The position numbers and the translations under genes were made by a program. A DNA stretch of 64,000 bases, taken from NCBI GenBank assembly GCA_947644305.1, contig CANRYS010000001.1, forward strand, positions 1 through 64,000, in the 5' to 3' direction. A model generated the notes under the pieces. It did no database searches. It was not told where the DNA came from and worked only from the letters and a program-made list of their open reading frames with translations. Below are positions 1 through 64,000 of this stretch, piece by piece. Each line of letters opens with the position of its first letter. Positions within the stretch are counted from its first letter, which is position 1. The DNA comes from an uncultured Roseburia sp. Lineage in GTDB: Bacteria > Bacillota > Clostridia > Lachnospirales > Lachnospiraceae.

Positions 1-122
1 TCTACGTGCTCTGCACTTCGTGCAGCCCGCGCTGTCGCGCTTTTGCACGTTTCGCCTTCCTCCTAGCTCTACGTGCTCTGCACTTCGTGCAGCCCGCGCT
101 GTCGCGCTTTTGCACGTTTCGC
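1..122. repeat. two direct copies of a 55-bp hairpin-rich repeat
   Basis: A 55-bp unit at 1-55 recurs identically at 68-122, a period of 67 bp. Each copy contains two short self-complementary stretches (ctgcacttcgtgcag and gcgctgtcgcgc), so each can fold into small hairpins. The array lies downstream of groEL and may continue to the left of the window. Short reading frames across it look like by-products of the repeat and are not called as genes. Confidence 0.85.
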
Positions 123-123
123 T

Positions 124-188
124 AAGCCACCCGGTGAAACCAAATGCCTGCCCCCAAAGGGCAGGCGCTTGGTTTCCTTGCGGGTGGC

Positions 189-190
<2 letters not shown>
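124..190 (-). terminator. nested stem-loop at the groEL 3' end
   Basis: Three nested inverted repeats (aagccaccc/gggtggctt, gaaaccaa/ttggtttc, gcctgcc/ggcaggc) form one long interrupted hairpin. The groEL stop codon (189-191) overlaps the outermost stem. There is no T-tract after it in the direction of transcription, so it may act as a 3' stabiliser or a non-canonical terminator rather than a classical intrinsic terminator. Confidence 0.6.
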
Positions 191-1826
<1,636 letters not shown>

Positions 1827-1859
1827 CTAAACTAATTTATTTCATTGAAAATGGTCTGT

Positions 1860-2147
1860 TTACTCCTCTACTACTGCCACGATATCATTCTGGCGTACAA
1901 CTACATATTCCTGGTCTTCCAATTTTACATCGGTTCCCGCATATTTTGAATAAATAACTTTATCTCCGACCTTAACTTCCATTTTTACTTCTTTTCCATC
2001 TACCATACCGCCAGGACCAACCGCAATTACTTCTGCTTGCTGTGGTTTTTCCTGTGCCTGGCCCGGAAGTACAATACCAGATTTCGTCGTCTCTTCTGCA
2101 TCTAACTGCTGTAATACAACTCTGTCACCTAAAGGTATTAATTTCAT
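1860..2147 (-). CDS. groS: co-chaperonin GroES (Hsp10)
   Basis: 95-residue co-chaperonin that caps the GroEL ring. The sequence has the usual MKLIPLGDRVV start, the mobile-loop region with SGIVLPG, and the C-terminal VVRQNDIVAVVE strand. A start five codons upstream (2162) is possible, but the GGAGG ribosome binding site forms part of those codons, so the ATG at 2147 is preferred. First gene of the groES-groEL operon, under the CIRCE element and a sigma-A-like promoter just upstream. Confidence 0.97.
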   Translation of the reverse strand: MKLIPLGDRVVLQQLDAEETTKSGIVLPGQAQEKPQQAEVIAVGPGGMVDGKEVKMEVKVGDKVIYSKYAGTDVKLEDQEYVVVRQNDIVAVVEE

Positions 2148-2180
2148 TTCTATTTCCTCCAATCATTCTATTCGTTTTTG

Positions 2181-2207
2181 TTAGCACTCTCTCTAGTTGA
2201 GTGCTAG
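2181..2207 (-). promoter_or_regulatory. CIRCE operator (HrcA binding site)
   Basis: TTAGCACTC, nine spacer bases, then GAGTGCTAG: the 9-9-9 inverted repeat of CIRCE with one deviation at the last base. It sits between the groESL promoter and groES, where HrcA represses heat-shock chaperone operons in Firmicutes. hrcA itself is not in the window. Confidence 0.95.
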
Positions 2208-2218
2208 CGATTAATCTA

Positions 2219-2247
2219 ATAATAGTCACTTATCCTTTGTTTTGCAA
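2219..2247 (-). promoter_or_regulatory. groESL promoter
   Basis: On the minus strand, a TTGCAA -35 box (2242-2247) is separated by 17 bp from a TATTAT -10 box (2219-2224). The CIRCE operator lies just downstream, covering the expected transcript start region. Confidence 0.75.
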
Positions 2248-2325
2248 ATCGAAGTGCCTGGTATTTTTTACTATTTTCCTGCTTATATAATATTATCTTT
2301 GCTTTTCTCTTGTTTTCTCACTTTT

Positions 2326-2354
2326 TTGCTTTTTTTCATAAATTATGTTATAAT
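2326..2354 (+). promoter_or_regulatory. promoter of the DUF6062-like gene
   Basis: TTGCTT (2326-2331), 17-bp spacer, perfect TATAAT (2349-2354), 36 bp before the start codon at 2391. A purine-rich ribosome binding site (aaagagg, about 2379-2385) follows. Confidence 0.7.
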
Positions 2355-2390
2355 GAACCATAGAATAAATATAACAGAAAAGAGGTCGTT

Positions 2391-3131
2391 ATGAAAGAAC
2401 AGCTTTATACCATTCCGGTAAATGATATTTTTGACAAAGACTGTGAATGTCCTGTATGTACTATAAAAAAATCCCTGGATGACGACGGCGTCGCCTTTGC
2501 TATGGGGCCTAGCTATATGGAGGATGATATCCGTCTCGCCACCGATAAGATCGGCTTCTGTGCCCATCATATGCAGATGATGTATGACTTTGAAAATCGC
2601 TTGGGGCTGGCTCTGATCCTCGACACTCATATGAAGAATATGATAGAAAACATTGAGTTATTACAGAAGAAGGGAAGAAAAAGTTCCGGCGGACTTTTTT
2701 CAAAAAAGGAAGAAACACCGGTTTACAACTATACAGAAATGGTCCATCGTTCCTGTTATATCTGCGACCGGATCCACCACACCTATGAACGCTATATCGC
2801 TACAATTTTCTATCTATATGAAAATGATCCGGCATTTCAGGGAAAATTCAAAAAATCCAGAGGCTTCTGCCTGGAGCACTACGGAATGCTGTACGAGACA
2901 GCCCCGAAACATCTCCACGGAAACACTCTGGACACTTTTACAAAAGATCTTGACCAGGTCTTCCTCACCAACCTAAAAAGAATGGAGGAAGAGGTCTCCT
3001 GGTTTATCGATAAATTTGATTACCGGAATGTGGATGCCCCCTGGAAAACATCAAAAGACGCCCTGCCCCGCGCCATGGTCAAGTGCAATGGAATTTATTT
3101 CGACGACGCCCCGCCTGGCTATAACGAATAA
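2391..3131 (+). CDS. DUF6062-like cytoplasmic protein
   Basis: 246 residues, no signal peptide or membrane segment. It carries paired Cys/His motifs: CPVC near residue 22, CAHH near residue 61, a Cys pair around YICD and CLEH near residue 160. This spacing suggests a metal-binding or redox-structural protein. It resembles the Lachnospiraceae family listed as DUF6062, which has no established function; the assignment is from memory of the motif pattern. It is transcribed alone from a good promoter, and its last 13 bp overlap the 3' end of the convergent ArsP_2-like gene. Confidence 0.7.
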   Translation: MKEQLYTIPVNDIFDKDCECPVCTIKKSLDDDGVAFAMGPSYMEDDIRLATDKIGFCAHHMQMMYDFENRLGLALILDTHMKNMIENIELLQKKGRKSSGGLFSKKEETPVYNYTEMVHRSCYICDRIHHTYERYIATIFYLYENDPAFQGKFKKSRGFCLEHYGMLYETAPKHLHGNTLDTFTKDLDQVFLTNLKRMEEEVSWFIDKFDYRNVDAPWKTSKDALPRAMVKCNGIYFDDAPPGYNE

Positions 3132-3991
3132 AGTTTCCAAATAACATCCAGAAAAGTCCCCCAGATTACGCCGGACACATACAGTATACATAAGATGGAA
3201 AGATTTTCTTTCCATCTTTTATTTGCCCGGAATAAAATGAGTAACCCAACACCGGCCCCCACCAATAGTCCTGACATCATCGTACCAAAGCTGATCATAC
3301 CTCCAAGAAATAGCTGCGTGATCACTACCGATGAAGCACAATTCGGAATCAATCCTACGATTCCGGCAAGAAGAGGTCCCAGAACCGGATGGCCTGACAA
3401 AAACTGTGCCAAACGGGCTTCTCCTCCCAGCTCAATTAGAAATCCCAATACGATAGAACACAAAAATACGAAAAGAAAGATCTTCACTGTATGCTTCAAC
3501 GCCGAGGGGAAGATCCCCTCCTCACAGCCACAGTGTTCACTCTCACACATACTGTGGATCTCCTTATACCGGATGGGAGACGGACGGAAACGAAATATAA
3601 AATCTACGAGAAAACCTGTAATCATCCCCAGCACCAGCTTAATACCGAGAACAGCCACGATCAGCCGAAAGGACACCGATTCTGAGACAAAGATCGGAAG
3701 CATCTCGTCCGAAGTGGATAAAAAGACCGCGATCAGCGTCCCCGTGGTGATCACACCGCCAGCATACAGATTAGAAGCTGCAGCTGAAAATCCACATTGA
3801 GGAAAAACCCCCGCAATACTGCCTGCCAGCGGTCCCAGCTTTCCCGCCCTCCGAACCACGGCACGAGTCTTCGTGCTGGTCTTATGCTCCAGATATTCCA
3901 TGGTGAGATATGTCAGAAATAAAAAGGGTACCAGTTTGAGACTGTCCAGCAATCCATCCAGTAAAATATCCATCAGCATATCCATCGACAT
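3119..3991 (-). CDS. putative heavy-metal exporter, ArsP_2-type 10-TM permease
   Basis: 290-residue polytopic membrane protein with about eight to ten hydrophobic segments. Two related halves can be seen: PQCGFSAAA followed by GGVITTGTL in the N-terminal half, and PNCASSVVI followed by GGMISFGTM in the C-terminal half, the internal duplication expected of this permease fold. A His/Cys/Glu-rich loop (CESEHCGCEE, about residue 147) lies between the halves and could bind metal. Similar proteins are annotated as putative manganese or arsenic efflux permeases; the real substrate is unknown. Its 3' end overlaps the DUF6062-like gene on the other strand. Start supported by GGAGAG eight bases upstream. 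Confidence 0.75.
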   Translation of the reverse strand: MSMDMLMDILLDGLLDSLKLVPFLFLTYLTMEYLEHKTSTKTRAVVRRAGKLGPLAGSIAGVFPQCGFSAAASNLYAGGVITTGTLIAVFLSTSDEMLPIFVSESVSFRLIVAVLGIKLVLGMITGFLVDFIFRFRPSPIRYKEIHSMCESEHCGCEEGIFPSALKHTVKIFLFVFLCSIVLGFLIELGGEARLAQFLSGHPVLGPLLAGIVGLIPNCASSVVITQLFLGGMISFGTMMSGLLVGAGVGLLILFRANKRWKENLSILCILYVSGVIWGTFLDVIWKLYSL

Positions 3992-4014
3992 GTTCTAAAC
4001 TCTCCATCCATTCA

Positions 4015-4857
4015 TTATTCATCTGCATCCTGAAGCAGTTCCTTCAGGGCAAGCGCCTTATCTTTGATCCGCTTATTGGCATCTCTTGCCACCAAAACTT
4101 TGGACACCCAACGCTTTGCCTCTTCATTGTTACCGATACGTCTGGCAAGCTCTGCAACCATATACATCACCGTGTACTGGTCCATGCCGCACATCGGAAA
4201 GGCTTCTTTGGAAAATGCTGCCTCAAATCCCTCGTGGGCGCTCTCCAAGAACTGAATCTCTTCTTTTAAATCCTCTGCCACATCCTCTTTTGACGCACCA
4301 TTTCTAAGCGCCTCTTCCCTCTTACCACGGAACAGCCATGCCAACTTCAGGCAGGTATAAGCGCGCTCACTGGTCTTACCTTTCTTTACTACCGTGTTCA
4401 AGAGCGCCATTTTATATCTCATGATCGCCTCATCATAGGAGTAGACCTTATCTTCCTCTGATTCATATTTGAAATTCTGTGAAATCTGTTCCTTGATCAA
4501 TTTTGACTGGGAAGACATCACAAAGTTAAAGTATCGGTTCAGAGAAGCATACCCGCATTTGGGGCACAGGATCGCATCGTACTTTAAGGGATCGATTCCC
4601 TGATACTTTGGACGCAGATCCGTATCTGCTGACACCAGCTTTGCCTTTCCTGTACGCACCATCTTACTCTTGAATTCAGAATCACACACCGGACAGGTAT
4701 AGGATTTTTCAAACAGCAGATCCTCTTCTGCCATCTCCTTTGGTTTATTTTCATGTTCCTGCCCGCTATTTGTCTCCTTCTTATCCTCGTCATACACGTC
4801 AATATTTTTTTTAATATTCAGCCCCAGACTCTCCAGCCCAGCAAATAAATTACTCAT
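4015..4857 (-). CDS. DUF2225 family protein
   Basis: 280 residues, soluble. An acidic N-terminal stretch is followed by a zinc-ribbon-like region with CPVC (about residue 57) and CPKCGYAS (about residue 102), then an alpha-helical, TPR-like C-terminal half. This is the layout of DUF2225 proteins, common in Clostridia and of unknown function. ATG at 4857 is chosen over the ATG at 4869 because a GAGG site lies six bases before it. It shares strand with the gene for the ArsP_2-like exporter 24 bp downstream. Confidence 0.75.
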   Translation of the reverse strand: MSNLFAGLESLGLNIKKNIDVYDEDKKETNSGQEHENKPKEMAEEDLLFEKSYTCPVCDSEFKSKMVRTGKAKLVSADTDLRPKYQGIDPLKYDAILCPKCGYASLNRYFNFVMSSQSKLIKEQISQNFKYESEEDKVYSYDEAIMRYKMALLNTVVKKGKTSERAYTCLKLAWLFRGKREEALRNGASKEDVAEDLKEEIQFLESAHEGFEAAFSKEAFPMCGMDQYTVMYMVAELARRIGNNEEAKRWVSKVLVARDANKRIKDKALALKELLQDADE

Positions 4858-4969
4858 ACTTATCCTCATTTCTGCGCTGCATTTTTAATATACGCAATAT
4901 TTGTGCAGGCAGCGCCCTGTCACAATATCTGCATAGTTCATGTTTTATCTGCATTACTTAACTGTCAAA

Positions 4970-6646
4970 CTATTTCCCAGGACGATAAGAACTCTTGAGC
5001 GAAACAATACGGTTAAATACTTTATGTTCTGCTGTTGTGTCCTTAGAATCCACATTGAAATAGCCATTTCTCATAAACTGGAATTTATCTCCCGGCTCCA
5101 CATCCAGCAGCGCCGGCTCCACATAACATTCCTTTAAGATCTTTAATGAATCAGGATTGATATTTACTGACCCATCTTCGTTATAAACTCCCTTTTCTTC
5201 ATCCACAAGATTTTCATACAGACGTATCTCTGCTGTGCCTGCTGTCGGTGCGGCAACCCAGTGTATCGTTCCCTTCACCTTTCTTCCGGTAAAGCCCAGA
5301 CCGCTCTTCGTCGCTGGATCATAAGTACAGTGCACCTCAGTCACATTGCCATTCTCATCTGTGACATAATCCTCACATTTTACAAAATAAGCGCTCATCA
5401 GCCGGACTTCATTTCCAGGAAACAGCCGGAAATACTTTCTCGGAGGTTCGATCATAAAATCTTCCCTCTCGATATAAAGCTCTCTTGCAAAGGGTACCTT
5501 TCTCGTACCCATCTCTGGATTTTCCTGATTATTCGGCACCTCCAGATACTCTACCTGTCCTTCCGGGTAATTGGTGATCACCAGTTTCACCGGGTCAAGG
5601 ATCGCCATCATCCGAGGCTGCGTCATTTTCAGGTCCTCACGAATACAGTACTCAAGCATCGCATAATCGACGGAACTGTTGCTCTTGGATACTCCGGCAA
5701 GCTCCATAAACTTACGGATGGAAGACGCTGTAAATCCCCGGCGCCGTAGCGCTGTTATGGATACAAGACGGGGATCATCCCATCCGTCCACGATCCCATC
5801 CTCCACCAGTTTTTTAATATAGCGTTTCCCAGTGATTACATTTGTCAGGTACATTTTCGCAAACTCGATCTGTCTCGGCGGTACCTCAAATTCACATTCC
5901 CGCACAACCCAGTCATAAAGCAATCTATGGTCCTCAAACTCCAGCGTACAGATCGAATGGCTGATCCCCTCCACCGCATCCTCGATGGGATGTGCAAAAT
6001 CATACATGGGATAAATACACCACTGATCTCCGGTGTTGTGATGGCTGACATGAGCCACCCGGTAAAGGATCGGGTCACGCATATTCATATTCGGTGATGA
6101 CATATCTATCTTCGCCCGAAGAACTCTTTCCCCATCCTTGTACTCTCCATTTTTCATCCGCATAAACAGATCCAGATTTTCCTCTACGGTACGCTCCCGG
6201 TAGGGACTGTTCTTCCCTGGCTCTGTCAAAGTCCCACGGTACTCCCTGATCTGATCCGGCGTCAGGTCGCACACATAGGCCTTCCCTTTCTTGATCAGCT
6301 TCACGGCACACTCAAACATTTTATCAAAATAATCCGAAGCGAAATATACTGGGGGAGTTTCTCCTCCACAGATCCACTTCACATCTTCGAGAATCGAATG
6401 TACAAATTCTTCTTCTTCCTTCTGAGGATTCGTATCATCAAACCTCAGATTGAATGTTCCTCCGTATTTCTTCGCCAGCCCCTGATTTAAAATTATGGAT
6501 TTGGCATGTCCAATATGTAAGTATCCATTTGGCTCCGGCGGAAATCTCGTCATAATATCTTTGTAAACACCTGCTTCCAGATCCTTTTCGATCTCCTGCT
6601 CAATAAAATTTTTAGAAATAATCTCTTCTTCTTTCTGTTCTGCCAT
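4970..6646 (-). CDS. glnS: glutaminyl-tRNA synthetase
   Basis: 558-residue class I aminoacyl-tRNA synthetase that charges tRNA-Gln with glutamine. [15 protein letters not shown] is the GlnRS/GluRS-type HIGH region (about residue 37) and VSKSN is the KMSKS-equivalent loop. The anticodon-binding beta-barrels fill the C-terminal third. Length fits bacterial GlnRS. Many Gram-positive bacteria instead make Gln-tRNA with GatCAB, so a direct GlnRS is worth noting. The start at 6646 follows an AGGAGG site; the longer frame from 6694 would include that site. Confidence 0.97.
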
Positions 6647-6724
6647 CGCTGAAAAAGCCTCCTTAATACACATATATTGTATATGATACCACATACGGAA
6701 GGAGATTTCAATCAGGAACTTTTT

Positions 6725-9700
6725 TCAACTAAGTTTCACAGCTATATATTTCGCCTTAGAAGAAATCTTTCCTTTTGTCAGCATCTTCCTATATTTTTTA
6801 ACAACTTTTCTGCCCAGTTTCACCCTTATTTTTTGATTTGTCTTATAAAAAGCCTGTTTCCCAACACTTTTTACTTTCACAGATTTAAAAATGACCGTTT
6901 TCAGCTTCTTGCAGTTGGCAAATGCCTTCATTCCGATCTTCTGGATGTTCTTACCAATCGTTACCTTTGTTATCTTTTTACCGGAACACGCTTTATCAGC
7001 AATAGAGGTCACGAAATATTTTTTGCCTGAAACAGTGATCGTATCCGGTATCACCACACTCTTTTTCGATCCGCGCACTTTTTTCAACTGAACCGCTGCA
7101 GAAGATGTGATTTTATACACCAAGCTTTTCTTTTCCACCGTGGAGCCAATTTTTACAGGCCTCTTTTCATTATTGACAGGTACCCCGGAAGCCGTTGGAG
7201 CAGGTGTCGCTGTGGCTGACGGAATGTTGTCCGGCGAAGCAGAAGGCAGAGCCGGCGGCGCCGTCACCACAGGAAGAGATTCGTCACTTGTAAGAACGTA
7301 TACCGCTCCTGCTGTTGTGGAAAATTCAAGGGTATTCTCGGAGACCTCTGCTTTTACATATTGCTTGTTTGTCTCGTCATATACATTCAGGCTTCCGATT
7401 CCATTGTATTTAATTTTACACGGATTTCCACTGTTAGATGTGATCCGGCATTCACTTATGCTGCCATTTTCCCAGGAGAAGTCCATCTCAAAATTCCCCC
7501 TTGCCTTTATCCCTTTTACAGAACCAGTATCCCATCCAGAAGGAAGCGCGGCCAATGGTTCGATCGTATCGCCCTGGCTCTGCAGCAGCATTTCCGTGAT
7601 CCCGGCTGCCGCACCAAAGTTTCCGTCGATCTGGAATGGTGGATGGGTATCGAACAGATTGGCAAGTGTCGAGCCGGTGAGCTGTTCACCCAGAAGTTTT
7701 CGCGCGCGGTCTCCATCCCGCATTCTCGCCCACATATTTATTTTCCACGCCTTACTCCAGCCGGTTCCGCCGTCACCGCGTTTTTCCAGCGTAACGCGGA
7801 TCGCTTCCAGCATTTTATCATCCCACTCAGATCTTCCGGCTGTCACATAAGTGCCAGGATGAAGAATAGATACATGGTTCTGATGCCTGTGGTTATCCGA
7901 ATTCGTAACCTCCAGAGTCGTCTCATCTTTCCACTCTGCCAACTGTCCACCGAGACGGTCTGGCTCCGGCATGTATAATTTCTGCTGTGCTTCTTCAATC
8001 TCCTTGATCTCGGTATCACTCTCTTTTCCGAGAACCTGGCTGGCAAGTTTTACTTCCTCAAACAATTCCCATATGATGGCCTGATCACTGGTACATCCCA
8101 GGGAAAACACGCCGTGCTCCGGCGAATACGAAGGGTTGGCTACCAACGTGCCATCCCGCTCGTCTTCCCATAAATTGTCCACCCAGAACAGCGCCGCCTG
8201 CAACATTGTATCGTAATTTTCTGCTAAGAACTCCTTGTCGCTGTTAAACTGGTATTTGTCCCAGATATCCTGGCACATCCACGCCGCAGCCGCCGGAAAA
8301 TAAAATGCCGTTGTCCAGTCGCTTGGGCTGGTATTTCCCCAGATATTATTCTCATGATGGATCACCCATCCCCTCACATCGGACCCGTCCTGCTGGCAAT
8401 AATATTTTTTAGCTGTTACCTTTCCCTTTTCCACCAGACTGTTTATGTAATCAATCACTGCCGTGTGACACTCGGTAAGATTTGTCTGCTCCGCAAGCCA
8501 GTAATTCATCTGTAGATTGATATTGGTATGAAAGTCCGAATTCCACGCCGGCGTCAGTCCCTGTGCCCAAATCCCCTGAAGATTAGCCGGAAGCACACTA
8601 TTCTCCCTGGAACTGGAAATCAAAAGATATCTTCCATACTGGAAAAACAGCATCTCAAGATACCTGTCCTCTTCCGCGGTATTGTCTTTCCCGTAGCCGG
8701 AAAGCAAATCGTCTGTCATCTTTTCCGGCATGTCTGGAACATTCAGATCCAACGTCACACGATCAAATAAGTTCTTGTAGTCTTCTATGTGCTCCTGGCG
8801 CAACTTATCATAACCTTTTTCCTCTGCCGCCCCGATCTCACTCTCCACATCATCAAGAGGCTCGTCTGGCTTAAAATAATCGTAGGTCGTAGCAGAAGCG
8901 TCAACCTGATAATTGGTCGCAGCTCCCATCAAGACAATAACAGAATCCGCGCCCTCCACCAAAAGAGTAGAGGCATTGGATTTCTGGATCGTGCCGCCCT
9001 GTGGAATAATTTTGATCTGCTGGGCAAATTTCAAACCATTCGCTTTCTGGTCCGATGGCTGCCCTGTCATCGTAACCGTTCCATTTTCTTCATCCACAAC
9101 TATTTCTTTTTTTCTCTGCTCAGATTCCAACGAGAATTCTTTGGTAATAGCACCAGGTTGGTCTGCGGTCAGCTTTATGGCAAGTACATTCGCCGGGTTG
9201 CTGACGAAATACTCTCTGTCATAGGTTATCTCATTCCACACATAATGCACAGATTCCACACCGTTATTCAGATCCGATTTGCGCACATAGTCGCTATATC
9301 CATCGTCAGAACCCGAAGCTGCATCATTTATGATAACATTTCCAAGGGTCTGATATGTACCAAAATTGTTTTTGACCCCTTTTAACAGATCCAGATTTTT
9401 AGAAAATGCGGAATCATTTAACAGATCCTTATAATTGTGTGTCACAAGCTTTCCACTGTCATCAAGATAGGCAGCATTATTTGTGGAAAAATCATTTACC
9501 ATATCCTGTATCGACTGTCGGACGTTTTGAAGTGCAGTATGTACCGTTTCTGATGAATGAGAGTTATCCCCACCCTTATAGGCGGCATTCGCTCCCGGTC
9601 CCCCGGACCAGAGTGTCTCCTCATTAACCTGGATCTTTTCTTTTCCCACACCGCCAAATACCATTGCCCCGATTCGGCCATTTCCCATAGGCAGCGCCTG

Positions 9701-9901
9701 GGACTCCCAGTCTACCGCTGGTTCATCATATTGAAGCTGCAATGCCGGCGCCCCCTGACTTTTTGCATAGGATTTCAAGTGATCTCCCCCTTTGGCAATT
9801 CCCGAAATTGATATACTTGTCAGTGTCAATGCCCCCAGAAGAAAACCACTGCCGATTCTTCTGATATAGTTTCTGTTCCTTTTGTTTCTTTTCCAATTCA
9901 T
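6725..9901 (-). CDS. secreted GH95 family glycosidase (alpha-L-fucosidase type) with LRR_5-like C-terminus
   Basis: 1058 residues with a signal peptide after a very basic N-terminus. The body matches GH95: WESQALPMGNGRIGAMVFGG near the start, FHTNINLQMNYW in the (alpha/alpha)6 barrel with the Asn pair used in catalysis, and HPPFQIDGNFG toward its end. Characterised GH95 enzymes release terminal alpha-1,2-fucose by inversion; some act on galactose. After the barrel come a Pro/Ala/Thr linker and a Lys-rich cassette of about 130 residues with BspA/LRR_5-type repeats (IPDTI, VTSIADKAC, NCKKL), shared with the GH115 and one GH43 protein here. No LPXTG. ATG at 9901 follows AGGAGG; 9916 is less likely. 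Divergent from an AraC gene that probably controls it. Confidence 0.92.
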   Translation of the reverse strand: MNWKRNKRNRNYIRRIGSGFLLGALTLTSISISGIAKGGDHLKSYAKSQGAPALQLQYDEPAVDWESQALPMGNGRIGAMVFGGVGKEKIQVNEETLWSGGPGANAAYKGGDNSHSSETVHTALQNVRQSIQDMVNDFSTNNAAYLDDSGKLVTHNYKDLLNDSAFSKNLDLLKGVKNNFGTYQTLGNVIINDAASGSDDGYSDYVRKSDLNNGVESVHYVWNEITYDREYFVSNPANVLAIKLTADQPGAITKEFSLESEQRKKEIVVDEENGTVTMTGQPSDQKANGLKFAQQIKIIPQGGTIQKSNASTLLVEGADSVIVLMGAATNYQVDASATTYDYFKPDEPLDDVESEIGAAEEKGYDKLRQEHIEDYKNLFDRVTLDLNVPDMPEKMTDDLLSGYGKDNTAEEDRYLEMLFFQYGRYLLISSSRENSVLPANLQGIWAQGLTPAWNSDFHTNINLQMNYWLAEQTNLTECHTAVIDYINSLVEKGKVTAKKYYCQQDGSDVRGWVIHHENNIWGNTSPSDWTTAFYFPAAAAWMCQDIWDKYQFNSDKEFLAENYDTMLQAALFWVDNLWEDERDGTLVANPSYSPEHGVFSLGCTSDQAIIWELFEEVKLASQVLGKESDTEIKEIEEAQQKLYMPEPDRLGGQLAEWKDETTLEVTNSDNHRHQNHVSILHPGTYVTAGRSEWDDKMLEAIRVTLEKRGDGGTGWSKAWKINMWARMRDGDRARKLLGEQLTGSTLANLFDTHPPFQIDGNFGAAAGITEMLLQSQGDTIEPLAALPSGWDTGSVKGIKARGNFEMDFSWENGSISECRITSNSGNPCKIKYNGIGSLNVYDETNKQYVKAEVSENTLEFSTTAGAVYVLTSDESLPVVTAPPALPSASPDNIPSATATPAPTASGVPVNNEKRPVKIGSTVEKKSLVYKITSSAAVQLKKVRGSKKSVVIPDTITVSGKKYFVTSIADKACSGKKITKVTIGKNIQKIGMKAFANCKKLKTVIFKSVKVKSVGKQAFYKTNQKIRVKLGRKVVKKYRKMLTKGKISSKAKYIAVKLS

Positions 9902-9960
9902 AAGCATCCTCCTCATCTGACGGTTTTATAACCGTACCTATTATACTCTCATTTTACCTG

Positions 9961-9988
9961 TTGTACTTTTATTTTTTTATAGTATAAT
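9961..9988 (+). promoter_or_regulatory. promoter of the AraC-type regulator
   Basis: TTGTAC (9961-9966), 16-bp spacer, TATAAT (9983-9988), then a 71-bp leader to the GTG start at 10060. The divergent GH95 side has a TATAAT-like -10 but no convincing -35, as expected if it needs an activator. Confidence 0.65.
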
Positions 9989-10059
9989 AAGACATATCAT
10001 CCATGTTTTTGTCACATAATCGCAGGTTATAATATTTCATTCCAAGGGAGGTATTTACT

Positions 10060-10914
10060 GTGAAAATAGAGAATTATAGCTTTACATTGGAAGACACATT
10101 GATCCATGTGTCCATGATCAGCTACCGGCATTTTACAGAACCGCTCCCTCGCCACTCCCACAGCAAAAATGCTTTTGAACTCCACTATGTGACCGCCGGA
10201 AAAGGATATGTGATTTTAGAAAACCAAACACATCCGCTTTCCCCCGGAGTGCTCTACATAACAGGACCCAATATCGCCCACGAGCAGATCCCTGACGAGT
10301 TGGAATCTTTGACTGAGTTCGGACTCTTTTTCCTAATATCTGAACCCGAGTCAAAAAGCCCTTTAGCTGATCTATTTATGAAACATAACCTTTGGCTGGG
10401 AGACGCCGGAACGGAAGTCGACACTTTAGTGCGGGCAATTCTTTGGGAAAAGACGAACCAAAAGCCTGGATATAGTCAGAAAATTCCATTGCTTCTGGCA
10501 GAGCTTTTGATCGAGTGTGTGCGGAACTTCATTTCTGACGGAAAAATTTATGAAAACAAACTGCCGGTTCCATCGAAGAAACTTAGCGTTGATCTGCTGC
10601 AGGAAGAAAATACGCTGCTGGTAATTGATGAAATCTTTCTTTGCCGGTACGCGGATATTACACTGGAACAGCTTGCCGACTGCATCGGCCTAAGTACCCG
10701 CCAGACACAGCGGCTGCTAGAAAAGAATTACAATAAATCTTTTTCTTCCATGAAACTGGAAGCACGCATGGCTGCCGCTGAGACACTGCTTCGCAACAGT
10801 TCACTGAAAATAACTGAGATCAGTAACCGGATCGGATATTCTTCTATAGAACATTTTTCAAATGCCTTTAAGAAATTTTATGGTGTCAACCCCAGTCAGT
10901 ACCGTAAGAGCTAG
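10060..10914 (+). CDS. AraC family transcriptional regulator
   Basis: 284 residues. N-terminal cupin-like sugar-sensing domain (HSHSKNAFELHYVTAGKG, about residues 28-45) and C-terminal double helix-turn-helix (ADITLEQLADCIGLS, then IGYSSIEHFSNAFKKFYGVNPSQYRK). This is the usual layout of AraC activators of carbohydrate genes. GTG start preceded by GGGAGG. Divergent from the GH95 gene, so its likely target is that gene, perhaps in response to fucosylated glycans; the ligand is not shown by the sequence. Confidence 0.93.
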   Translation: MKIENYSFTLEDTLIHVSMISYRHFTEPLPRHSHSKNAFELHYVTAGKGYVILENQTHPLSPGVLYITGPNIAHEQIPDELESLTEFGLFFLISEPESKSPLADLFMKHNLWLGDAGTEVDTLVRAILWEKTNQKPGYSQKIPLLLAELLIECVRNFISDGKIYENKLPVPSKKLSVDLLQEENTLLVIDEIFLCRYADITLEQLADCIGLSTRQTQRLLEKNYNKSFSSMKLEARMAAAETLLRNSSLKITEISNRIGYSSIEHFSNAFKKFYGVNPSQYRKS

Positions 10915-10990
10915 ACGCTTGAATGAGGCAATGCAGTGGTTCTACGTTCCACTCCGCGCCTTCGAGCTAGTGTTCAACCCAGTCTAGAAA
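10907..10990. repeat. intergenic palindromic element, divergent copy
   Basis: Starts at the AraC stop codon (gagctag) and carries cgcttgaatgaggcaatgc, closely similar to the middle of the larger element at 14280-14300, plus a gagctag motif near 10967. It appears to be a shortened or decayed member of the family seen at 14221 and 49885. Confidence 0.5.
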
Positions 10991-11032
10991 ATTTGTCCTG
11001 CATCATTGTGCAACATAGATTTCACTTATTAT

Positions 11033-11092
11033 AAAAGCAGCCGCCTCTGCCTGCAAGCGAACTTGTGCAAAGACGGCTGCCTTTCTTTTTTC
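11033..11092 (+). terminator. bidirectional terminator between AraC and SleB-like genes
   Basis: Stem gcagccg/cggctgc around an imperfect inner stem, followed on plus by a T-rich run (ctttctttttt) and on minus by TTTTAT. It lies between convergent genes ending at 10914 and 11102. Confidence 0.8.
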
Positions 11093-11101
11093 CAGTAATT
11101 T

Positions 11102-11593
11102 TTATTTGAACTGGTGACCTCCGATTCTAAGTTTCGGACGAGATAACCTTCCACTGAAGAAATGATATTTTCTCATGCTGAGTTTTCTTCCTTTATAGGT
11201 CACACTTCTCTGACCTTCCAGTACTTCCTGTGCTGCCTTCATACAGCTTCTTCTTGCTCCATAAGCGTATTTTCCTCTATTTACGTTGCGAACCTCTCTG
11301 GAAAACTTACCCTGACGCACTGGACTGAACTGTCCCTTCTGCTTGATCACCCGCAACACCGTATTCGGGAACTTTGAAGATTTCACCCGGTTCATAACCA
11401 CACATCCCACTGCTACTTTTCCTGCGTAAGACTGGTTACCCGCCTCACAGTAAATGATCGCCGCCATATACTTTAAATCTTTGTCCGTATAAGGTTTCTT
11501 CGCTGCCTCTGCTGTTGTCCCCATAAGCAATACGCTTAATGCAACAGCAAAAACAAATGGTATAATAATCTTGAATGCTTTTTTTGAATTCAT
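11102..11593 (-). CDS. secreted cell wall hydrolase, SleB-like
   Basis: 163 residues with an N-terminal signal peptide (cleavage near TAEAA). The mature part is a SleB/Hydrolase_2-type domain: AAIIYCEAGNQSYAGKVAVG with the catalytic Glu, VMNRVKSSKFPNT, and QFSPVR. This family contains lytic enzymes of the spore cortex and peptidoglycan. Related in sequence to the second SleB-like gene at 20209. Monocistronic by position. Start supported by AGGAGATACTC before the ATG. Confidence 0.88.
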   Translation of the reverse strand: MNSKKAFKIIIPFVFAVALSVLLMGTTAEAAKKPYTDKDLKYMAAIIYCEAGNQSYAGKVAVGCVVMNRVKSSKFPNTVLRVIKQKGQFSPVRQGKFSREVRNVNRGKYAYGARRSCMKAAQEVLEGQRSVTYKGRKLSMRKYHFFSGRLSRPKLRIGGHQFK

Positions 11594-11734
11594 GAGTATC
11601 TCCTGCTTTTTTGTAACCGTCTGATTTTTTTCTTAACATTCAAACAGATTACGTAATATTATCCGCTACAATTTGTAACAAATATGTAACATATTATATC
11701 ATAACTTAAAAAAAAATCAACCCCTTTTGGCAAA

Positions 11735-11771
11735 ATAAAAGACTGTCTCTCAAAGAAACAGCCTTTTTACG
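11735..11771 (-). terminator. terminator downstream of hisA-like gene
   Basis: On the minus strand GGCTGTTTCT pairs with AGAGACAGTC (one wobble), followed by CTTTTATTTT. It would end transcripts of the thrC-hisA pair before the SleB-like gene. Confidence 0.7.
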
Positions 11772-11796
11772 TCGATTTTTACACCATATTTTTTCT

Positions 11797-12576
11797 TTAT
11801 AATTTGTTATACTTTGTAATAATTTCATCAAATTTTAACGTTCCGCCAAAAAGATCCAGGGCACTTCCCACGGTAAAATGAATTCGTCCCCGAGACATCT
11901 CATCCAGCAGTTCCAGATCCTCCATCCTGCCGATGCCACCAGCATAAGTAATAGGAATCTCTATGTTCTTTACAAGAATTTCCACCAGTCCCCGGTCGAT
12001 CCCGCCGCCAGTTCCCTCCACATTGACACCGTGAACGAGAAATTCGTCACAATATCCGCTGAGCCGGCCCATAAGCGCCTCATCCAGAGGCTGTTTTGTA
12101 AATTTCTGCCACCGGTCCGTAACAATATAGTGTATCCCATCCCTTTCCCGACAGCTCAGATCGAGAACCAGATGTTCTTTTCCCACCAACTGTGAAAGCT
12201 TTTCCAGTCTCTCAAAATGGATCTCCCCACCTGAGAACACATAGGAGGTGACAATCACATGACTGGCTCCTGCCTCCAGAAAATGTCTGGCATTGTCACA
12301 GGTAATTCCGCCTCCCACCTGTAGTCCGCCGGGATATTCTCTGAGGGCGGCCTCCGCCTGTCTGACGTCCTCCTCATAGTATTCACTTCCCACCGAGTTA
12401 AGAAGGATAACATGACCGCCAGAAAGCCCTTTTTCCCTGTATAACCTGGCATAATCCGCCGCACAGAGCTGAGATACAAAGTTCTCATCCGCCTGATCTC
12501 CGGCATCTTTCAGGCTTCCACCGACAATCTGCTTCACCCTGCCGTTATGAATATCGATACATGGTCTGAAATTCAT
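11797..12576 (-). CDS. hisA: eukaryotic-type phosphoribosylformimino-AICAR ribotide isomerase (HisA)
   Basis: 259-residue TIM-barrel protein. The N-terminus FRPCIDIHNGRVKQIVGG matches the form of HisA found in plants and fungi (BBM II isomerase, yeast His6) rather than the usual bacterial form. Phosphate-binding strands GGLQVGGGI and ITYAGGIG and the acidic residues of the two half-barrels are present. It should convert ProFAR to PRFAR in histidine synthesis. No other his gene is nearby; it is 40 bp downstream of thrC and may be co-transcribed with it. GGAAGGG precedes the ATG. Confidence 0.85.
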   Translation of the reverse strand: MNFRPCIDIHNGRVKQIVGGSLKDAGDQADENFVSQLCAADYARLYREKGLSGGHVILLNSVGSEYYEEDVRQAEAALREYPGGLQVGGGITCDNARHFLEAGASHVIVTSYVFSGGEIHFERLEKLSQLVGKEHLVLDLSCRERDGIHYIVTDRWQKFTKQPLDEALMGRLSGYCDEFLVHGVNVEGTGGGIDRGLVEILVKNIEIPITYAGGIGRMEDLELLDEMSRGRIHFTVGSALDLFGGTLKFDEIITKYNKL

Positions 12577-12615
12577 TCGCCTTTCCCTTCCGATCCAGCC
12601 TGACGTGCCGCCGGC

Positions 12616-14097
12616 TTAAATTCCAAGTATGTTCTTTACGGTCTGCTCCATCTCTGATTTGTCACAGATGGTATCGTGAAGGATATTGGCAAAACGAATT
12701 TCTTCGATTGCCTGGGGCACAGCCACACCGGAAATTTCTTTCAACTGATCCACCAGTTCAAAATCCGACATGCTGTCATACTTGCTGTCAATGGCATTCA
12801 TGACACTTCTCGTAAACTTATATGGACTCGCCGTAGAAGCGATCACAGTCTTAACTCCTGTCTGCGCCGCTTTCTTATAATATACTTCACTTGCCACCGC
12901 GGTATGGGTATCCATGATATACCCCGTCTTGTCGTACAATCGTTTGATGGCGTCCTGGGTCTCTTCTTCGGAAGCATAGCCACCTATAAAGTCTTCTAAT
13001 CTTTCGCGCATCTCCGGCGTAATGCTGTACTCTCCTTCGCTGACCAGAGCATCCATAAGCTCTTTCGTCTTTGCCGCATCCTCACCGGCTATACGGTAAA
13101 TAAGCCTCTCTAAGTTACTGGAAATCAGAATATCCATGGAGGGAGACGTGGTAAGGATAAACTCTCTTTTTCTGTCATATTTTCCGGTATTGAAAAAGTC
13201 AAATAACACTTTATTTTCATTGGACGCACAATACAGTGTGTTGATCGGAATGCCCATGTTTTTGGCATAATATGCCGCCAGTATATTTCCAAAGTTCCCC
13301 GTAGGAACCACCACATTGATCTTCTCACCACAGGAGATCTCTCCCTGCTTTAAAAGCTGTCCATATGCGTACACATAATAAACGATCTGGGGAACGAGAC
13401 GACCGATATTAATGGAGTTTGCTGATGAAAACTGGTATCCCGCCTCATTCATCTGCGCAGCCAGTTCTTTGGAACCGAACATTTTCTTAACACCAGTCTG
13501 GGCATCATCAAAATTTCCCACGATGCCTACCACATGGGTATTTTCTCCCGTTTGTGTCAGCATCTGCCTCTCCTGGATCGGGCTGACACCATTTTTCGGA
13601 TAAAATACAATGATGCTCGTACCCGGCACATCCGCAAATCCTGCCAGCGCTGCCTTTCCGGTATCTCCAGAGGTAGCTGTCAGAATGACAATCTCATTTT
13701 TTACTCCGTTCTTCTTCGCCGAAGTCGTCATCAGATATGGGAGAATGGAAAGCGCCATATCCTTGAAGGCAATGGTTTTTCCGTGGAAAAGCTCCAGATA
13801 ATAAGCACCGTCTTTTTTCACCAGGGGAGCGATCTGCTCTGTATCAAATTTATCGTCATAAGCACCATCGATACAGTACATCAGCTCTTCTTTTGTAAAA
13901 TCGGATAAAAACAACTTCATAACTTCATAAGCTGTCTCCTTATAGGAAAGATCCGCCAGTGTTTCCAGCCCCATCTCCAGCCCCGGAATCCCATCCGGCA
14001 CAAACAGTCCGCCATCCTCTGCCAGCCCCTTTAAGATCGCCTGGGAAGCTGTCACTTTATCTCCATTGCTTCTTGTACTTTTATACATGATACTCAT
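12616..14097 (-). CDS. thrC: threonine synthase
   Basis: 493-residue PLP enzyme converting O-phosphohomoserine to threonine. The PLP lysine is in HGKTIAFKDMAL (about residue 110), the phosphate-binding loop in VVPTGNFGN, and TATSGDTGKAAL is the substrate-binding segment. Length matches the long bacterial/fungal form. The stretch upstream is a large palindromic element. An alternative start at 4 codons in (MYKSTRS) cannot be excluded; the upstream ATG was kept because of the AAGGA site before it. Confidence 0.96.
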   Translation of the reverse strand: MSIMYKSTRSNGDKVTASQAILKGLAEDGGLFVPDGIPGLEMGLETLADLSYKETAYEVMKLFLSDFTKEELMYCIDGAYDDKFDTEQIAPLVKKDGAYYLELFHGKTIAFKDMALSILPYLMTTSAKKNGVKNEIVILTATSGDTGKAALAGFADVPGTSIIVFYPKNGVSPIQERQMLTQTGENTHVVGIVGNFDDAQTGVKKMFGSKELAAQMNEAGYQFSSANSINIGRLVPQIVYYVYAYGQLLKQGEISCGEKINVVVPTGNFGNILAAYYAKNMGIPINTLYCASNENKVLFDFFNTGKYDRKREFILTTSPSMDILISSNLERLIYRIAGEDAAKTKELMDALVSEGEYSITPEMRERLEDFIGGYASEEETQDAIKRLYDKTGYIMDTHTAVASEVYYKKAAQTGVKTVIASTASPYKFTRSVMNAIDSKYDSMSDFELVDQLKEISGVAVPQAIEEIRFANILHDTICDKSEMEQTVKNILGI

Positions 14098-14220
14098 AAC
14101 AAATACCAGTCCTTTCTATCCTTTTCACTGATTAACGCATACTAGTGACCTCTATATTAACACCTTTTTCTCCTTTTTACAATAGCGGGATAAGAAAAGC
14201 TTCTTACATTCTATTATCTT

Positions 14221-14382
14221 AGCTCGACGGTGCCAATTTGAACCCTGCCTCCGACTTGTGATAGCAACAAAATAGCTAGGCGCTTGAATGAGGTGATGTG
14301 GTGGCATCATCGAATGAAAGCAACAACGCTATTTTGCTGCTAGCGCAGTACGAAACAGGGTTCAAATTGGCACCATCGAGCT
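14221..14382. repeat. nested palindromic element (MITE-like)
   Basis: Terminal arms 14221-14247 and 14356-14382 are 27 bp with one mismatch (agctcgacggtgcc...), and an inner 15-bp pair (tagcaacaaaatagc / gctattttgctgcta, one mismatch) lies inside. The right end touches the stop codon of the ABC ATPase gene (14381-14383). The same terminal motif AGCTCGAYGG occurs at 49885-49923, and part of the middle at 10918. No transposase is encoded, so it may be a non-autonomous mobile or REP-like element. With its flanks this explains the 283-bp gap after thrC. Confidence 0.75.
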
Positions 14383-15052
14383 AGGTGTTCTGTACGATCT
14401 CCCCATCCAATATAGATAGAACCCGGTGACAGCTTTTTGCTACATTTGGGTCATGTGTCACAAGAATAACAGTCTTTCCCTGTTGATTGACATCGGAAAA
14501 AATATCAATGATCTCTTTTCCTGTCTTTTGATCCAAAGCTCCCGTCGGCTCATCGCACAATAAAATACTGGCGTCATTTACTAACGCCCTTGCGATCGCC
14601 ACCCTCTGCCTCTGTCCCCCAGAGAGTCGCATCGCCAACTGTTGTTTTTTCTCCAACAAGCCCACTTTGTCCAGCATTTCTTCTACCCGTTTTTTCTTTT
14701 CTTTTTTATGCTTTTTGGAATAATATAACGGCAGCATTACATTCTTTTCCACTGTACATCGTTCAATCAGACCAAAATCCTGCATAACAAAGCCGAAAAC
14801 CTCATTCCTCAAACCCGCCATTTTTTTGTCAGAATAATTACGGATATTTATATCATTTATGTAATATTCTCCTTCTGTCGCTTTGTCCATACAGCCCATT
14901 ATATTTAACAGGGTAGACTTTCCAGAGCCGGAGGCCCCCATTATGGCAACACTCTCCCCCTCATCTATTTCCAGGTCCACATGTTTCAGCGCCTCTACCT
15001 GTATTCCATTATTCCGATATACCTTGGATATATCTTCAAATCTTAACAACAT
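14381..15052 (-). CDS. ABC transporter ATP-binding protein (MacB/LolD type)
   Basis: 223-residue ATPase: Walker A GASGSGKST (about residue 38), Q-loop VMQDFGLI, signature LSGGQRQRVAIARAL, Walker B ILLCDEPTGALD, H-loop VTHD. It is of the type that pairs with FtsX-like permeases in peptide export, resistance or lipoprotein release. Both permease genes lie just upstream (20 bp to the first), forming an operon with a small secreted peptide gene ahead of them. Its stop codon lies at the edge of a palindromic element. A 32-bp near-copy of this gene (14851-14882) survives at 18116. Confidence 0.93.
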   Translation of the reverse strand: MLLRFEDISKVYRNNGIQVEALKHVDLEIDEGESVAIMGASGSGKSTLLNIMGCMDKATEGEYYINDINIRNYSDKKMAGLRNEVFGFVMQDFGLIERCTVEKNVMLPLYYSKKHKKEKKKRVEEMLDKVGLLEKKQQLAMRLSGGQRQRVAIARALVNDASILLCDEPTGALDQKTGKEIIDIFSDVNQQGKTVILVTHDPNVAKSCHRVLSILDGEIVQNT

Positions 15053-15071
15053 ACTCCTTACCTCTCTCTTT

Positions 15072-16127
15072 CTATTCCTGCCTTACTAATTGAATGATCT
15101 CTTTGTGCAAATATCTTCCTACAACAACACTTATGATCGCAAAACCAATGAAAGCAATTGTTATCAGCGCCAACAGAACTCCCATCCACTCCATCTCTGT
15201 ACCAAATATGGCAATCATGGATGCTGAAAATTCCCAGCGCCTAAGGAAAATAAAGAATATTTTTATAACCGCCGTTCCCAAGGCAAAGGTTCCCAACACA
15301 AATATCATAAATTCCCTGACAACCCACCAAAAAATCTGCCAGGTTCCTGCCCCGGCCAATTTGCGCAGAACAATTTCTTTGCGTCTTCCCCGCAGCCAGA
15401 TATAAATAGCTGAAAATATATTTAGCAAGACAATAAGGCTGACAGATAGATACATCACGATCGCTCCATTTATACTGCTCTGCATGTTCTGGTTTAATTT
15501 AGCTGTTTCATTTTCTGCCTTATTATAGATCATTTTATCATTTTCAGATACTGTATGAAAAGCAGTGATACTTTCCGCCCCATTGTCACAGAACCCATAA
15601 CTTCCTTCTGCCTGATCCATGATCCCCTCTGCATATAAATTCACCAGATATTTATTTGATCTTCTGTCATTTATATTTCCTTTGGAATATACCCCCACTA
15701 CCAGATAATCCGCATTATAAATGTGAAACCATATCTGATTATTCTCCTGACGGCACAACTTCAGCATATCTTCCCGCACTAAAACTACGTTTGTTCCAGA
15801 GGCATACTCTTCTGCCAAGAAAAATCTTCCCCGCAACAGCCTTATGTCATTATTTTCTGATTTCCCCAGGTCAACAGCGCACCCGCCCTGTAGCTTTATT
15901 CCTTTAACCTGATATTCACCGATCCCCCTTAATATCCCAGAATAATATCTGCAATCAGAAGGCTGTCCACTCTTAGAATATAGGATAACATAGTCCGATG
16001 ACATCCCTGGTATTGGCTTATAAATATTTTTTTGTCTTACTACTGCGATTCCACATAAACCGAACAATACAGATACCATAGTCAGAATCACAACGATTAA
16101 TCCGGATTTATAAAAAAACTGTCTCAT
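15072..16127 (-). CDS. FtsX-like ABC transporter permease
   Basis: 351 residues: one N-terminal membrane segment, an extracellular domain of about 190 residues, then three C-terminal membrane segments containing RGRRKEIVLRKLAGA, the coupling region typical of the FtsX/MacB permease family. It should pair with the ATPase 20 bp downstream and the related permease 35 bp upstream. Substrate unknown; see the peptide gene at 17499. Confidence 0.82.
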   Translation of the reverse strand: MRQFFYKSGLIVVILTMVSVLFGLCGIAVVRQKNIYKPIPGMSSDYVILYSKSGQPSDCRYYSGILRGIGEYQVKGIKLQGGCAVDLGKSENNDIRLLRGRFFLAEEYASGTNVVLVREDMLKLCRQENNQIWFHIYNADYLVVGVYSKGNINDRRSNKYLVNLYAEGIMDQAEGSYGFCDNGAESITAFHTVSENDKMIYNKAENETAKLNQNMQSSINGAIVMYLSVSLIVLLNIFSAIYIWLRGRRKEIVLRKLAGAGTWQIFWWVVREFMIFVLGTFALGTAVIKIFFIFLRRWEFSASMIAIFGTEMEWMGVLLALITIAFIGFAIISVVVGRYLHKEIIQLVRQE

Positions 16128-16161
16128 TGCTCTACCTTTCTATCTCTCACTTATTTTCAAT

Positions 16162-17364
16162 TTATTCATAACTTTTTTTATACAATGTCTGTATTGTATG
16201 TCGTTCTAATATCCATATGGGAAGCAGACACAGCAATAGAATATACAACCCTGAAAAAGCCAACGACATAAAAGTCGTTTTGGATGCTTTTTTTATCAGA
16301 ATCACAAAAACAGCAGATGTTATATATATGCACCACATCTGCATTATGATCCGAAAAATAATAGCCCCTTTGTTTGCCCCGCACATCATATGGATGGCAA
16401 ATTCTCTTTTCGCATCAGAGATAAATTGAAGAACATTGCCTGTCATTGCAATAAGACAAAATATAAATAGAATTACCATTATGCTGCCATTCAGGATCAT
16501 TTCATCTTTTATATCCTCTGTAATGGCATCCATCTGAAATGAAAAATTATTAATACTAAGATCCATCAGATCCTTGTCTCTTGACCTCTCAACCACATTT
16601 TCCATAAAATCGTTGTCCTTTATAATGTAGTAGGTCGTAACAAAATAATCCAGCAGATCAACAGAATCCTCTGGGTCAACCTCAGATAATTTCAGGATCA
16701 TCTGATCCAGATAAACAGGTTCTCTTCTTTCCCCTGGCGCAATATAGTAGGAGCCTTCTTCCAAAAAACCCGCTATCTCATATGCCAGATCATTTGAATC
16801 ATAGATGACGTCGTGCAATTGATACATCTTACGAAAGCTGCTGCCAAGGACAACAGGAATCTTTCCTTCTGATTTCTTTTTAAATTGATCCAGATCCCCC
16901 TCTGGCTTTAACTGAAATATCTGAAAAAAGTTTTCTGATACCGATATCATATCCAGAGAGTCCCTGGTCTCTTCTGGAACTCTCCATATTTTCGCGATAT
17001 TTTTTGCTAATTCCTCAGACATATAAAATCTCTTATTTGAGTTTGCTGTGAAACTTAATATATCTCCACGGGAAGCTTCCACTCTCTTCTGAACGGAATC
17101 ATATAATTCGGCTAATTGATGAAGTTTGTTTTCATCATTCAATAACTCCTCGAACTTTTCATCTGTTGTTTCATCCCGAAACATATAAATCTCTGACTGC
17201 TTCGTAATTTTATCAAACTTGTCTTTCACATCTCTATATTCAAAAGCACTTTGAAGAATAATAGAAAGCAGCACACAGACAATGCTGATCTGTATAATAT
17301 TCCACGAAAAATAAACCTTGTTTTTGCGTATGTCGTTTATTATAAATAGAAATTGGTTTTTCAT
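16162..17364 (-). CDS. MacB/FtsX-type permease subunit of the ABC exporter
   Basis: 400 residues with one N-terminal membrane helix, a long extracellular part (about residues 45-285), then three helices at the C-terminus with DAKREFAIHMMCGANK between the first and second, equivalent to the coupling helix of FtsX-like permeases. Sequence similarity to the neighbouring permease is low but topology is the same, suggesting a heterodimeric exporter. GGAAGG precedes the ATG. Confidence 0.72.
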   Translation of the reverse strand: MKNQFLFIINDIRKNKVYFSWNIIQISIVCVLLSIILQSAFEYRDVKDKFDKITKQSEIYMFRDETTDEKFEELLNDENKLHQLAELYDSVQKRVEASRGDILSFTANSNKRFYMSEELAKNIAKIWRVPEETRDSLDMISVSENFFQIFQLKPEGDLDQFKKKSEGKIPVVLGSSFRKMYQLHDVIYDSNDLAYEIAGFLEEGSYYIAPGERREPVYLDQMILKLSEVDPEDSVDLLDYFVTTYYIIKDNDFMENVVERSRDKDLMDLSINNFSFQMDAITEDIKDEMILNGSIMVILFIFCLIAMTGNVLQFISDAKREFAIHMMCGANKGAIIFRIIMQMWCIYITSAVFVILIKKASKTTFMSLAFSGLYILLLCLLPIWILERHTIQTLYKKSYE

Positions 17365-17394
17365 AATCCTTCCCTTTTCTTTTCATAATGTCTT

Positions 17395-17467
17395 AAAAAT
17401 GGGCGGTCCTGCACCCCGTAATTCCTTTATATAAATATTTAAAAAGCATTACGGAATACAAGACCGC
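17395..17467 (-). terminator. terminator or attenuator between peptide gene and ABC operon
   Basis: Outer stem gcggtc (17403-17408)/gaccgc (17462-17467), inner stem cgtaat (17417-17422)/attacg (17448-17453), followed on minus by a TTTTT run at 17395-17399. It separates the secreted-peptide gene from the ABC genes, allowing higher expression of the former with partial read-through. Confidence 0.75.
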
Positions 17468-17498
17468 TAATTATTCACTTATAATAAAGTAATGCTTT

Positions 17499-17876
17499 CT
17501 AGTTATATTTCCATCCCCATGTTGCAGTGGCTACATAAAATGGATTGTTTCCACAAGTCAAAGAGGCTCTTCCCTGCTTCTTTTCTGCCCTTGTAAAAGC
17601 TTCACTCCAAACTTTTTTATCATATGACCCCTCTTGAATTCTTACCCAGCACTGTTTTATATAAGCATTCTTTTTTACACCATACTTTGTATCAGCAGCT
17701 GTTGTTTTATATCCCGAATTGAACCATGCTGTTACACTTATTTGAGTCAAAGAGGTATTAGAACCTCCATATGGCGAATATGTCATGGCTGAGGCAGAAA
17801 TTCCAACAACCCCATATACTATTACTGCTATAGCAATTACCGCTACTATCTTTTTTATAATTGTTTTTATTTTCAT
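17499..17876 (-). CDS. small secreted protein, possible ABC-exported bacteriocin-like peptide
   Basis: 125 residues: a basic start (MKIKTIIKK), one hydrophobic segment and a likely signal cleavage near SASA, leaving a mature part of about 95 residues with two Cys (QCW and LTCGNN), many Tyr/Trp and an aromatic C-terminus (WGWKYN). I do not recognise the family; size and aromatic tail recall lactococcin 972-type bacteriocins, but no alignment was made. The ATG at 17876 has AAGGAGAG upstream; the longer frame to 17975 is rejected because that site would be internal. It lies ahead of an ABC exporter with an intervening terminator, the usual layout of a toxin or bacteriocin and its export/immunity genes. 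Confidence 0.6.
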   Translation of the reverse strand: MKIKTIIKKIVAVIAIAVIVYGVVGISASAMTYSPYGGSNTSLTQISVTAWFNSGYKTTAADTKYGVKKNAYIKQCWVRIQEGSYDKKVWSEAFTRAEKKQGRASLTCGNNPFYVATATWGWKYN

Positions 17877-17945
17877 TATGTATCTCTCCTTCATTTTTTT
17901 ATTTTGCTTGCACGCAACTGTTTTCATTAACTGAACTCTTTTTTC

Positions 17946-18000
17946 CTGCGTTCTTTTCAATATATCATCCATCAATGACTACCTTATGAAAAGAACGCAG
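17946..18000 (-). promoter_or_regulatory. perfect 14-bp inverted repeat upstream of secreted-peptide gene
   Basis: ctgcgttcttttca (17946-17959) and tgaaaagaacgcag (17987-18000) are perfect inverted copies separated by 27 bp, 70-125 bp before the peptide start codon. It could be a repressor operator or a leader hairpin. No regulator gene is adjacent. Confidence 0.5.
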
Positions 18001-18033
18001 TACACAATTTTTTCTCTGCAATCATAAATAACC

Positions 18034-18098
18034 TGCATTCTTTCACCTCACTTCCAATGTGGCTCAACGGCACAAACTTGCGACAAACGACACCTTCC
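18034..18098. repeat. left copy of repeats flanking the BspA-like gene
   Basis: Two blocks here (18034-18054 and 18066-18098) recur beyond the other end of the BspA-like gene at 19608-19628 and 19763-19795 in the same orientation and order. Identity is near-perfect (one to three differences per block). Confidence 0.75.
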
Positions 18099-18115
18099 CC
18101 AGCGAAATAGCTATT

Positions 18116-18147
18116 TATCATTTATGTAATATTCTCCTCCTGTCGCT
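18116..18147 (-). pseudogene. 32-bp remnant of an ABC ATPase gene
   Basis: 31 of 32 bases match 14851-14882 inside the ABC ATPase gene. Translated on minus it gives ATGGEYYIND followed by Lys and a stop, against ATEGEYYIND in the intact protein. Nothing else of that gene remains; the BspA-like stop codon follows within three bases. It marks a deletion or recombination junction. Confidence 0.7.
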
Positions 18148-18149
18148 GC

Positions 18150-19565
18150 TTATTTAATGACTACCTTCCATTTACCGATCCATCCTCCCGTCGGATGCTT
18201 ATACTCTTCATAATCGTATTCGTAGTCATTTACCTGATACGCAAATGCCTGTGCCAATTCGACATAATAGGTTCCCTTACTAAGTTTTTGCGAAAGACCT
18301 TTTCCATATGGTGCCGTGAACAGAACCATTTTGGCATCCTTCATTTCCTTATTGTCGGCGTATCTGTAATAAAAAATATCACTATTTTTATTGTACTTTT
18401 TCGTCCCATAGAAACGATCCTTAACCAACATATGGATCCTTCCATTTTTAGAACTTATCTTACACTTTTTTAGTATTGCCCTGGCAGAAATTTTCCCATA
18501 AAGCCTTTTGGAAATCCTGTCAGTCGTATTGTCCCCATCTTTTGCTCCGTCTGTCCTCCAGCCTAAAAAGGTATACCCTTTTTTCTTTACCCCAGGCAAT
18601 ACCGTATCCTGTGCATAGGTATGGGTTTTAGGAAGTTTGGACACTGCTTTCCCTCCCCCAAGGTCGTATGTAACCTTATATTTTTTTCCATGCATGACCG
18701 CCGTTTTCCCCGGTTTCAATTTTGTAACTTTCTTTCCATTCACAAACCAGCGTCTCCTATCTTTTTCAAGAGGAAGCGGAATTGTTATATTGGAATAATT
18801 AACAATTTTCCGAAGGGACATGGCTTTTGAAGCAAATGATTTATTTACTTTTGTAACTCCCTTTCCCACAACCAGGGTTTTAAGATTATCTGCACCACTC
18901 AGCATATGTTCCTCTAAGTATTCCACGGAATCCGGCACTGTGAAGGATATGATCCTGTTTGCCTCAAAAAATATATTAGCCCCCATTTTTTTACAATTTT
19001 CCGGCCAGATTATCTCCTCCAGATTCTGGCAATTCGCAAAAATACCCCATGGAATTTCCTTTAGGTTTTTAGGCAGCTTTACTTTTTTAAGGTTTTCACA
19101 ATAATAGAACAACTGGGGACCAATCTTCGTTAAGGTATCCGGCAGTTCAACCTCCTTTAATGCAGTATCTTCAAAAAACACTTCTTTTCCCATCTCCTCC
19201 AGCCCTTCTGAAAAGACAATTTTATTCAGGTTTTTACATGCCCTGAAAGCCCATTCGCCTACTTTCTTTACAGAGGCCGAAAGCTGGATCTCCGTCACTT
19301 CTCCAAAACCAGCCAAACCTTCCTGACCAATTTCTTCGATTCCATCTTCCACAATGATTCTCTTTACCATGGCATCCGCTATAAACTTATGTACTTTTCC
19401 ATTTCCGGATATCCTCATGACACCCTCAGTATCAACGGTATAAACGGCGTTATCTCCACACTTACCCTGTGTTGTAATGGAATCAGCATAAGCATAGCCA
19501 GATGAAAGGCACATCACTACGGTCAGCAGGCACACAAAAACCCAACAGAATGTTTTCTTTTTCAT
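18150..19565 (-). CDS. secreted BspA-like leucine-rich repeat protein
   Basis: 471 residues with a clear signal peptide (MKKKTFCWVFVCLLTVV..., cleavage near AYADS). About residues 70-265 are BspA/LRR_5 repeats (IEEIGQEGLAGF, VKKVGEWAFRACKNL, LTKIGPQLFYYCENL). They are followed by an InlB B-repeat-like unit (YKVTYDLGGG ... YTFLGWRTDG, about residues 310-350) and a C-terminal domain of unknown type. No LPXTG or transmembrane anchor is seen. LRR_5 proteins often mediate adhesion. The gene is flanked by direct repeats and sits in a scarred intergenic region, suggesting it is a mobile or exchangeable cassette. Confidence 0.83.
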   Translation of the reverse strand: MKKKTFCWVFVCLLTVVMCLSSGYAYADSITTQGKCGDNAVYTVDTEGVMRISGNGKVHKFIADAMVKRIIVEDGIEEIGQEGLAGFGEVTEIQLSASVKKVGEWAFRACKNLNKIVFSEGLEEMGKEVFFEDTALKEVELPDTLTKIGPQLFYYCENLKKVKLPKNLKEIPWGIFANCQNLEEIIWPENCKKMGANIFFEANRIISFTVPDSVEYLEEHMLSGADNLKTLVVGKGVTKVNKSFASKAMSLRKIVNYSNITIPLPLEKDRRRWFVNGKKVTKLKPGKTAVMHGKKYKVTYDLGGGKAVSKLPKTHTYAQDTVLPGVKKKGYTFLGWRTDGAKDGDNTTDRISKRLYGKISARAILKKCKISSKNGRIHMLVKDRFYGTKKYNKNSDIFYYRYADNKEMKDAKMVLFTAPYGKGLSQKLSKGTYYVELAQAFAYQVNDYEYDYEEYKHPTGGWIGKWKVVIK

Positions 19566-19834
19566 TTTGTTTTCCCCCGTTGCGAATTCATTTTACTTGC
19601 AGTAATTTGCATTCTTTTACCTCACTTCGCACATAGACCCAGAGCCCAAGACTCCTCCCTCATTACAAATAACCAGAGACTGCTATCTACATTTTTGCTC
19701 AAAATGCTAAACTACTCCTCTATTATACCACATAAATCCCCTGATTTACTCGAAATGGCGCCAACGACACAAACTTGCGACAAACGACACTTTCCCAAAC
19801 GAAAAAGCGTTATTCTTAAATTTTTTTTACCGAG

Positions 19835-20057
19835 TTTCTTCGGCTGAGCGCCGTATACTTACACTAAAAACTCCGACATACAACTGCCAAGCCATGCAAG
19901 CTCGATTTCGGAAACTTCGTTTCCTTCTTCTCGCTTCGGCTGAGCGCCATATACAAAAAGAAAAGAACCCCCTGCCGCAAGCGAGCTTGCGCAGCCCTGA
20001 AAGCTCGATTTCGGAAACTTTGTTTCCTTCATCTCGCTTCGGCTGGGCGCCATATAC
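19835..20057. repeat. 57-bp intergenic repeat, two full and one partial copy
   Basis: Full copies at 19898-19954 and 20001-20057 share aagctcgatttcggaaact at the start and gcgccatatac at the end; 19835-19858 carries the last third. The units have internal inverted symmetry. Similar in style, not in sequence, to the repeats at 1-122. Confidence 0.8.
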
Positions 20058-20093
20058 ATTACACCAAAAAACTCCGCACACAAGCAAGCTTGT

Positions 20094-20169
20094 GCGGTAC
20101 AGCCGATAAACGGGGCGGGAACATAGCAGTAAACTGCTGCGTTCCCGCCCCGTTTATCGGCTGTACCGC
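20094..20169 (-). terminator. 76-nt perfect hairpin downstream of SleB-like gene
   Basis: Arms 20094-20122 and 20141-20169 are perfect 29-bp inverted repeats (gcggtacagccgataaacgg...), with a further gcagtaaactgc stem in the loop. It sits 40 bp after the SleB-like stop codon. No T-run follows on minus, so termination is plausible but unproven; a mobile hairpin element is the alternative. Confidence 0.65.
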
Positions 20170-20208
20170 TTAATGCGGAATTTTTACTTTTTGTGCATGG
20201 CTTGACAG

Positions 20209-20889
20209 TTACCGGAAAAATTCGTGGCAGCCGTAGGTCTTGATTTTTCTCAGAGCCCGGTCAAACCAGGCTACGTTGGAAGGACTGGAAGCGCTGCGGC
20301 ACATGAAATACAGTGCTCCATCAGAATAATCTTTACCTTCCAATGCTTTTTTTACTGCTTTTTTTGTCTTTTGGGAAACGGTTACCCTATAGTATCTGCC
20401 ATTTTGGATCGGTGAGAACTGCCGATGGGCAAATACAACGGCTTTTATCGTATTGGGGAAGTGTTTGGATTTGACCCGGTTCATGATCACATTTGCCACC
20501 AGGATCCGCCCTTTCAGGTCCTGATCTCCCGCTTCTGCCTCCACAATCCTCTCCAGTATTCTTCGCTCTTCCCGCTTCTTTTCACGGATACGCTCTTTTC
20601 TCTGACGTTCTTTTTCCAGTCGATATTCCCGTTCCCTTTCTTCTTCTTCATTTATATTGGAGTAATACTCATTGTTTTTTATCCTTTCCTGCGCTTTTAT
20701 GTTGGCATATTCGACACGTGCTGCCAGCTCCGCTGCCGCTGCCTCATTTTCTTCCATGATCATCTGTGGCTTAATCGCTACCGTAAAGGCTGCCGTTTCC
20801 TTGGCCTTCGGAGTGTTGCTCCAGGCTCCAAGGATTTCTACCACAAACATAATGTACAATATCATTACAAAAACTTTAATTCTTTTCAT
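20209..20889 (-). CDS. cell wall hydrolase, SleB-like, with coiled-coil
   Basis: 226 residues: N-terminal membrane or signal segment, a highly charged Glu/Arg coiled-coil of about 70 residues (roughly 45-115), then a SleB/Hydrolase_2 domain with IVEAEAGDQDLKGRILVA (catalytic Glu), VIMNRVKSKHFPNT and QFSPI. The C-terminus has two Cys and ends CHEFFR. It resembles the hydrolase at 11102 but the coiled-coil could hold it away from the membrane. GAGGTAGAG lies before the ATG. Confidence 0.87.
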   Translation of the reverse strand: MKRIKVFVMILYIMFVVEILGAWSNTPKAKETAAFTVAIKPQMIMEENEAAAAELAARVEYANIKAQERIKNNEYYSNINEEEEREREYRLEKERQRKERIREKKREERRILERIVEAEAGDQDLKGRILVANVIMNRVKSKHFPNTIKAVVFAHRQFSPIQNGRYYRVTVSQKTKKAVKKALEGKDYSDGALYFMCRSASSPSNVAWFDRALRKIKTYGCHEFFR

Positions 20890-21058
20890 ACACTCTACCT
20901 CACTTATTGTAGAGTATATGCAATTTTGTTAAATTTATTACAATTTTGTTACAATTATTTTTATTTTTTTATACAAAGCCAAGTGTAAAGTGCCTTTGGG
21001 CTAGAAATATCTTCTACGAAAACATTCATCGCGCCGCATAGTTTCTTCTCTTCCTTCA

Positions 21059-21523
21059 TTATATGTTTTTTATTTTAAATTCTCTCTCTGCCGCCCGCTT
21101 CTGATCCTTCTTAGCGATGTCCTCCCGCTTGTCATAAAGTTTTTTACCCTTTGCCAGAGCAATCTCGATCTTGATCAGGCTTCCCTTAAAATACACCTGC
21201 AGGGGCACTAGCGTGTAACCTTTTTGGGCCATTTTGCCGATCAGCTTGCGGATCTCGCTGCGGTGAAGCAGAAGCTTTCTTGGTCTCAAGGGATCTTTAT
21301 TAAAAATATTTCCCTTCTCATATGGACTGACATGCATACCATATACAAATACCTCACCCTTTTCCACACGGATGAATGCCTCTTTGATACTGCAGTGGCC
21401 CATCCGTATGGATTTAACCTCCGTGCCATGAAGCTCGATCCCTGCCTCATATTTATCTTCAATAAAATAATCATGCCATGCCTTTTTGTTGTTGGCGATC
21501 AGTTTTACCGTATCCTTCCCCAT
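21059..21523 (-). CDS. smpB: SsrA-binding protein SmpB
   Basis: 154-residue tmRNA partner for ribosome rescue. [21 protein letters not shown] at the start, [10 protein letters not shown] and the basic C-terminal tail [23 protein letters not shown] are hallmarks. Length is normal. Its first 25 codons lie inside a 116-bp perfect tandem duplication, so a second start and beginning of smpB exists just upstream. rnr lies upstream, the usual rnr-smpB pairing. The tmRNA gene itself was not found nearby. Confidence 0.97.
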
Positions 21524-21681
21524 TTTCCTATACCTCCTTCGGAATCACGAAATCTATTGTTCTGGTATTTATCTTCAATAAAATAATCATGCCATGCCTT
21601 TTTGTTGTTGGCGATCAGTTTTACCGTATCCTTCCCCATTTTCCTATACCTCCTTCGGAATCACGAAATCTATTGTTCTGG
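21450..21681. repeat. perfect 116-bp tandem duplication across the rnr/smpB junction
   Basis: 21450-21565 and 21566-21681 are identical. Each copy carries the end of rnr, the smpB ribosome binding site and the first 25 smpB codons. The absence of differences means it is recent, under conversion, or an assembly artefact. Confidence 0.93.
21505..21639 (-). pseudogene. duplicated truncated smpB start (44-codon upstream ORF)
   Basis: Because of the 116-bp duplication, an ATG with the same AGGAGG site as smpB lies at 21639, four bases from the rnr stop. It encodes the first 25 SmpB residues, shifts frame at the junction (116 is not a multiple of three), and ends at TAA 21505-21507, inside the start of real smpB. 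It is broken as a gene, but overlapping stop and start could couple its translation to smpB. Confidence 0.7.
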
Positions 21682-23761
21682 TAAAGGTGTCGGCATACGC
21701 CACCTGCACCTTTATCTTCTGTCCCAGCCTAAGCTCTCTGCCACTGTATTTGCCTGTCACCCTGTAATTCTCACTGTCGTATTCATAACTGTCATCTTCC
21801 AGATCTGCGAGACGGATCATGCCCTCTACGGTATTGGGAAGTTCCACGTAAACACCCCAGGAAGTCACGCCGCTGATCACACCTTCAAAGACCTCTCCAA
21901 TCCGGTCTTTCATATATTCCGTCTTTTTCAGCTTGTCCACTTCCCGCTCTGCTTCATCTGCCCGACGTTCCAGATCACTACTGGCCTTTGCCACGCCGGG
22001 AAGAATGTCCTCGTAATGCTGACGACGCCGTGAGCTCATGCCGCCACGCAGGCTTTCTTTTATAATCCGGTGGATCTGCAGATCTGGATATCTTCGTATG
22101 GGAGATGTAAAATGGCAGTAATATTTGGTGGCGAGACCAAAATGTCCGTCATTTTCGGTGGAGTATCTGGCCCGTTTCATCGCTCTCAGGGTGATCCGGC
22201 TCAAAAATGTCTCTTCCTCAGAGCCCTCGATACTCTCGATCAGTTTCTGGATCTCTCTCGGATGAACCTCTTCATTTCCCACCTTCAGCGTATAGGAAAA
22301 ACTTCTTGCCAACGCCGCCAGTTCCTTGATCTTCTCCAGATCAGGATACTCGTGGGTACGGTAAACAAAAGGAATCTCCTGCCAGAAAAAATCCTCTGCC
22401 ACCACTTTGTTCGCCGCCAGCATAAATTCCTCGATAATTCGGGTGGCTGTGTTCCGGTCATAGGGAACGATATCCAGAGGTTTTCCCTGCCTATCTACCA
22501 CGATCTTGCACTCTGGAAAATCAAAATCGATAGATCCCTGCTTTTTACGGTTTTTGCGCAGAATACCCGCCAGTTCTTTCATCGTCTCAAACATCGGCAC
22601 CAGCTCCCGGAATTTTTCCCGCGCGCTCTCATCCCGCAGCGTAACAATGGCATTTACCTCTGTGTAACTCATCCTCCGGTCCACACAGATCACTGACTCC
22701 CCGATACGGGAATCCAGGATCTTCCCCTCTTTATTGTAGGAGATAATACAGCTCAGAGCCAATCTGTCCACACCCTCATTTAAAGAACAAATTCCATTTG
22801 ACAGCTTATGGGGCAGCATGGGAATCACGCGGTCCGTAAGGTACACACTGGTCCCCCGCTTCAATGCTTCTCTGTCCAGCGCCGATGCTTCTGTGACATA
22901 ATTTGTCACATCCGCAATATGCACGCCCAGCTCAAAACCCCCATCTTCTCTTTTGGTCAGCGTTATGGCATCGTCAAGATCCTTGGCATCCTCTCCATCT
23001 ATGGTCACGGTCTGGCAGCCACGAAAATCCATCCTGCCGGCAATCTCTTCACTGGCCACCTCAGAAGGAACCCTTGCTGTCTGGCGCATCACATCTTCTG
23101 GAAATTCTTCCGGCAGTGCAAATCCCCTTATGATGGACAGGATATCCACTCCAGGATCGTTGCTGTGGCCCAGAATTTCTATGATCTTTCCCTCTGGATT
23201 TTTCACACCGTCCCCAAAATCCTCGATCTCCACGACGACCTTGTGACCGGTGACCGCATCCATCGTCTTTCCCTTGGGGATATAGACGTCACTGGTAAAC
23301 TTTTCCCGGTCCACCACCACAAATCCATAATGGTTATTTCTCGTAAATGTCCCCACCACTGTCTCATTTTTCCGCTCGATCACTTTTATGATCTTTCCCT
23401 CACAGCGCTTTTTCCCATCTCCCTCTCGGAAAATCTGCACCATGACGATGTCTCCGTCATAGGCATTGGATACATAGGGCTCTGGAATAAAGACATCTCC
23501 TTCCTGGCCCTCCACCCGCACAAAGCCAAAGCCTCGGCTGGTAGCCATAAAGACTCCCGTATTTACATTTTCCTCCGGCAGCCGGTATCTTCCTGTCCGA
23601 TCCAATATGATCTTTCCTTCAGCCACCAATTCATCCAATATATCATGAAACTGTTTTCTTTCTTTTTTGGGCACGCAAAAGAGCAATGCCATTTCTTTGC
23701 CTTTTAACGGTTTATAATCATCTTCACATATGAAATGATATACCATTTGTTTTCTGTCCAT
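21644..23761 (-). CDS. rnr: ribonuclease R
   Basis: 705-residue 3'-5' exoribonuclease. N-terminal winged helix and cold-shock domains (GVFMATSRGFGFVRVE, about residue 70), central RNB domain with the metal-binding Asp run in TIDGEDAKDLDDAI (about residue 255), C-terminal S1 domain (GEVFEGVISGVTSWGVYVELPN). It degrades structured RNA and, with SmpB-tmRNA, defective mRNAs. Length is normal. smpB follows, and an intrinsic terminator separates it from secG upstream. Confidence 0.97.
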   Translation of the reverse strand: MDRKQMVYHFICEDDYKPLKGKEMALLFCVPKKERKQFHDILDELVAEGKIILDRTGRYRLPEENVNTGVFMATSRGFGFVRVEGQEGDVFIPEPYVSNAYDGDIVMVQIFREGDGKKRCEGKIIKVIERKNETVVGTFTRNNHYGFVVVDREKFTSDVYIPKGKTMDAVTGHKVVVEIEDFGDGVKNPEGKIIEILGHSNDPGVDILSIIRGFALPEEFPEDVMRQTARVPSEVASEEIAGRMDFRGCQTVTIDGEDAKDLDDAITLTKREDGGFELGVHIADVTNYVTEASALDREALKRGTSVYLTDRVIPMLPHKLSNGICSLNEGVDRLALSCIISYNKEGKILDSRIGESVICVDRRMSYTEVNAIVTLRDESAREKFRELVPMFETMKELAGILRKNRKKQGSIDFDFPECKIVVDRQGKPLDIVPYDRNTATRIIEEFMLAANKVVAEDFFWQEIPFVYRTHEYPDLEKIKELAALARSFSYTLKVGNEEVHPREIQKLIESIEGSEEETFLSRITLRAMKRARYSTENDGHFGLATKYYCHFTSPIRRYPDLQIHRIIKESLRGGMSSRRRQHYEDILPGVAKASSDLERRADEAEREVDKLKKTEYMKDRIGEVFEGVISGVTSWGVYVELPNTVEGMIRLADLEDDSYEYDSENYRVTGKYSGRELRLGQKIKVQVAYADTFTRTIDFVIPKEV

Positions 23762-23814
23762 TTTTTCCTCTCTTTCTCAATTCCTGGCTGCCATCCAGCC
23801 AGCAGGAGGCACTA

Positions 23815-23858
23815 AAGAAAACCTCTGAAGCTTTCCTTACAAAGACTCTTCAGAGGTT
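23815..23858 (-). terminator. terminator after secG
   Basis: acctctgaag/cttcagaggt stem, followed on minus by TTTTCTTTAG. It would end the ftsZ-secG transcript before rnr. Confidence 0.85.
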
Positions 23859-23892
23859 ACTGTTTATCTGGCTCAATTTTACGGTATGAAAT

Positions 23893-24132
23893 CTACATGT
23901 TCGCACAAAGTACAAGGGAAAGAATGATAAACAAAGCGCCAAGTACGGTGGTGATCTTTACCATCTTACCTTCTGTAGAACGTCCCTTATTCTTGCTCCA
24001 GTAAGTATCTGCGGCACCGGAAACGGCACCCAGCCCTGAATTTTTTCCTTCCTGCATCAAAACTACAACCACAATTGCAATACAGATAATAATATATAAT
24101 ACCTGTATCATTGTTTTAACCATTATAGACAT
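23893..24132 (-). CDS. secG: preprotein translocase subunit SecG
   Basis: 79 residues with two hydrophobic helices flanking the conserved loop (VVVLMQEGKNSGLGAVSGAADTYW). SecG is the accessory subunit of the SecYEG channel. 12 bp downstream of ftsZ and likely co-transcribed with it. AGGAGG precedes the ATG. Confidence 0.95.
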   Translation of the reverse strand: MSIMVKTMIQVLYIIICIAIVVVVLMQEGKNSGLGAVSGAADTYWSKNKGRSTEGKMVKITTVLGALFIILSLVLCANM

Positions 24133-24144
24133 CTTTTAGTCCTC

Positions 24145-25389
24145 CTATTTTCTATTTTTCTGAAGAAATGGTGGTATTTTAATTCCTTCCTGCATATCCT
24201 GGCTCTCTGACGGTGCTGTCGGCTTCAATGGCGTCACAGTTCTTTTCACTACCGGCATATCTTCAACCGTAGTCTGCTGAGATGGTTTGGATACCGGAGA
24301 CTGTCCCGCAGTGCTGCGCGGCTGATTCCCCATACCGGATAAAAAGCTGGGCCTGCGCATCGCAGAAACCGTAGCGGATGTCTCACCCAGAAAACTACTT
24401 CCTGTGCTAAAGGAACGTCCAAAATGTGACATGGCATCTTTTTCTTCCAGCCCCGTAGCGATCACCGTAATCGTAACCGTATCGGAATGTTCTTCATCCA
24501 TCATAGCACCAAAGATTATATTGGCATCCTCGCCTGTCATCTCCTGGACATATGTAGCAGCTTCATTCGCCTCAAGCAATCCAATATCACCTGAAACATT
24601 TATGATAACATGAGATGCGCCATCGATACTTGTCTCAAGCAGCGGACTGGTGATAGCTTGTTGTACCGCGTCGAGACATTTCGTCTCGCCCTTTCCGCTT
24701 CCGACTCCGATGTGTGCAATACCCTTGTCCTGCATAACCGTGACAACGTCTGCAAAATCGAGATTGATCAGTGCAGGCATATTGATCAGATCGGTAATAC
24801 CCTGAACACCCTGCTGCAATACCTGGTCTGCCATGCAGAATGCCTCAGCCATGGATGTCCTCTTGTCGCTAATCTCAAGTAATTTATCATTGGGAACCAC
24901 AATCAGTGTATCCACATGCTGCTTTAACTTGTCAATGCCCCCCATCGCATTGGTCATTCTCTGCTTTCCTTCAAATTTAAATGGCTTCGTCACCACGCCA
25001 ACTGTCAATATCCCCATATCCTTAGCGATCTGGGCAACCACCGGCGCCGCACCGGTTCCGGTTCCGCCTCCCATACCGCAGGTGACAAATACCATATCAC
25101 AACCCTTTATGATCTCCGTAAGCTCTTCACGGCTCTCCTCAGCAGCTTTTTCTCCGACATCTGGCTTCGCTCCTGCCCCAAGCCCTTTGGTCAGCTTCTC
25201 GCCAATCTGCATGCTCATGGGAGCCTTGCAGCTGCGTAAATGCTGCTTGTCCGTATTTACACAGACAAAGTCCACACCTTTGATTCCCTCGTCTATCATC
25301 CGGTTCACAGCATTATTCCCAGCGCCACCAACTCCGATCACAAGAATTTTAGCGGTGGATTCTGCTTCATTATTCATAATCTCTAGCAC
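24145..25389 (-). CDS. ftsZ: cell division protein FtsZ
   Basis: 414-residue tubulin-like GTPase that forms the Z ring. N-terminal [17 protein letters not shown]-binding [13 protein letters not shown] (about residue 105), T7 loop region NLDFADV, a variable linker (about residues 320-400) and the C-terminal peptide IPPFLQKN that binds FtsA/SepF-type partners. GTG start at 25389 has AAGGAGG seven bases upstream; an in-frame ATG at 25377 is the alternative. It has its own promoter-like sequence. Confidence 0.97.
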
Positions 25390-25475
25390 TACAGTTCCTC
25401 CTTCTATCCAAAAAGAAAATCTAAACGATGAGAAAAATCATATAGAATATACGCGCATTAAAGCATATATTATAT

Positions 25476-25504
25476 ATAATATAGTTTTTTCCAAAAATAA
25501 TCAA
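25476..25504 (-). promoter_or_regulatory. candidate ftsZ promoter
   Basis: On minus, TTGATT (25499-25504), 17-bp spacer, TATTAT (25476-25481), with an AT-rich region around. It lies in the gap between ftsQ and ftsZ, so ftsZ-secG may be expressed separately from the upstream dcw genes. Confidence 0.55.
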
Positions 25505-25546
25505 GTATAAAATGCAAGTTTTGCAAGTTTTTTGTTTCGTCAGCAC

Positions 25547-26254
25547 TCATTTTTTCTTAAGAATAATATCTCCCTTAAAATGATAATTTGTCATATCAAT
25601 CTCTCCCGAAAGCTGTTCTTCCTGTGCTTTCGCCAGCACACTTGAAAGAGCGGAAATCTGTTCATCATAGCTGTCTTTTTTGCCCAATTTCACCTGGATC
25701 TCCCCGGCATACAGATAGGCGGCATTCTTGTTATCAAAGATGACCCGTGACCAGTCCACCCCGTAATGCTGGAATAGATTGGCAAGATTCATGATCTGTC
25801 CTAACAGCTCCTCATCCTCCATCTTTACTTCCTCATAGATGGTGAACGTCGTCATGGTCTTTGTCTCAAACAATGGTATATCCGGCAGTTCCTCACCGGT
25901 GCTTCGCAGCACCATGCCATCTTTATCAAAGTAGATATACTGATTCATATACACAATTCCTGCAATGATCTTTTTTTCATACAATTTGATATGAATCTGA
26001 TGCATTCCCGGATAGGTGATCTCGTACTCCCTTACATAAGGAAGTTTCGCCGAAAAGCCAAGATGGTTTTTAAGCCACGAACCGACGATATTTTTATCCA
26101 TAAAACTACCACAGACTTCCGAGGCCACTACTTCTTCCGAAAAAAAAGTATTACCCTCCACCGTCACTGTCGTCACCTGAAACAAAAAAATGACAAGCAA
26201 AAGAATACCAGCCACCGTCACGGGAACCACGATCCTCCATGGTATATTTTTCAT
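25547..26254 (-). CDS. ftsQ: cell division protein FtsQ/DivIB
   Basis: 235 residues: short cytoplasmic start, one membrane helix (about residues 6-25), a POTRA-like domain (VTVEGNTFFSEEVV) and a beta domain, the layout of FtsQ/DivIB, which with FtsL and DivIC joins septal PBPs to the divisome. ATG at 26254 follows AAGGAG with eight-base spacing; the longer frame from 26302 would place that site inside the gene. It lies between murA and ftsZ. Confidence 0.87.
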   Translation of the reverse strand: MKNIPWRIVVPVTVAGILLLVIFLFQVTTVTVEGNTFFSEEVVASEVCGSFMDKNIVGSWLKNHLGFSAKLPYVREYEITYPGMHQIHIKLYEKKIIAGIVYMNQYIYFDKDGMVLRSTGEELPDIPLFETKTMTTFTIYEEVKMEDEELLGQIMNLANLFQHYGVDWSRVIFDNKNAAYLYAGEIQVKLGKKDSYDEQISALSSVLAKAQEEQLSGEIDMTNYHFKGDIILKKK

Positions 26255-26310
26255 TTTTATCCATCTCCTTATGTCAATGTGCCAGTGTGCTACTGCCTCC
26301 AATCGTTGTA

Positions 26311-27558
26311 TCAGACTACATATCTAGCGCACAGGCCGAGACTCTGCATATTTTCCACCGGAATCTCATATCCCCGAAGTATATAATGACTTTGATCTAC
26401 CATTGTCTTCCCCTCCGCCATCACACCGGCAAGCAATAGCGCTGCCCCGCTGCGAAGGTCCGTAGCCTGAACCATCTCTCCGTGGAGTCTTGTCACCCCT
26501 CTGACACAGGCGCGTTGTCCCGCCACTTCGATATCTGCTCCCATCTTTCTTAGCTGCCCCGCCACGAGAAACCGGTTCTCAAATACATTTTCTTCGATCA
26601 GGCTCTCCCCGTAAGAACGGGATAAAAGAGCCAAAAATAAAGACTGGGCATCGGTGGGAAAACCAGGATAGGGCTCTGTTCGTATATAGGGAACCGGTCG
26701 AATCCCGCCTTCGCCAGAGACTCTGATCTGGTCTCCTGTGGTCTCCATGCGACAACCGGTCATAGCAAGGTATTTCTTCTCTGCCTCAAAGGTATCACCA
26801 TACACCCTAAGGCATGCGCTACCCCCACTTCCAGCCACCATTGCCGCGTAGGTGAGAAAAGCGATCCGGTCTGTTTTCAGCCGGTAAACCACACCCTGTA
26901 GTTCACTGACGCCCTGGATGGTGATGCATTCTTCCCCATCACCAGATATCAGAGCGCCCATCTGCCTGAGAAACTCACATAATTCTCTGATTTCCGGTTC
27001 TTTTGCCGCATTCTCAAGGATCGTAGTCCCTTTCCGAAGCACAGCATATAAGATCACATTTTCTGTCGCTCCCACACTGGGATAGGGAAGCTTAACCCGC
27101 TCCGCCCCTCTGTTTCTGATCTCACAGCAGATGACATCTTCCTGTTGGCTGGTCTCCGCCCCCATAGCAGAAAATGCTGCCAGATGATAGTCCACCGGTC
27201 TTGCACCAATGGAGCATCCCCCCGGCAGGCGGATTCCTGCCACCTGCATCCTGCCTAACATACTGCCAAGAAATAGAATGGAAGCTCTGATATCCCCTAC
27301 TTCTTTCTGGGTAATCTCACTTTTGGTCACCGAAGCTGTGTCTATGATCAGCTTATCTTCCTCCCAACTGACCTTTGCACCGATATCCTTTAGTACGGCT
27401 GTCATGGAATAGACATCCTGTATCCTGGGACAATTTTCAATCACCGTTGTCTGTCTGCACAGTACTGTGGCTGCGATCATAGGAAGAACTGCATTTTTTG
27501 CACCCTGCACCGTCAGTTCCCCGGCAGCCTTTCTGCCACCCTCTACTTCTATTAACAC
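26311..27558 (-). CDS. murA: UDP-N-acetylglucosamine 1-carboxyvinyltransferase
   Basis: 415 residues. Catalyses the first committed peptidoglycan step, transfer of enolpyruvate to UDP-GlcNAc. VQGAKNAVLP at the start, the active-site Cys in GGCSIGARPVDYH (about residue 117) and the EPYPGFPTDAQ segment near the C-terminus are present. GTG start preceded by a purine-rich stretch. It sits within the dcw cluster between ftsW and ftsQ. Confidence 0.95.
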   Translation of the reverse strand: MLIEVEGGRKAAGELTVQGAKNAVLPMIAATVLCRQTTVIENCPRIQDVYSMTAVLKDIGAKVSWEEDKLIIDTASVTKSEITQKEVGDIRASILFLGSMLGRMQVAGIRLPGGCSIGARPVDYHLAAFSAMGAETSQQEDVICCEIRNRGAERVKLPYPSVGATENVILYAVLRKGTTILENAAKEPEIRELCEFLRQMGALISGDGEECITIQGVSELQGVVYRLKTDRIAFLTYAAMVAGSGGSACLRVYGDTFEAEKKYLAMTGCRMETTGDQIRVSGEGGIRPVPYIRTEPYPGFPTDAQSLFLALLSRSYGESLIEENVFENRFLVAGQLRKMGADIEVAGQRACVRGVTRLHGEMVQATDLRSGAALLLAGVMAEGKTMVDQSHYILRGYEIPVENMQSLGLCARYVV

Positions 27559-27575
27559 CGGAATCCCCCATCCAC

Positions 27576-27720
27576 ATATTCATGATAATATTATAAATAT
27601 GCGGTTAGAAGATGTTGGTATCATGTCTTAGTCCGTTTTTTTCGCTGTCCAAATATTTATGATAATATTATAAATATGCGGTTAGAAGGTTATGGTGTCA
27701 TGTCTTAGTCCGTTTTTTCG
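27576..27720. repeat. imperfect tandem duplication of the ftsW 3' end
   Basis: 27576-27643 and 27653-27720 are similar copies of about 68 bp, 76-77 bp apart, with roughly eight differences and one extra T in the first. The second copy holds the last ftsW codons and stop; the first is a decayed duplicate in the gap before murA. Confidence 0.82.
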
Positions 27721-28837
27721 ATATACCCAGGACCAGCCCCATCTCTGCCAAAAGGATCGACACACTGGTTCCTCCATAGCTGATAAAAGGCATCGGAATA
27801 CCTGTAGAGGGCATAGAATTGGTCACCACCGCAATGTTCATCATCACCTGGGTAGCAATATGTATCATAACACCGGTACAGATCAGTCCGCTAAACAGAT
27901 CCGGCGCCGTCACCGCCGTATTGTAGATTCTCCAAAGAAGAAGTATGAACATCAGTATAACGATTCCTGCTCCCACCATCCCCAGCTCTTCACAAATGAT
28001 GGAAAAGATCATATCATTGTGAGGTTCTGGTATAAAGCCCAGCTTCTGCATACTTTCTCCCAGCCCGGTCCCAAATACGCCTCCAGAGGCTATAGCATAC
28101 AGTCCCTGTAATATCTGAAATCCCTTTTCATGGTGTTCCACATCCAGCCAGATCTGAAACCGCTCCATTCGAAAGCCTTCTCCGAACAGAATAATCAAGG
28201 CAAAAAATACAACCCCTACCAAAATGATGCCGATGTAGATCCACTTTTTTTTCGCCGCCACAAAGCACATGCCGAAAGCAACGATAAAGACGACGATGGC
28301 CGTACTCAGATTTTCCATCGCCACCAGCCCCAGAAGCAACCCCACCGGCACAAACACCCGCACAATTCCCCGCAGCTTGCTCATCTCCTTCGGACGCATC
28401 TGAATAAAATAAGCCGCGATCAGGATCACTGCAATCTTCGTGATCTCTGAGGGTTGAAGCGATAGAGGACCGATGATCAGCCACCTCCTGGCGCCATTTT
28501 TTTCGGCTCCCATCAGGGAAGCGAGAACCTGCAACGTCGCCGCCACGAAATAAATCAGTGTGACCAACCGGATCCTCAGCCCTGGAATTTTCTTGATGTA
28601 GGCATGGTAATTGATATTTACCACCACCAACATCGCCGTGATTCCGGCGATAACTCCGAATAGCTGTTTCTTTAAAAAGTAAGCAGCATCATTGTATTTC
28701 ACCTGTGAAGTATATGAACTTGAACTGTAGATCATCAGCAGCCCAAACCCTACCAGACAGAGGGTAATGAGCAGGAGACTGTAATCAAAGGTACTTTCCC
28801 GCTGATAATTGGCCCGGTCCTGCCCGCTTTTTTTCAT
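27698..28837 (-). CDS. ftsW: SEDS-family peptidoglycan glycosyltransferase FtsW
   Basis: 379 residues with about ten membrane helices. SEDS motifs: [10 protein letters not shown] in the first helix region, the [17 protein letters not shown] segment, [25 protein letters not shown] and PFISYGGTS near the end. It polymerises lipid II at the septum (or spore septum, if SpoVE) with a class B PBP. ATG at 28837 is chosen by its GGAG site; the longer frame starts inside murD. It overlaps the murD end slightly either way. Confidence 0.94.
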
Positions 28838-28844
28838 TCCGATC

Positions 28845-30176
28845 TCACTCCAAACCATTCACTAATTCTTTAAACATATTCCCCCGCTGCTCGTAGGAGT
28901 CAAACATATCCCAACTGGCACATGCCGGTGACAAAAGCACCGCATCTCCCGCCGCAGCCAGCTCACTGGCTGTACTCACCGCCTCCTCCAGTGTATCCAC
29001 AAACTGATAATCCGTAAATCCACAATCCTTTGCATTCTGGGCGATTCGTTCCCTGGTGGCCCCTAGAAGCAAGAGACGCTTCACTCTTCCGTCAAAACTC
29101 CGGATCCACTCAGAAAAATCGCCACCCTTATCGTATCCGCCACCGATCAGCACCGTCGGCCGGTCCATGGACTGGATTCCCTTGATCGCCGCATCGGGAT
29201 TGGTTCCCTTGGAATCGTTGTAATAATCCACTCCATTCACAGATTTTACAAACTCTACCCGGTGTTCCACCGGCTGAAAGTTTCGCACCACCTCTGCCGC
29301 AAGCTCTTCTGGAACTCCCATCTCAAACGCCATCATCAGTGCCGCCATGATGTTTTCTGCGTTGTGATCCCCCGGAAGACGGGTCTCCTTCTGATTCAGG
29401 ATCACCCTTCCATCCTCCGCCATCACCAGGTTTCCATTCCCATCCTTATACATACCCTGGCTGAGTTTCCTTCTGCTGCTGAAAAACAAGGTACGGCATC
29501 TCATGTGACGGGCTCTCTCCCGGAGCACTTCATCTTCGTAATTCAGGACACAGAGCTGGTCTGCCCCCTGATTTTTCGTTATGCTAATCTTTGCATCAAT
29601 ATAGTTTTCCATGGTCCCATGCCGGTTCAAGTGGTCCGGTGTGATATTCAGCACCGCACTTACCTTCGGCGAAAAAGTATCAATGGTCTCCAGTTGAAAA
29701 CTACTGATCTCTGCCACTGTCACAGAATCCTTTTCACTCTTTAGTACCTCTTTCGTATAAGGATTTCCGATGTTTCCTACCACGAAGGTCTTCTGATTAT
29801 AAGCCCTCATGATCTCACCGGTCAAGGTGGTGGTGGTGGTTTTTCCATTGGTTCCTGTGATCCCCATCACCTGGCCTCTCTCTATCAGCCAGGCCAGCTC
29901 GATCTCACCGATCACTGGCACCCTGTTACGGATCAGGTATCTGGCTACCGGAATATCCAGTGGAACGCCGGGACTAAATACAGCACAATCAAACCCGGAA
30001 AACATTTCTTCTGGAAGATCTCCTAGATATAATGGCACATCCACCGACTCGATCTTCATCTCTTTATTTCCGTCATAGAGGCTCACCAGCGCCCCCATCT
30101 TCTTCAATAGTTCATATGCTGCCATTCCGCTTTTTCCGAGACCGACAACCAAAACCTTTTTATCCTTTAGATTCAT
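28845..30176 (-). CDS. murD: UDP-N-acetylmuramoyl-L-alanine--D-glutamate ligase
   Basis: 443-residue Mur ligase. N-terminal Rossmann domain ([15 protein letters not shown]), ATP-binding [16 protein letters not shown] (about residue 110), and [11 protein letters not shown] plus GGYDKGGDF in the C-terminal half. It adds D-Glu to UDP-MurNAc-L-Ala. murE, murF and murG are not in the cluster. Confidence 0.96.
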
Positions 30177-30207
30177 ATTTGATTCCTCACTTTTTCAAAC
30201 ATCGTCT

Positions 30208-31173
30208 TTACATCGCCATAAGTCCCAGCAGGCATAAGATCGCCGTAACAATGCTGAAGGCTGCCACCACCTGTGTCTCCGAAAAGCCACTCAATTCAAA
30301 GTGATGATGAATCGGCGCCATCTTAAAGATCCGCTTGCCATGGGTCAACTTAAAGTAACCTACCTGCAGCATAACTGAGATCACCTCTAAAAGATAGATC
30401 AAACCAACGATCACGATAAAGAGCGGCATGCGCAGCATCAGCGCGATGGAAGCTACAAAACCACCCAGTGCCAGCGACCCCGTATCTCCCATAAATACTC
30501 TTGCCGGATACGTATTGAACAGCAGAAATCCCAAAAGACTTCCCACCACTGCCCCCGTAATCGGAGCCATAGCCGCATTGATCGCCAACGCCGCTACCGT
30601 AAAAAAGGTCGCCACAATGGCAGTGACCCCCGATGCCAGCCCATCCAGGCCGTCGGTAAAGTTTACACCATTGACAGTCCCCAGTACAACGATAAATACA
30701 AAAATGATGAAAAGCCAGTCTGGCATAGCAAACACCGTACCCCCGCTAAAGGGGATCACAATGGATGCCTCAATCTTCGCCACATTGAAATAGTAATATA
30801 CAAAAATGGCGGTGACGATAAACTGACCAAACATTTTCTGCAGGGGCTTCAATCCCAGAGAACGCTTCATCACAACTTTGATATAGTCATCCAAAAAGCC
30901 TATGATCCCAAATCCCAATGTCATAAACAAAACTGGTATAATATCGGGATATCTTCTTATGTAGATCAGAGACGTAAGAAGGATCGACACCAGAATAACG
31001 AGACCGCCCATGGTAGGCGTCCCTGCCTTTTTTAGATGGGATTCTGGACCGTCATCCCTCACATACTGCCCAAACTTAAGCTTCCGCAGAAAAGGAATGA
31101 TGATCGGACACAGGATCACACTGATTCCAAAAGAAATAACTACCGGCATCAAAATACTTAAATTAAAATTCAC
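30208..31173 (-). CDS. mraY: phospho-N-acetylmuramoyl-pentapeptide transferase
   Basis: 321 residues, about ten membrane helices. Makes lipid I. Family motifs: KKAGTPTMGG, FLDDYIKV with the catalytic Asp pair, NFTDGLDGLA, FMGDTGSL and PIHHHFEL. GTG start after AAAAG. In the dcw cluster between the SpoVD-like PBP and murD. Confidence 0.96.
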   Translation of the reverse strand: MNFNLSILMPVVISFGISVILCPIIIPFLRKLKFGQYVRDDGPESHLKKAGTPTMGGLVILVSILLTSLIYIRRYPDIIPVLFMTLGFGIIGFLDDYIKVVMKRSLGLKPLQKMFGQFIVTAIFVYYYFNVAKIEASIVIPFSGGTVFAMPDWLFIIFVFIVVLGTVNGVNFTDGLDGLASGVTAIVATFFTVAALAINAAMAPITGAVVGSLLGFLLFNTYPARVFMGDTGSLALGGFVASIALMLRMPLFIVIVGLIYLLEVISVMLQVGYFKLTHGKRIFKMAPIHHHFELSGFSETQVVAAFSIVTAILCLLGLMAM

Positions 31174-31255
31174 CTTTTACACCTCATTTTATCGAAATTT
31201 ATTTTGCAAATCATGCAATAGTAATTGTACTCCATTACTGCCACAATCGCAAGGG

Positions 31256-32974
31256 TTATTCTTCGAGAAGATACGGAAGGATGTTGGTATAGATCGAAGA
31301 GATCGCCGGCGCCGCAATGGTTCCTCCATAATACAGCCCCTGGGGTTCATCGATGCGGACCAGCGCAATCACCTGTGGATTCTCCACCGGGGAAAATCCC
31401 ATACAGGATGCGATATATTTTCCGTTTCCTCTGGGAAGTTTCTGGCTGGTTCCCGTCTTGGCTCCCACCATATATCCCTCCACTGCGGCTTTTTTTCCTC
31501 CGCCTTCTGTCACCACATGCCCCAGCGCCTCGCAGATCTCTTTGGATTTCTCCTCGGTGATCACCTCTTCGCCACTGCTATAGGCAAATTTTTTCATCAC
31601 CGTCCCGTCGCTATTCGTGGCACTGACACCAAAATGCGGCGTAATGCTCTTTCCTCCATTTATAATCTGGGAGATGGAAGTCAGCATCCGAATCGGAGAC
31701 AGTTGAAAAGACTGTCCGAAAGACATCGTGGCAAGTTCCACCGCACCCACATTTTCTTTCTTATGCATAATGGTTCCTGCCTCCCCCGGCACATCGATGC
31801 CGGTTTTTTTCAGGATCCCAAACCGATTTATTTCTTCAAACATTCCACTCACGCCCACTCTGGCTCCCACTTCCATAAAAACCGGGTTACAGGAATTCAT
31901 GATTCCCTGCAAAAAAGTTTCTGAACCATGCCCTGTGGTCTTATGGCACCGTATCCTGCGGTCTTCCACTATTTTATACCCCGGACAGGAAAAGGTGTCT
32001 GTCATCTTCACAACTCCCTTTTCCAGCGCTGCCGCAGTGGTAATGACTTTAAAAGTAGATCCCGGCTCATAGGTGTCACTGACTGCCAGATTTCTCCACT
32101 GGTTATTCAGCTTATCCATCTTTTCTTTTTGTGACAATCCCTCCGATCCCTCTGTCAGCTCATAGGGGTGATTGAGATCAAATTCCGGCGCATTGACCAT
32201 GGCATATATTTCTCCATTCTGTGGGTTCATAATAATGATCTCCACCGTCTTCGCCTGCTTCTGCTCCAGCAGGGTATAGGCCACCTGGTTTGCATACTTC
32301 ATCACATTCAGATCCAGACTTGTGGTCAGCGTCCAGCCCGCCACCGGCTCGATCCGGTCCTCCGCACCATTTTTGATCTCTGTTCCCCCTGCCGTAGTCA
32401 TCGTCAGGATGGAACCGTCGATTCCTTTTAAAAACTTTTCATAGGAAACTTCCAGACCAATGATCCCCTGGTTGTCTCCACCGGTAAATCCTAAAACCTT
32501 TGAGGCAAGAGAGCCATATTCGTAGTATCTTTTATAGTCCTCATCCACCGTGACCCCCGCCAGACGGTAGCCCCGGATCCTATCGGAAACTTCTTTTTCA
32601 ACATTAGATTTTATCTTCTCGCGAGAGGAAACCTTTTCCACTTTTTTCCGAATTGTCGCCTCGTCGATCTCCAGCTCCTTGGATAAAATGGATATCACCC
32701 GCTCCGGCTCTTTGACCTGACTGTGTATGACAGAGATCGTAGACACAGAAACATTGCCCGCCAGAAGATTGCCGTTGCGGTCGAGAATTTTTCCCCGCTC
32801 GGCTTTGATCGCCCGCTCTCTCTCGTGCAGTTCCTTTGCCAGCACCCCGTAATAGTCTGCCCGATATATCATCAGATATCCAAGCCTTACCATCATACAG
32901 GTGAGAATAAGTGCAAACACAAAGAGCGTCAAAAACAGATTCTGTCTTTGATATGTTTTATGCCTGACCAGCAT
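31256..32974 (-). CDS. class B penicillin-binding protein (SpoVD/FtsI-like)
   Basis: 572 residues: N-terminal membrane helix, PBP dimer domain with ERGKILDRNG (about residue 55), transpeptidase domain with SxxK motif EPGSTFK, SCN and KTGTSQ. A D,D-transpeptidase that cross-links peptidoglycan. It lies between the other class B PBP and mraY, where SpoVD lies in sporulating Firmicutes, but it lacks a clear C-terminal PASTA domain, so the spore-specific role is only inferred. Confidence 0.9.
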   Translation of the reverse strand: MLVRHKTYQRQNLFLTLFVFALILTCMMVRLGYLMIYRADYYGVLAKELHERERAIKAERGKILDRNGNLLAGNVSVSTISVIHSQVKEPERVISILSKELEIDEATIRKKVEKVSSREKIKSNVEKEVSDRIRGYRLAGVTVDEDYKRYYEYGSLASKVLGFTGGDNQGIIGLEVSYEKFLKGIDGSILTMTTAGGTEIKNGAEDRIEPVAGWTLTTSLDLNVMKYANQVAYTLLEQKQAKTVEIIIMNPQNGEIYAMVNAPEFDLNHPYELTEGSEGLSQKEKMDKLNNQWRNLAVSDTYEPGSTFKVITTAAALEKGVVKMTDTFSCPGYKIVEDRRIRCHKTTGHGSETFLQGIMNSCNPVFMEVGARVGVSGMFEEINRFGILKKTGIDVPGEAGTIMHKKENVGAVELATMSFGQSFQLSPIRMLTSISQIINGGKSITPHFGVSATNSDGTVMKKFAYSSGEEVITEEKSKEICEALGHVVTEGGGKKAAVEGYMVGAKTGTSQKLPRGNGKYIASCMGFSPVENPQVIALVRIDEPQGLYYGGTIAAPAISSIYTNILPYLLEE

Positions 32975-33033
32975 ACTGCCTCCTCAGAAACATATATCTT
33001 TATTAATGTATTATAAAGGGAATAAAGATATAC

Positions 33034-34908
33034 CTATTCTTCCTCAGTCGGCGTGCCTTCTGCTGGTTTTCCGTCTTCTGGCTCCGAGTAGATCCCCAAA
33101 AATGGAAGGATTCTTTTCATGATCTTCGACGCATATTCCGTGGCGTAAGTACTGTGGGCCTGATCCTCCACATTTGGCTCATCGATGATTACATATACGA
33201 CGGCTTGAGGATCCTCTGCCGGAACGCATCCAATAAAGGAAACTAGATATTTTTTATCTGTCACCGGTCTCTTCTCCGCCGTTCCAGTCTTTCCTCCGAT
33301 GGAGTACCCCTTGACCTGCGCCGGCTTTGCCGTTCCCTCTTCCACCGTGGCTTTCATATACTTACGGATCAGACGGCTGGTGGCCTCCGACACCGTCCGT
33401 TTCACCACAATAGGCTCTGTATTCTCTACTACCGCACCGTTTTCATTCTGGATCTCCTTAACAATATGCGGCTGGTAATAATTTCCTCCATTTATAAGGG
33501 AAGAAAATCCTGCTGCCAGTTGTATCATGGTCACCGTCTGGGTCTGTCCAAAGCTGCTGGTGGCGAGTTCTACCGGATTCAGTTCCTCTTCTGTATGAAT
33601 TAAACCAGCACTCTCTCCCGGCAGGTCAATGCCTGTTCTCTGACCAAACCCGAAGATCTTATTGTATTTGCTAAAGTTCGCTCTCCCAAGATCTTCCCCA
33701 ATCTTCATAAGGGCGCTATTGCAGGATTCCATTAGACTCTGCTGTAAAGAAACGACATTGTGGCCACTGCGAACCGCACAGTGAATCTCTGTTCCCGCCA
33801 CATTTCTCACTCCGGTACATCCGAAGGTATCCGAATCTTTTACCGTTCCCTCGTCCAACGCCGCTGCCACCGTAAATGGCTTATAGGTAGATCCTGGCTC
33901 GAAATCATGAGTGATGCAGAAATTTGACCACATCTCCATCAGATTTTTAGTCGTGGTTTCTTCGTCCATCCCTGCAATTTCTTCCTGGGTGTACATCAGA
34001 GAAAGATCTCTTGGCTCATTCAGATTGTAATTGTTTTGGGAGGCCATGGCAAGTATCTCCCCATTTTTCGGGTTCATTACCAGAACACCTATGTTTTTTG
34101 CCCCCACATCCCTGTTATACTTTTTGATCTGCTGCTCAACGATCCTCTGTACATTGGCGTCCAGCGTCAACACCACAGAATTTCCATTTACGGCCTTTTT
34201 TACCGTTCTCTGAAAATCCATATTGGCGTCAAAATAGCCATACTCCCTGCCATTTTTTCCGTTAAGTTTATCGTTGTAGCTCCCTTCCACACCGTAGGTC
34301 CCCTGATTTTCTGAGGAAGTAAATCCGATGACATTGGCGCCTATGGTATCCAGTGGGTACTCCCTGGTGAATATTTCCTCAAACCATACGCCCTGTATCT
34401 GTTTTTTATCCTTTTTCTTCTTTTTATTATTCTCTATCTCCTCTAAAAATCCAGAGATCTGCTTCCTGGTAAGTTCTTTCAGTCCATCCACATGCTGGTA
34501 CATGGATTTTGGATGCTCCGCAAGAATCTGCTCTATACTGCTGGTATCAAAGGCAAAATACTGGGCGATCGCCGCCAGGGTATCCGCCTTCACCTCCGGA
34601 TCTGCCAGAATCGTTCTCGGCTCCAGGATCAGATTGAATTTACGGACGCTCTGGGCAAGAATCGTTCCATTGCGATCCTTGATCGCCCCCCTTCTGAAAC
34701 TCAGCACCTTATTGGTATAAGACTGTTGGGAAAACACCTGCTTTTTATAGGCGTCTCCATTGTCCCTATTCAATGTGTATATTCTTATGCCAAGGGCCAG
34801 AAACAATAGAAAAACAAACACCAAAAAGAGAAAGAGGGTTTGTTTCATCCCTCTTGTAAATCTTTTTGGTCTTCTTCTTATCCTGTGGACTCTTCTGCGG
34901 ATCACCAT
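33034..34908 (-). CDS. class B penicillin-binding protein, septal (PBP2B/FtsI-like)
   Basis: 624 residues: very basic cytoplasmic start (RRRVHRIRRRPKR), one membrane helix, dimer domain with RRGAIKDRNGTILA, transpeptidase motifs EPGSTYK, SCN and KTGTAEK. The C-terminus is acidic and proline-rich (EDGKPAEGTPTEEE). The first PBP after ftsL, the usual place of the vegetative septal enzyme. Together with the next gene it forms a tandem pair of class B PBPs. Confidence 0.92.
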   Translation of the reverse strand: MVIRRRVHRIRRRPKRFTRGMKQTLFLFLVFVFLLFLALGIRIYTLNRDNGDAYKKQVFSQQSYTNKVLSFRRGAIKDRNGTILAQSVRKFNLILEPRTILADPEVKADTLAAIAQYFAFDTSSIEQILAEHPKSMYQHVDGLKELTRKQISGFLEEIENNKKKKKDKKQIQGVWFEEIFTREYPLDTIGANVIGFTSSENQGTYGVEGSYNDKLNGKNGREYGYFDANMDFQRTVKKAVNGNSVVLTLDANVQRIVEQQIKKYNRDVGAKNIGVLVMNPKNGEILAMASQNNYNLNEPRDLSLMYTQEEIAGMDEETTTKNLMEMWSNFCITHDFEPGSTYKPFTVAAALDEGTVKDSDTFGCTGVRNVAGTEIHCAVRSGHNVVSLQQSLMESCNSALMKIGEDLGRANFSKYNKIFGFGQRTGIDLPGESAGLIHTEEELNPVELATSSFGQTQTVTMIQLAAGFSSLINGGNYYQPHIVKEIQNENGAVVENTEPIVVKRTVSEATSRLIRKYMKATVEEGTAKPAQVKGYSIGGKTGTAEKRPVTDKKYLVSFIGCVPAEDPQAVVYVIIDEPNVEDQAHSTYATEYASKIMKRILPFLGIYSEPEDGKPAEGTPTEEE

Positions 34909-34924
34909 TCCAATTCACCTTTTC

Positions 34925-35356
34925 CTACTTATTATGCAGTCTCACCTGTGTACTCTTTTTGCTTTCATAAGTAAAAATCTGGTCGCTCTTAGCACTTTTC
35001 ATCCCGAGCTCCTTGGTCGCTTTTTTGTAGATCGCTCCCAGATCCAGCTCTTCTTCTAGCTCCTGAAGTGCATTGGAATTTTCCTTTTCCATCTCCACCA
35101 CTTCGCTCTCAAGTCCTACCACACCTTTACTGAGATAGGTATTCTGAAACTGCAGTTTTAGATAATAATAGCACACTGAGAACGCTATGGCAAATGTTAT
35201 TACGATAAGCGCGACAGAAACCCGGTCTACCCGTCTTCTCACCGGCTGTGGTCTTCTCTGTGGCCGCCTGCCCGGCTCTCCTTCGATCCGCCTCGCCGGC
35301 TCTGCGCTTAGCTTTCGCGCCGTATTTCCGTATATATAAGTCGTCTTTCCTGCCAT
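34925..35356 (-). CDS. ftsL: cell division protein FtsL-like
   Basis: 143 residues: long basic N-terminal tail rich in Arg and Pro, one membrane helix (about residues 47-67), then a coiled-coil (LESEVVEMEKENSNALQELEEEL), the layout of FtsL. Sequence conservation in this family is low; position between rsmH and a PBP gene is the main support. The ATG at 35356 follows AGGGGGA; the longer frame would overlap rsmH. Confidence 0.78.
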   Translation of the reverse strand: MAGKTTYIYGNTARKLSAEPARRIEGEPGRRPQRRPQPVRRRVDRVSVALIVITFAIAFSVCYYYLKLQFQNTYLSKGVVGLESEVVEMEKENSNALQELEEELDLGAIYKKATKELGMKSAKSDQIFTYESKKSTQVRLHNK

Positions 35357-35369
35357 CTGATAAATCCCC

Positions 35370-36308
35370 CTAGTCTCTCCGTTCAAAGATACGAAGCTTG
35401 GCGCTCTTTGAGCGTTTGTTTCCTGCCAATTCTTCCTCCCCTGGAAGAATCGGTTTTCTTGTAATCACTTTCCCTTTTGTTTTATTTCCACAGACACACA
35501 CCGGAAAATCTGGCGGACAAGTGCAGGGATGTTCCATCCTGCGATAAAAATTCTTCACCATCCGGTCTTCCAGCGAATGAAAGGTGATGATACACAGCCT
35601 TCCTCCGTCTGCCAGCAGCGACACCATATCTTCCAACGCTTCCTGGAGAACCTCCAGCTCATGGTTGACCTCAATACGGATCGCCTGAAAGCTTCGTTTC
35701 GCCGGGTGTCCCTTGCTGTTTTTTGCCTTTGCGGGCATAGAAGCACGAATGATATCCACCAATTCTCCCGTGGTCTCTATCGCTCTTTCCTGTCGTCTCT
35801 GTACAATATGCTTTGCGATACTTCTGGCAAAGCGTTCTTCTCCATAATCCCTAAGTATCTGGCATAATTTCTCCTCTGGGTAGGAATTCACCACATCTGC
35901 AGCCGTCAGCATCTGCGTGCGGTCCATCCGCATATCCAGCACTGCATCTGCCATGTAAGAAAATCCTCTCTCTTCCGTATCCAACTGATAGGATGACACA
36001 CCCAGATCCAAAAGGATGCCGTTCACCTCATCAATTCCCTGTTCGGCAAGTACCTGTTTCATATGTACATAATTGCTTTTTATGATCGTAACTTTGTCTC
36101 TAAATTCGCAGAGCCGCTCCGTCGATGCCTTGATGGCGTCCTCGTCCTGATCGATGCCGATGAACCTTCCCCTTTCGGAGAGACGTCTGCAAACCTCATA
36201 ACCGTGGCCAGCTCCGCCAAGAGTACCATCTACATAGATTCCCTCTGGATCGATATTCAGACCTTCGATACATTCCTTTAATAGCACTGATATGTGATTA
36301 AATTCCAT
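35370..36308 (-). CDS. rsmH: 16S rRNA (cytosine(1402)-N(4))-methyltransferase
   Basis: 312-residue SAM-dependent methyltransferase (MraW). [13 protein letters not shown] at the start, SAM-binding [24 protein letters not shown] and the Cys-containing C-terminus ([13 protein letters not shown]). Modifies C1402 of 16S rRNA. ATG at 36308 sits five bases after GGAGG. Second gene of the dcw cluster. Confidence 0.95.
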
Positions 36309-36358
36309 CGTTTCCTCCATTTAGCTACCTGCTCCGCCTGGTCTGGCGACCACCAGGA

Positions 36359-36787
36359 TCAGTACGAAAGTCCAAGTTCAGACATATGTTCTGCGATCTC
36401 ATCTACATTTTCAAAGTCATCATTTTCATCCCAATGTTCCTTACTCCATATCTCGATCTTGCTCATTACTCCCACAAAGACAATGTCCTTTTCCAATCCC
36501 GCCTTTTCTCTTAAATTGGCGGGGATCAGAACACGTCCCTGCTTGTCCACATCGCAGGGTGCAGCTCCTGCCATGAAATATCTCTGTAATTTACGGGCTT
36601 CTTTGCTGCCCGGAAGTTCTCTCAGTTCTTTGACGAAGTCCTGCCACTCGTTCTCCGGATACACAAACAGGCACCCATCCAGTCCCAGTGTCACAACAAA
36701 AGAATCCCCAAGCTGTTCTCTAAACTTAGCCGGTATGATCACTCTTCCTTTTGTATCGATACTGTGTTCATAGGTACCCATGAACAT
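36359..36787 (-). CDS. mraZ: transcriptional regulator MraZ
   Basis: 142 residues with the two AbrB-like swapped-hairpin halves: MFMGTYEHSIDTKGRVIIPAKFRE and CDVDKQGRVLIPANLRE. MraZ is a ring-forming DNA-binding protein that represses its own dcw operon by binding arrays of short direct repeats. Such an array lies upstream at 36991-37048. First gene of the cluster; a long structured leader separates it from its promoter. Confidence 0.95.
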   Translation of the reverse strand: MFMGTYEHSIDTKGRVIIPAKFREQLGDSFVVTLGLDGCLFVYPENEWQDFVKELRELPGSKEARKLQRYFMAGAAPCDVDKQGRVLIPANLREKAGLEKDIVFVGVMSKIEIWSKEHWDENDDFENVDEIAEHMSELGLSY

Positions 36788-36816
36788 AAGACTTCACCAA
36801 CTTCCTTCCGTGGAAA

Positions 36817-36940
36817 GTGTGACTAAAACAGTTCGCACAATCATGAGGAACGGAGCAATGCGATAAGCAGTGCCGGAGTTCCGAATGGTGGAGGGCTGGT
36901 AAAGCTGCGTAGCAGCAACAGCCCGGTGTTTTTAGTCACG
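36817..36940. repeat. structured palindromic element in the mraZ leader
   Basis: Outer arms gtgactaaaaca (36819-36830) and tgtttttagtcac (about 36927-36939) are imperfect inverted copies. Inside lie a gggctg/cagccc hairpin (about 36893-36924) and paired ggaac/gttcc. It lies between the promoter and mraZ, so it is transcribed as leader RNA. It resembles the other intergenic palindromes in organisation, not clearly in sequence. Confidence 0.55.
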
Positions 36941-36990
36941 AAAATGTTTGTGCTGCCTGTGGCGGCATGTTTAAAATGTGTTTCAGTCTA

Positions 36991-37048
36991 CCACTTGGCA
37001 CCACTTTGCTCCACTTCGCTCCACTTTTAATTAGATTTTACTCCACTT
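36991..37048 (-). promoter_or_regulatory. MraZ operator array (five boxes)
   Basis: The plus strand shows ccactt at 36991, 37001, 37011 and 37021, exactly 10 bp apart, and again at 37043. On minus these read AAGTGG, mostly AAAGTGG. Known MraZ operators are three or more short direct repeats on a 10-bp period, TGGGN in Escherichia coli and AAAGTG-type in mycoplasmas. One box lies between the -35 and -10 of the mraZ promoter and four lie just downstream, consistent with self-repression. Confidence 0.8.
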
Positions 37049-37063
37049 TAGGGATTTAAGCAA
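37035..37063 (-). promoter_or_regulatory. mraZ (dcw operon) promoter
   Basis: On minus, TTGCTT (37058-37063), 17-bp spacer, TAAAAT (37035-37040). The spacer contains an AAAGTGG box. The expected transcript start is near 37028, giving a leader of about 240 nt before mraZ. Confidence 0.7.
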
Positions 37064-37155
37064 GCATTTTTTTGGCACACATTTGATGTAAAACTTCGTT
37101 TTTCAGTATCCTTAACATAACTTAACCACCATATCTAGTTTCCATATCAAAAAAC

Positions 37156-37187
37156 CACCACATCTAGTACAAGATATGGTGGTTGTA
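37156..37187 (-). terminator. terminator of the AraC-type gene
   Basis: aaccaccacatc / gatatggtggtt stem with one mismatch, 22 bp after the AraC stop codon. A related half-copy (aaccaccatatc) precedes it at 37131. Confidence 0.65.
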
Positions 37188-37208
37188 ATAAATTGTAAGT
37201 TTTTGTCG

Positions 37209-38084
37209 TCAAGAGCTTTTATATTGGATGCTAATTTTTCCCTTTCTGAAACGCCCGGGAGAGACCCCTGTCTTTTTTTTAAAACTGCGTATAAAATTAG
37301 AATAATCGCTGAACCCAGAACCCAGACAGGCTTCGAAAACACTGCTGCCTGCCGCCAAAAACCTCTTGGCACATTCGATTCTCTGATCCAGAATATATTC
37401 CCGGAGCGATAACCCCGTATGTGCCTTAAACTGCACACTGATATACTTGCTGCTGTAGTTTAGAATATGACTGAGCTTCGCAAGAGAAATATCCTCCGTC
37501 AGATGTTCTTCTACATACTGCATTGTACTTGATACAAGCTCAGGCATAACATTATCGTATCTTCTTATTTTCGGATCGCCAAAAAGCTGGTTCGTAAACA
37601 AGATCAGCTCTGTAAGAAGATAAACTGCCCTGAGATCACAGCCATATTCTGAAGAACGGGAAATCTTCAGATACTCATCCGTCAGTGTTATATACCGCTC
37701 CATATTATATGCAGATAAACGAGTAATGCGGTTCTCTCCACTGGAATGAAAACGGGCAAGAAGATCCGTAGATGCAGAGGAAAGTATCCGCAGTGCCTCT
37801 TCTGTTATGTTAATAAAAATACGCTCATAAGGATCGGTGTCTGTCACAATGCAACGGTGTAATTGTCCCGGAAGGATCACCATACAGTCTCCCGAAGACA
37901 GCTGATAGCAGCTCTGCTCCACATACATCTTCGTATTTCCGCTGATAAAAAGATATATCTCATAGGCATCGTGTCTGTGATAGGATGGATTGGGACCTGT
38001 AAACAAGTCTGTAGTGACATTGTGATAGCACAAAATATTCCTTACCGCATCACTTTGTATGATATCTCCCAGTGAAACCTCCAT
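37209..38084 (-). CDS. AraC family transcriptional regulator
   Basis: 291 residues. N-terminal cupin-type domain (SYHRHDAYEIYLFISGNTKMYVE, about residues 34-56) and C-terminal AraC double helix-turn-helix (DISLAKLSHILNYSSKYISVQFK, then GSGFSDYSNFIRSFKKKTGVSPGRFR). Likely a sugar-responsive activator of the divergent GH115 gene and perhaps the GH43 pair. ATG at 38084 has GGAGGGG upstream; the longer frame would include that site. Confidence 0.93.
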   Translation of the reverse strand: MEVSLGDIIQSDAVRNILCYHNVTTDLFTGPNPSYHRHDAYEIYLFISGNTKMYVEQSCYQLSSGDCMVILPGQLHRCIVTDTDPYERIFINITEEALRILSSASTDLLARFHSSGENRITRLSAYNMERYITLTDEYLKISRSSEYGCDLRAVYLLTELILFTNQLFGDPKIRRYDNVMPELVSSTMQYVEEHLTEDISLAKLSHILNYSSKYISVQFKAHTGLSLREYILDQRIECAKRFLAAGSSVFEACLGSGFSDYSNFIRSFKKKTGVSPGRFRKGKISIQYKSS

Positions 38085-38127
38085 AAATCCCCTCCAAAAA
38101 GTATACGTTCGCGCAATATTTATCACC

Positions 38128-38177
38128 TTCTATGCAATGATTATATCATAATAATATGATACGCTACAAGCATAGAA
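38128..38177. promoter_or_regulatory. divergent AraC/GH115 control region
   Basis: Arms ttctatgc (38128-38135) and gcatagaa (38170-38177) are perfect inverted repeats around an AT-rich centre (tatcataataatatgata). On minus it contains a promoter for the AraC gene: TTGTAG (38164-38169), 18-bp spacer, TATAAT (38140-38145). The inverted repeats are candidate regulator sites. Confidence 0.5.
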
Positions 38178-38218
38178 ATGCAGCAACGCAGTAAAATATG
38201 CAAAGAAAGGAGCGTAAG

Positions 38219-41200
38219 ATGAAAAGGAAAATATTGGCACTTATCCTTATTCTTACAATGACAGTGACTATGGAACATCTGCACGTAAACATTTCAAGAG
38301 CGGCTGAGGAAGATCAGCTCGGAACTTCCAGTGGTTTTCTCCTCGCCGACGAATGTACTTCCGCCACCGTATACGTAGACGCAGACCAGGAGGAAGTCAG
38401 CCGTGACGGCGATAATGAATACTGTGGTCTCAAAATCATTGCTGACACATTTGCAGAAGATGTGGGACGGGTAACAGGGACGCCGGCAGACGTCGCCACG
38501 AACACAGACCAGCTGTCCGGCAATGTCATCATTGCCGGCACGATTGGACATAACGAAATCCTGGACCGGCTTATATCGAATGGAAATATCGATGTCTCCG
38601 GACTGTACAAAGACGGTGAACTGAAATGGGACTGTTACCAGATGCAGTTTGTAAATGGAGACGTACTTTCCTCCTGCGGTTACTCCGGGATCAACCAGGC
38701 TCTTGTCATCGCCGGTTCCAACAAACGCGGAGCCATGTACGGTTTATTCCACATCTCCGAACGGATCGGCGTTTCTGCCTGGGTCTATATGGCGGATGCC
38801 GTGCCGGTACAACACTCTGCCGTATACCTGGATGCCGGCCTGCTGGAATTTAACCAGCCCCAGTCCTATTTATCAAAGGAGCCTTCCGTGAAATACCGGG
38901 GATTCTTTATCAACGACGAATCACCCTCTTTTACTGGCTGGGCAAACCAGGCATTCAAGGGTCTGAACGAAGACTGTTACCAGCACGTCTTTGAGCTGAT
39001 CATCCGGATGAAAGCCAACTACCTGTGGCCCGCCATGTGGGGGAACAGTTTTTCCGACGAAGGAAAATCTAAGTCTTTCCGGCTGGCCAATGCGGTACTT
39101 GCCGACGCATATGGGGTATGTATGGGCACTTCCCACCACGAAGCATGCCACCGGGCAGGTATCGAATGGCAAAAAAAATATTCCTCCTACGGAACGAGCA
39201 ATGCCTGGGATTATACAAAGAATGCCGACGCCATCTATCAATTCTGGCAGGGTGGCATCGAACGCAACGGTTCTTTCGAAAACACGATCACCATGGGCAT
39301 GCGGGGCGAAGCAGACAGTGCGCTGCAAGGCGGTGTTCAGCATAATATCGATCTTCTCAAACAGATCATATCCGACCAGACAGAGATCATCGACAATTAC
39401 ATACAGGATCACCCGGACTCCAAAACGGCAGCTGCCCCTAAGATCTATATTCCCTACAGTGAAAACGAAGAGTATTTTTACGGTCCCGACGACGGAAGCA
39501 TCGACGGCTTAAATAAATGGGACGGTCTTGACGATATCACCATTATGCTGACGGACGACAACTATGGCAATCTCCGCTCGGTCCCGGAAGAAAGCGCCCG
39601 CGACAGAAAAGCTGGCTGGGGGCTGTATTACCATCTGGACGGACATGTAGGAACCGGCGCCTATGAGTGGGTCAGCTCCACACAGCTTGAGCATATATGG
39701 GATCAACTGACCATGGCATACGACTACAACATCCGCGACATCTGGGTTGTCAATGTCGGCGACATCAAACCGGTGGAAATGGAACTGAATTATGCTATGG
39801 ACCTCGCCTACGATATGGAAAAATGGGGACAGCCTAATACTGCTGAAACCTACCGAAAAGAATGGCTGCAGGCCCAGCTCGGCGGCAAAGCAAACTGTCC
39901 AGACGAAGCAGCAGAAGGTATCGCCAGCTGTGTGGCAGACTTTCTAAAGATTAGTACCTACCGAAAAGCTGAGTATGTAAAACCAGAACTTTACAGCATT
40001 GTAAATTACAACGAGGCCCAGGAGGTTCTGGATCTCTGTCTCAAAACGATGGAAAAAGCAGATTATTACTATGATTATTACTTTCGAGGAACCGACTGGG
40101 ATGACGCCTATTACCAGATCGTGTACTATCAGGCGGTAGCCACCGCAAATGTCACCCGGATGATGATATTCAAATCCCTCAATGATTATTTTGCCAAACA
40201 AAATAGTTCTCTGGCAAATGTATACGCTTCTCTTGTGGAAAACTGCATCGAATACGACAAGGAGCTGACAGACTACTATAATAATGAAATGACGAATGGC
40301 AAGTGGAAAAAAATGATGTCCTCTCCCCATGTTGGATTTGTAACCTGGAACTCCGATGGCTGGAGTTATCCTAAATCCAAATGGATTACTTTATCCGAAG
40401 ATGCCAAAATGTTAGTTTCTGTAGACGGCGATTCCGATGCTTATGAAACAGGTACTCTCAGCCTTCCTCTGTTTACAAATACAGGGAAGCAGCGGTACTG
40501 CGTCACCCTGAGCAATGGCGGCACAAGTGATTATTCCTTCACCACTGGCACGCTGGCTGACTGGATACAGATCACGGACAAAGATGGCAGCCAGGTTGTA
40601 AATGGCGGCACCGTATCCGAAGCGGCATATTTCTATATCTCCGTGGACTGGACAAAGGTTCGTTCCGACAAAACAGGAACCGTGGTCATAAAAGGAAATG
40701 ATCAGACCGTCAAACTGAAGGTTCAGACCTCTTATACCGATTACAAAAACAAGGGAATTGGAACACATATCGAGAGCCATGATGTGGTCACTATAGATGG
40801 TCCTGAATATGCAAATAATACAGAATCTGCAAAGGGAGTCTCCTGGGAATGCATTCGCGGTTACGGAAGATACGATTCTGTCATGAAAATGTTCCCTGTC
40901 ACAGAGAGCTTTACAGAGAAAACAGGCAATACATACCAGGTCAAAGACGGAAACAACACGAGAACTATCACCGAATACGAGCCTCCAGCCGGGGCGCCAT
41001 ACCTGGAGTATAGGTTCTATGTGGATGAAGATGATGATTATACGTTTACCGCCTATACCACACCGACCAACAATATATTCAAGCCCTCTGACTGGGGTTA
41101 TGTGCCAGTAGAATTATTTTATGGAATCCAGGTAGATGACAACCAGATACTAAATGTCAACTCCCTTCCGGATGGAAAATATATCTCCTATGCCGCCGAT

Positions 41201-42085
41201 GGCGACAACCGGTGGAAAGATGGGATCATGAATAACATCCACGTTTCTACCTCAAAAGAACACGTAACTGCCGGCGTCCATACAGTCCGGATCTATGGCA
41301 TGCATGCAGGATTAGGCCTCGAACGGCTTGTCATAAGCAACAAAGATATAAAGGAAAGTTACCTGGGACCAGAAAAAACTTTTATGATGGATTACGATGT
41401 GATCCCGGAACAGAAAAAAGGCATTCATTTTGAGGCAGCTGCCAGCCCCCTCAACTATGGGGATCCATCCGATATCACATCCATCACGGACCCGGCAGAC
41501 CACAACGATCCTTCCGATCCTTTTATGGAGGAAACTCCTATCCCGGGACCTGTATCAACTCCGGCTCCCAGCAACGATCCAGAGCCCGCACCACAACCGG
41601 GAACAGCTCAGCCTATGCCGACACAGCCGACAACAACACAAGGTCCTGGCACGTCCAGCATAAAAAAACTTGCCAAGGGAAAAACCTTTCTTTATAAAAA
41701 AATAAAGTACAAGGTTACCAGCCTGAAAAGCAAAAGCGGAACCGTATCCCTTATTACCACATCCAAAAAGGACCTGAAACAAGTAGTCGTTCCCGCTACG
41801 CTAAAGATCCAGGGACACAAACTCAAAGTGACTTCCATTGGAAAAAACGCCTTCCGTAACTGCAAAAAGCTCAAGCGCATTACCATCGGCAGCAATGTCC
41901 GAAACATCAGTTCAGGAGCCTTCCGCAGCTGCAGCAAACTGAAAAAGATCATTTTCCAGACGAAACAGCTTCGTAAACTTGGAAAACATGCCTTTCAGGG
42001 TATTTCAAAGAAGGTATCCGTCAAAGTTCCAAAAGGAATGAGCAGAAAGCAAACCAAAATATTTAAGAACTTAAAATTCTCGTAA
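38219..42085 (+). CDS. secreted GH115 family glycosidase (xylan alpha-1,2-glucuronidase type) with LRR_5-like C-terminus
   Basis: 1288 residues with a signal peptide. GH115 features: YRGFFINDESPSFTGW, MKANYLWPAMWGNSF, GTSHHEACHRAG and YDIRDIWVVNVGDIKP-type segments across about residues 150-530, then helical and beta-sandwich domains to about 1060. GH115 enzymes remove (4-O-methyl)glucuronic acid from xylan side chains, including internal positions. A Pro/Thr-rich linker (about 1090-1145) leads to a Lys-rich LRR_5-type cassette (ITSIGKNAFRNCKKLK-like). No LPXTG. AAAGGAG precedes the ATG at 38219. Divergent from the AraC gene. Confidence 0.92.
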   Translation: MKRKILALILILTMTVTMEHLHVNISRAAEEDQLGTSSGFLLADECTSATVYVDADQEEVSRDGDNEYCGLKIIADTFAEDVGRVTGTPADVATNTDQLSGNVIIAGTIGHNEILDRLISNGNIDVSGLYKDGELKWDCYQMQFVNGDVLSSCGYSGINQALVIAGSNKRGAMYGLFHISERIGVSAWVYMADAVPVQHSAVYLDAGLLEFNQPQSYLSKEPSVKYRGFFINDESPSFTGWANQAFKGLNEDCYQHVFELIIRMKANYLWPAMWGNSFSDEGKSKSFRLANAVLADAYGVCMGTSHHEACHRAGIEWQKKYSSYGTSNAWDYTKNADAIYQFWQGGIERNGSFENTITMGMRGEADSALQGGVQHNIDLLKQIISDQTEIIDNYIQDHPDSKTAAAPKIYIPYSENEEYFYGPDDGSIDGLNKWDGLDDITIMLTDDNYGNLRSVPEESARDRKAGWGLYYHLDGHVGTGAYEWVSSTQLEHIWDQLTMAYDYNIRDIWVVNVGDIKPVEMELNYAMDLAYDMEKWGQPNTAETYRKEWLQAQLGGKANCPDEAAEGIASCVADFLKISTYRKAEYVKPELYSIVNYNEAQEVLDLCLKTMEKADYYYDYYFRGTDWDDAYYQIVYYQAVATANVTRMMIFKSLNDYFAKQNSSLANVYASLVENCIEYDKELTDYYNNEMTNGKWKKMMSSPHVGFVTWNSDGWSYPKSKWITLSEDAKMLVSVDGDSDAYETGTLSLPLFTNTGKQRYCVTLSNGGTSDYSFTTGTLADWIQITDKDGSQVVNGGTVSEAAYFYISVDWTKVRSDKTGTVVIKGNDQTVKLKVQTSYTDYKNKGIGTHIESHDVVTIDGPEYANNTESAKGVSWECIRGYGRYDSVMKMFPVTESFTEKTGNTYQVKDGNNTRTITEYEPPAGAPYLEYRFYVDEDDDYTFTAYTTPTNNIFKPSDWGYVPVELFYGIQVDDNQILNVNSLPDGKYISYAADGDNRWKDGIMNNIHVSTSKEHVTAGVHTVRIYGMHAGLGLERLVISNKDIKESYLGPEKTFMMDYDVIPEQKKGIHFEAAASPLNYGDPSDITSITDPADHNDPSDPFMEETPIPGPVSTPAPSNDPEPAPQPGTAQPMPTQPTTTQGPGTSSIKKLAKGKTFLYKKIKYKVTSLKSKSGTVSLITTSKKDLKQVVVPATLKIQGHKLKVTSIGKNAFRNCKKLKRITIGSNVRNISSGAFRSCSKLKKIIFQTKQLRKLGKHAFQGISKKVSVKVPKGMSRKQTKIFKNLKFS

Positions 42086-42088
42086 ACA

Positions 42089-42144
42089 GTAAAAAAGGGG
42101 GTCCCTTAAGTCACTTTATGACTTTGGGGACACCCTCTTTTTAC
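42089..42144. terminator. bidirectional terminator between GH115 and Uma2 genes
   Basis: gtaaaaaaggggg ... cttaagtca pairs with tgactttgggg ... ctctttttac, a near-perfect stem with A-run on one side and T-run on the other, so it can end transcripts from both strands. Confidence 0.9.
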
Positions 42145-42163
42145 GTCTGACATTCATGTTATC

Positions 42164-42697
42164 TTACTGTACTTTTATAGAAAAACCTTCGTAAATTCCT
42201 ACTGGTACATCCTCACCAAAAGAGTATTGTTCCATTGTTTCTTTCTCAAATCTATATACCATGATCTGTTCTTTTGTTGGATCAACAATCCAATATTCCC
42301 TTACATCCGCATTTCGGTATTTGAAAAGTTTTGTAAAATAATCCATTGGCTTATTCCCAGGTGAGACAATCTCAATGATCCAGTCGGGGGCGCCATGGCA
42401 TCCTTTTTCATCTAATTTAGAGATATCGCAGATGACCGATATGTCTGGTTCAACATAGTTGATGCCATCCTTATTCAAAAATACTGCAAATGGAGCAGCA
42501 TATATTTCACATTTTCCATCCTTGCTATCAATATAATTCGCTATCGTCTGATAAAGTTTTCCACTGATTCTTTGATGCGTTTTACTTGGTGGAGCCATAT
42601 AATAAATTTTTCCATCAATCAGCTCAGCCCGTTCTCCATCAGGTAAAGCATAAATATCATCTATCGTATATTGTTCTAATTCTCTTGCTGCATCCAT
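42164..42697 (-). CDS. Uma2 family protein (DUF820, PD-(D/E)XK-like)
   Basis: 177 residues, Uma2/DUF820 type: ALPDGERAELIDGKIYYMA at the start, EPDISVICD, and DWIIEIVSPGN followed by K and EYWIVDP, which together form a PD-(D/E)XK-type nuclease core. Function is unproven, and members often occur as scattered genes with mobile behaviour. Start ATG at 42697 follows GGAGG. It lies 60 bp downstream of the GH43 gene on the same strand but probably has no part in glycan use. Confidence 0.85.
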   Translation of the reverse strand: MDAARELEQYTIDDIYALPDGERAELIDGKIYYMAPPSKTHQRISGKLYQTIANYIDSKDGKCEIYAAPFAVFLNKDGINYVEPDISVICDISKLDEKGCHGAPDWIIEIVSPGNKPMDYFTKLFKYRNADVREYWIVDPTKEQIMVYRFEKETMEQYSFGEDVPVGIYEGFSIKVQ

Positions 42698-42756
42698 ATT
42701 CGCCACCTCCGATCTTAATTTTATTATAGCTAATCGTTTTTAGAATTGCAATGATA

Positions 42757-45483
42757 TTACACAACTTTTACTTTTACCGTAATGGTCTTCTTACCACAAG
42801 TTACTTTTATTTTTGTATTCCCTTTCTTTCTGCCGGTGAGCCTTCCATATTGGTCGATGACGGCAATTTTTTTATTCAGGGATTTATAAGTAACGGGGCT
42901 CGTGGTTTTTGCTGTCAGTTTCTTTATCGGCAGCTCTGCCTTCCCGCCCTTTCTCACCTTCAGCGTACTCTTTGCCGCCTTCACTACACGATTTACTTTC
43001 TTCTTTTTTACTACCTGAACAGGGAGCACAGCCTTTGCGCCTCCATCTTTCGCTGAGATAGTAATCTTCGCTTTTCCAGGCTTAACCGCTTTTACCACTC
43101 CCTTAGAAGATACCGATACCACATTCATTTTATCAGAGGTAAAGGTCACTGTCTTTTGTGAAGCATATTCTGGAAGAACCTCCGCCTGCAGGCTTACCTT
43201 CGATCCCTTTACCAGATACATTCCCTTTTTGATCAATGGATATCCTGCTGCCCTGATAAGAATCCGGGTACTTCGTATATTCGTTCCATCCTGGGGCGGC
43301 ATGGAGGCAGAAGCGGCGGGTGTCTGAACAAATGGTGAGGGAAGCGGCGTTTCAAGAGGCGGGGGTGTTTCCGTCTCCGAGGGGGCGGCTTTCCTGACCG
43401 TTTCTACTGCTCCTTCCAACCGCTGGATCACCACATAGGCCGTGCCATTGTTTTCCTCGATCTCTCTCAGATCCAGCTCCGATTCCTCTTCCGGCAGATC
43501 CTTAACCGCCTCTCTGGCACCAGCAAGCGCCTGGGTAAATTCCTCCCACTGCTGTTCTGTATGAATGGGCTGACGCTGGATACTCTCAGCCGTTTCAATT
43601 AATTTCTGCAGTTCTGCCCTTTTTCCGTCTACCGAACCCACATGGAAAGAGTCAAAGTCTACATAGCCGCCACAATTCTTAGTGGAATAGTAAAAAAGTC
43701 CAAATCGATACCCCATAAAATCCGGCCAGTCATAAGACATATTCAGCGTGTCACCGATCTGTGTCCAGTTCTCACCATCTAAGCTATAATAAAAATATGC
43801 TTCATCTTTCATTCTCCATGTCTGGTTCAATTTCCTGTTTTCTCTATAATCACAGTTTACCTTGAGATAGATCCGGTCCTTGGTAAGCTCCACCGCCTCT
43901 ATCTCTTTTCCCGCCGCATCGCCCATCTTTTCCGCCCGATGCATAACCAAATATTTCCTTCCACTTTCCATCTTCACGCCGACAAATCCGTATTGATTCT
44001 GGAAAGCAGTTAAACCAGCTACATCTCCATCCCGCATATGTCCCACTTCCACCACTGTTACGGCGCCGCTGGTGGGGCCAAAGGTTCTCTGAGTCAGGGT
44101 ATTGCGTGCTTCTCGGATATTTTTACTGATCAATCCTGATTTCAGCCTTAAATATCCTTCACGATCTGTCAGAGACCATAGATTGTTGTTGGGATTGTGA
44201 TTCCACTGCCATACTGGCTTCAGATTGGAGCCGTTATATCCATACTCGTTTTCCTCCACACGGTCCAGACTGGCCTCCAGCTCCTCCACCGGGATACCCG
44301 CAATGATGCCGGTCCCCTTTTTTGCCTCGTCGTATATTCTTCGGGTCGTTCCGTTATCAAACTCGTCGGACTGAACAATGCTTTTCTTCTCTTGTCCGCT
44401 GACAGGAATAGGCAGCACCTGATCCACGGATTTTCCATCGTTCCCAAATACCGGCCATCCGTCTTCTCCCCAGCTCACCGGAACCAGTACCGGGATCCGG
44501 CCTACGGAATGATAATCCTGAAACATAATGGAATACCACTCTCCCTCCGGGGTCTGCACAATGCCTCCCTGAGCAACACCCCAGCTACTATTCACCGTCT
44601 TTCCCTCCGCATCTACGATCCCGCCGGTAAATACTTTCTTTACCTCAAATGTACCATGCTCCAATGTCTTTGAGCGCCAGCAGATCTGCTGCCGGACCGG
44701 ATTGCTGGCTCCCTGTATCATAAAGAAATAATAGTATTCACCTATTTTGTAAGCATGGACTCCCTCCGCCGCAAGACCTGCTGGCGGATTTTCGTAATTG
44801 TTGTTGTCGATCAGCAGCCTGCGCTCACTTCCCAGTGTCACGTCCCATGTATCTTCATTTACGATCAGGTCACACATCTCTGTCTGATTGTAGGAATATT
44901 TGGATCCGTCTGCTTTCGTTCCCTGCTTGGAAACAGGAATGATCATATATTTTTTGCACTCGGTTCCAGTATCTACAAAAAGAAAGGATGAGTCGTAACA
45001 TTTCTCCGTTTCACTTCTATGCCAGGAACCATTTTCGATGTCATCGGTGACAAAAAAATAGGATTTGGGTGTGGTCTGGGAGGAAAAGGTCACATAATAC
45101 CTTTTCTGATATTGGTCATAACGCAGACTGGCAGCCCAGGAACCATAGGCATAATCGCTCTTTCCGTTTTTGAGGGAACGGGCGTCGTCCTCTTCCAGAT
45201 AATCATACACGTAGTTTACGATCTCCCAGTTCACCAGATCATAGGAGCGCATGATCGGTGCCCCCGGCGACATATGCATCGTCGTACTGATCATATAATA
45301 CGCATTCCCAACCCGTATAATATCCTCATCCGGTACATCAGAAAATATGACGGGATTGGAAAAGGTACCATCTCCGCGATCCGAAGTAAACGCCCTCACG
45401 GAATCTCCTCCCCTGGCAAAGCTGATGCATAGAGCAGCTACAAACAACACAGCCATACTTATTCTTATTATTTTTCCACTCAT
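42757..45483 (-). CDS. secreted GH43 family glycosidase with Big_2 C-terminal domains
   Basis: 908 residues with a signal peptide. A five-bladed GH43 domain begins at FSNPVIFSDVPDEDIIRVGNAYY, with the Asp general base in VPDED; then a GH43-associated beta-sandwich (about residues 400-600), a short FIVAR-like helical part (LIETAESIQRQPIHTEQQWEE), a Pro/Thr linker and two bacterial Ig-like (Big_2) units rich in Lys. Likely beta-xylosidase or arabinofuranosidase activity on xylan-type glycans. Its start overlaps the upstream GH43 stop by 4 bp (ATGA), so the two are translationally coupled. AAGGAGAG precedes the ATG. Confidence 0.9.
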   Translation of the reverse strand: MSGKIIRISMAVLFVAALCISFARGGDSVRAFTSDRGDGTFSNPVIFSDVPDEDIIRVGNAYYMISTTMHMSPGAPIMRSYDLVNWEIVNYVYDYLEEDDARSLKNGKSDYAYGSWAASLRYDQYQKRYYVTFSSQTTPKSYFFVTDDIENGSWHRSETEKCYDSSFLFVDTGTECKKYMIIPVSKQGTKADGSKYSYNQTEMCDLIVNEDTWDVTLGSERRLLIDNNNYENPPAGLAAEGVHAYKIGEYYYFFMIQGASNPVRQQICWRSKTLEHGTFEVKKVFTGGIVDAEGKTVNSSWGVAQGGIVQTPEGEWYSIMFQDYHSVGRIPVLVPVSWGEDGWPVFGNDGKSVDQVLPIPVSGQEKKSIVQSDEFDNGTTRRIYDEAKKGTGIIAGIPVEELEASLDRVEENEYGYNGSNLKPVWQWNHNPNNNLWSLTDREGYLRLKSGLISKNIREARNTLTQRTFGPTSGAVTVVEVGHMRDGDVAGLTAFQNQYGFVGVKMESGRKYLVMHRAEKMGDAAGKEIEAVELTKDRIYLKVNCDYRENRKLNQTWRMKDEAYFYYSLDGENWTQIGDTLNMSYDWPDFMGYRFGLFYYSTKNCGGYVDFDSFHVGSVDGKRAELQKLIETAESIQRQPIHTEQQWEEFTQALAGAREAVKDLPEEESELDLREIEENNGTAYVVIQRLEGAVETVRKAAPSETETPPPLETPLPSPFVQTPAASASMPPQDGTNIRSTRILIRAAGYPLIKKGMYLVKGSKVSLQAEVLPEYASQKTVTFTSDKMNVVSVSSKGVVKAVKPGKAKITISAKDGGAKAVLPVQVVKKKKVNRVVKAAKSTLKVRKGGKAELPIKKLTAKTTSPVTYKSLNKKIAVIDQYGRLTGRKKGNTKIKVTCGKKTITVKVKVV

Positions 45484-47999
45484 TCTACTCTCTCCTTTCC
45501 GCTGATCCTTGCTTTCTTTGACAGCCCTTTTCCCTGCAGCAACTTTCTGTATTTCTTATACTTTGTTCTGGGAACTTGTATCACTGCCTTTTTTGAGATT
45601 CCTTTCAATGCCTTTGCTCCGACTTTTTGTAATTTATTGCATTGTATCTTGATACGTCTGAGATTTTTACAATTCATACATGCTTTCTTCTCTATTTCGG
45701 TAACGTAGTACACTCTTCCCCCGATCTTCACAGAAGAAGGAATTGTGAGAGATTTACTGCTTTTCTTTTTTAATCCCACAAAGGAAACCTGTTTTTTGGT
45801 CACATTTTTTACTCGGTATTTATTCTTTCCGATGGTATATACCTTTCCTTTTTTGGCATAATTCTCATGATCCGTCGTTTTCGCAGTATCCTGAGGGGGT
45901 ATCACAACAGGACTTTCCGGCTTTGGCGACGGCGCCGCTGTGGATACCGGTTCCTCTTTCCCTGATTTCACCTGTATGTTCATGGTAATCTGTTTGAGAT
46001 CCTCGGACAAAATCTGTTCGGGAGTCATATTGAATACCGGGAATCCATCGACACCAAAATGTACGCTGTTAGCATAGGCGTGCCGCCCCGGATCTGTCAA
46101 TCCGTATTTGTTATCACCTGTGGCGCCCGGATAGGAATCCTCCCAGTCTCTCGCATGATACACAATGACAGGATTTCCGTTTTCATCCACGGTAAAGCTG
46201 TTGTGCCCTGGTCCAAAGATTCCTTTGTACTCACCTTCCTCCGTGGTATCTTTCGTGAATACCCCTTCTTTCACGGTACTGGTCAGATCCGCCGTCGTCA
46301 AAAGGGGAGCCTGGTATTTGTGCCAGCTCTCTGGATCCATCAGATCATCCTTCAGGTCAGCATAGACAAGACATACACCATAATGCATATCCACGGTGGC
46401 ACAGGAATAGGTTACAAAAATCCTCCCGTCATGAAGAAGCACTCCCGGCCCCTCTTCGATATCCTGTTTGCTTCCCAGATTCCTCTCAAATGACCGGTCT
46501 GGACCGGATATCTGAACTCTCGGACCCGTCGGCGTCGTCAAATCTTCTGGATCTACTGTGGTAATGAATATTTTGGTATCTCTCGGAGTGACATAATAAC
46601 ATTGCCCATCGTACTCAAAATATGTAGTGTCAAAGGCTCCCACCTTTTGATTATCCGTGGTCTCACCGACATATCCATCGTACTTCCAGTTATTCTTATC
46701 CATCAGGTCATCGCCCTCACAGGTAAAGATACATTGGGCCCAGCCGTCATTTTTCGTCGTTCCGTCCACAGTACTCTTTACGGTACCCATGGCAATGATA
46801 CGCCATTTTCCCCCTATGAAATGAAGTTCCGGCGCCCAGTACCAGCCCGTGATCACATCCTTCCGATCATCCGACATCTGGACAGTCTTATTAGTCCATA
46901 TATCCACCTCTTCTGCATCGGTCAACCCGTTGATGGAACCGGCTTTTCGTAATACGATGGTATTGTAGGCGCCGCCTCCTGCTGCCGATTTTTCATTCAA
47001 ATTGGACCCGGTCAGATAATACATACTATCCTGCTCGTTGTATGCCACAAAGGGATCCGCACGAAATCTAGCAAGTGGTGATTGATAGGTGCCGCTTTTT
47101 ACTGTTCCCTGTATCTGATAAGTTCCTTCATGCAAATGCGCCAGATCAAAATCCATATGAGAAAGATCCCAGTCAACTCCCATTTTAGCGGTAGATCCGT
47201 CGCTGTACTCCACCTCTACCTGTTTGGGCAGCTCTACCTGCTCCCCCTCTTTTATGACCCGGTCTTCGGCGCCATGGACCGCCACGCTCTCAAGCTTCCC
47301 ATATTTTTTATAGATCCTGTCGTATTCTTCCTGAGTCAGTTCAAAAACAGCCGCCTCTTCTTTCTGCGCATAAGCAGGAAGATCCGCCAATACCTCTTCT
47401 TTTTGATACTCTGTCTTTTCCGGGTCAGAAAAAGACGAAAAGTCTTCTGTCGTCGTCAGATAGGAATTTCCATCTCCACCTTCCCAGTAAATGCGATACA
47501 TCTTGTCCTCAGAATGATACTGAACCATCGGATTTTTTACTACAATGCCCTTCTTGTTTAATGTCAGCACGCGTTCGTTTTCAAAGAAAATTAAGTCTTT
47601 GGAATCACAGAGAAAAATCTGATCTTTTGAGTTATTGACAGAGGCCAGCAGCCCATAGCTTCCATCTGCTTTGCGAAAAATCACCGGAGAACCCAGTGAG
47701 TGAAATCCTTTGGGGTAATAGACTGCCTTATCGTTATTCAATCCTTCAAAATGAACCCCATCCTTTGACAGACCATAATATAATACGTCTGTCCTGCAAG
47801 TGTCCGTATAGGTTCCCGACGGAAACTGTGCGTGTTCTACTCCCATGTTGTTTTCATAGGCTGCCACATATACTGCCAAATACCCTGCTGGCTGTTCTGC
47901 CGCCTCAGCCTGTCCGGGTGGCACCATAACCCCCATTGCCGAAAGCAGCATCCCCATACTGAGAGCAATACAGGCAACTATTTTTTTCCATTGTTTCAT
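45480..47999 (-). CDS. secreted GH43-type glycosidase with Ig-like and LRR_5-like domains
   Basis: 839 residues with a signal peptide (cleavage near AEAAEQ). The N-terminal part (about 35-215) resembles a partial or accessory beta-propeller, then a Big_4-like Ig domain (VEVEYSDGS, about 235-300), then a GH43 catalytic domain starting RADPFVAYNEQDSMYYLTGSN with WAPELHF and ARDWEDSYPG later. A Pro/Ser linker leads to a Lys-rich LRR_5-like cassette (IPSSVKIGG, EIEKKACMNCKNLRRI). Probably an arabinan- or xylan-side-chain enzyme. AGGAGG precedes the ATG. First gene of a two-gene operon with the next GH43. Confidence 0.88.
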   Translation of the reverse strand: MKQWKKIVACIALSMGMLLSAMGVMVPPGQAEAAEQPAGYLAVYVAAYENNMGVEHAQFPSGTYTDTCRTDVLYYGLSKDGVHFEGLNNDKAVYYPKGFHSLGSPVIFRKADGSYGLLASVNNSKDQIFLCDSKDLIFFENERVLTLNKKGIVVKNPMVQYHSEDKMYRIYWEGGDGNSYLTTTEDFSSFSDPEKTEYQKEEVLADLPAYAQKEEAAVFELTQEEYDRIYKKYGKLESVAVHGAEDRVIKEGEQVELPKQVEVEYSDGSTAKMGVDWDLSHMDFDLAHLHEGTYQIQGTVKSGTYQSPLARFRADPFVAYNEQDSMYYLTGSNLNEKSAAGGGAYNTIVLRKAGSINGLTDAEEVDIWTNKTVQMSDDRKDVITGWYWAPELHFIGGKWRIIAMGTVKSTVDGTTKNDGWAQCIFTCEGDDLMDKNNWKYDGYVGETTDNQKVGAFDTTYFEYDGQCYYVTPRDTKIFITTVDPEDLTTPTGPRVQISGPDRSFERNLGSKQDIEEGPGVLLHDGRIFVTYSCATVDMHYGVCLVYADLKDDLMDPESWHKYQAPLLTTADLTSTVKEGVFTKDTTEEGEYKGIFGPGHNSFTVDENGNPVIVYHARDWEDSYPGATGDNKYGLTDPGRHAYANSVHFGVDGFPVFNMTPEQILSEDLKQITMNIQVKSGKEEPVSTAAPSPKPESPVVIPPQDTAKTTDHENYAKKGKVYTIGKNKYRVKNVTKKQVSFVGLKKKSSKSLTIPSSVKIGGRVYYVTEIEKKACMNCKNLRRIKIQCNKLQKVGAKALKGISKKAVIQVPRTKYKKYRKLLQGKGLSKKARISGKERVE

Positions 48000-48266
48000 A
48001 TTCAGGACCTCCTCCTATAAAATTTGATACATTATTTAATTCATCAACAAATAACATATGATTATTGCCGCAATATTTTCTAGGAATATTGTATTTTATA
48101 TAAGAAAAATAGTCCATGATTTATAGTCACGCAAAATTTGATCTATTATAATATTACCACAGATTTAAAAGAAGTAGTTCGCGCAGTAAATCAGCGAACT
48201 TGGAATGTTTGAACGTATCGCAAGACAGCGCCGATTTGAATTCTGCTTCAAATCGGCGCTGTGTCG
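48000..48266. other. intergenic region with 14-bp-arm palindrome
   Basis: 267 bp without a gene. At about 48230-48263 an agcgccgatttgaa/ttcaaatcggcgct perfect inverted repeat surrounds ttctgc. It resembles the ccaatttgaattctg core of the element at 49885. It lies downstream of pdxT on minus and could serve as its terminator stem, although no T-run follows. Confidence 0.65.
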
Positions 48267-48842
48267 CTACCTGTTTTTTGTTCCGCACATCTCAATAAAC
48301 TGTCTGTGGATGACAGGATTCCGGTCCAGCTCCGGATGAAAGGACACCGCGATCTGGTTTTTATAACGGACTCCTGCAATATGCCCGTCCACTCTCGCCA
48401 GCACCTCCACACCAGGTTTTACCTCTTCAATATAGGGAGCCCGGATAAAAGTCATAGGAACCTTTCCAAGATCCCCAAACTCCTCCTCCGCATAAAAACT
48501 GCCCAGCTGTCTGCCATAAGCATTCCGTCTTACAACCGCCGGAAGCGTCCCAAAATGTACCGTTCCACTGTCTATGATCTTTTCTGCCAAAAGGATCAGA
48601 CCAGCGCAGGTAGCAAGCACCGGCGTCCCATCGGCAATCTTCTCCTTCAGCCTGTCATACATATCCAGCTCCCGGATCAGCTTCCCCTGAACAGTGCTCT
48701 CGCCTCCTGGCAGGATCAGACCATCAAAAGTTTGTTCCACATCCCGTCCTTGTCTAAGCTCCACACATTCTACTCCCAACTCTTCTGCCACCCGGATATG
48801 CTCCGCAAAAGCACCCTGGACGGCAAGTACTCCGATCCGCAT
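48267..48842 (-). CDS. pdxT: pyridoxal 5'-phosphate synthase glutaminase subunit PdxT
   Basis: 191-residue class I glutamine amidotransferase that feeds ammonia to PdxS. GVLAVQGAFAEH at the start, nucleophile Cys in TCAGLILLA (about residue 79), and the catalytic His/Glu in SFHPELD. Length is typical. 40 bp downstream of pdxS, same operon. Confidence 0.96.
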   Translation of the reverse strand: MRIGVLAVQGAFAEHIRVAEELGVECVELRQGRDVEQTFDGLILPGGESTVQGKLIRELDMYDRLKEKIADGTPVLATCAGLILLAEKIIDSGTVHFGTLPAVVRRNAYGRQLGSFYAEEEFGDLGKVPMTFIRAPYIEEVKPGVEVLARVDGHIAGVRYKNQIAVSFHPELDRNPVIHRQFIEMCGTKNR

Positions 48843-48882
48843 CACCTTACTCCTTCCCGCCTCCCAGCGCAGGCGGATATGA

Positions 48883-49755
48883 TTATTTTCCCCGCTCTGC
48901 CATCAGAAGCTCGATCTCCTGCTCATTGATCCCCACCATCGCTTCTCCCAGATCTTCCGAGAGTGCAGCGATCAGCTTAGAATCCGTATAATTGGCAACG
49001 GCTTTCACGATCGCCTGGGCACGTTTCGCCGGATTGCCAGATTTAAAAATGCCAGATCCCACAAATACACCCTCTGCTCCCAACTGCATCATCAGCGCCG
49101 CATCCGCCGGCGTCGCCACGCCTCCCGCCGCAAAGTTTACCACAGGAAGCTTTCCCTTGTTATGGACATACTGCACCAGCTCGAAGGGGACCTGAAGATT
49201 TTTTGCCTCATCAAATAATTCATCTTCCCGCAGGGAGGTAAGTTTCATCATCTGCCGGTTCATCATCCGCATATGACGGACCGCCTGTACCACATCCCCG
49301 GTTCCCGGCTCTCCCTTAGTACGTATCATGGCAGCTCCCTCATTGATCCGCCGCAATGCCTCTCCCAGATCTTTGGCACCGCACACAAAAGGCACTTTAA
49401 ATTTCGTTTTATCAATATGATATTTGTCATCTGCCGGAGAGAGCACCTCACTCTCATCGATGTAATCGATCTCAATGGCTTCCAAAAGCTGCGCCTCCAC
49501 AAAATGCCCGATGCGACATTTTGCCATAACCGGTATGGACACCGCCTCCTGAATTCCCTTGATCATCCTGGGATCGCTCATCCGTGCCACGCCTCCCACC
49601 GCCCGGATATCTGCCGGTATGCGCTCCAGCGCCATAACCGCACAGGCTCCCGCTTCTTCTGCAATGCGCGCCTGCTCTGGTGTCGTCACATCCATAATGA
49701 CACCACCCTTTAGCATCTGCGCCAGTTCTTTATTTAATTTATATCTCTCATTCAT
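48883..49755 (-). CDS. pdxS: pyridoxal 5'-phosphate synthase lyase subunit PdxS
   Basis: 290-residue TIM-barrel synthase subunit that makes PLP from ribose 5-phosphate, glyceraldehyde 3-phosphate and ammonia. [22 protein letters not shown] at the start, [15 protein letters not shown] with the active-site Lys, and [17 protein letters not shown] and [11 protein letters not shown] near the end. Highly conserved, normal length. Confidence 0.97.
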
Positions 49756-49884
49756 TGGAAATCCTCCTGGTCCTATTTACGAACATGTTCATAACAAACT
49801 ATACCGCAAAAGTGGCATTTTTAAAATATCCAATTTCATTTATTTTTACATGCCAGACTAATACCCGACCGAAAAACTTTACCA

Positions 49885-49923
49885 TAGCTCGACGGCGCCA
49901 ATTTGAATTCTGCCATCGAGCTA
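49885..49923. repeat. 39-bp minimal palindromic element
   Basis: tagctcgacggcgccaatt ... ccatcgagcta: inverted termini of 11 bp with one mismatch around aatttgaattctg. The first 31 bases closely match the left end of the 14221 element. It appears to be the shortest member of that family. Confidence 0.72.
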
Positions 49924-49929
49924 CATTAA

Positions 49930-49957
49930 AGAGACCTGGCTGAAAAGCCCAGGTCTC
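49930..49957 (-). terminator. hairpin downstream of lgt
   Basis: agagacctgg / ccaggtctct, a near-perfect stem with a short loop, 29 bp after the lgt stop codon. Only a short T-run follows on minus. Confidence 0.6.
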
Positions 49958-49985
49958 TGAAAAAAGTCACCATATAATATAATTT

Positions 49986-50855
49986 TTATACCGCCGATTT
50001 CCTTCGCAGGCGGATGCGCACAAACACCCAGATCCCAGCCCCGACAACAGCGATCACACCGGCAAGCATCTGGGATACAGCGATTCCCGTCGAACCGATC
50101 TGCAGTTGATCCGTGCGAAGCCCTTCGATCCACACACGCCCCAGTGCATATCCGACCATGTAAAGAATAAATATTTCTCCATTAAACTTCTTTTTCTTGA
50201 TCAGCACCAGGATCAATATAAGGACACCTACGTTCCACAATGACTCATAAAGAAAAGTGGGATGTACCTGGATGTAACTGACACCGTCAATGGTCTGCAT
50301 ATGTTCCCGCATCATATCGGTAATGTTAGCTGGATTTACTTCACTCACTTTCAGGCGCATGGCAAATAAACCGTTGGTATACTCTCCAAATGCCTCTCTG
50401 TTAAAAAAGTTTCCGTACCGCCCAATGATCTGTCCCAATATCAATCCCGCCACTGCCGTATCTGCCAACAAAAAGAAATTGTATTTTTTTACCCGGCAGT
50501 ATATGATCGCTGTCAAAATTCCCGCAATTACACTTCCATAAAGTGCCATGCCTCCCCCGCGGGTATTAAAGATCTGCAATAGATCATCCTTATATGAGTC
50601 CCAGCTAAAGATCACATAATACAGCCTAGCACCGATCAGAGAAAAGATGATACCATAGATCGCAAAATCCAAATATGTTTCCTTATTCTGTCCCGTCCTT
50701 TTCGCCTGCAGACAGGCGATCCAGAGACCAGCCAGCATACTTACCGCCATAATGATCCCATAAAATGCAATGGTAAATCCCCCAATGGTGATTCCTTTGG
50801 GAAGTTCTGGTATGGAGATGCCCAGATTAGGAAAAGCTATATCTGCTCCGTTCAT
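49986..50855 (-). CDS. lgt: prolipoprotein diacylglyceryl transferase
   Basis: 289 residues, seven membrane helices. Transfers diacylglycerol from phosphatidylglycerol to the lipobox Cys of prolipoproteins. Family motifs GARLYYVIF, RGGGMALYGSVIAG, GRYGNFFNREAFG (Lgt signature) and HPTFLYES are present. 36 bp downstream of ychF and on the same strand. Confidence 0.96.
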   Translation of the reverse strand: MNGADIAFPNLGISIPELPKGITIGGFTIAFYGIIMAVSMLAGLWIACLQAKRTGQNKETYLDFAIYGIIFSLIGARLYYVIFSWDSYKDDLLQIFNTRGGGMALYGSVIAGILTAIIYCRVKKYNFFLLADTAVAGLILGQIIGRYGNFFNREAFGEYTNGLFAMRLKVSEVNPANITDMMREHMQTIDGVSYIQVHPTFLYESLWNVGVLILILVLIKKKKFNGEIFILYMVGYALGRVWIEGLRTDQLQIGSTGIAVSQMLAGVIAVVGAGIWVFVRIRLRRKSAV

Positions 50856-50891
50856 GTTGATTCCTTCTTTCTATCTTTTTCATCTGGCATG

Positions 50892-51989
50892 TCACACATT
50901 AAAACGGAACAGCACGACATCTCCATCCTGCACCACATATTCTTTTCCCTCGGAACGAACCAGCCCTTTTTCCTTCGCTCCGTTGTAACCGCCATTTTCC
51001 ACGAGATTTTCATAACTTACCACCTCGGCGCGGATAAAGCCCCGCTCAAAATCCGTATGGATCTTTCCTGCTGCCTGGGGTGCCTTCGTTCCTCTGGTGA
51101 TCGTCCACGCCTTGGTCTCCTGCTCCCCGGAAGTCAGATAGCTGATCAGCCCCAGCAGACGATAGCTTGCCTTGATCAGTTTTTCCAGACCGGATTCCTC
51201 CAGACCCATATCTTCCAGAAACATTTTCTTCTCATCTTCGTCCAGCTCTGCGATCTCCTGCTCGATCTGGGCACAGATCACAAACACCTCGGAATCCTCT
51301 CCCCTGGCAAACTCCCGCACCTTGCTGACCTGCTCATTGGAAGCCCCGTCATCTGCCAGATCTTCCTCCGCCACATTCGCCGCATAGATCACCGGCTTTG
51401 ACGTCAGAAGATTATACTCCGAAAACCATGCTTCCTCATCTTCGTTCTCCAGTTCAAAATTTTTCGCCAGATGTCCTTCTTCCAAAAATCCTTTCAGGCG
51501 GTTCAGCATGTCCACCTCGCCAGCCAGTTTCTTATCCGCCCTGGCCGCCTTTACGCTTTTTGCGATCCTCCGCTCCAGAATCTCTATATCCGAAAAAATC
51601 AGCTCCAGATTAATGGTCTCGATATCCCGCAGCGGATCGATGCTTCCATCCACATGAACAATATTGCTGTCCTCAAAACATCTGACCACATGTACGATGG
51701 CATCCACTTCCCTGATATTGGACAAAAACTGATTTCCCAGTCCCTCGCCCTTGGAAGCCCCTTTGACAAGTCCTGCGATATCCACAAACTCGATCACCGC
51801 CGGCACAGTCTTGGCCGAGTGGTTCATCTCAGAGAGCACCTCCAGCCGTTCATCCGGCACCGGCACCACGCCCACATTAGGGTCAATGGTACAGAAGGGA
51901 TAATTGGCCGATTCCGCTCCGGCTTTTGTCAACGAGTTAAATAATGTACTTTTTCCCACGTTGGGGAGACCTACAATTCCGAGCTGCAT
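50892..51989 (-). CDS. ychF: redox-regulated ATPase YchF
   Basis: 365-residue OBG-family P-loop protein (Ola1 type). Walker A GLPNVGKSTLFNSL, TIDPNVGVVPVPD, DIAGLVKGASKGEGLGNQFL and a C-terminal TGS-like domain (WTITRGTKAPQAAGKIHTDFERGFIRAEV). YchF proteins prefer ATP over GTP and bind ribosomes. Length is typical. Confidence 0.96.
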   Translation of the reverse strand: MQLGIVGLPNVGKSTLFNSLTKAGAESANYPFCTIDPNVGVVPVPDERLEVLSEMNHSAKTVPAVIEFVDIAGLVKGASKGEGLGNQFLSNIREVDAIVHVVRCFEDSNIVHVDGSIDPLRDIETINLELIFSDIEILERRIAKSVKAARADKKLAGEVDMLNRLKGFLEEGHLAKNFELENEDEEAWFSEYNLLTSKPVIYAANVAEEDLADDGASNEQVSKVREFARGEDSEVFVICAQIEQEIAELDEDEKKMFLEDMGLEESGLEKLIKASYRLLGLISYLTSGEQETKAWTITRGTKAPQAAGKIHTDFERGFIRAEVVSYENLVENGGYNGAKEKGLVRSEGKEYVVQDGDVVLFRFNV

Positions 51990-52144
51990 AACATGTTTAC
52001 CTTTTCAGAAATCCTTTGTTTTCAAGGGTTTCTGCCTTTCTATGCGTTTTAACTGAATATTTTTCTTTTATTTTCATGGCACTGCCGATCATCACCTTTG
52101 CCACATCTGCAATAACCACATGGGCATGCAATAAATCTGTGTAA

Positions 52145-52191
52145 CAAAAAAGAGCCCTGGCACCGTATTAAAGTGTACCATAAAAGGGCTC
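52145..52191 (-). terminator. terminator of the RiPP operon
   Basis: gagccc/gggctc outer stem with inner ggcac/gtg(t)acc pairing, followed on minus by TTTTTT. It lies 33 bp after the last gene of the operon (stop at 52224). Confidence 0.88.
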
Positions 52192-52223
52192 AAAAGTAAA
52201 CGGTGGAATTTCTTTCATGAGAT

Positions 52224-53279
52224 CTAATATTCTATGTTCGCAATATTAAAATAACTTTCCAATGATTCATATTCGAAGTGATACATTTCATACAAATAAA
52301 GAATAACTTTATCAAGAATATTCTTCCTGTCCGTAATTTCAAACTTTAAAATCATATTTACAATTCTTATTGCCTGCTTTTCTAATTTAGCGTAAGCCTG
52401 TATAATCTCCTTCAACTTTGCATGATCATAATACTTATTATCACATAAATACATAAAGCGTAATTTCATTATTTTTTTATGTTCCATAAGCAAATAATAA
52501 TCCTGAATATGAATTTTAAATTTTTCATACTTCATTTCATTTGTCAAATCAATAAGCGCTAAATAATATCTGATTCCAAAAATCATTTCTTCTCTATTGC
52601 CCTGATTGTATAATCGCCAATATTCAGGAGGTTCTGACAAAAAATATGTTTTTATACTGTTTTCTATGTTCTTCAAATTAAACTCATAAGAACAGCTCTC
52701 TTTTAATTTAAAAGAATAAATCATATCGTTTAAAAACTTCCAATCTTCTCTCAGATTACAGCTATTAAACGCATCCCAGAATTCACTAAACGAAATAATT
52801 GCATTCTCATACCGTCCATGATAAAATACATCTGCCAAATACAATTTTTCAGCATTTATATCAATACCATATATAAGTGCATCATGACATTTCTTTTCCT
52901 TTTTACTTCCCAGAGATATAAAAGATTCATGATTCAAGTGCAAGTATAAATAGTTTTCCCCCGATAACTCTGAGTATAGAAAGTCAATTAGTTTATCCTT
53001 ATCACCCTCAAAATAGCTTCTTCGTACTCTTGATGTTTCAATCCAGTTACATATGTCCGATGGCTTAATTTCATAAGGATAAGGGAAGTAAAAGTCCCCC
53101 CAGAAATTTTTTTTTAGATTCTTACAGGCAAAAAGCAATATGAAGTTGCTAAAAATCCATTGATATGATTCTGGTTTTTTTTGTATAATTGATAAAATGT
53201 GCGCATAATGATTATAGGTGTGAATTATAGGTTTTTCTCTTTCTAAAATCACATGTTCGCGTTCTTTTCTAAATTCCAT
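52224..53279 (-). CDS. BtrH-like protein (papain-fold acyltransferase/peptidase-like), unknown role
   Basis: 351 residues, no signal peptide. Weak but patterned resemblance to BtrH_N-type domains found in antibiotic gene clusters: HLNHESFISLGSK, then HDALIYGIDINAEKLYLADVFYHG (about residues 115-155), where the strand after HxxxxYGxD is typical. In butirosin synthesis BtrH moves an acyl chain from an acyl-carrier protein to the aminoglycoside. The expected nucleophile is not obvious here. The C-terminal half is helical and unassigned. It is the last gene of the RiPP operon and could act with the ACP at 60790. GGAGGG precedes the ATG. Low GC. Confidence 0.5.
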   Translation of the reverse strand: MEFRKEREHVILEREKPIIHTYNHYAHILSIIQKKPESYQWIFSNFILLFACKNLKKNFWGDFYFPYPYEIKPSDICNWIETSRVRRSYFEGDKDKLIDFLYSELSGENYLYLHLNHESFISLGSKKEKKCHDALIYGIDINAEKLYLADVFYHGRYENAIISFSEFWDAFNSCNLREDWKFLNDMIYSFKLKESCSYEFNLKNIENSIKTYFLSEPPEYWRLYNQGNREEMIFGIRYYLALIDLTNEMKYEKFKIHIQDYYLLMEHKKIMKLRFMYLCDNKYYDHAKLKEIIQAYAKLEKQAIRIVNMILKFEITDRKNILDKVILYLYEMYHFEYESLESYFNIANIEY

Positions 53280-53316
53280 CTCTAATACCCTCCTGTTGAT
53301 ACACTGATATCATATT

Positions 53317-54993
53317 TTATCTTTCGATATAATAATTTCCTATAACCAAAATATCAATGCCCTTTTCCTTTTCAAACTCAATTAGCGCCTCACGCGGAGA
53401 GTTAACAATCGGTCTTCCATGTGTATTAAAAGATGTATTAACAATCATCGGGATGCTTGTCAAATCATAATATTCTTGCAAAAGACCATAAAGCAACTCA
53501 TTATCTTCCTGACACAAGTATTGTGGTCTTGAACTATCATCCACATGCACAATCGCTGGTACTTTTGATCGCCACTCTTCCCTGACAATACAGGTTTTAA
53601 GCATAAACGAGCTCATGTTTTGCGGTGTATCATCCTCAAAAACATCACTATAACATCTATCAAGAATTATAGGTGATAGCGGACGCCATAGTTCTCTTCC
53701 TTTAACCCTATTTAGTCGATTTGTAATATTTCTATCCACTGTACCAGCTAGTAAACTTCTTGCCCCAAGTGCTCTCGGACCAAATTCAAATCCTGATTGA
53801 AACCAACCTATTATTTTATTTTCATTTAAATCCTTAGCTATAGTCTTAGTTAGTAAAGAATCCTCCATATATTTAACTTTAAGCCTTGAGTTTTTTATAG
53901 AAACCAATACATCATCATTTGCATATGACTTTCCTAAATATACATTCTGAATTCTTTTGGGCGTATTTTTGTCAAATATACCTCTTTCTCTTGCTATTTC
54001 AAGTGCAGCTCCAACACTACATCCCGCATCATTCGAGGCTGGATAAACAAAAATATTATCAAATATCTTGCTCCGATCCAACTTGCCATTTGCAGTACAA
54101 TTTAATGCAACTCCACCAGCTAAGATAAGATTCTGAGTATTTACAATGCTTTTTAAATACTTCGCCATGTTAATGAACATTTCATCTAATGAATTTTGGA
54201 CAGATGCGGCAAAATTTGAATATGTCATTAATTCAGAAGCTTGAATTTCACCAATAGAGGCTCTTCTATATGGATAATTATTTTTTTCAAAATACTTTAT
54301 ATAGTTTTCTCTTGCTTCATAAAAATTATTTTTTTCATTAAAATAATCACTCTTGATCAAAAACTTTCCCTCGTCGCAATCAAAACTAATCGGCATTTTT
54401 TGATTTGGTATGCCATAGGAAGCTAATCCCATAAATTTACCTGGAACATCAAATCCTAAACCTACATATCCTGCCGCAGCATCATATAATGCGCCAAGAG
54501 AATATGCAATAGGGAATTTCTTTATCACTTCAAGATTTCCCATCGATACTTTGGCTAATGTAATGGCCTCATTCTCACCTTGTCCATCAATAACCATACA
54601 TGCAGCATCACTAAATCCACTTTGATAAAATGCGGCTGTAATATGGGTAATATGATGATTAACATAACCACACCGTATACGTTCTGCATTATACTTAAAA
54701 ATATTTGTTGGAAGAATCTTTTCTAAAAGTTCTTCCTTGTGCTTACCTTTTACTTCACCATGAATTCCTTCTGGTTCCCAACTTACCGCCACATAATCCA
54801 CGTCATCAACACTGATCCCTTCTTTATCAAGGCAATAAGCTATAGCATCTAATGGTGCTTCTCCCGGCGCATGTTTGCGTCTAGAAAATCGTTCTTGTTC
54901 TGCGGCCGCAACAACTAAACCATCCTTTATTAATGCAGCTGATGAATCATGACATTCACTTCCCGGGTTTCCAATAATTCCTAAAATATACAT
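53317..54993 (-). CDS. carbamoyltransferase, NodU/CmcH family
   Basis: 558 residues. Kae1-like N-terminal domain (ILGIIGNPGSECHDSSAALI, HITHITAAF with the metal-binding His pair, LAGGVALNCTANGKL) and the NodU/CmcH C-terminal domain (GFEFGPRALGARSLL, RPLSPIILD, IVNTSFNTHGRPI). Such enzymes use carbamoyl phosphate and ATP to carbamoylate hydroxyl groups of sugars or antibiotics. Here it sits in a peptide-modification operon, so it probably decorates the peptide or a sugar added to it. GGAGGG precedes the ATG. Confidence 0.92.
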   Translation of the reverse strand: MYILGIIGNPGSECHDSSAALIKDGLVVAAAEQERFSRRKHAPGEAPLDAIAYCLDKEGISVDDVDYVAVSWEPEGIHGEVKGKHKEELLEKILPTNIFKYNAERIRCGYVNHHITHITAAFYQSGFSDAACMVIDGQGENEAITLAKVSMGNLEVIKKFPIAYSLGALYDAAAGYVGLGFDVPGKFMGLASYGIPNQKMPISFDCDEGKFLIKSDYFNEKNNFYEARENYIKYFEKNNYPYRRASIGEIQASELMTYSNFAASVQNSLDEMFINMAKYLKSIVNTQNLILAGGVALNCTANGKLDRSKIFDNIFVYPASNDAGCSVGAALEIARERGIFDKNTPKRIQNVYLGKSYANDDVLVSIKNSRLKVKYMEDSLLTKTIAKDLNENKIIGWFQSGFEFGPRALGARSLLAGTVDRNITNRLNRVKGRELWRPLSPIILDRCYSDVFEDDTPQNMSSFMLKTCIVREEWRSKVPAIVHVDDSSRPQYLCQEDNELLYGLLQEYYDLTSIPMIVNTSFNTHGRPIVNSPREALIEFEKEKGIDILVIGNYYIER

Positions 54994-55057
54994 GCTTTTC
55001 CCTCCATATATTGTATTTTTTGTCGATTGGTTTCTACTAAATTCTTAATCATTTATA

Positions 55058-56902
55058 CTAATAATACTGGGCTTGGGCAGACCATAACTTTTTGTATTCT
55101 CCATCCTCATTTACCAATTGAGCATGCTTCCCCTGTTGAATGATTTGCCCATCTTTAAATACAATGATGCGATTACTCATCTTGCAGCTTGACATTCTAT
55201 GAGATACGAACAAAGTGAGCTGCTCTTTATTGGAATGTGACATGATTTTTTCGTAAATTTCATTCTCCGTTTTTGAATCCAGGGCACTTGACGGTTCATC
55301 AAAAACGTTGATCTTTCCTTTTTTGTAAAAGGCACGGGCAATCGCTACTTTTTGCATTTGTCCGCCGGATAATTCGACTCCCTTTTCCATATAATTGTAT
55401 AAATATGTATTTAGCCCTTCCTTCAAATTACTTACAATATTGCTTATACTTACTTCATCGCATACATCCATGACTTCATCCTCATTGAAATCCTGGTTGG
55501 CTGCGATATTCTGTCCCAGCAAAAATGCATAAAGCTTATAATCCTGAAACACAGCTGATAATAGCTTGTAGTACTCCTCTTCGCTTATTGTTTGTAAATC
55601 TACGCCATTTACATAGATTGTTCCAGATACAGGACGGTATAAGCCACACAAGAGCTTAATAAAAGTAGTTTTTCCTGCACCATTTCTTCCTACCACCGCC
55701 ACGACATCTCCTGCATTTAGCACGACATTGATATCCTTGAGTACCAGTTCAGACGAATCCGGATAGGAAAAATCGACATGACGAAACTCGATCTGAATCG
55801 GGGCCTGTATGCTTAATGTACCATTTTCCTCATTTTCTTCATCTAAATCAACAAAACTCAAATACTTCTTTATATAACCACATTTAATTGGTATCCATGT
55901 AACAACAGATGTCAGACTGTTCAAATGATTAAATACCGCAAGGATCGTAGAAACATAAAAGGATATCTGTCCGATTGTGATTATGCCATAAATTGCTTTT
56001 AATGCCACAAAGATATATACAACCAGCTGTATGGCAGTATTCAAAATAATACTAATTTGATTACTGCGTATACTTTTCTTTTGGATAATCGTTTCAAATT
56101 TTTTTACACCCTGATCGGATTCCTTCAGATTTTTCAAAATCATATCCTGCATATTGTATAAGCGTATATCTTTTCCAAGATTATACTCATAAACAAATCT
56201 GCGGAAATATCCAAATTTGTTATTTGCCATAACATTTTGTTCAAAAAAATCTTTCTGTATCGCTCCGACTCTTTTTATATTTCGGCAAATCACCCATATG
56301 TCGATTCCAAAAATACAAACAAACAAACATAATCCCAATGGAGAGTTGACAAGGATTCCCATTCCGCCTTCTATATGAACATCCTGCCTGACTAAAAACA
56401 GATTGCTGCAAACAACCAACGAATAGACAAATAAAAACACTCCGCCCAATGCTGAGCATATATCATTACATAAAGATTGTACTCCTCCATTTGATTTGCA
56501 GCCTTCTTCCGCAGTACGCAGTAATTCCTGCGTCCCCTTTGCCTCTAAAATTTCATAAGGAAGCGATACGGCAGTTTTAACAATCCGTTCTTTGGTCTTA
56601 TCTTCTATATATCGCTCCTCCACCTTTTTACTTTTATTTAATAACGCCTTTATTACATAAACCAATACATTTAACAATACCATAACGATCACAATATCAA
56701 AAATCTCCCTATGGGAAGATTTTTGTACCAGTTTATCAATGATAATGCTCATAAAAAACAAGTTAATAAATGGAGCCAGGATGTCTATTATTGTATAAAA
56801 GCCGGCAATTACAAGATATTTGGCGGAAATTTCCTTCACAAAACGCAAAACAGTAACAACATCCCGGAAGACGTCTTTTATTTTTCTATCCTTTTTCTGC
56901 AA
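55058..56902 (-). CDS. ABC exporter (fused permease-ATPase), second of pair
   Basis: 614 residues: about six membrane helices in the first 330 residues, then an ATPase with Walker A GRNGAGKTT, signature LSGGQMQKVAIARAF and Walker B INVFDEPSSALD, and VSHRMSS as H-loop. No N-terminal C39 peptidase domain, so it does not cleave a leader. TTG at 56902 is chosen, nine bases after GGAGG; a TTG at 56911 would touch that site. Adjacent to a related exporter, probably forming a heterodimer that exports the finished peptide. Confidence 0.9.
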   Translation of the reverse strand: MQKKDRKIKDVFRDVVTVLRFVKEISAKYLVIAGFYTIIDILAPFINLFFMSIIIDKLVQKSSHREIFDIVIVMVLLNVLVYVIKALLNKSKKVEERYIEDKTKERIVKTAVSLPYEILEAKGTQELLRTAEEGCKSNGGVQSLCNDICSALGGVFLFVYSLVVCSNLFLVRQDVHIEGGMGILVNSPLGLCLFVCIFGIDIWVICRNIKRVGAIQKDFFEQNVMANNKFGYFRRFVYEYNLGKDIRLYNMQDMILKNLKESDQGVKKFETIIQKKSIRSNQISIILNTAIQLVVYIFVALKAIYGIITIGQISFYVSTILAVFNHLNSLTSVVTWIPIKCGYIKKYLSFVDLDEENEENGTLSIQAPIQIEFRHVDFSYPDSSELVLKDINVVLNAGDVVAVVGRNGAGKTTFIKLLCGLYRPVSGTIYVNGVDLQTISEEEYYKLLSAVFQDYKLYAFLLGQNIAANQDFNEDEVMDVCDEVSISNIVSNLKEGLNTYLYNYMEKGVELSGGQMQKVAIARAFYKKGKINVFDEPSSALDSKTENEIYEKIMSHSNKEQLTLFVSHRMSSCKMSNRIIVFKDGQIIQQGKHAQLVNEDGEYKKLWSAQAQYY

Positions 56903-56939
56903 CTTTATCAACCTCCTTAATTTTCTGTTTCAAAACGAA

Positions 56940-58727
56940 TTACTTATAATATTTGCTTTGCACTTGATACATCCTTGCATATTCCCCTTGCTTTTTCATC
57001 AATGCATCATGTGTTCCTTCCTCAATAACCGCTCCCCCCTTTAAAACAATTATCCTGTCACAAAACTTAGTTGTCGCTAACCTATGGGAAACAAATATTG
57101 CCGTCCGCCCATTCACAAGATCCGAAAAATCTTCATATAGCTTTTTTTCTGCAATCGGATCAAGTGCGCTGGTTGGTTCATCCAGAATAATTATGCTGCC
57201 ATCTTGATAAAGGCTTCTTGCAAGCAATAATTTCTGTCTTTCTCCACCTGAAAAATCAACACCATTCCTGTCAATGATCTTAGACGTTCTAGTATATATA
57301 CCTTGCGGCAGTCCAGAAATCTTTTTATACAGTTCTATTTTTTTGAGTGTTTCGTTGACCCGTGTCGCATCCATCTGATTCAATGGCTTACATGCAATAT
57401 TTTCTCCAATCGAAAATGCTAACAGGGCGCTATCCTGAAAAACCACCGTAACATTATCTCGGAAAAAATCACTCCCCGTATCCACATTATATTTTTTGCT
57501 GCCTATCCATATTTCTCCATCAAAATTTTTATAAAGTCCTGTCAGAATTTTTATCAGTGTGGATTTACCTGCTCCATTTTCACCTACAAGGGCAATTTTT
57601 TCTCCCGGTTCGATTTCAAAACTTATATTGTCAAGAACTTTCCGCTCATTATTTGCATATGTAAAGGATACTTTTTCCAATTTAATTCCCATCTTTTGAT
57701 TTGAAGAATTTTTTGCATTCTCTTTGATATCTTGATTTTGTTTGTGTTCAACTACAACCTCCCGAAATGAATTAACCTGAATATTGGTTCTTTTCAAGTC
57801 TCCAACTGCTCCAACAATCTGAAACAACCATCCTGAAAATCCATTTATAATCCCAATATAAAAAGTAAACATAGCAATCGAAATATTCCCTGCCAAGACG
57901 CCGCGAATCAAAATATAATAGGCAACACCATCTTTTAATCCCATAAAAACCGCATCAGAAATCTCCGGATAGCTCCATACTTTTTCAATGTTGCCATTTA
58001 TCTTCTTTTTCTTTTTACACAATTTGTTGAACTCATCACAAAACCACGTTGACATACGAAACATAATAATGTCCTTTATATCCCTGTAATCCGTCATTGT
58101 GCGATATAAATAATCACATTGTTTCGAAACTTTTGCCTCTTCTTTATTATACTTTTTTAAGTATTCGCTTGCTTTTTTATTCAAAAATATATTTACGATA
58201 CACATAAGAATCAGTATCAATAAAATTCTGGCATCCATAGACACAATAATGCCCGTATATCCTATAATTCCAACCACGCCAATCAACAATTGGACTGACG
58301 CCCTCGTCATCCCCTCTATTCCCTCATAGTTACTGCCGATCGCCCTTGCTGCCATGCTCATCTTCGTCTGTGTTTCTTCCTTTTCAAGCACACAATAATC
58401 CATCTCCATCGCATTGCGGATCAGCATCTGGTTAAAATTCTGGTCACGGCACCAAGCCCCTATTTTATCAACCCATTGCGTTGTGTAATCCCTTAGAATG
58501 CTCAGGACAAGACACAATAACAAACTGCCGCACAAATAGATTACTAATTTTTTTCCACCTTCCTGCTCTGATACAATACTTACCACAAGTGCAGGAATTG
58601 CAGTTTCAAAAATGGGAAGAATACAACTGACAATGATCCGCATGGGAAATAGGTATCTCAATTGATGATACCAGTTAAATTCCTTTTTTAAGATATATTT
58701 TAAATTGCCTGCAATACTATATTTCAT
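56940..58727 (-). CDS. ABC exporter (fused permease-ATPase), first of pair
   Basis: 595 residues: a membrane domain of about six helices, then an ATPase with Walker A GENGAGKST, signature FSGGERQKLLLARSL, Walker B IIILDEPTSALD and VSHRLAT. No peptidase domain. It lies 28 bp downstream of the protease-fusion gene and 37 bp upstream of the second exporter, same operon. Confidence 0.9.
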   Translation of the reverse strand: MKYSIAGNLKYILKKEFNWYHQLRYLFPMRIIVSCILPIFETAIPALVVSIVSEQEGGKKLVIYLCGSLLLCLVLSILRDYTTQWVDKIGAWCRDQNFNQMLIRNAMEMDYCVLEKEETQTKMSMAARAIGSNYEGIEGMTRASVQLLIGVVGIIGYTGIIVSMDARILLILILMCIVNIFLNKKASEYLKKYNKEEAKVSKQCDYLYRTMTDYRDIKDIIMFRMSTWFCDEFNKLCKKKKKINGNIEKVWSYPEISDAVFMGLKDGVAYYILIRGVLAGNISIAMFTFYIGIINGFSGWLFQIVGAVGDLKRTNIQVNSFREVVVEHKQNQDIKENAKNSSNQKMGIKLEKVSFTYANNERKVLDNISFEIEPGEKIALVGENGAGKSTLIKILTGLYKNFDGEIWIGSKKYNVDTGSDFFRDNVTVVFQDSALLAFSIGENIACKPLNQMDATRVNETLKKIELYKKISGLPQGIYTRTSKIIDRNGVDFSGGERQKLLLARSLYQDGSIIILDEPTSALDPIAEKKLYEDFSDLVNGRTAIFVSHRLATTKFCDRIIVLKGGAVIEEGTHDALMKKQGEYARMYQVQSKYYK

Positions 58728-58754
58728 ATTTCCACGCCTTTCTTACAAACGAAT

Positions 58755-60557
58755 CTAAAAAAAATTAATGATATTTTGTACCAATTTTTCCATATCATTT
58801 TCTGTTCCAAGACAAAAAACTGGAATCTCAAACATTTTTTCAAATTTCTCTTTAGAAATCAGGAATTCGTCTTCAGAAAGTATGGTTTTCTTTCCATATA
58901 GTTCTTTCCATCCTTTGTCAATTGTCATTGGGAACACAACAATTGCAATAACTTTGCTGCCGTTTCCTATACTCTCTATCAAATTGATTGTATTTAAAAT
59001 ATACTTGGGATCATCATAGGGATTAATACACAAAATCACTGCATCCGGTTGAGTAGCCATCAAAAAATTAATTTGATCCGTTGTATAACATTCAAGATTA
59101 TTAAAATCATATGGTATAGTTCCTGATTGTGATCCAACAAGAATAATATCTTTATCCCTCTCACATATTTTTTGTAATTGATAATTTAAAATTTGAATAC
59201 CTTGTTGTACATCTACATATATTGATTTATTAAAGCCCATTGGAAACAAAAAATCAAAATTGTATAAATACGCACTAGGTTCAGTACCAATTTGTCCAAC
59301 ACTATATCCAAGCAGCATTAACCTTTTTCGTAATTCTAACTGTAACGAAAACTTTCCCTGTTTTGAACTTGTTCCGAACACTCCCAATACAGGTTTATTT
59401 ATTTGGAAAAGCTTTCCTTCGCGCACAGGTAACGCATTTGCTAAATCAACCCGCGGATAGTACAATTTTTCACTGCATGTCATATTCATCTCTTTAAGCA
59501 AATCATCAAATGCATAAACATTTTTCCCCTTTTCGATAGCGGTCTTTACTACTTTTTCCAGCATATCAGGGTTATTACTATAAAATTCATATTCTTTAAG
59601 ATGCCCAATTATTAATGTATCAAATGTATCCCATTCAATATTATTTATACTTTTTATCACATAATCCTTTTGGTCTTGAATATTAAGTAGTTTATTTACT
59701 GAGGCCCCGATATGTAAAGAAATTTTACTATCATAAATATCTACGATTTCAAAATCCAGCATATCTCTAAATCTAAACAGTGAATGCATTTCTTTATTAA
59801 AAGGAAACAAAGATGCACTTTCAATTTTAAACTGCGGAGACAAAACATCGGTAGATTTGTAAGAAATCTTTTTCACCGCCAAATCAGAAAATGCTGTTTT
59901 TATTTGTTGAAGCTCTCTTAATCCATCTAACATAAAGGATATAACTTGACGAGTAACATGTGCACAAGCAAAGCTATTTCCTGTTATAAGTAAATATGGG
60001 GGGGAAATCCATGCCACTCTTTGCAATCCACTCTTTGCACCAATATTGATTATTGTATCATTAAAATATACAAAATCATTGATCTTTTTACACGCCGCAC
60101 AACCAGTCACCCCCAAAACACAGTCAAATGCAGCTGGATACGACATTGCTCCCATATTATCAAATGCAGCAACTAAAATCGTTCCTTTTTCATATAATTT
60201 TCTACAAATATTTAATAATCTATTGCCTTCCATTAGCATAATCAGACCCAAACTCATATTAATTATGTCTACATCCAACTTTTCGTAAACATACTCTAAT
60301 GCATAACATAATATCTCCTCAGATATTTCTTCATCATCGAACAGCTTGATTATCTCAAATTGCACTCGCTTTTCTGCCCTTGTGTTGATTTGGTTACTAA
60401 TGATAGAAAAAATGGCCGTGCCGTGTCCAAATTCATCCTCTACATTATCATCAATACAAATCTTGCCATACTCCATATAAATATGATGTTTTCCGGCAAT
60501 AGAAGAATCTATATATTTTTTATCTATTCCACTATCTAGAATTGCCACATTTAACAT
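58755..60557 (-). CDS. subtilisin-like (S8) protease fused to a DUF1611-type P-loop domain
   Basis: 600 residues. N-terminal S8 peptidase-like domain: Asp in AILDSGID (D8), His in EFGHGTAIF (H45), Ser in GNSFACAHV (S195), with AFDN (about 131-134) as the oxyanion region; no signal peptide or propeptide, so it is cytoplasmic. From about residue 310 it resembles DUF1611: GTSSKQGKFSL (about 395-405) as P-loop, GTEPSAYLY, VGSQSGTIP and QPDAVILC. One DUF1611 member, DgcN, is reported as a D-glutamate N-acetyltransferase. The fusion suggests cleavage and modification of the peptide are coupled. ATG at 60557 follows GGAGG; 60569 would include that site. First gene after the precursor. Confidence 0.82.
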   Translation of the reverse strand: MLNVAILDSGIDKKYIDSSIAGKHHIYMEYGKICIDDNVEDEFGHGTAIFSIISNQINTRAEKRVQFEIIKLFDDEEISEEILCYALEYVYEKLDVDIINMSLGLIMLMEGNRLLNICRKLYEKGTILVAAFDNMGAMSYPAAFDCVLGVTGCAACKKINDFVYFNDTIINIGAKSGLQRVAWISPPYLLITGNSFACAHVTRQVISFMLDGLRELQQIKTAFSDLAVKKISYKSTDVLSPQFKIESASLFPFNKEMHSLFRFRDMLDFEIVDIYDSKISLHIGASVNKLLNIQDQKDYVIKSINNIEWDTFDTLIIGHLKEYEFYSNNPDMLEKVVKTAIEKGKNVYAFDDLLKEMNMTCSEKLYYPRVDLANALPVREGKLFQINKPVLGVFGTSSKQGKFSLQLELRKRLMLLGYSVGQIGTEPSAYLYNFDFLFPMGFNKSIYVDVQQGIQILNYQLQKICERDKDIILVGSQSGTIPYDFNNLECYTTDQINFLMATQPDAVILCINPYDDPKYILNTINLIESIGNGSKVIAIVVFPMTIDKGWKELYGKKTILSEDEFLISKEKFEKMFEIPVFCLGTENDMEKLVQNIINFF

Positions 60558-60608
60558 ATATACCTCCATTTATATCAATTTAACACAATAAATTTGCTAA
60601 AAAGTTCA

Positions 60609-60637
60609 CAACAGACCATAAAAAATATGATCTGTTG
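60609..60637 (-). terminator. hairpin after the precursor peptide gene
   Basis: caacagacca(t) / (a)tgatctgttg, a stem with one or two mismatches and an A/T-rich loop, 10 bp after the precursor stop. A weak T-run (CTTTTTAG) follows on minus. It probably lets precursor transcript outnumber the downstream genes. Confidence 0.65.
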
Positions 60638-60647
60638 CTTTTTGGTT

Positions 60648-60731
60648 TTAGCATCTGCAGTTGTTTCCTTCAGAATGGTAAAGGCTTACATTCTTACGCA
60701 CCTGCTTTGCTGGCTTCTTTAATACTTTCAT
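60648..60731 (-). CDS. 27-residue RiPP precursor peptide
   Basis: A short frame with a very strong site (AGGAGGTGATATC) before ATG 60731. It starts MKVLKKP, has a Lys/Arg-rich first half and a C-terminal segment ending SEGNNCRC, with two Cys one residue apart. It lies between an ACP gene and a protease gene, next to a radical SAM/SPASM gene, and is followed by a hairpin. Small Cys-bearing peptides beside a radical SAM maturase and an ACP-related protein are known from Clostridia ('Clo7bot'-type loci, from memory of database names). It is probably a leader (about residues 1-15) plus a core near the C-terminus. The modification is unknown. Confidence 0.78.
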   Translation of the reverse strand: MKVLKKPAKQVRKNVSLYHSEGNNCRC

Positions 60732-60756
60732 GATATCACCTCCTTGCTTTTTTTCA

Positions 60757-60783
60757 TCAATATATAAATATAATTGATGTCAA
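60757..60783 (-). promoter_or_regulatory. candidate promoter before the precursor peptide
   Basis: A perfect TTGACA -35 (60778-60783 on minus) lies just after the ACP stop codon. The best -10 is weak (TATTGA, 15-bp spacer). It could give extra transcription of the precursor. Confidence 0.3.
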
Positions 60784-60789
60784 ATCATG

Positions 60790-61032
60790 TTATTTCTCCT
60801 TTATAAGCTCTTCTATCAATGTGCATAAAGCATTAAAGGATTTCAAAATATCAACATCTAAATACTCATCTGGCAAATCAACATTAAATATATTTTCTAT
60901 TTCAACAACAAAATTTATAAACATCAGCGAATCTACTATATACTCGCTTAAGTCAACATCATCATTTCCAATATCGCTGACATCCAAACCTATTTCTTCC
61001 ATTATATTTTTTACTTTTTGCTTTGTATCCAT
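60790..61032 (-). CDS. acyl-carrier-protein-like, peptide maturation type
   Basis: 80-residue acidic four-helix carrier protein. The phosphopantetheine Ser is in YIVDSLMFINFV (S35). Such ACP-related proteins are listed with radical SAM peptide maturation systems in Clostridia, although what they carry is not known. It sits between the radical SAM gene (12 bp) and the precursor. No ketosynthase or adenylation gene is present, so the acyl source would have to come from elsewhere. AAGGAGG precedes the ATG. Confidence 0.85.
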   Translation of the reverse strand: MDTKQKVKNIMEEIGLDVSDIGNDDVDLSEYIVDSLMFINFVVEIENIFNVDLPDEYLDVDILKSFNALCTLIEELIKEK

Positions 61033-61044
61033 AATTTAACCTCC

Positions 61045-62379
61045 TTATATATGCATGTAATTGTTTCGATCTAATAGATCCAACACTAATTCAATATTAT
61101 TTTTTTGATCCGAACAATTGCCAACACCATCATTTTGAATTATATATTTAGGACAGTTTCTTCCTTGACATGCCCCTAAGAAAAAACAATTTTCACATTT
61201 ATGATTTAGCAAATTGAAATACCATTTCCGATGCTTTTCCTGGTCAATAAACATACTTCCATTTTGGTAAAGCGTGCCAATCTTATTATCTTCAAATTCA
61301 AAATCTTGCGTACACTTATATAATTCTCCATTTACACCTATCACATATGAAAAAGCATATCCAGCTGGACACAATCCCATTGAAGACAAAAAATTTAAAT
61401 TAATGTCTAAAGATAACTCGTCCCTGTAGTTCATAACTTTGGCATATAGGCCCCCCAAATCCTTTTTGTCTAATAACTGCTTATCCAGGCTGCTATCAAA
61501 CCTTTCTTCACTCCATTTCCCCATATAATGAGGAAACATACGGAATCTTTTGTCTTTTCCAAACAAAGAAATATAAGTTTTCACATAATCATCCAGCTTA
61601 CACACTGACTCATTGGTAAAATTAGTTCTAAGTGCAATTGTAAAGTATGATTTCTTGCAATTTTCCTTGATAGAAATCAGATTTTCCATGATTCTATTAT
61701 ATGTTCCGCACCCATTTTTCAGTTTTCTTAATTTATCGTGGATATCTTGAGGACCATCAATTGTTATTTGAAAATCGTAAACTTTACAATTCAACAATGC
61801 TAAAAAAGTATCCATATTTAAGTCATATCCATTAGTTGTAATTCCAGCAGAGTATTTTCTTTTGGCAGCTTGACATATATGTAATAATTTTGTTGAAAGC
61901 CGATAAATTATTTCCTTTGCTTCCAATGGTTCTCCGCCAAACCAACTTACTCTTAGTTCTGCATAGTTATGTATATTTTTTCTAACATACTTAATAATTG
62001 CTTCTTGCACACTTTCGCTCATTACTCCTGGTTTATGTTCTTCATAGCAGTACCCACATCTAAAATTACAGTCTTCAGTAGGCATAATAGTCAGCCTTAA
62101 AACAGGCGAATATTTTTCCCTTGCAATTAATTCTTCTGCATATTTTTGCTCATCACGGTTTTTAGGAACCAGATGTCCCTTTTGAACCAATATCTCATGT
62201 ATTTGTTCATTTTTATCATTCTTTTCTCCGGCAGATAATATTTCATAAACACAATCAATAGTCCCTTGGTCTTCAACACATACCAGCGAATCTACTCCTG
62301 TGATAGAATTAAACATTAACAAATTACCGTCCACTTGGCTTTTAATGACTTTCGTAAATCTTGACATAGTATATTCCAT
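61045..62379 (-). CDS. radical SAM/SPASM peptide maturase
   Basis: 444 residues. The N-terminal part (about 1-90) may act in leader recognition. The radical SAM core has CNFRCGYC (C104, C108, C111), WFGGEPL and ITTNGYDL. The C-terminal SPASM region has Cys in GLCPAGYAF, LYKCTQDF, CENCFFLGACQGRNCP and NCSDQ for auxiliary iron-sulfur clusters. Such enzymes form thioether or C-C links in small peptides. It is like the CcpM-type maturases of clostridial Cys-rich peptides. Next to a two-Cys precursor, it may form sactipeptide-type links. AGGAGG precedes the ATG. Confidence 0.92.
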   Translation of the reverse strand: MEYTMSRFTKVIKSQVDGNLLMFNSITGVDSLVCVEDQGTIDCVYEILSAGEKNDKNEQIHEILVQKGHLVPKNRDEQKYAEELIAREKYSPVLRLTIMPTEDCNFRCGYCYEEHKPGVMSESVQEAIIKYVRKNIHNYAELRVSWFGGEPLEAKEIIYRLSTKLLHICQAAKRKYSAGITTNGYDLNMDTFLALLNCKVYDFQITIDGPQDIHDKLRKLKNGCGTYNRIMENLISIKENCKKSYFTIALRTNFTNESVCKLDDYVKTYISLFGKDKRFRMFPHYMGKWSEERFDSSLDKQLLDKKDLGGLYAKVMNYRDELSLDINLNFLSSMGLCPAGYAFSYVIGVNGELYKCTQDFEFEDNKIGTLYQNGSMFIDQEKHRKWYFNLLNHKCENCFFLGACQGRNCPKYIIQNDGVGNCSDQKNNIELVLDLLDRNNYMHI

Positions 62380-62382
62380 TTT

Positions 62383-63177
62383 CTACCTCCTTATTGTCCA
62401 AAACTTATCAACATCCGTCGTTGTTATTATAGCTTTTGTGGGCATATATACAGTGTAATTTTTGGGTAAATATCCTTTAGGAACTAATTCATATTGTATA
62501 TCCTCATTATCTAAAGTAGAATTTACCCTAAACCGAAAAAAGTTTTTACTCATATAGCCAAAATACTGTTCTTCAATTTTTTTAATATTTTTAAAATTAA
62601 TTTTTCTGTTATATATAACATTTATTTTCTGACCTTGAATAAGTTTTTCCCTCATTTCACTAAGTGATAAATACACGCCATCATTGTCCTTAAAAAACAA
62701 ATTATATGTAGGATCTACAGTAATCCATCTATTTACTGAGTTTAAATAAATGGCTGTAACACAATGATTATCATATGGGAAAGTTCCTATAGGCAAACAC
62801 CTGACTGTCCTAGTATAAAATCCACAATATGATAGCATTTCAGCTAATGCTAATGCCTTAAAATAGCAATTACTTTTTTTGTTTTTGATGCTAACCAGAA
62901 GATTCAAAATTTTTTCATCCGTCTCCTTAATCTGTTCACTATTAGCTAATTTAACAAAAAGCCAATTCATCACTTTACTGATAATATTAATTTCTTTCTC
63001 CTCAGTAAATTTATCTTCCATGTTAAAAAACTTTGTCAATACCTTTACATTCTCATTTGATAATATCTGGTCACAAATATTAATTTCTACACTATCCTCA
63101 CAATATTCGCTAAATTTTTTTAAAAAAAATATATACTCACTTTGATAATAAGGATATTCGCCAAATAAATTTTCCAA
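62383..63177 (-). CDS. transglutaminase/thiol-protease-like protein
   Basis: 264 residues, no signal peptide. A papain/transglutaminase-like triad is visible: Cys in KKSNCYFKAL (C104), His in YDNHCVTAIY (H138) and Asp in WITVDPTYN (D155). Such domains occur as proteases or acyltransferases in peptide-modification loci (microcin J25 McjB and the B2-type leader peptidases are related folds). A leader-cleaving or ligating role is plausible. TTG start at 63177 with GAGGG nine bases before. It ends 3 bp before the radical SAM start. Confidence 0.72.
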   Translation of the reverse strand: MENLFGEYPYYQSEYIFFLKKFSEYCEDSVEINICDQILSNENVKVLTKFFNMEDKFTEEKEINIISKVMNWLFVKLANSEQIKETDEKILNLLVSIKNKKSNCYFKALALAEMLSYCGFYTRTVRCLPIGTFPYDNHCVTAIYLNSVNRWITVDPTYNLFFKDNDGVYLSLSEMREKLIQGQKINVIYNRKINFKNIKKIEEQYFGYMSKNFFRFRVNSTLDNEDIQYELVPKGYLPKNYTVYMPTKAIITTTDVDKFWTIRR

Positions 63178-63197
63178 ATCAAATCCCTCTATTAAAA

Positions 63198-63284
63198 TTA
63201 TTTTTCCAAATCTTTTTGTACCAACTCTAAATATAAACCATCAAAATACACAAAATATACTTTTTCATCCAATTCTCTCCTCAT
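63198..63284 (-). CDS. possible 28-residue peptide
   Basis: A short frame between the glycosyltransferase stop and the transglutaminase-like start, beginning MRRELDEK and ending LVQKDLEK; aromatic middle. The AAGGAG site touches its ATG, so a TTG start at 63272 (24 residues, GAGGAGAG before it) is better placed. Could be a small helper or a decayed gene fragment. No Cys. Weak call. Confidence 0.3.
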   Translation of the reverse strand: MRRELDEKVYFVYFDGLYLELVQKDLEK

Positions 63285-63288
63285 CTCC

Positions 63289-64000
63289 TTAGAATATATC
63301 GTTAATCTTTACCTTTCTTTCATGATAATCTTCCATAAGCTCTTTTAACTCTAGATAATATTGCTCAATTATATTTCCAAAAATATTAGTTTCCTCAAAA
63401 CTCATCTTCCCATCCCAGTCCATTTTCATCAAAGCAACTTCTAAATGCGGGAATTTTTTACAAAAATAAGCAAAATTTTTATATTGTTCTTTCACTTCAT
63501 TCTTCTTTCTCAAATGTTCTTGATGATAATTCACTGCATCTTTACAAAAACAAAATTTATATTCTTGCAGATAAAACTGATATGAAAAATCAACATCTTC
63601 AAATCCATATCCTTTATAATTAGTATCATACTCTGGTTGTCGCATACATAATGAGCGATCAAAAGCAATATTGCCACCATACGCTCTACTCCAGGCCATA
63701 AACATGCCTTTCAAATCTTCTCCGTAGCTTTCCAACAACTTACTATTCCCAGTAATTGACAAATAACACTTGTTTATTGCATTGTAAAAATCTGTTACAA
63801 TTTCTTTTTCTGTTATTATCTGTTTACTCTCTAAACTTAATAACTCTGGATAAAGATTATAAATCTTCATTTCATCCTTAAACTCAAACGACAACCCATT
63901 GGCATAAAAAGGCATTACAAGGCATTGCTTGCCAATGCAGACAATCTTATCCCCTTTATCAAGATTTTTTTTATGTGTCAAAACAAATTCAGGATTGGGT
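63289..64000 (-). CDS. glycosyltransferase with galactosyltransferase-type C-terminal motif (partial)
   Basis: The frame is open to the right edge (…NPEFVLTHKKN), so the N-terminus lies outside the window. The visible part has AYGGNIAFDRSL and YGFEDVDFSYQFYL (about residues 115-155 from the first internal start), typical of the C-terminal nucleotide-sugar region of GT2/GT7-type enzymes, where GFEDxD binds acceptor and metal. It likely glycosylates the peptide or is a precursor-sugar transferase. Same strand and close to the transglutaminase-like gene. Low GC like the rest of the operon. Confidence 0.78.
   Translation of the reverse strand, partial: PNPEFVLTHKKNLDKGDKIVCIGKQCLVMPFYANGLSFEFKDEMKIYNLYPELLSLESKQIITEKEIVTDFYNAINKCYLSITGNSKLLESYGEDLKGMFMAWSRAYGGNIAFDRSLCMRQPEYDTNYKGYGFEDVDFSYQFYLQEYKFCFCKDAVNYHQEHLRKKNEVKEQYKNFAYFCKKFPHLEVALMKMDWDGKMSFEETNIFGNIIEQYYLELKELMEDYHERKVKINDIF

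Follow-up and report, generated by a model that had tools for sequence, protein, structure and literature searches.

The nearest described system to the locus reported here is that of CcpM/CLI_3235, in which the families TIGR04065, TIGR04066, TIGR04068 and TIGR04069 occur with an S8 protease and an ABC exporter. A form without the fusion (radical SAM, TIGR04066, ACP-related protein, S8 and ABC) is in print for an in-silico Roseburia cluster and for the SacP23 cluster (PMC4573289, PMC10731318), and in the accessible parts of this literature the role of ACP-related proteins in clostridial radical-SAM peptide clusters is only a proposed one. QhpE is reported to remove the leader of a peptide that carries Cys-Asp/Glu thioethers (PMC7876137). 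CtaG is reported to transfer a group from one carrier protein to another in a pathway that also has the transglutaminase CtaJ (PMC6772006), and CcbD, to judge from PDB entry titles, has been solved with a carrier domain. In the PapB substrates reported, Cys precedes Asp/Glu, with some tolerance of orientation (PMC9413430). An earlier sequence-only reading of the present locus had taken its combination of genes for one that is not a described pathway; this holds for the full combination in the literature found, but not for the kinds of parts, which the two cluster papers, as far as their accessible text goes, already contain in unfused form. No description of an S8-TIGR04066 fusion or of a carrier-protein/radical-SAM RiPP was found, a weak negative as subscription literature lay mostly outside the search.

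The window, meaning the whole stretch of DNA analysed, comprises positions 1 to 64,000 of contig CANRYS010000001.1 (GCA_947644305.1) from an uncultured Roseburia sp., and the cluster runs from 52,224 past the window end. Its features are:

52145..52191, minus strand: terminator hairpin at the operon end (hairpin sequence present; possibly a backbone element)
52224..53279, minus strand: BtrH/CtaG-fold protein, 351 aa (AF2 model, pLDDT 87; Foldseek)
53317..54993, minus strand: O-carbamoyltransferase of NodU/TobZ type, 558 aa (PF02543, PF16861; TobZ match)
55058..56911, minus strand: ABC exporter (2), membrane and ATPase parts in one frame (PF00005)
56940..58727, minus strand: ABC exporter (1), membrane and ATPase parts in one frame (PF00005)
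58755..60557, minus strand: S8 subtilisin-like protease fused to a TIGR04066/DUF1611 P-loop domain (Pfam, NCBIfam; AF2 pLDDT 87)
60608..60638, minus strand: terminator-like hairpin of 13 pairs with T-rich tail, between the precursor and the downstream genes
60648..60731, minus strand: precursor peptide gene, 27 aa (ribosome site AAGGAGG; short Lys-rich N-terminus, then VSLYHSEGNNCRC)
60790..61032, minus strand: acyl carrier protein, 80 aa (PF00550, 36.7 bits; phosphopantetheine Ser in DSL)
61045..62379, minus strand: radical SAM/SPASM peptide maturase, 444 aa (Pfam Radical_SAM)
62383..63177, minus strand: transglutaminase-like (papain-type) protein, 264 aa (PF01841, 26.6 bits, cut-off 23)
63289..64000, on to contig position 64269, minus strand: GT2 glycosyltransferase (PF00535, 100 bits on the full frame)

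The large frames lie where the sequence-only reading had placed them, in a single minus-strand run with intergenic gaps of 3-111 bases, and the first gene of the run extends 269 bases beyond the window. Ten of the eleven frames it counted are credible; for the eleventh (28 aa, 63198-63284) a ribosome site is the one feature seen. Its claim of a higher A/T content than in the neighbouring housekeeping genes also stands, with a G+C of 27-37% in the large genes and 39% in the precursor gene against 46% in lgt and 51% in ychF. The hairpin proposed to close the operon exists, but a similar sequence adjoins ychF in L106 and L108, two of seven stretches from congeners, so that it may belong to the backbone. 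Pfam and NCBIfam matches were obtained for the N and C domains of the carbamoyltransferase, the two ABC proteins, PP-binding (ACP), Radical_SAM and Transglut_core, and Peptidase_S8 and DUF1611 were both matched within one 604-aa frame. Scans of the window found no Rfam family between 50000 and 64000 and no tRNA between 48000 and 64000.

A search that started from the S8-DUF1611 fusion gave, after removal of six duplicates among 50, a set of 44 other non-redundant loci with which this locus was compared, any match within the available stretch being scored as present. Of these 45 loci, 38 have a radical SAM enzyme, 37 an acyl carrier protein, 31 a short precursor candidate with a Lys leader (the crude filter finding none in the other 14), 29 a BtrH-like protein and 10 a transglutaminase-like gene; an ABC exporter match, often double, is present in 39, a raw tally for a common family. 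One genome (G191, locus L072) has the fusion and no radical SAM match in its stretch. The full-length fusion is found in 0 of 36 same-genus genomes, where matches at E <= 1e-3 are partial (S8 or P-loop part), and matches in the same genome on C18 and C7 were rejected as fusion copies as they cover the S8 part only. A plasmid search with the fusion gave 5 records, all of the S8 part only, and one with the radical SAM enzyme gave 134, all below 60% identity. The family matches and the recurrence of the core bear out the description of a RiPP-type operon with radical SAM enzyme, ACP, S8-DUF1611 fusion, exporter and Cys-ending precursor, and the co-occurrence search which that reading had named as its own check finds core genes and precursor candidate recurring jointly. 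Its inclusion of the carbamoyltransferase and glycosyltransferase in the general system does not hold: each is present in 1 of 45 loci, the window's own, so the combination it had put in its title is genome-specific within this sample, and carbamoylation and glycosylation were rejected as defining traits of the pathway. The closest relative, L068, has a nearly identical core peptide and neither of the two genes.

The operon is of RiPP type and probably makes a small modified peptide. From the genes, their recurrence, the conserved active sites and the predicted folds we infer chemical steps, an order, a location and a regulation, and the reading that we favour, with modest confidence, is that a radical-SAM-modified peptide is acylated or aminoacylated from a carrier, cleaved from its leader by the fusion and exported, with glycosylation and carbamoylation as possible additions in this genome and Agr as a possible regulator. 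The product would be a short ribosomal peptide of roughly 10-15 residues around VSLYHSEGNNCRC.

In the first step the SPASM radical SAM enzyme would recognise the precursor via its Lys-rich N-terminus and join a C-terminal Cys to a residue further upstream, for which the conserved Glu is the likeliest candidate. The CxxxCxxC motif and seven SPASM Cys (C104, C108, C111, C337, C356, C395, C398, C404, C409 and C422 in all) are conserved at 0.97-1.00 in 34 sequences (frames of 400-520 aa, E < 1e-8), which is typical of radical SAM/SPASM maturases in the broad sense. The best NCBIfam match is TIGR04463 (205.8 bits, cut-off 525), followed by TIGR04334 (169.7 bits, cut-off 600), for which reason membership in Clo7bot was rejected; TIGR04068 gives 85 bits against a cut-off of 500. 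The best solved relative is 5wgg (47 bits), which we take to be CteB. Of 32 radical SAM matches outside the same genome, the top five adjoin fusion genes.

The precursor ends in CRC, and two L068 peptides share LY[H/Y]SEGNNCRC. Candidate precursors are 24-61 aa long. By a rule set after the peptides had been viewed, 39 of 102 small plus-strand intergenic frames within clusters are precursor-like (one of them an AgrD frame); the corresponding counts are 0 of 34 on the other strand within clusters, and 4/102 and 3/76 outside them. Among 38 candidates, a count from which the L028 AgrD that had passed the crude filter is excluded, the motif h-x-h-Y occurs in 29 (shuffles: mean 2.8, maximum 9) and Y..E..C in 28 (shuffles: mean 9.7, maximum 20), both patterns having been picked after seeing the peptides; the candidates of L040, L041 and L094 deviate from the motif. 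NCBIfam, TIGR04065 included, has no family for the window precursor, a 27-aa query having little power, and for the precursors of six relatives the best match is TIGR04065 at 7.5 bits (L028; cut-off 26), plus one chance match. The hairpin at 60608-60638 is a possible attenuator. Shuffled sequences give 4.9 terminator-like sites and the region 6, which leaves this hairpin without significance on the scan alone; a stem of at least 10 pairs follows 10 of 38 precursor candidates, a raw count with the window's own included.

In the second step an acyl or aminoacyl group would be loaded onto the phosphopantetheine arm of the carrier and then passed to a peptide amine by the BtrH/CtaG-fold protein, the transglutaminase-like protein or both. 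The carrier Ser35 expected of an ACP is invariant in 20 of 20 sequences and, in a larger set (frames of 70-130 aa, E < 1e-8), in 37 of 37. The window ACP has no match to TIGR04069 up to E = 1. No adenylation or acyl-ligase gene is present in the window operon; the same genome has two phosphopantetheinyl transferase-family genes, and one homologous locus, L034, encodes a phosphopantetheinyl transferase together with an adenylation protein, the latter also matching the ACP profile. The transglutaminase-like protein keeps C104, H138 and D155 in 10 of 10 homologues, and a profile search with it against PDB sequences gave no credible match. The same is true of the BtrH-like protein, in which Pfam itself finds no BtrH likeness. 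Its assignment by the earlier reading is nevertheless upheld, as 5 of 17 family members match BtrH_N, the best with an E of 2.6e-5, and the 19 PDB chains that Foldseek lists for the model at E <= 0.001 are only AziU2-U3, CtaG and CcbD (8gs1; 9qvl, CtaG; 9dks, CcbD-PCP), with TM of only 0.46-0.59. In an alignment of 25 BtrH-like/FamX frames of 290-400 aa, His132 is present in 23 and no column has Cys in >=30% of sequences; the protein may therefore bind and not catalyse.

This bears on the question of whether the product is a plain radical-SAM RiPP of ranthipeptide or sactipeptide type, with the carrier and the BtrH-like protein serving as mere scaffold and no acyl transfer taking place. The radical SAM enzyme, precursor, S8 and ABC would be enough for such a product, and the missing Cys of the BtrH-like family is in line with it. 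So is the absence of the carrier Ser from 11 of 12 classical ACP-related proteins, chosen by eye among the neighbours of TIGR04066 genes, not all of which showed one; SacP23, from a classical cluster, is reported to give antimicrobial activity (PMC10731318), and its own ACP-related protein is not among the 12. The invariant Ser of the present carriers, the intact transglutaminase-like triad and the loading genes adjoining the L034 cluster, however, fit poorly with a scaffold, and we consider a plain RiPP rather unlikely.

Under the favoured reading, with a group transferred from the carrier, the peptide would in the fourth step be exported by the two ABC proteins, and in a fifth, restricted to this genome, the GT2 would add a sugar and the TobZ-like enzyme carbamoylate a hydroxyl. 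TobZ acts on an aminoglycoside sugar. The carbamoyltransferase has both Pfam domains expected of the NodU/TobZ type above cut-off (184.9 and 154.5 bits) and matches TobZ over its full length (317 bits); the glycosyltransferase is partial inside the window, its full frame being a 326-aa GT2. Both genes may instead belong to another pathway, for instance one for a surface sugar, and merely share a low-G+C island. They are absent from the examined stretches of the other 44 loci, and relatives of the carbamoyltransferase are found on C10 of the same genome, at 34% identity, as well as in three further genomes of the 295 sampled, none of the three having a fusion match. The carbamoyltransferase gene is nevertheless co-directional, separated by 64 bases from the ABC gene ahead of it and by 37 from the BtrH-like gene that follows, the glycosyltransferase is the first gene of the co-directional run, and the two share the low G+C, so that a separate pathway appears unlikely.

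The sixth element of the favoured carrier-dependent pathway would be an Agr-type system just upstream, which possibly controls the operon. Directly upstream lie an AgrD-type frame (22.3 bits, cut-off 19) with a weak ribosome site, a GHKL kinase and a LytTR regulator. No AgrB adjoins the AgrD-type frame, and five AgrB genes are found elsewhere in the genome. LytTR regulators are present in 9 of 45 loci, a raw tally for a common family.

In the third step the S8 domain would remove the leader in the cytoplasm in a QhpE-like manner, and the fused DUF1611 domain would act on the product, possibly by N-acylating the new N-terminus. Translation of the fusion probably begins at its fifth codon (60557), which is preceded by GGAGG; the listed ATG at 60569 has no upstream ribosome site. 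In 25 of 25 window-type fusions D12, H49, N138 and S199, the S8 triad with oxyanion Asn, are invariant, as are G405 and K406 of the P-loop. This GK is found in 0 of 15 unfused TIGR04066 proteins with a readable site, 13 of them above the family cut-off (26 loci were used, and L123, a fragment without the site, was left out). GK is lacking in three more distant S8-TIGR04066 fusions (L128, and L136 and L138, which are nearly identical to each other), where the 4 kb or so examined contain no ACP-like frame, and an unfused weak TIGR04066 match (L130, 48 bits) has it, so GK and fusion do not always coincide. The fusion is homologous to TIGR04066 but divergent (99.9 bits, cut-off 200); it matches PF07755 (DUF1611) at 31.3 bits (cut-off 25), and its S8 half gives 105.2 bits with NF049966 (QhpE; cut-off 165). 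The model matches 2g0t, 2obn, 7xrj and subtilisins, and its C-terminal half has the DUF1611 fold, with a TM of 0.70 to 2obn by target length. A lipopeptide-like product, in which the DUF1611 half would attach a carrier-borne fatty acyl chain to the N-terminus freed by the protease, is quite improbable: the predicted fold of the C-terminal half does match the N-acetyltransferase DgcN (7xrj) among other DUF1611 structures, the related SacP23 peptide is reported with a blocked N-terminus (PMC10731318) and L034 has an enoyl-ACP-reductase-like gene, but DUF1611 proteins without assigned function (2g0t, 2obn) are the better fold matches, a blocked N-terminus has other causes, and SacP23 may be no guide since its TIGR04066 protein is unfused and the 15 unfused proteins, SacP23's own not being counted, lack the GK.

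It is with more hesitation that we propose, beyond the carrier-dependent modification itself, a new hybrid class of natural-product pathway, in which a phosphopantetheinyl carrier would give an acyl or aminoacyl group to a radical-SAM-cross-linked ribosomal peptide, as in NRPS chemistry but with no NRPS line, S8-DUF1611 would both remove the leader and act on the new N-terminus, Agr would control the operon and, in this genome, the peptide would also be glycosylated and O-carbamoylated. If the carrier loads a ribosomal peptide, RiPP and carrier-protein chemistry would be joined. Whether the carrier protein places a group on a ribosomal peptide is the question raised, and it is directly testable given the carrier Ser, the P-loop GK, the carrier-enzyme fold and the loading module of L034; the short precursors and compact operons make reconstitution practical.

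Compared with known systems, the nearest named radical SAM families are Clo7bot (TIGR04334, CtpM) and TIGR04463, at about 170 and 206 bits; in the incomplete gene table of one annotated Clo7bot locus, peptide genes are numerous and neither an ACP nor an S8 protease is annotated in the surrounding 5 kb or so. Of the Cys thioether to a non-alpha carbon that marks ranthipeptides, the sequence shows just the motif Y..E..C, whose Glu stands before the Cys, the reverse of the PapB motifs reported. A QhpE-like S8 domain next to a radical SAM enzyme resembles QhpE/QhpD, but the window S8 half is fused to DUF1611, and the substrate reported for QhpE is an enzyme subunit. CtaG (closthioamide), CcbD and AziU2-U3 have the fold of the BtrH-like model (Foldseek E 1e-9 to 2e-5), at 8-12% identity and a TM of about 0.5, and the BtrH-like family differs in having no conserved catalytic Cys; like the CtaG pathway with CtaJ, as far as described, the operon has a carrier protein and a transglutaminase-like neighbour, whereas its presumed acceptor is a ribosomal peptide. 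With CcpM/CLI_3235 the locus shares a Cys-bearing precursor, a SPASM radical SAM enzyme, a TIGR04066 domain, an ACP-like protein, S8 and an ABC exporter. Membership in CLI_3235 was rejected, as the cut-offs of all four families (TIGR04065, TIGR04066, TIGR04068, TIGR04069) are missed, and unlike that system the window has S8 and TIGR04066 in a single protein, the P-loop GK and carrier Ser, a precursor from a different short family, and additional genes for the BtrH-fold and transglutaminase-like proteins.

Ten credible genes occupy the minus strand between 52224 and a point past the window end, with intergenic gaps of 3-111 bases. Followed outside the window, the glycosyltransferase (GT) frame starts at contig base 64269 and clearly belongs to GT2.

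Genes of the operon
52224 to beyond the window end, minus strand: GT2; transglutaminase-like protein; radical SAM enzyme; ACP; 27-aa precursor; S8-DUF1611 fusion; two ABC proteins; NodU/TobZ carbamoyltransferase; BtrH-like protein

Each large operon gene has a G+C content of 27-37%, compared with 46% for lgt and 51% for ychF. The full-length fusion was found in none of 36 congeners searched, while 34 of the 37 genus genomes (own genome counted) have a match to ychF. Among seven congener ychF stretches only that of G004 reaches across the operon site: ychF flanks the site on one side, sequence resembling the contig from 71.9 kb onward flanks it on the other, and some 3.4 kb of different sequence lies in the middle. 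Judged by this distribution, the operon appears to be an accessory island adjoining ychF. The intervening sequence of G004, which lacks the operon, contains frames adjoining ychF that by eye resemble pieces of a tyrosine recombinase (L107 2537-3209), and the site is a possible insertion hot spot. The hairpin at 52145-52191 may belong to the backbone, since similar sequence is present at the same place in two of the seven congeners (L106 and L108). A further low-G+C stretch (35-38% in 2-kb windows, versus about 45%) was seen at 15001-19000.

The fusion was present in 8 of 392 genomes of an order sample and in 12 of 397 of a family sample, the source genome being counted in both. A pattern scan of genome contigs, which is biased toward close relatives, gave 32 fusion loci, with Lachnospiraceae, other Clostridia, Tumebacillus and Paenibacillus among the hosts according to the records. 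Fifty loci with neighbourhoods were reduced to 44 by duplicate removal and tallied together with our own, any match of iterated profiles within the stretch around a locus being scored as present; absences are uncertain, since contig ends cut many loci. Radical SAM (38/45), ACP (37/45) and ABC (39/45) proteins were found at most loci, a BtrH-like protein at 15 and the related FamX at 14, never both at one locus, a transglutaminase-like protein at 10 and a second radical SAM protein at 8. When the radical SAM enzyme alone was used as query against 295 genomes, the best 5 of 32 matches outside the own genome lay within a few kb of fusion genes; this search gave no match in G191, which has a fusion. 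The sequence-only reading had proposed a combination of radical SAM, ACP, fusion, carbamoyltransferase, GT and BtrH-like protein, and all are present at our locus; the carbamoyltransferase and GT are, however, local to it (1/45 each), and neither turned up at the remaining 44, not even at L068, whose core peptide is nearly identical. A YcaO cyclodehydratase was seen within one fusion cluster (L074 10866-12593). At L068 (3575-5185) and L044 (2181-3773) an additional radical SAM-like protein, unlike the first and about 530 aa long, is encoded at or near the transglutaminase-like gene; its long N-terminal part is, judged by eye, possibly cobalamin-binding, and the L044 protein matches Pfam Radical_SAM.

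Precursors were sought with a crude rule demanding a Lys/Arg-rich start, a Cys further on and a ribosome site, set after the first peptides had been seen, which marked 39 of 102 small plus-strand intergenic frames inside clusters, across 31 of the 45 loci, as against 0 of 34 on the opposite strand and 7 of 178 outside clusters. Our precursor ends in LYHSEGNNCRC, and two peptides of L068, the closest relative, end in LYHSEGNNCRC and LYYSEGNNCRC. Of 38 peptides, one AgrD being left out, 29 contain h-x-h-Y (shuffles: mean 2.8, maximum 9) and 28 contain Y..E..C (mean 9.7, maximum 20), both patterns having been picked after the peptides were seen. Ten of 38 precursors, our own among them, are followed by a stem of at least 10 pairs (a raw count with no control set), which would fit attenuation, with more precursor than enzyme being made.

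The SPASM cysteines are present in the operon radical SAM enzyme, whose nearest solved relative is 5wgg (47 bits). PapB is reported to join Cys to a downstream Asp/Glu with flexible spacing, and flexibility of orientation is also reported (PMC9413430). The operon precursors have a conserved Glu ahead of the Cys, unlike the order in PapB, so that a Glu-Cys link in this peptide is a guess, and other acceptors would be possible. The carbamoyltransferase aligns over its full length with TobZ, and together with the GT it is plausibly an add-on that attaches and carbamoylates a sugar, tied to the peptide by position and composition only.

The model of the fusion (pLDDT 87) matches the DUF1611 structures 2g0t and 2obn, subtilisins, and DgcN (7xrj, titled as an N-acetyltransferase). 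QhpE is reported to cleave the leader off a peptide carrying Cys-Asp/Glu thioethers made by QhpD (PMC7876137). The model of the BtrH-like window protein (pLDDT 87) matches at E <= 0.001 only AziU2-U3, CtaG and CcbD (19 chains, TM 0.46-0.59), and some of the CcbD entries are complexes with a carrier domain; FamX is tied to this family through cross matches and alignment, the fold evidence being for the window protein alone. In the proposed closthioamide pathway CtaG is described as acting between carrier proteins as a peptidyl transferase, and CtaJ as a transglutaminase (PMC6772006). The alignment of 25 BtrH-like sequences has no column with Cys at 30% or more, which would count against an active enzyme; 23 of the sequences retain His132, and 19 have Thr, Ser or Cys at position 21. 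The transglutaminase-like protein retains C, H and D in 10/10 homologues. No obvious loading gene for the carrier protein was found within our operon, and two genes of the phosphopantetheinyl transferase family are present in the own genome. Next to the homologous cluster of Paenibacillus polysaccharolyticus (L034 7884-9418 and 16135-17892; precursor, ACP, fusion and radical SAM) are genes for an amino-acid adenylation protein that also matches the ACP profile, a phosphopantetheinyl transferase and an enoyl-ACP-reductase-like protein. On these sequences and models, carrier-protein chemistry may take part in the pathway.

Just upstream of the operon, outside the window, are a LytTR regulator and a GHKL kinase, types found at 9 and 7 of the 45 loci, respectively. 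Between this AgrC/AgrA-like pair and the operon lies an AgrD-type frame with a weak ribosome site (contig 64369-64500, L006 4369-4500; 22.3 bits, cut-off 19). No AgrB adjoins it, and five copies are found elsewhere in the genome. A terminator-like hairpin lies 3' of the kinase and a promoter-like site 5' of the AgrD frame (site counts no higher than in shuffles), preceded by a 15-base direct repeat with 32-base spacing (L006 4678-4692 and 4710-4724) that is a possible LytTR operator. The Agr genes may be of other origin, since their G+C exceeds that of the operon. At L028 an AgrD frame stands immediately ahead of the ACP gene.

The own genome has a second peptide cluster, of the classical CcpM/CLI_3235 type.

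Second peptide cluster, contig 19 (L019 7504-13193)
CLI_3235 precursor, 27.9 bits (cut-off 26)
TIGR04066 protein, 287 (cut-off 200)
CcpM-type radical SAM, 486 (slightly below cut-off 500)
ACP-related protein, 23.5 (below cut-off 70)
S8 protease and phenylacetate-CoA-ligase-like protein

The ligase-like gene sits between the precursor and radical SAM genes, and its product might partner the Ser-less ACP-related protein. The carrier Ser is present in 20/20 and 37/37 carrier proteins of window-type clusters (two counts), whereas only 1 of 12 classical ACP-related proteins, two near-identical pairs among them, has it. The P-loop GK is found in 25/25 window-type fusions and in none of 15 readable sites of unfused TIGR04066 proteins (13 of which exceed the family cut-off; two are near-identical); one exception is an unfused protein at L130, a 48-bit match with GK. 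In the clusters that can be checked GK and an intact carrier co-occur, a correlation over few independent cases, which suggests that the carrier protein and the P-loop domain work together. More distant S8-TIGR04066 fusions of 560-569 aa (L128 1426-3135, L136 1498-3180 and L138 736-2418, the last two near-identical) have SK or NK in place of GK, and the roughly 4 kb examined around each contains no ACP-like frame; the fusion alone is therefore not unique to the window-type family. At L122 (37-2544) an 835-aa frame contains a TIGR04066 domain and may be a further fusion; it lies next to a Cys-rich peptide that is CLI_3235-like by eye.

Our literature search gave nothing recognisable as concerning the fusion system; described relatives are a five-gene cluster of Roseburia (PMC4573289) and the SacP23 cluster (PMC10731318). 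For the latter, the authors propose the S8 protease as leader remover and give the TIGR04066 protein as immunity, and the N-terminus of the peptide is reported as blocked to Edman degradation (PMC10731318). Overall, the radical-SAM RiPP family described here is real and recurrent, and has diverged from the classical one.
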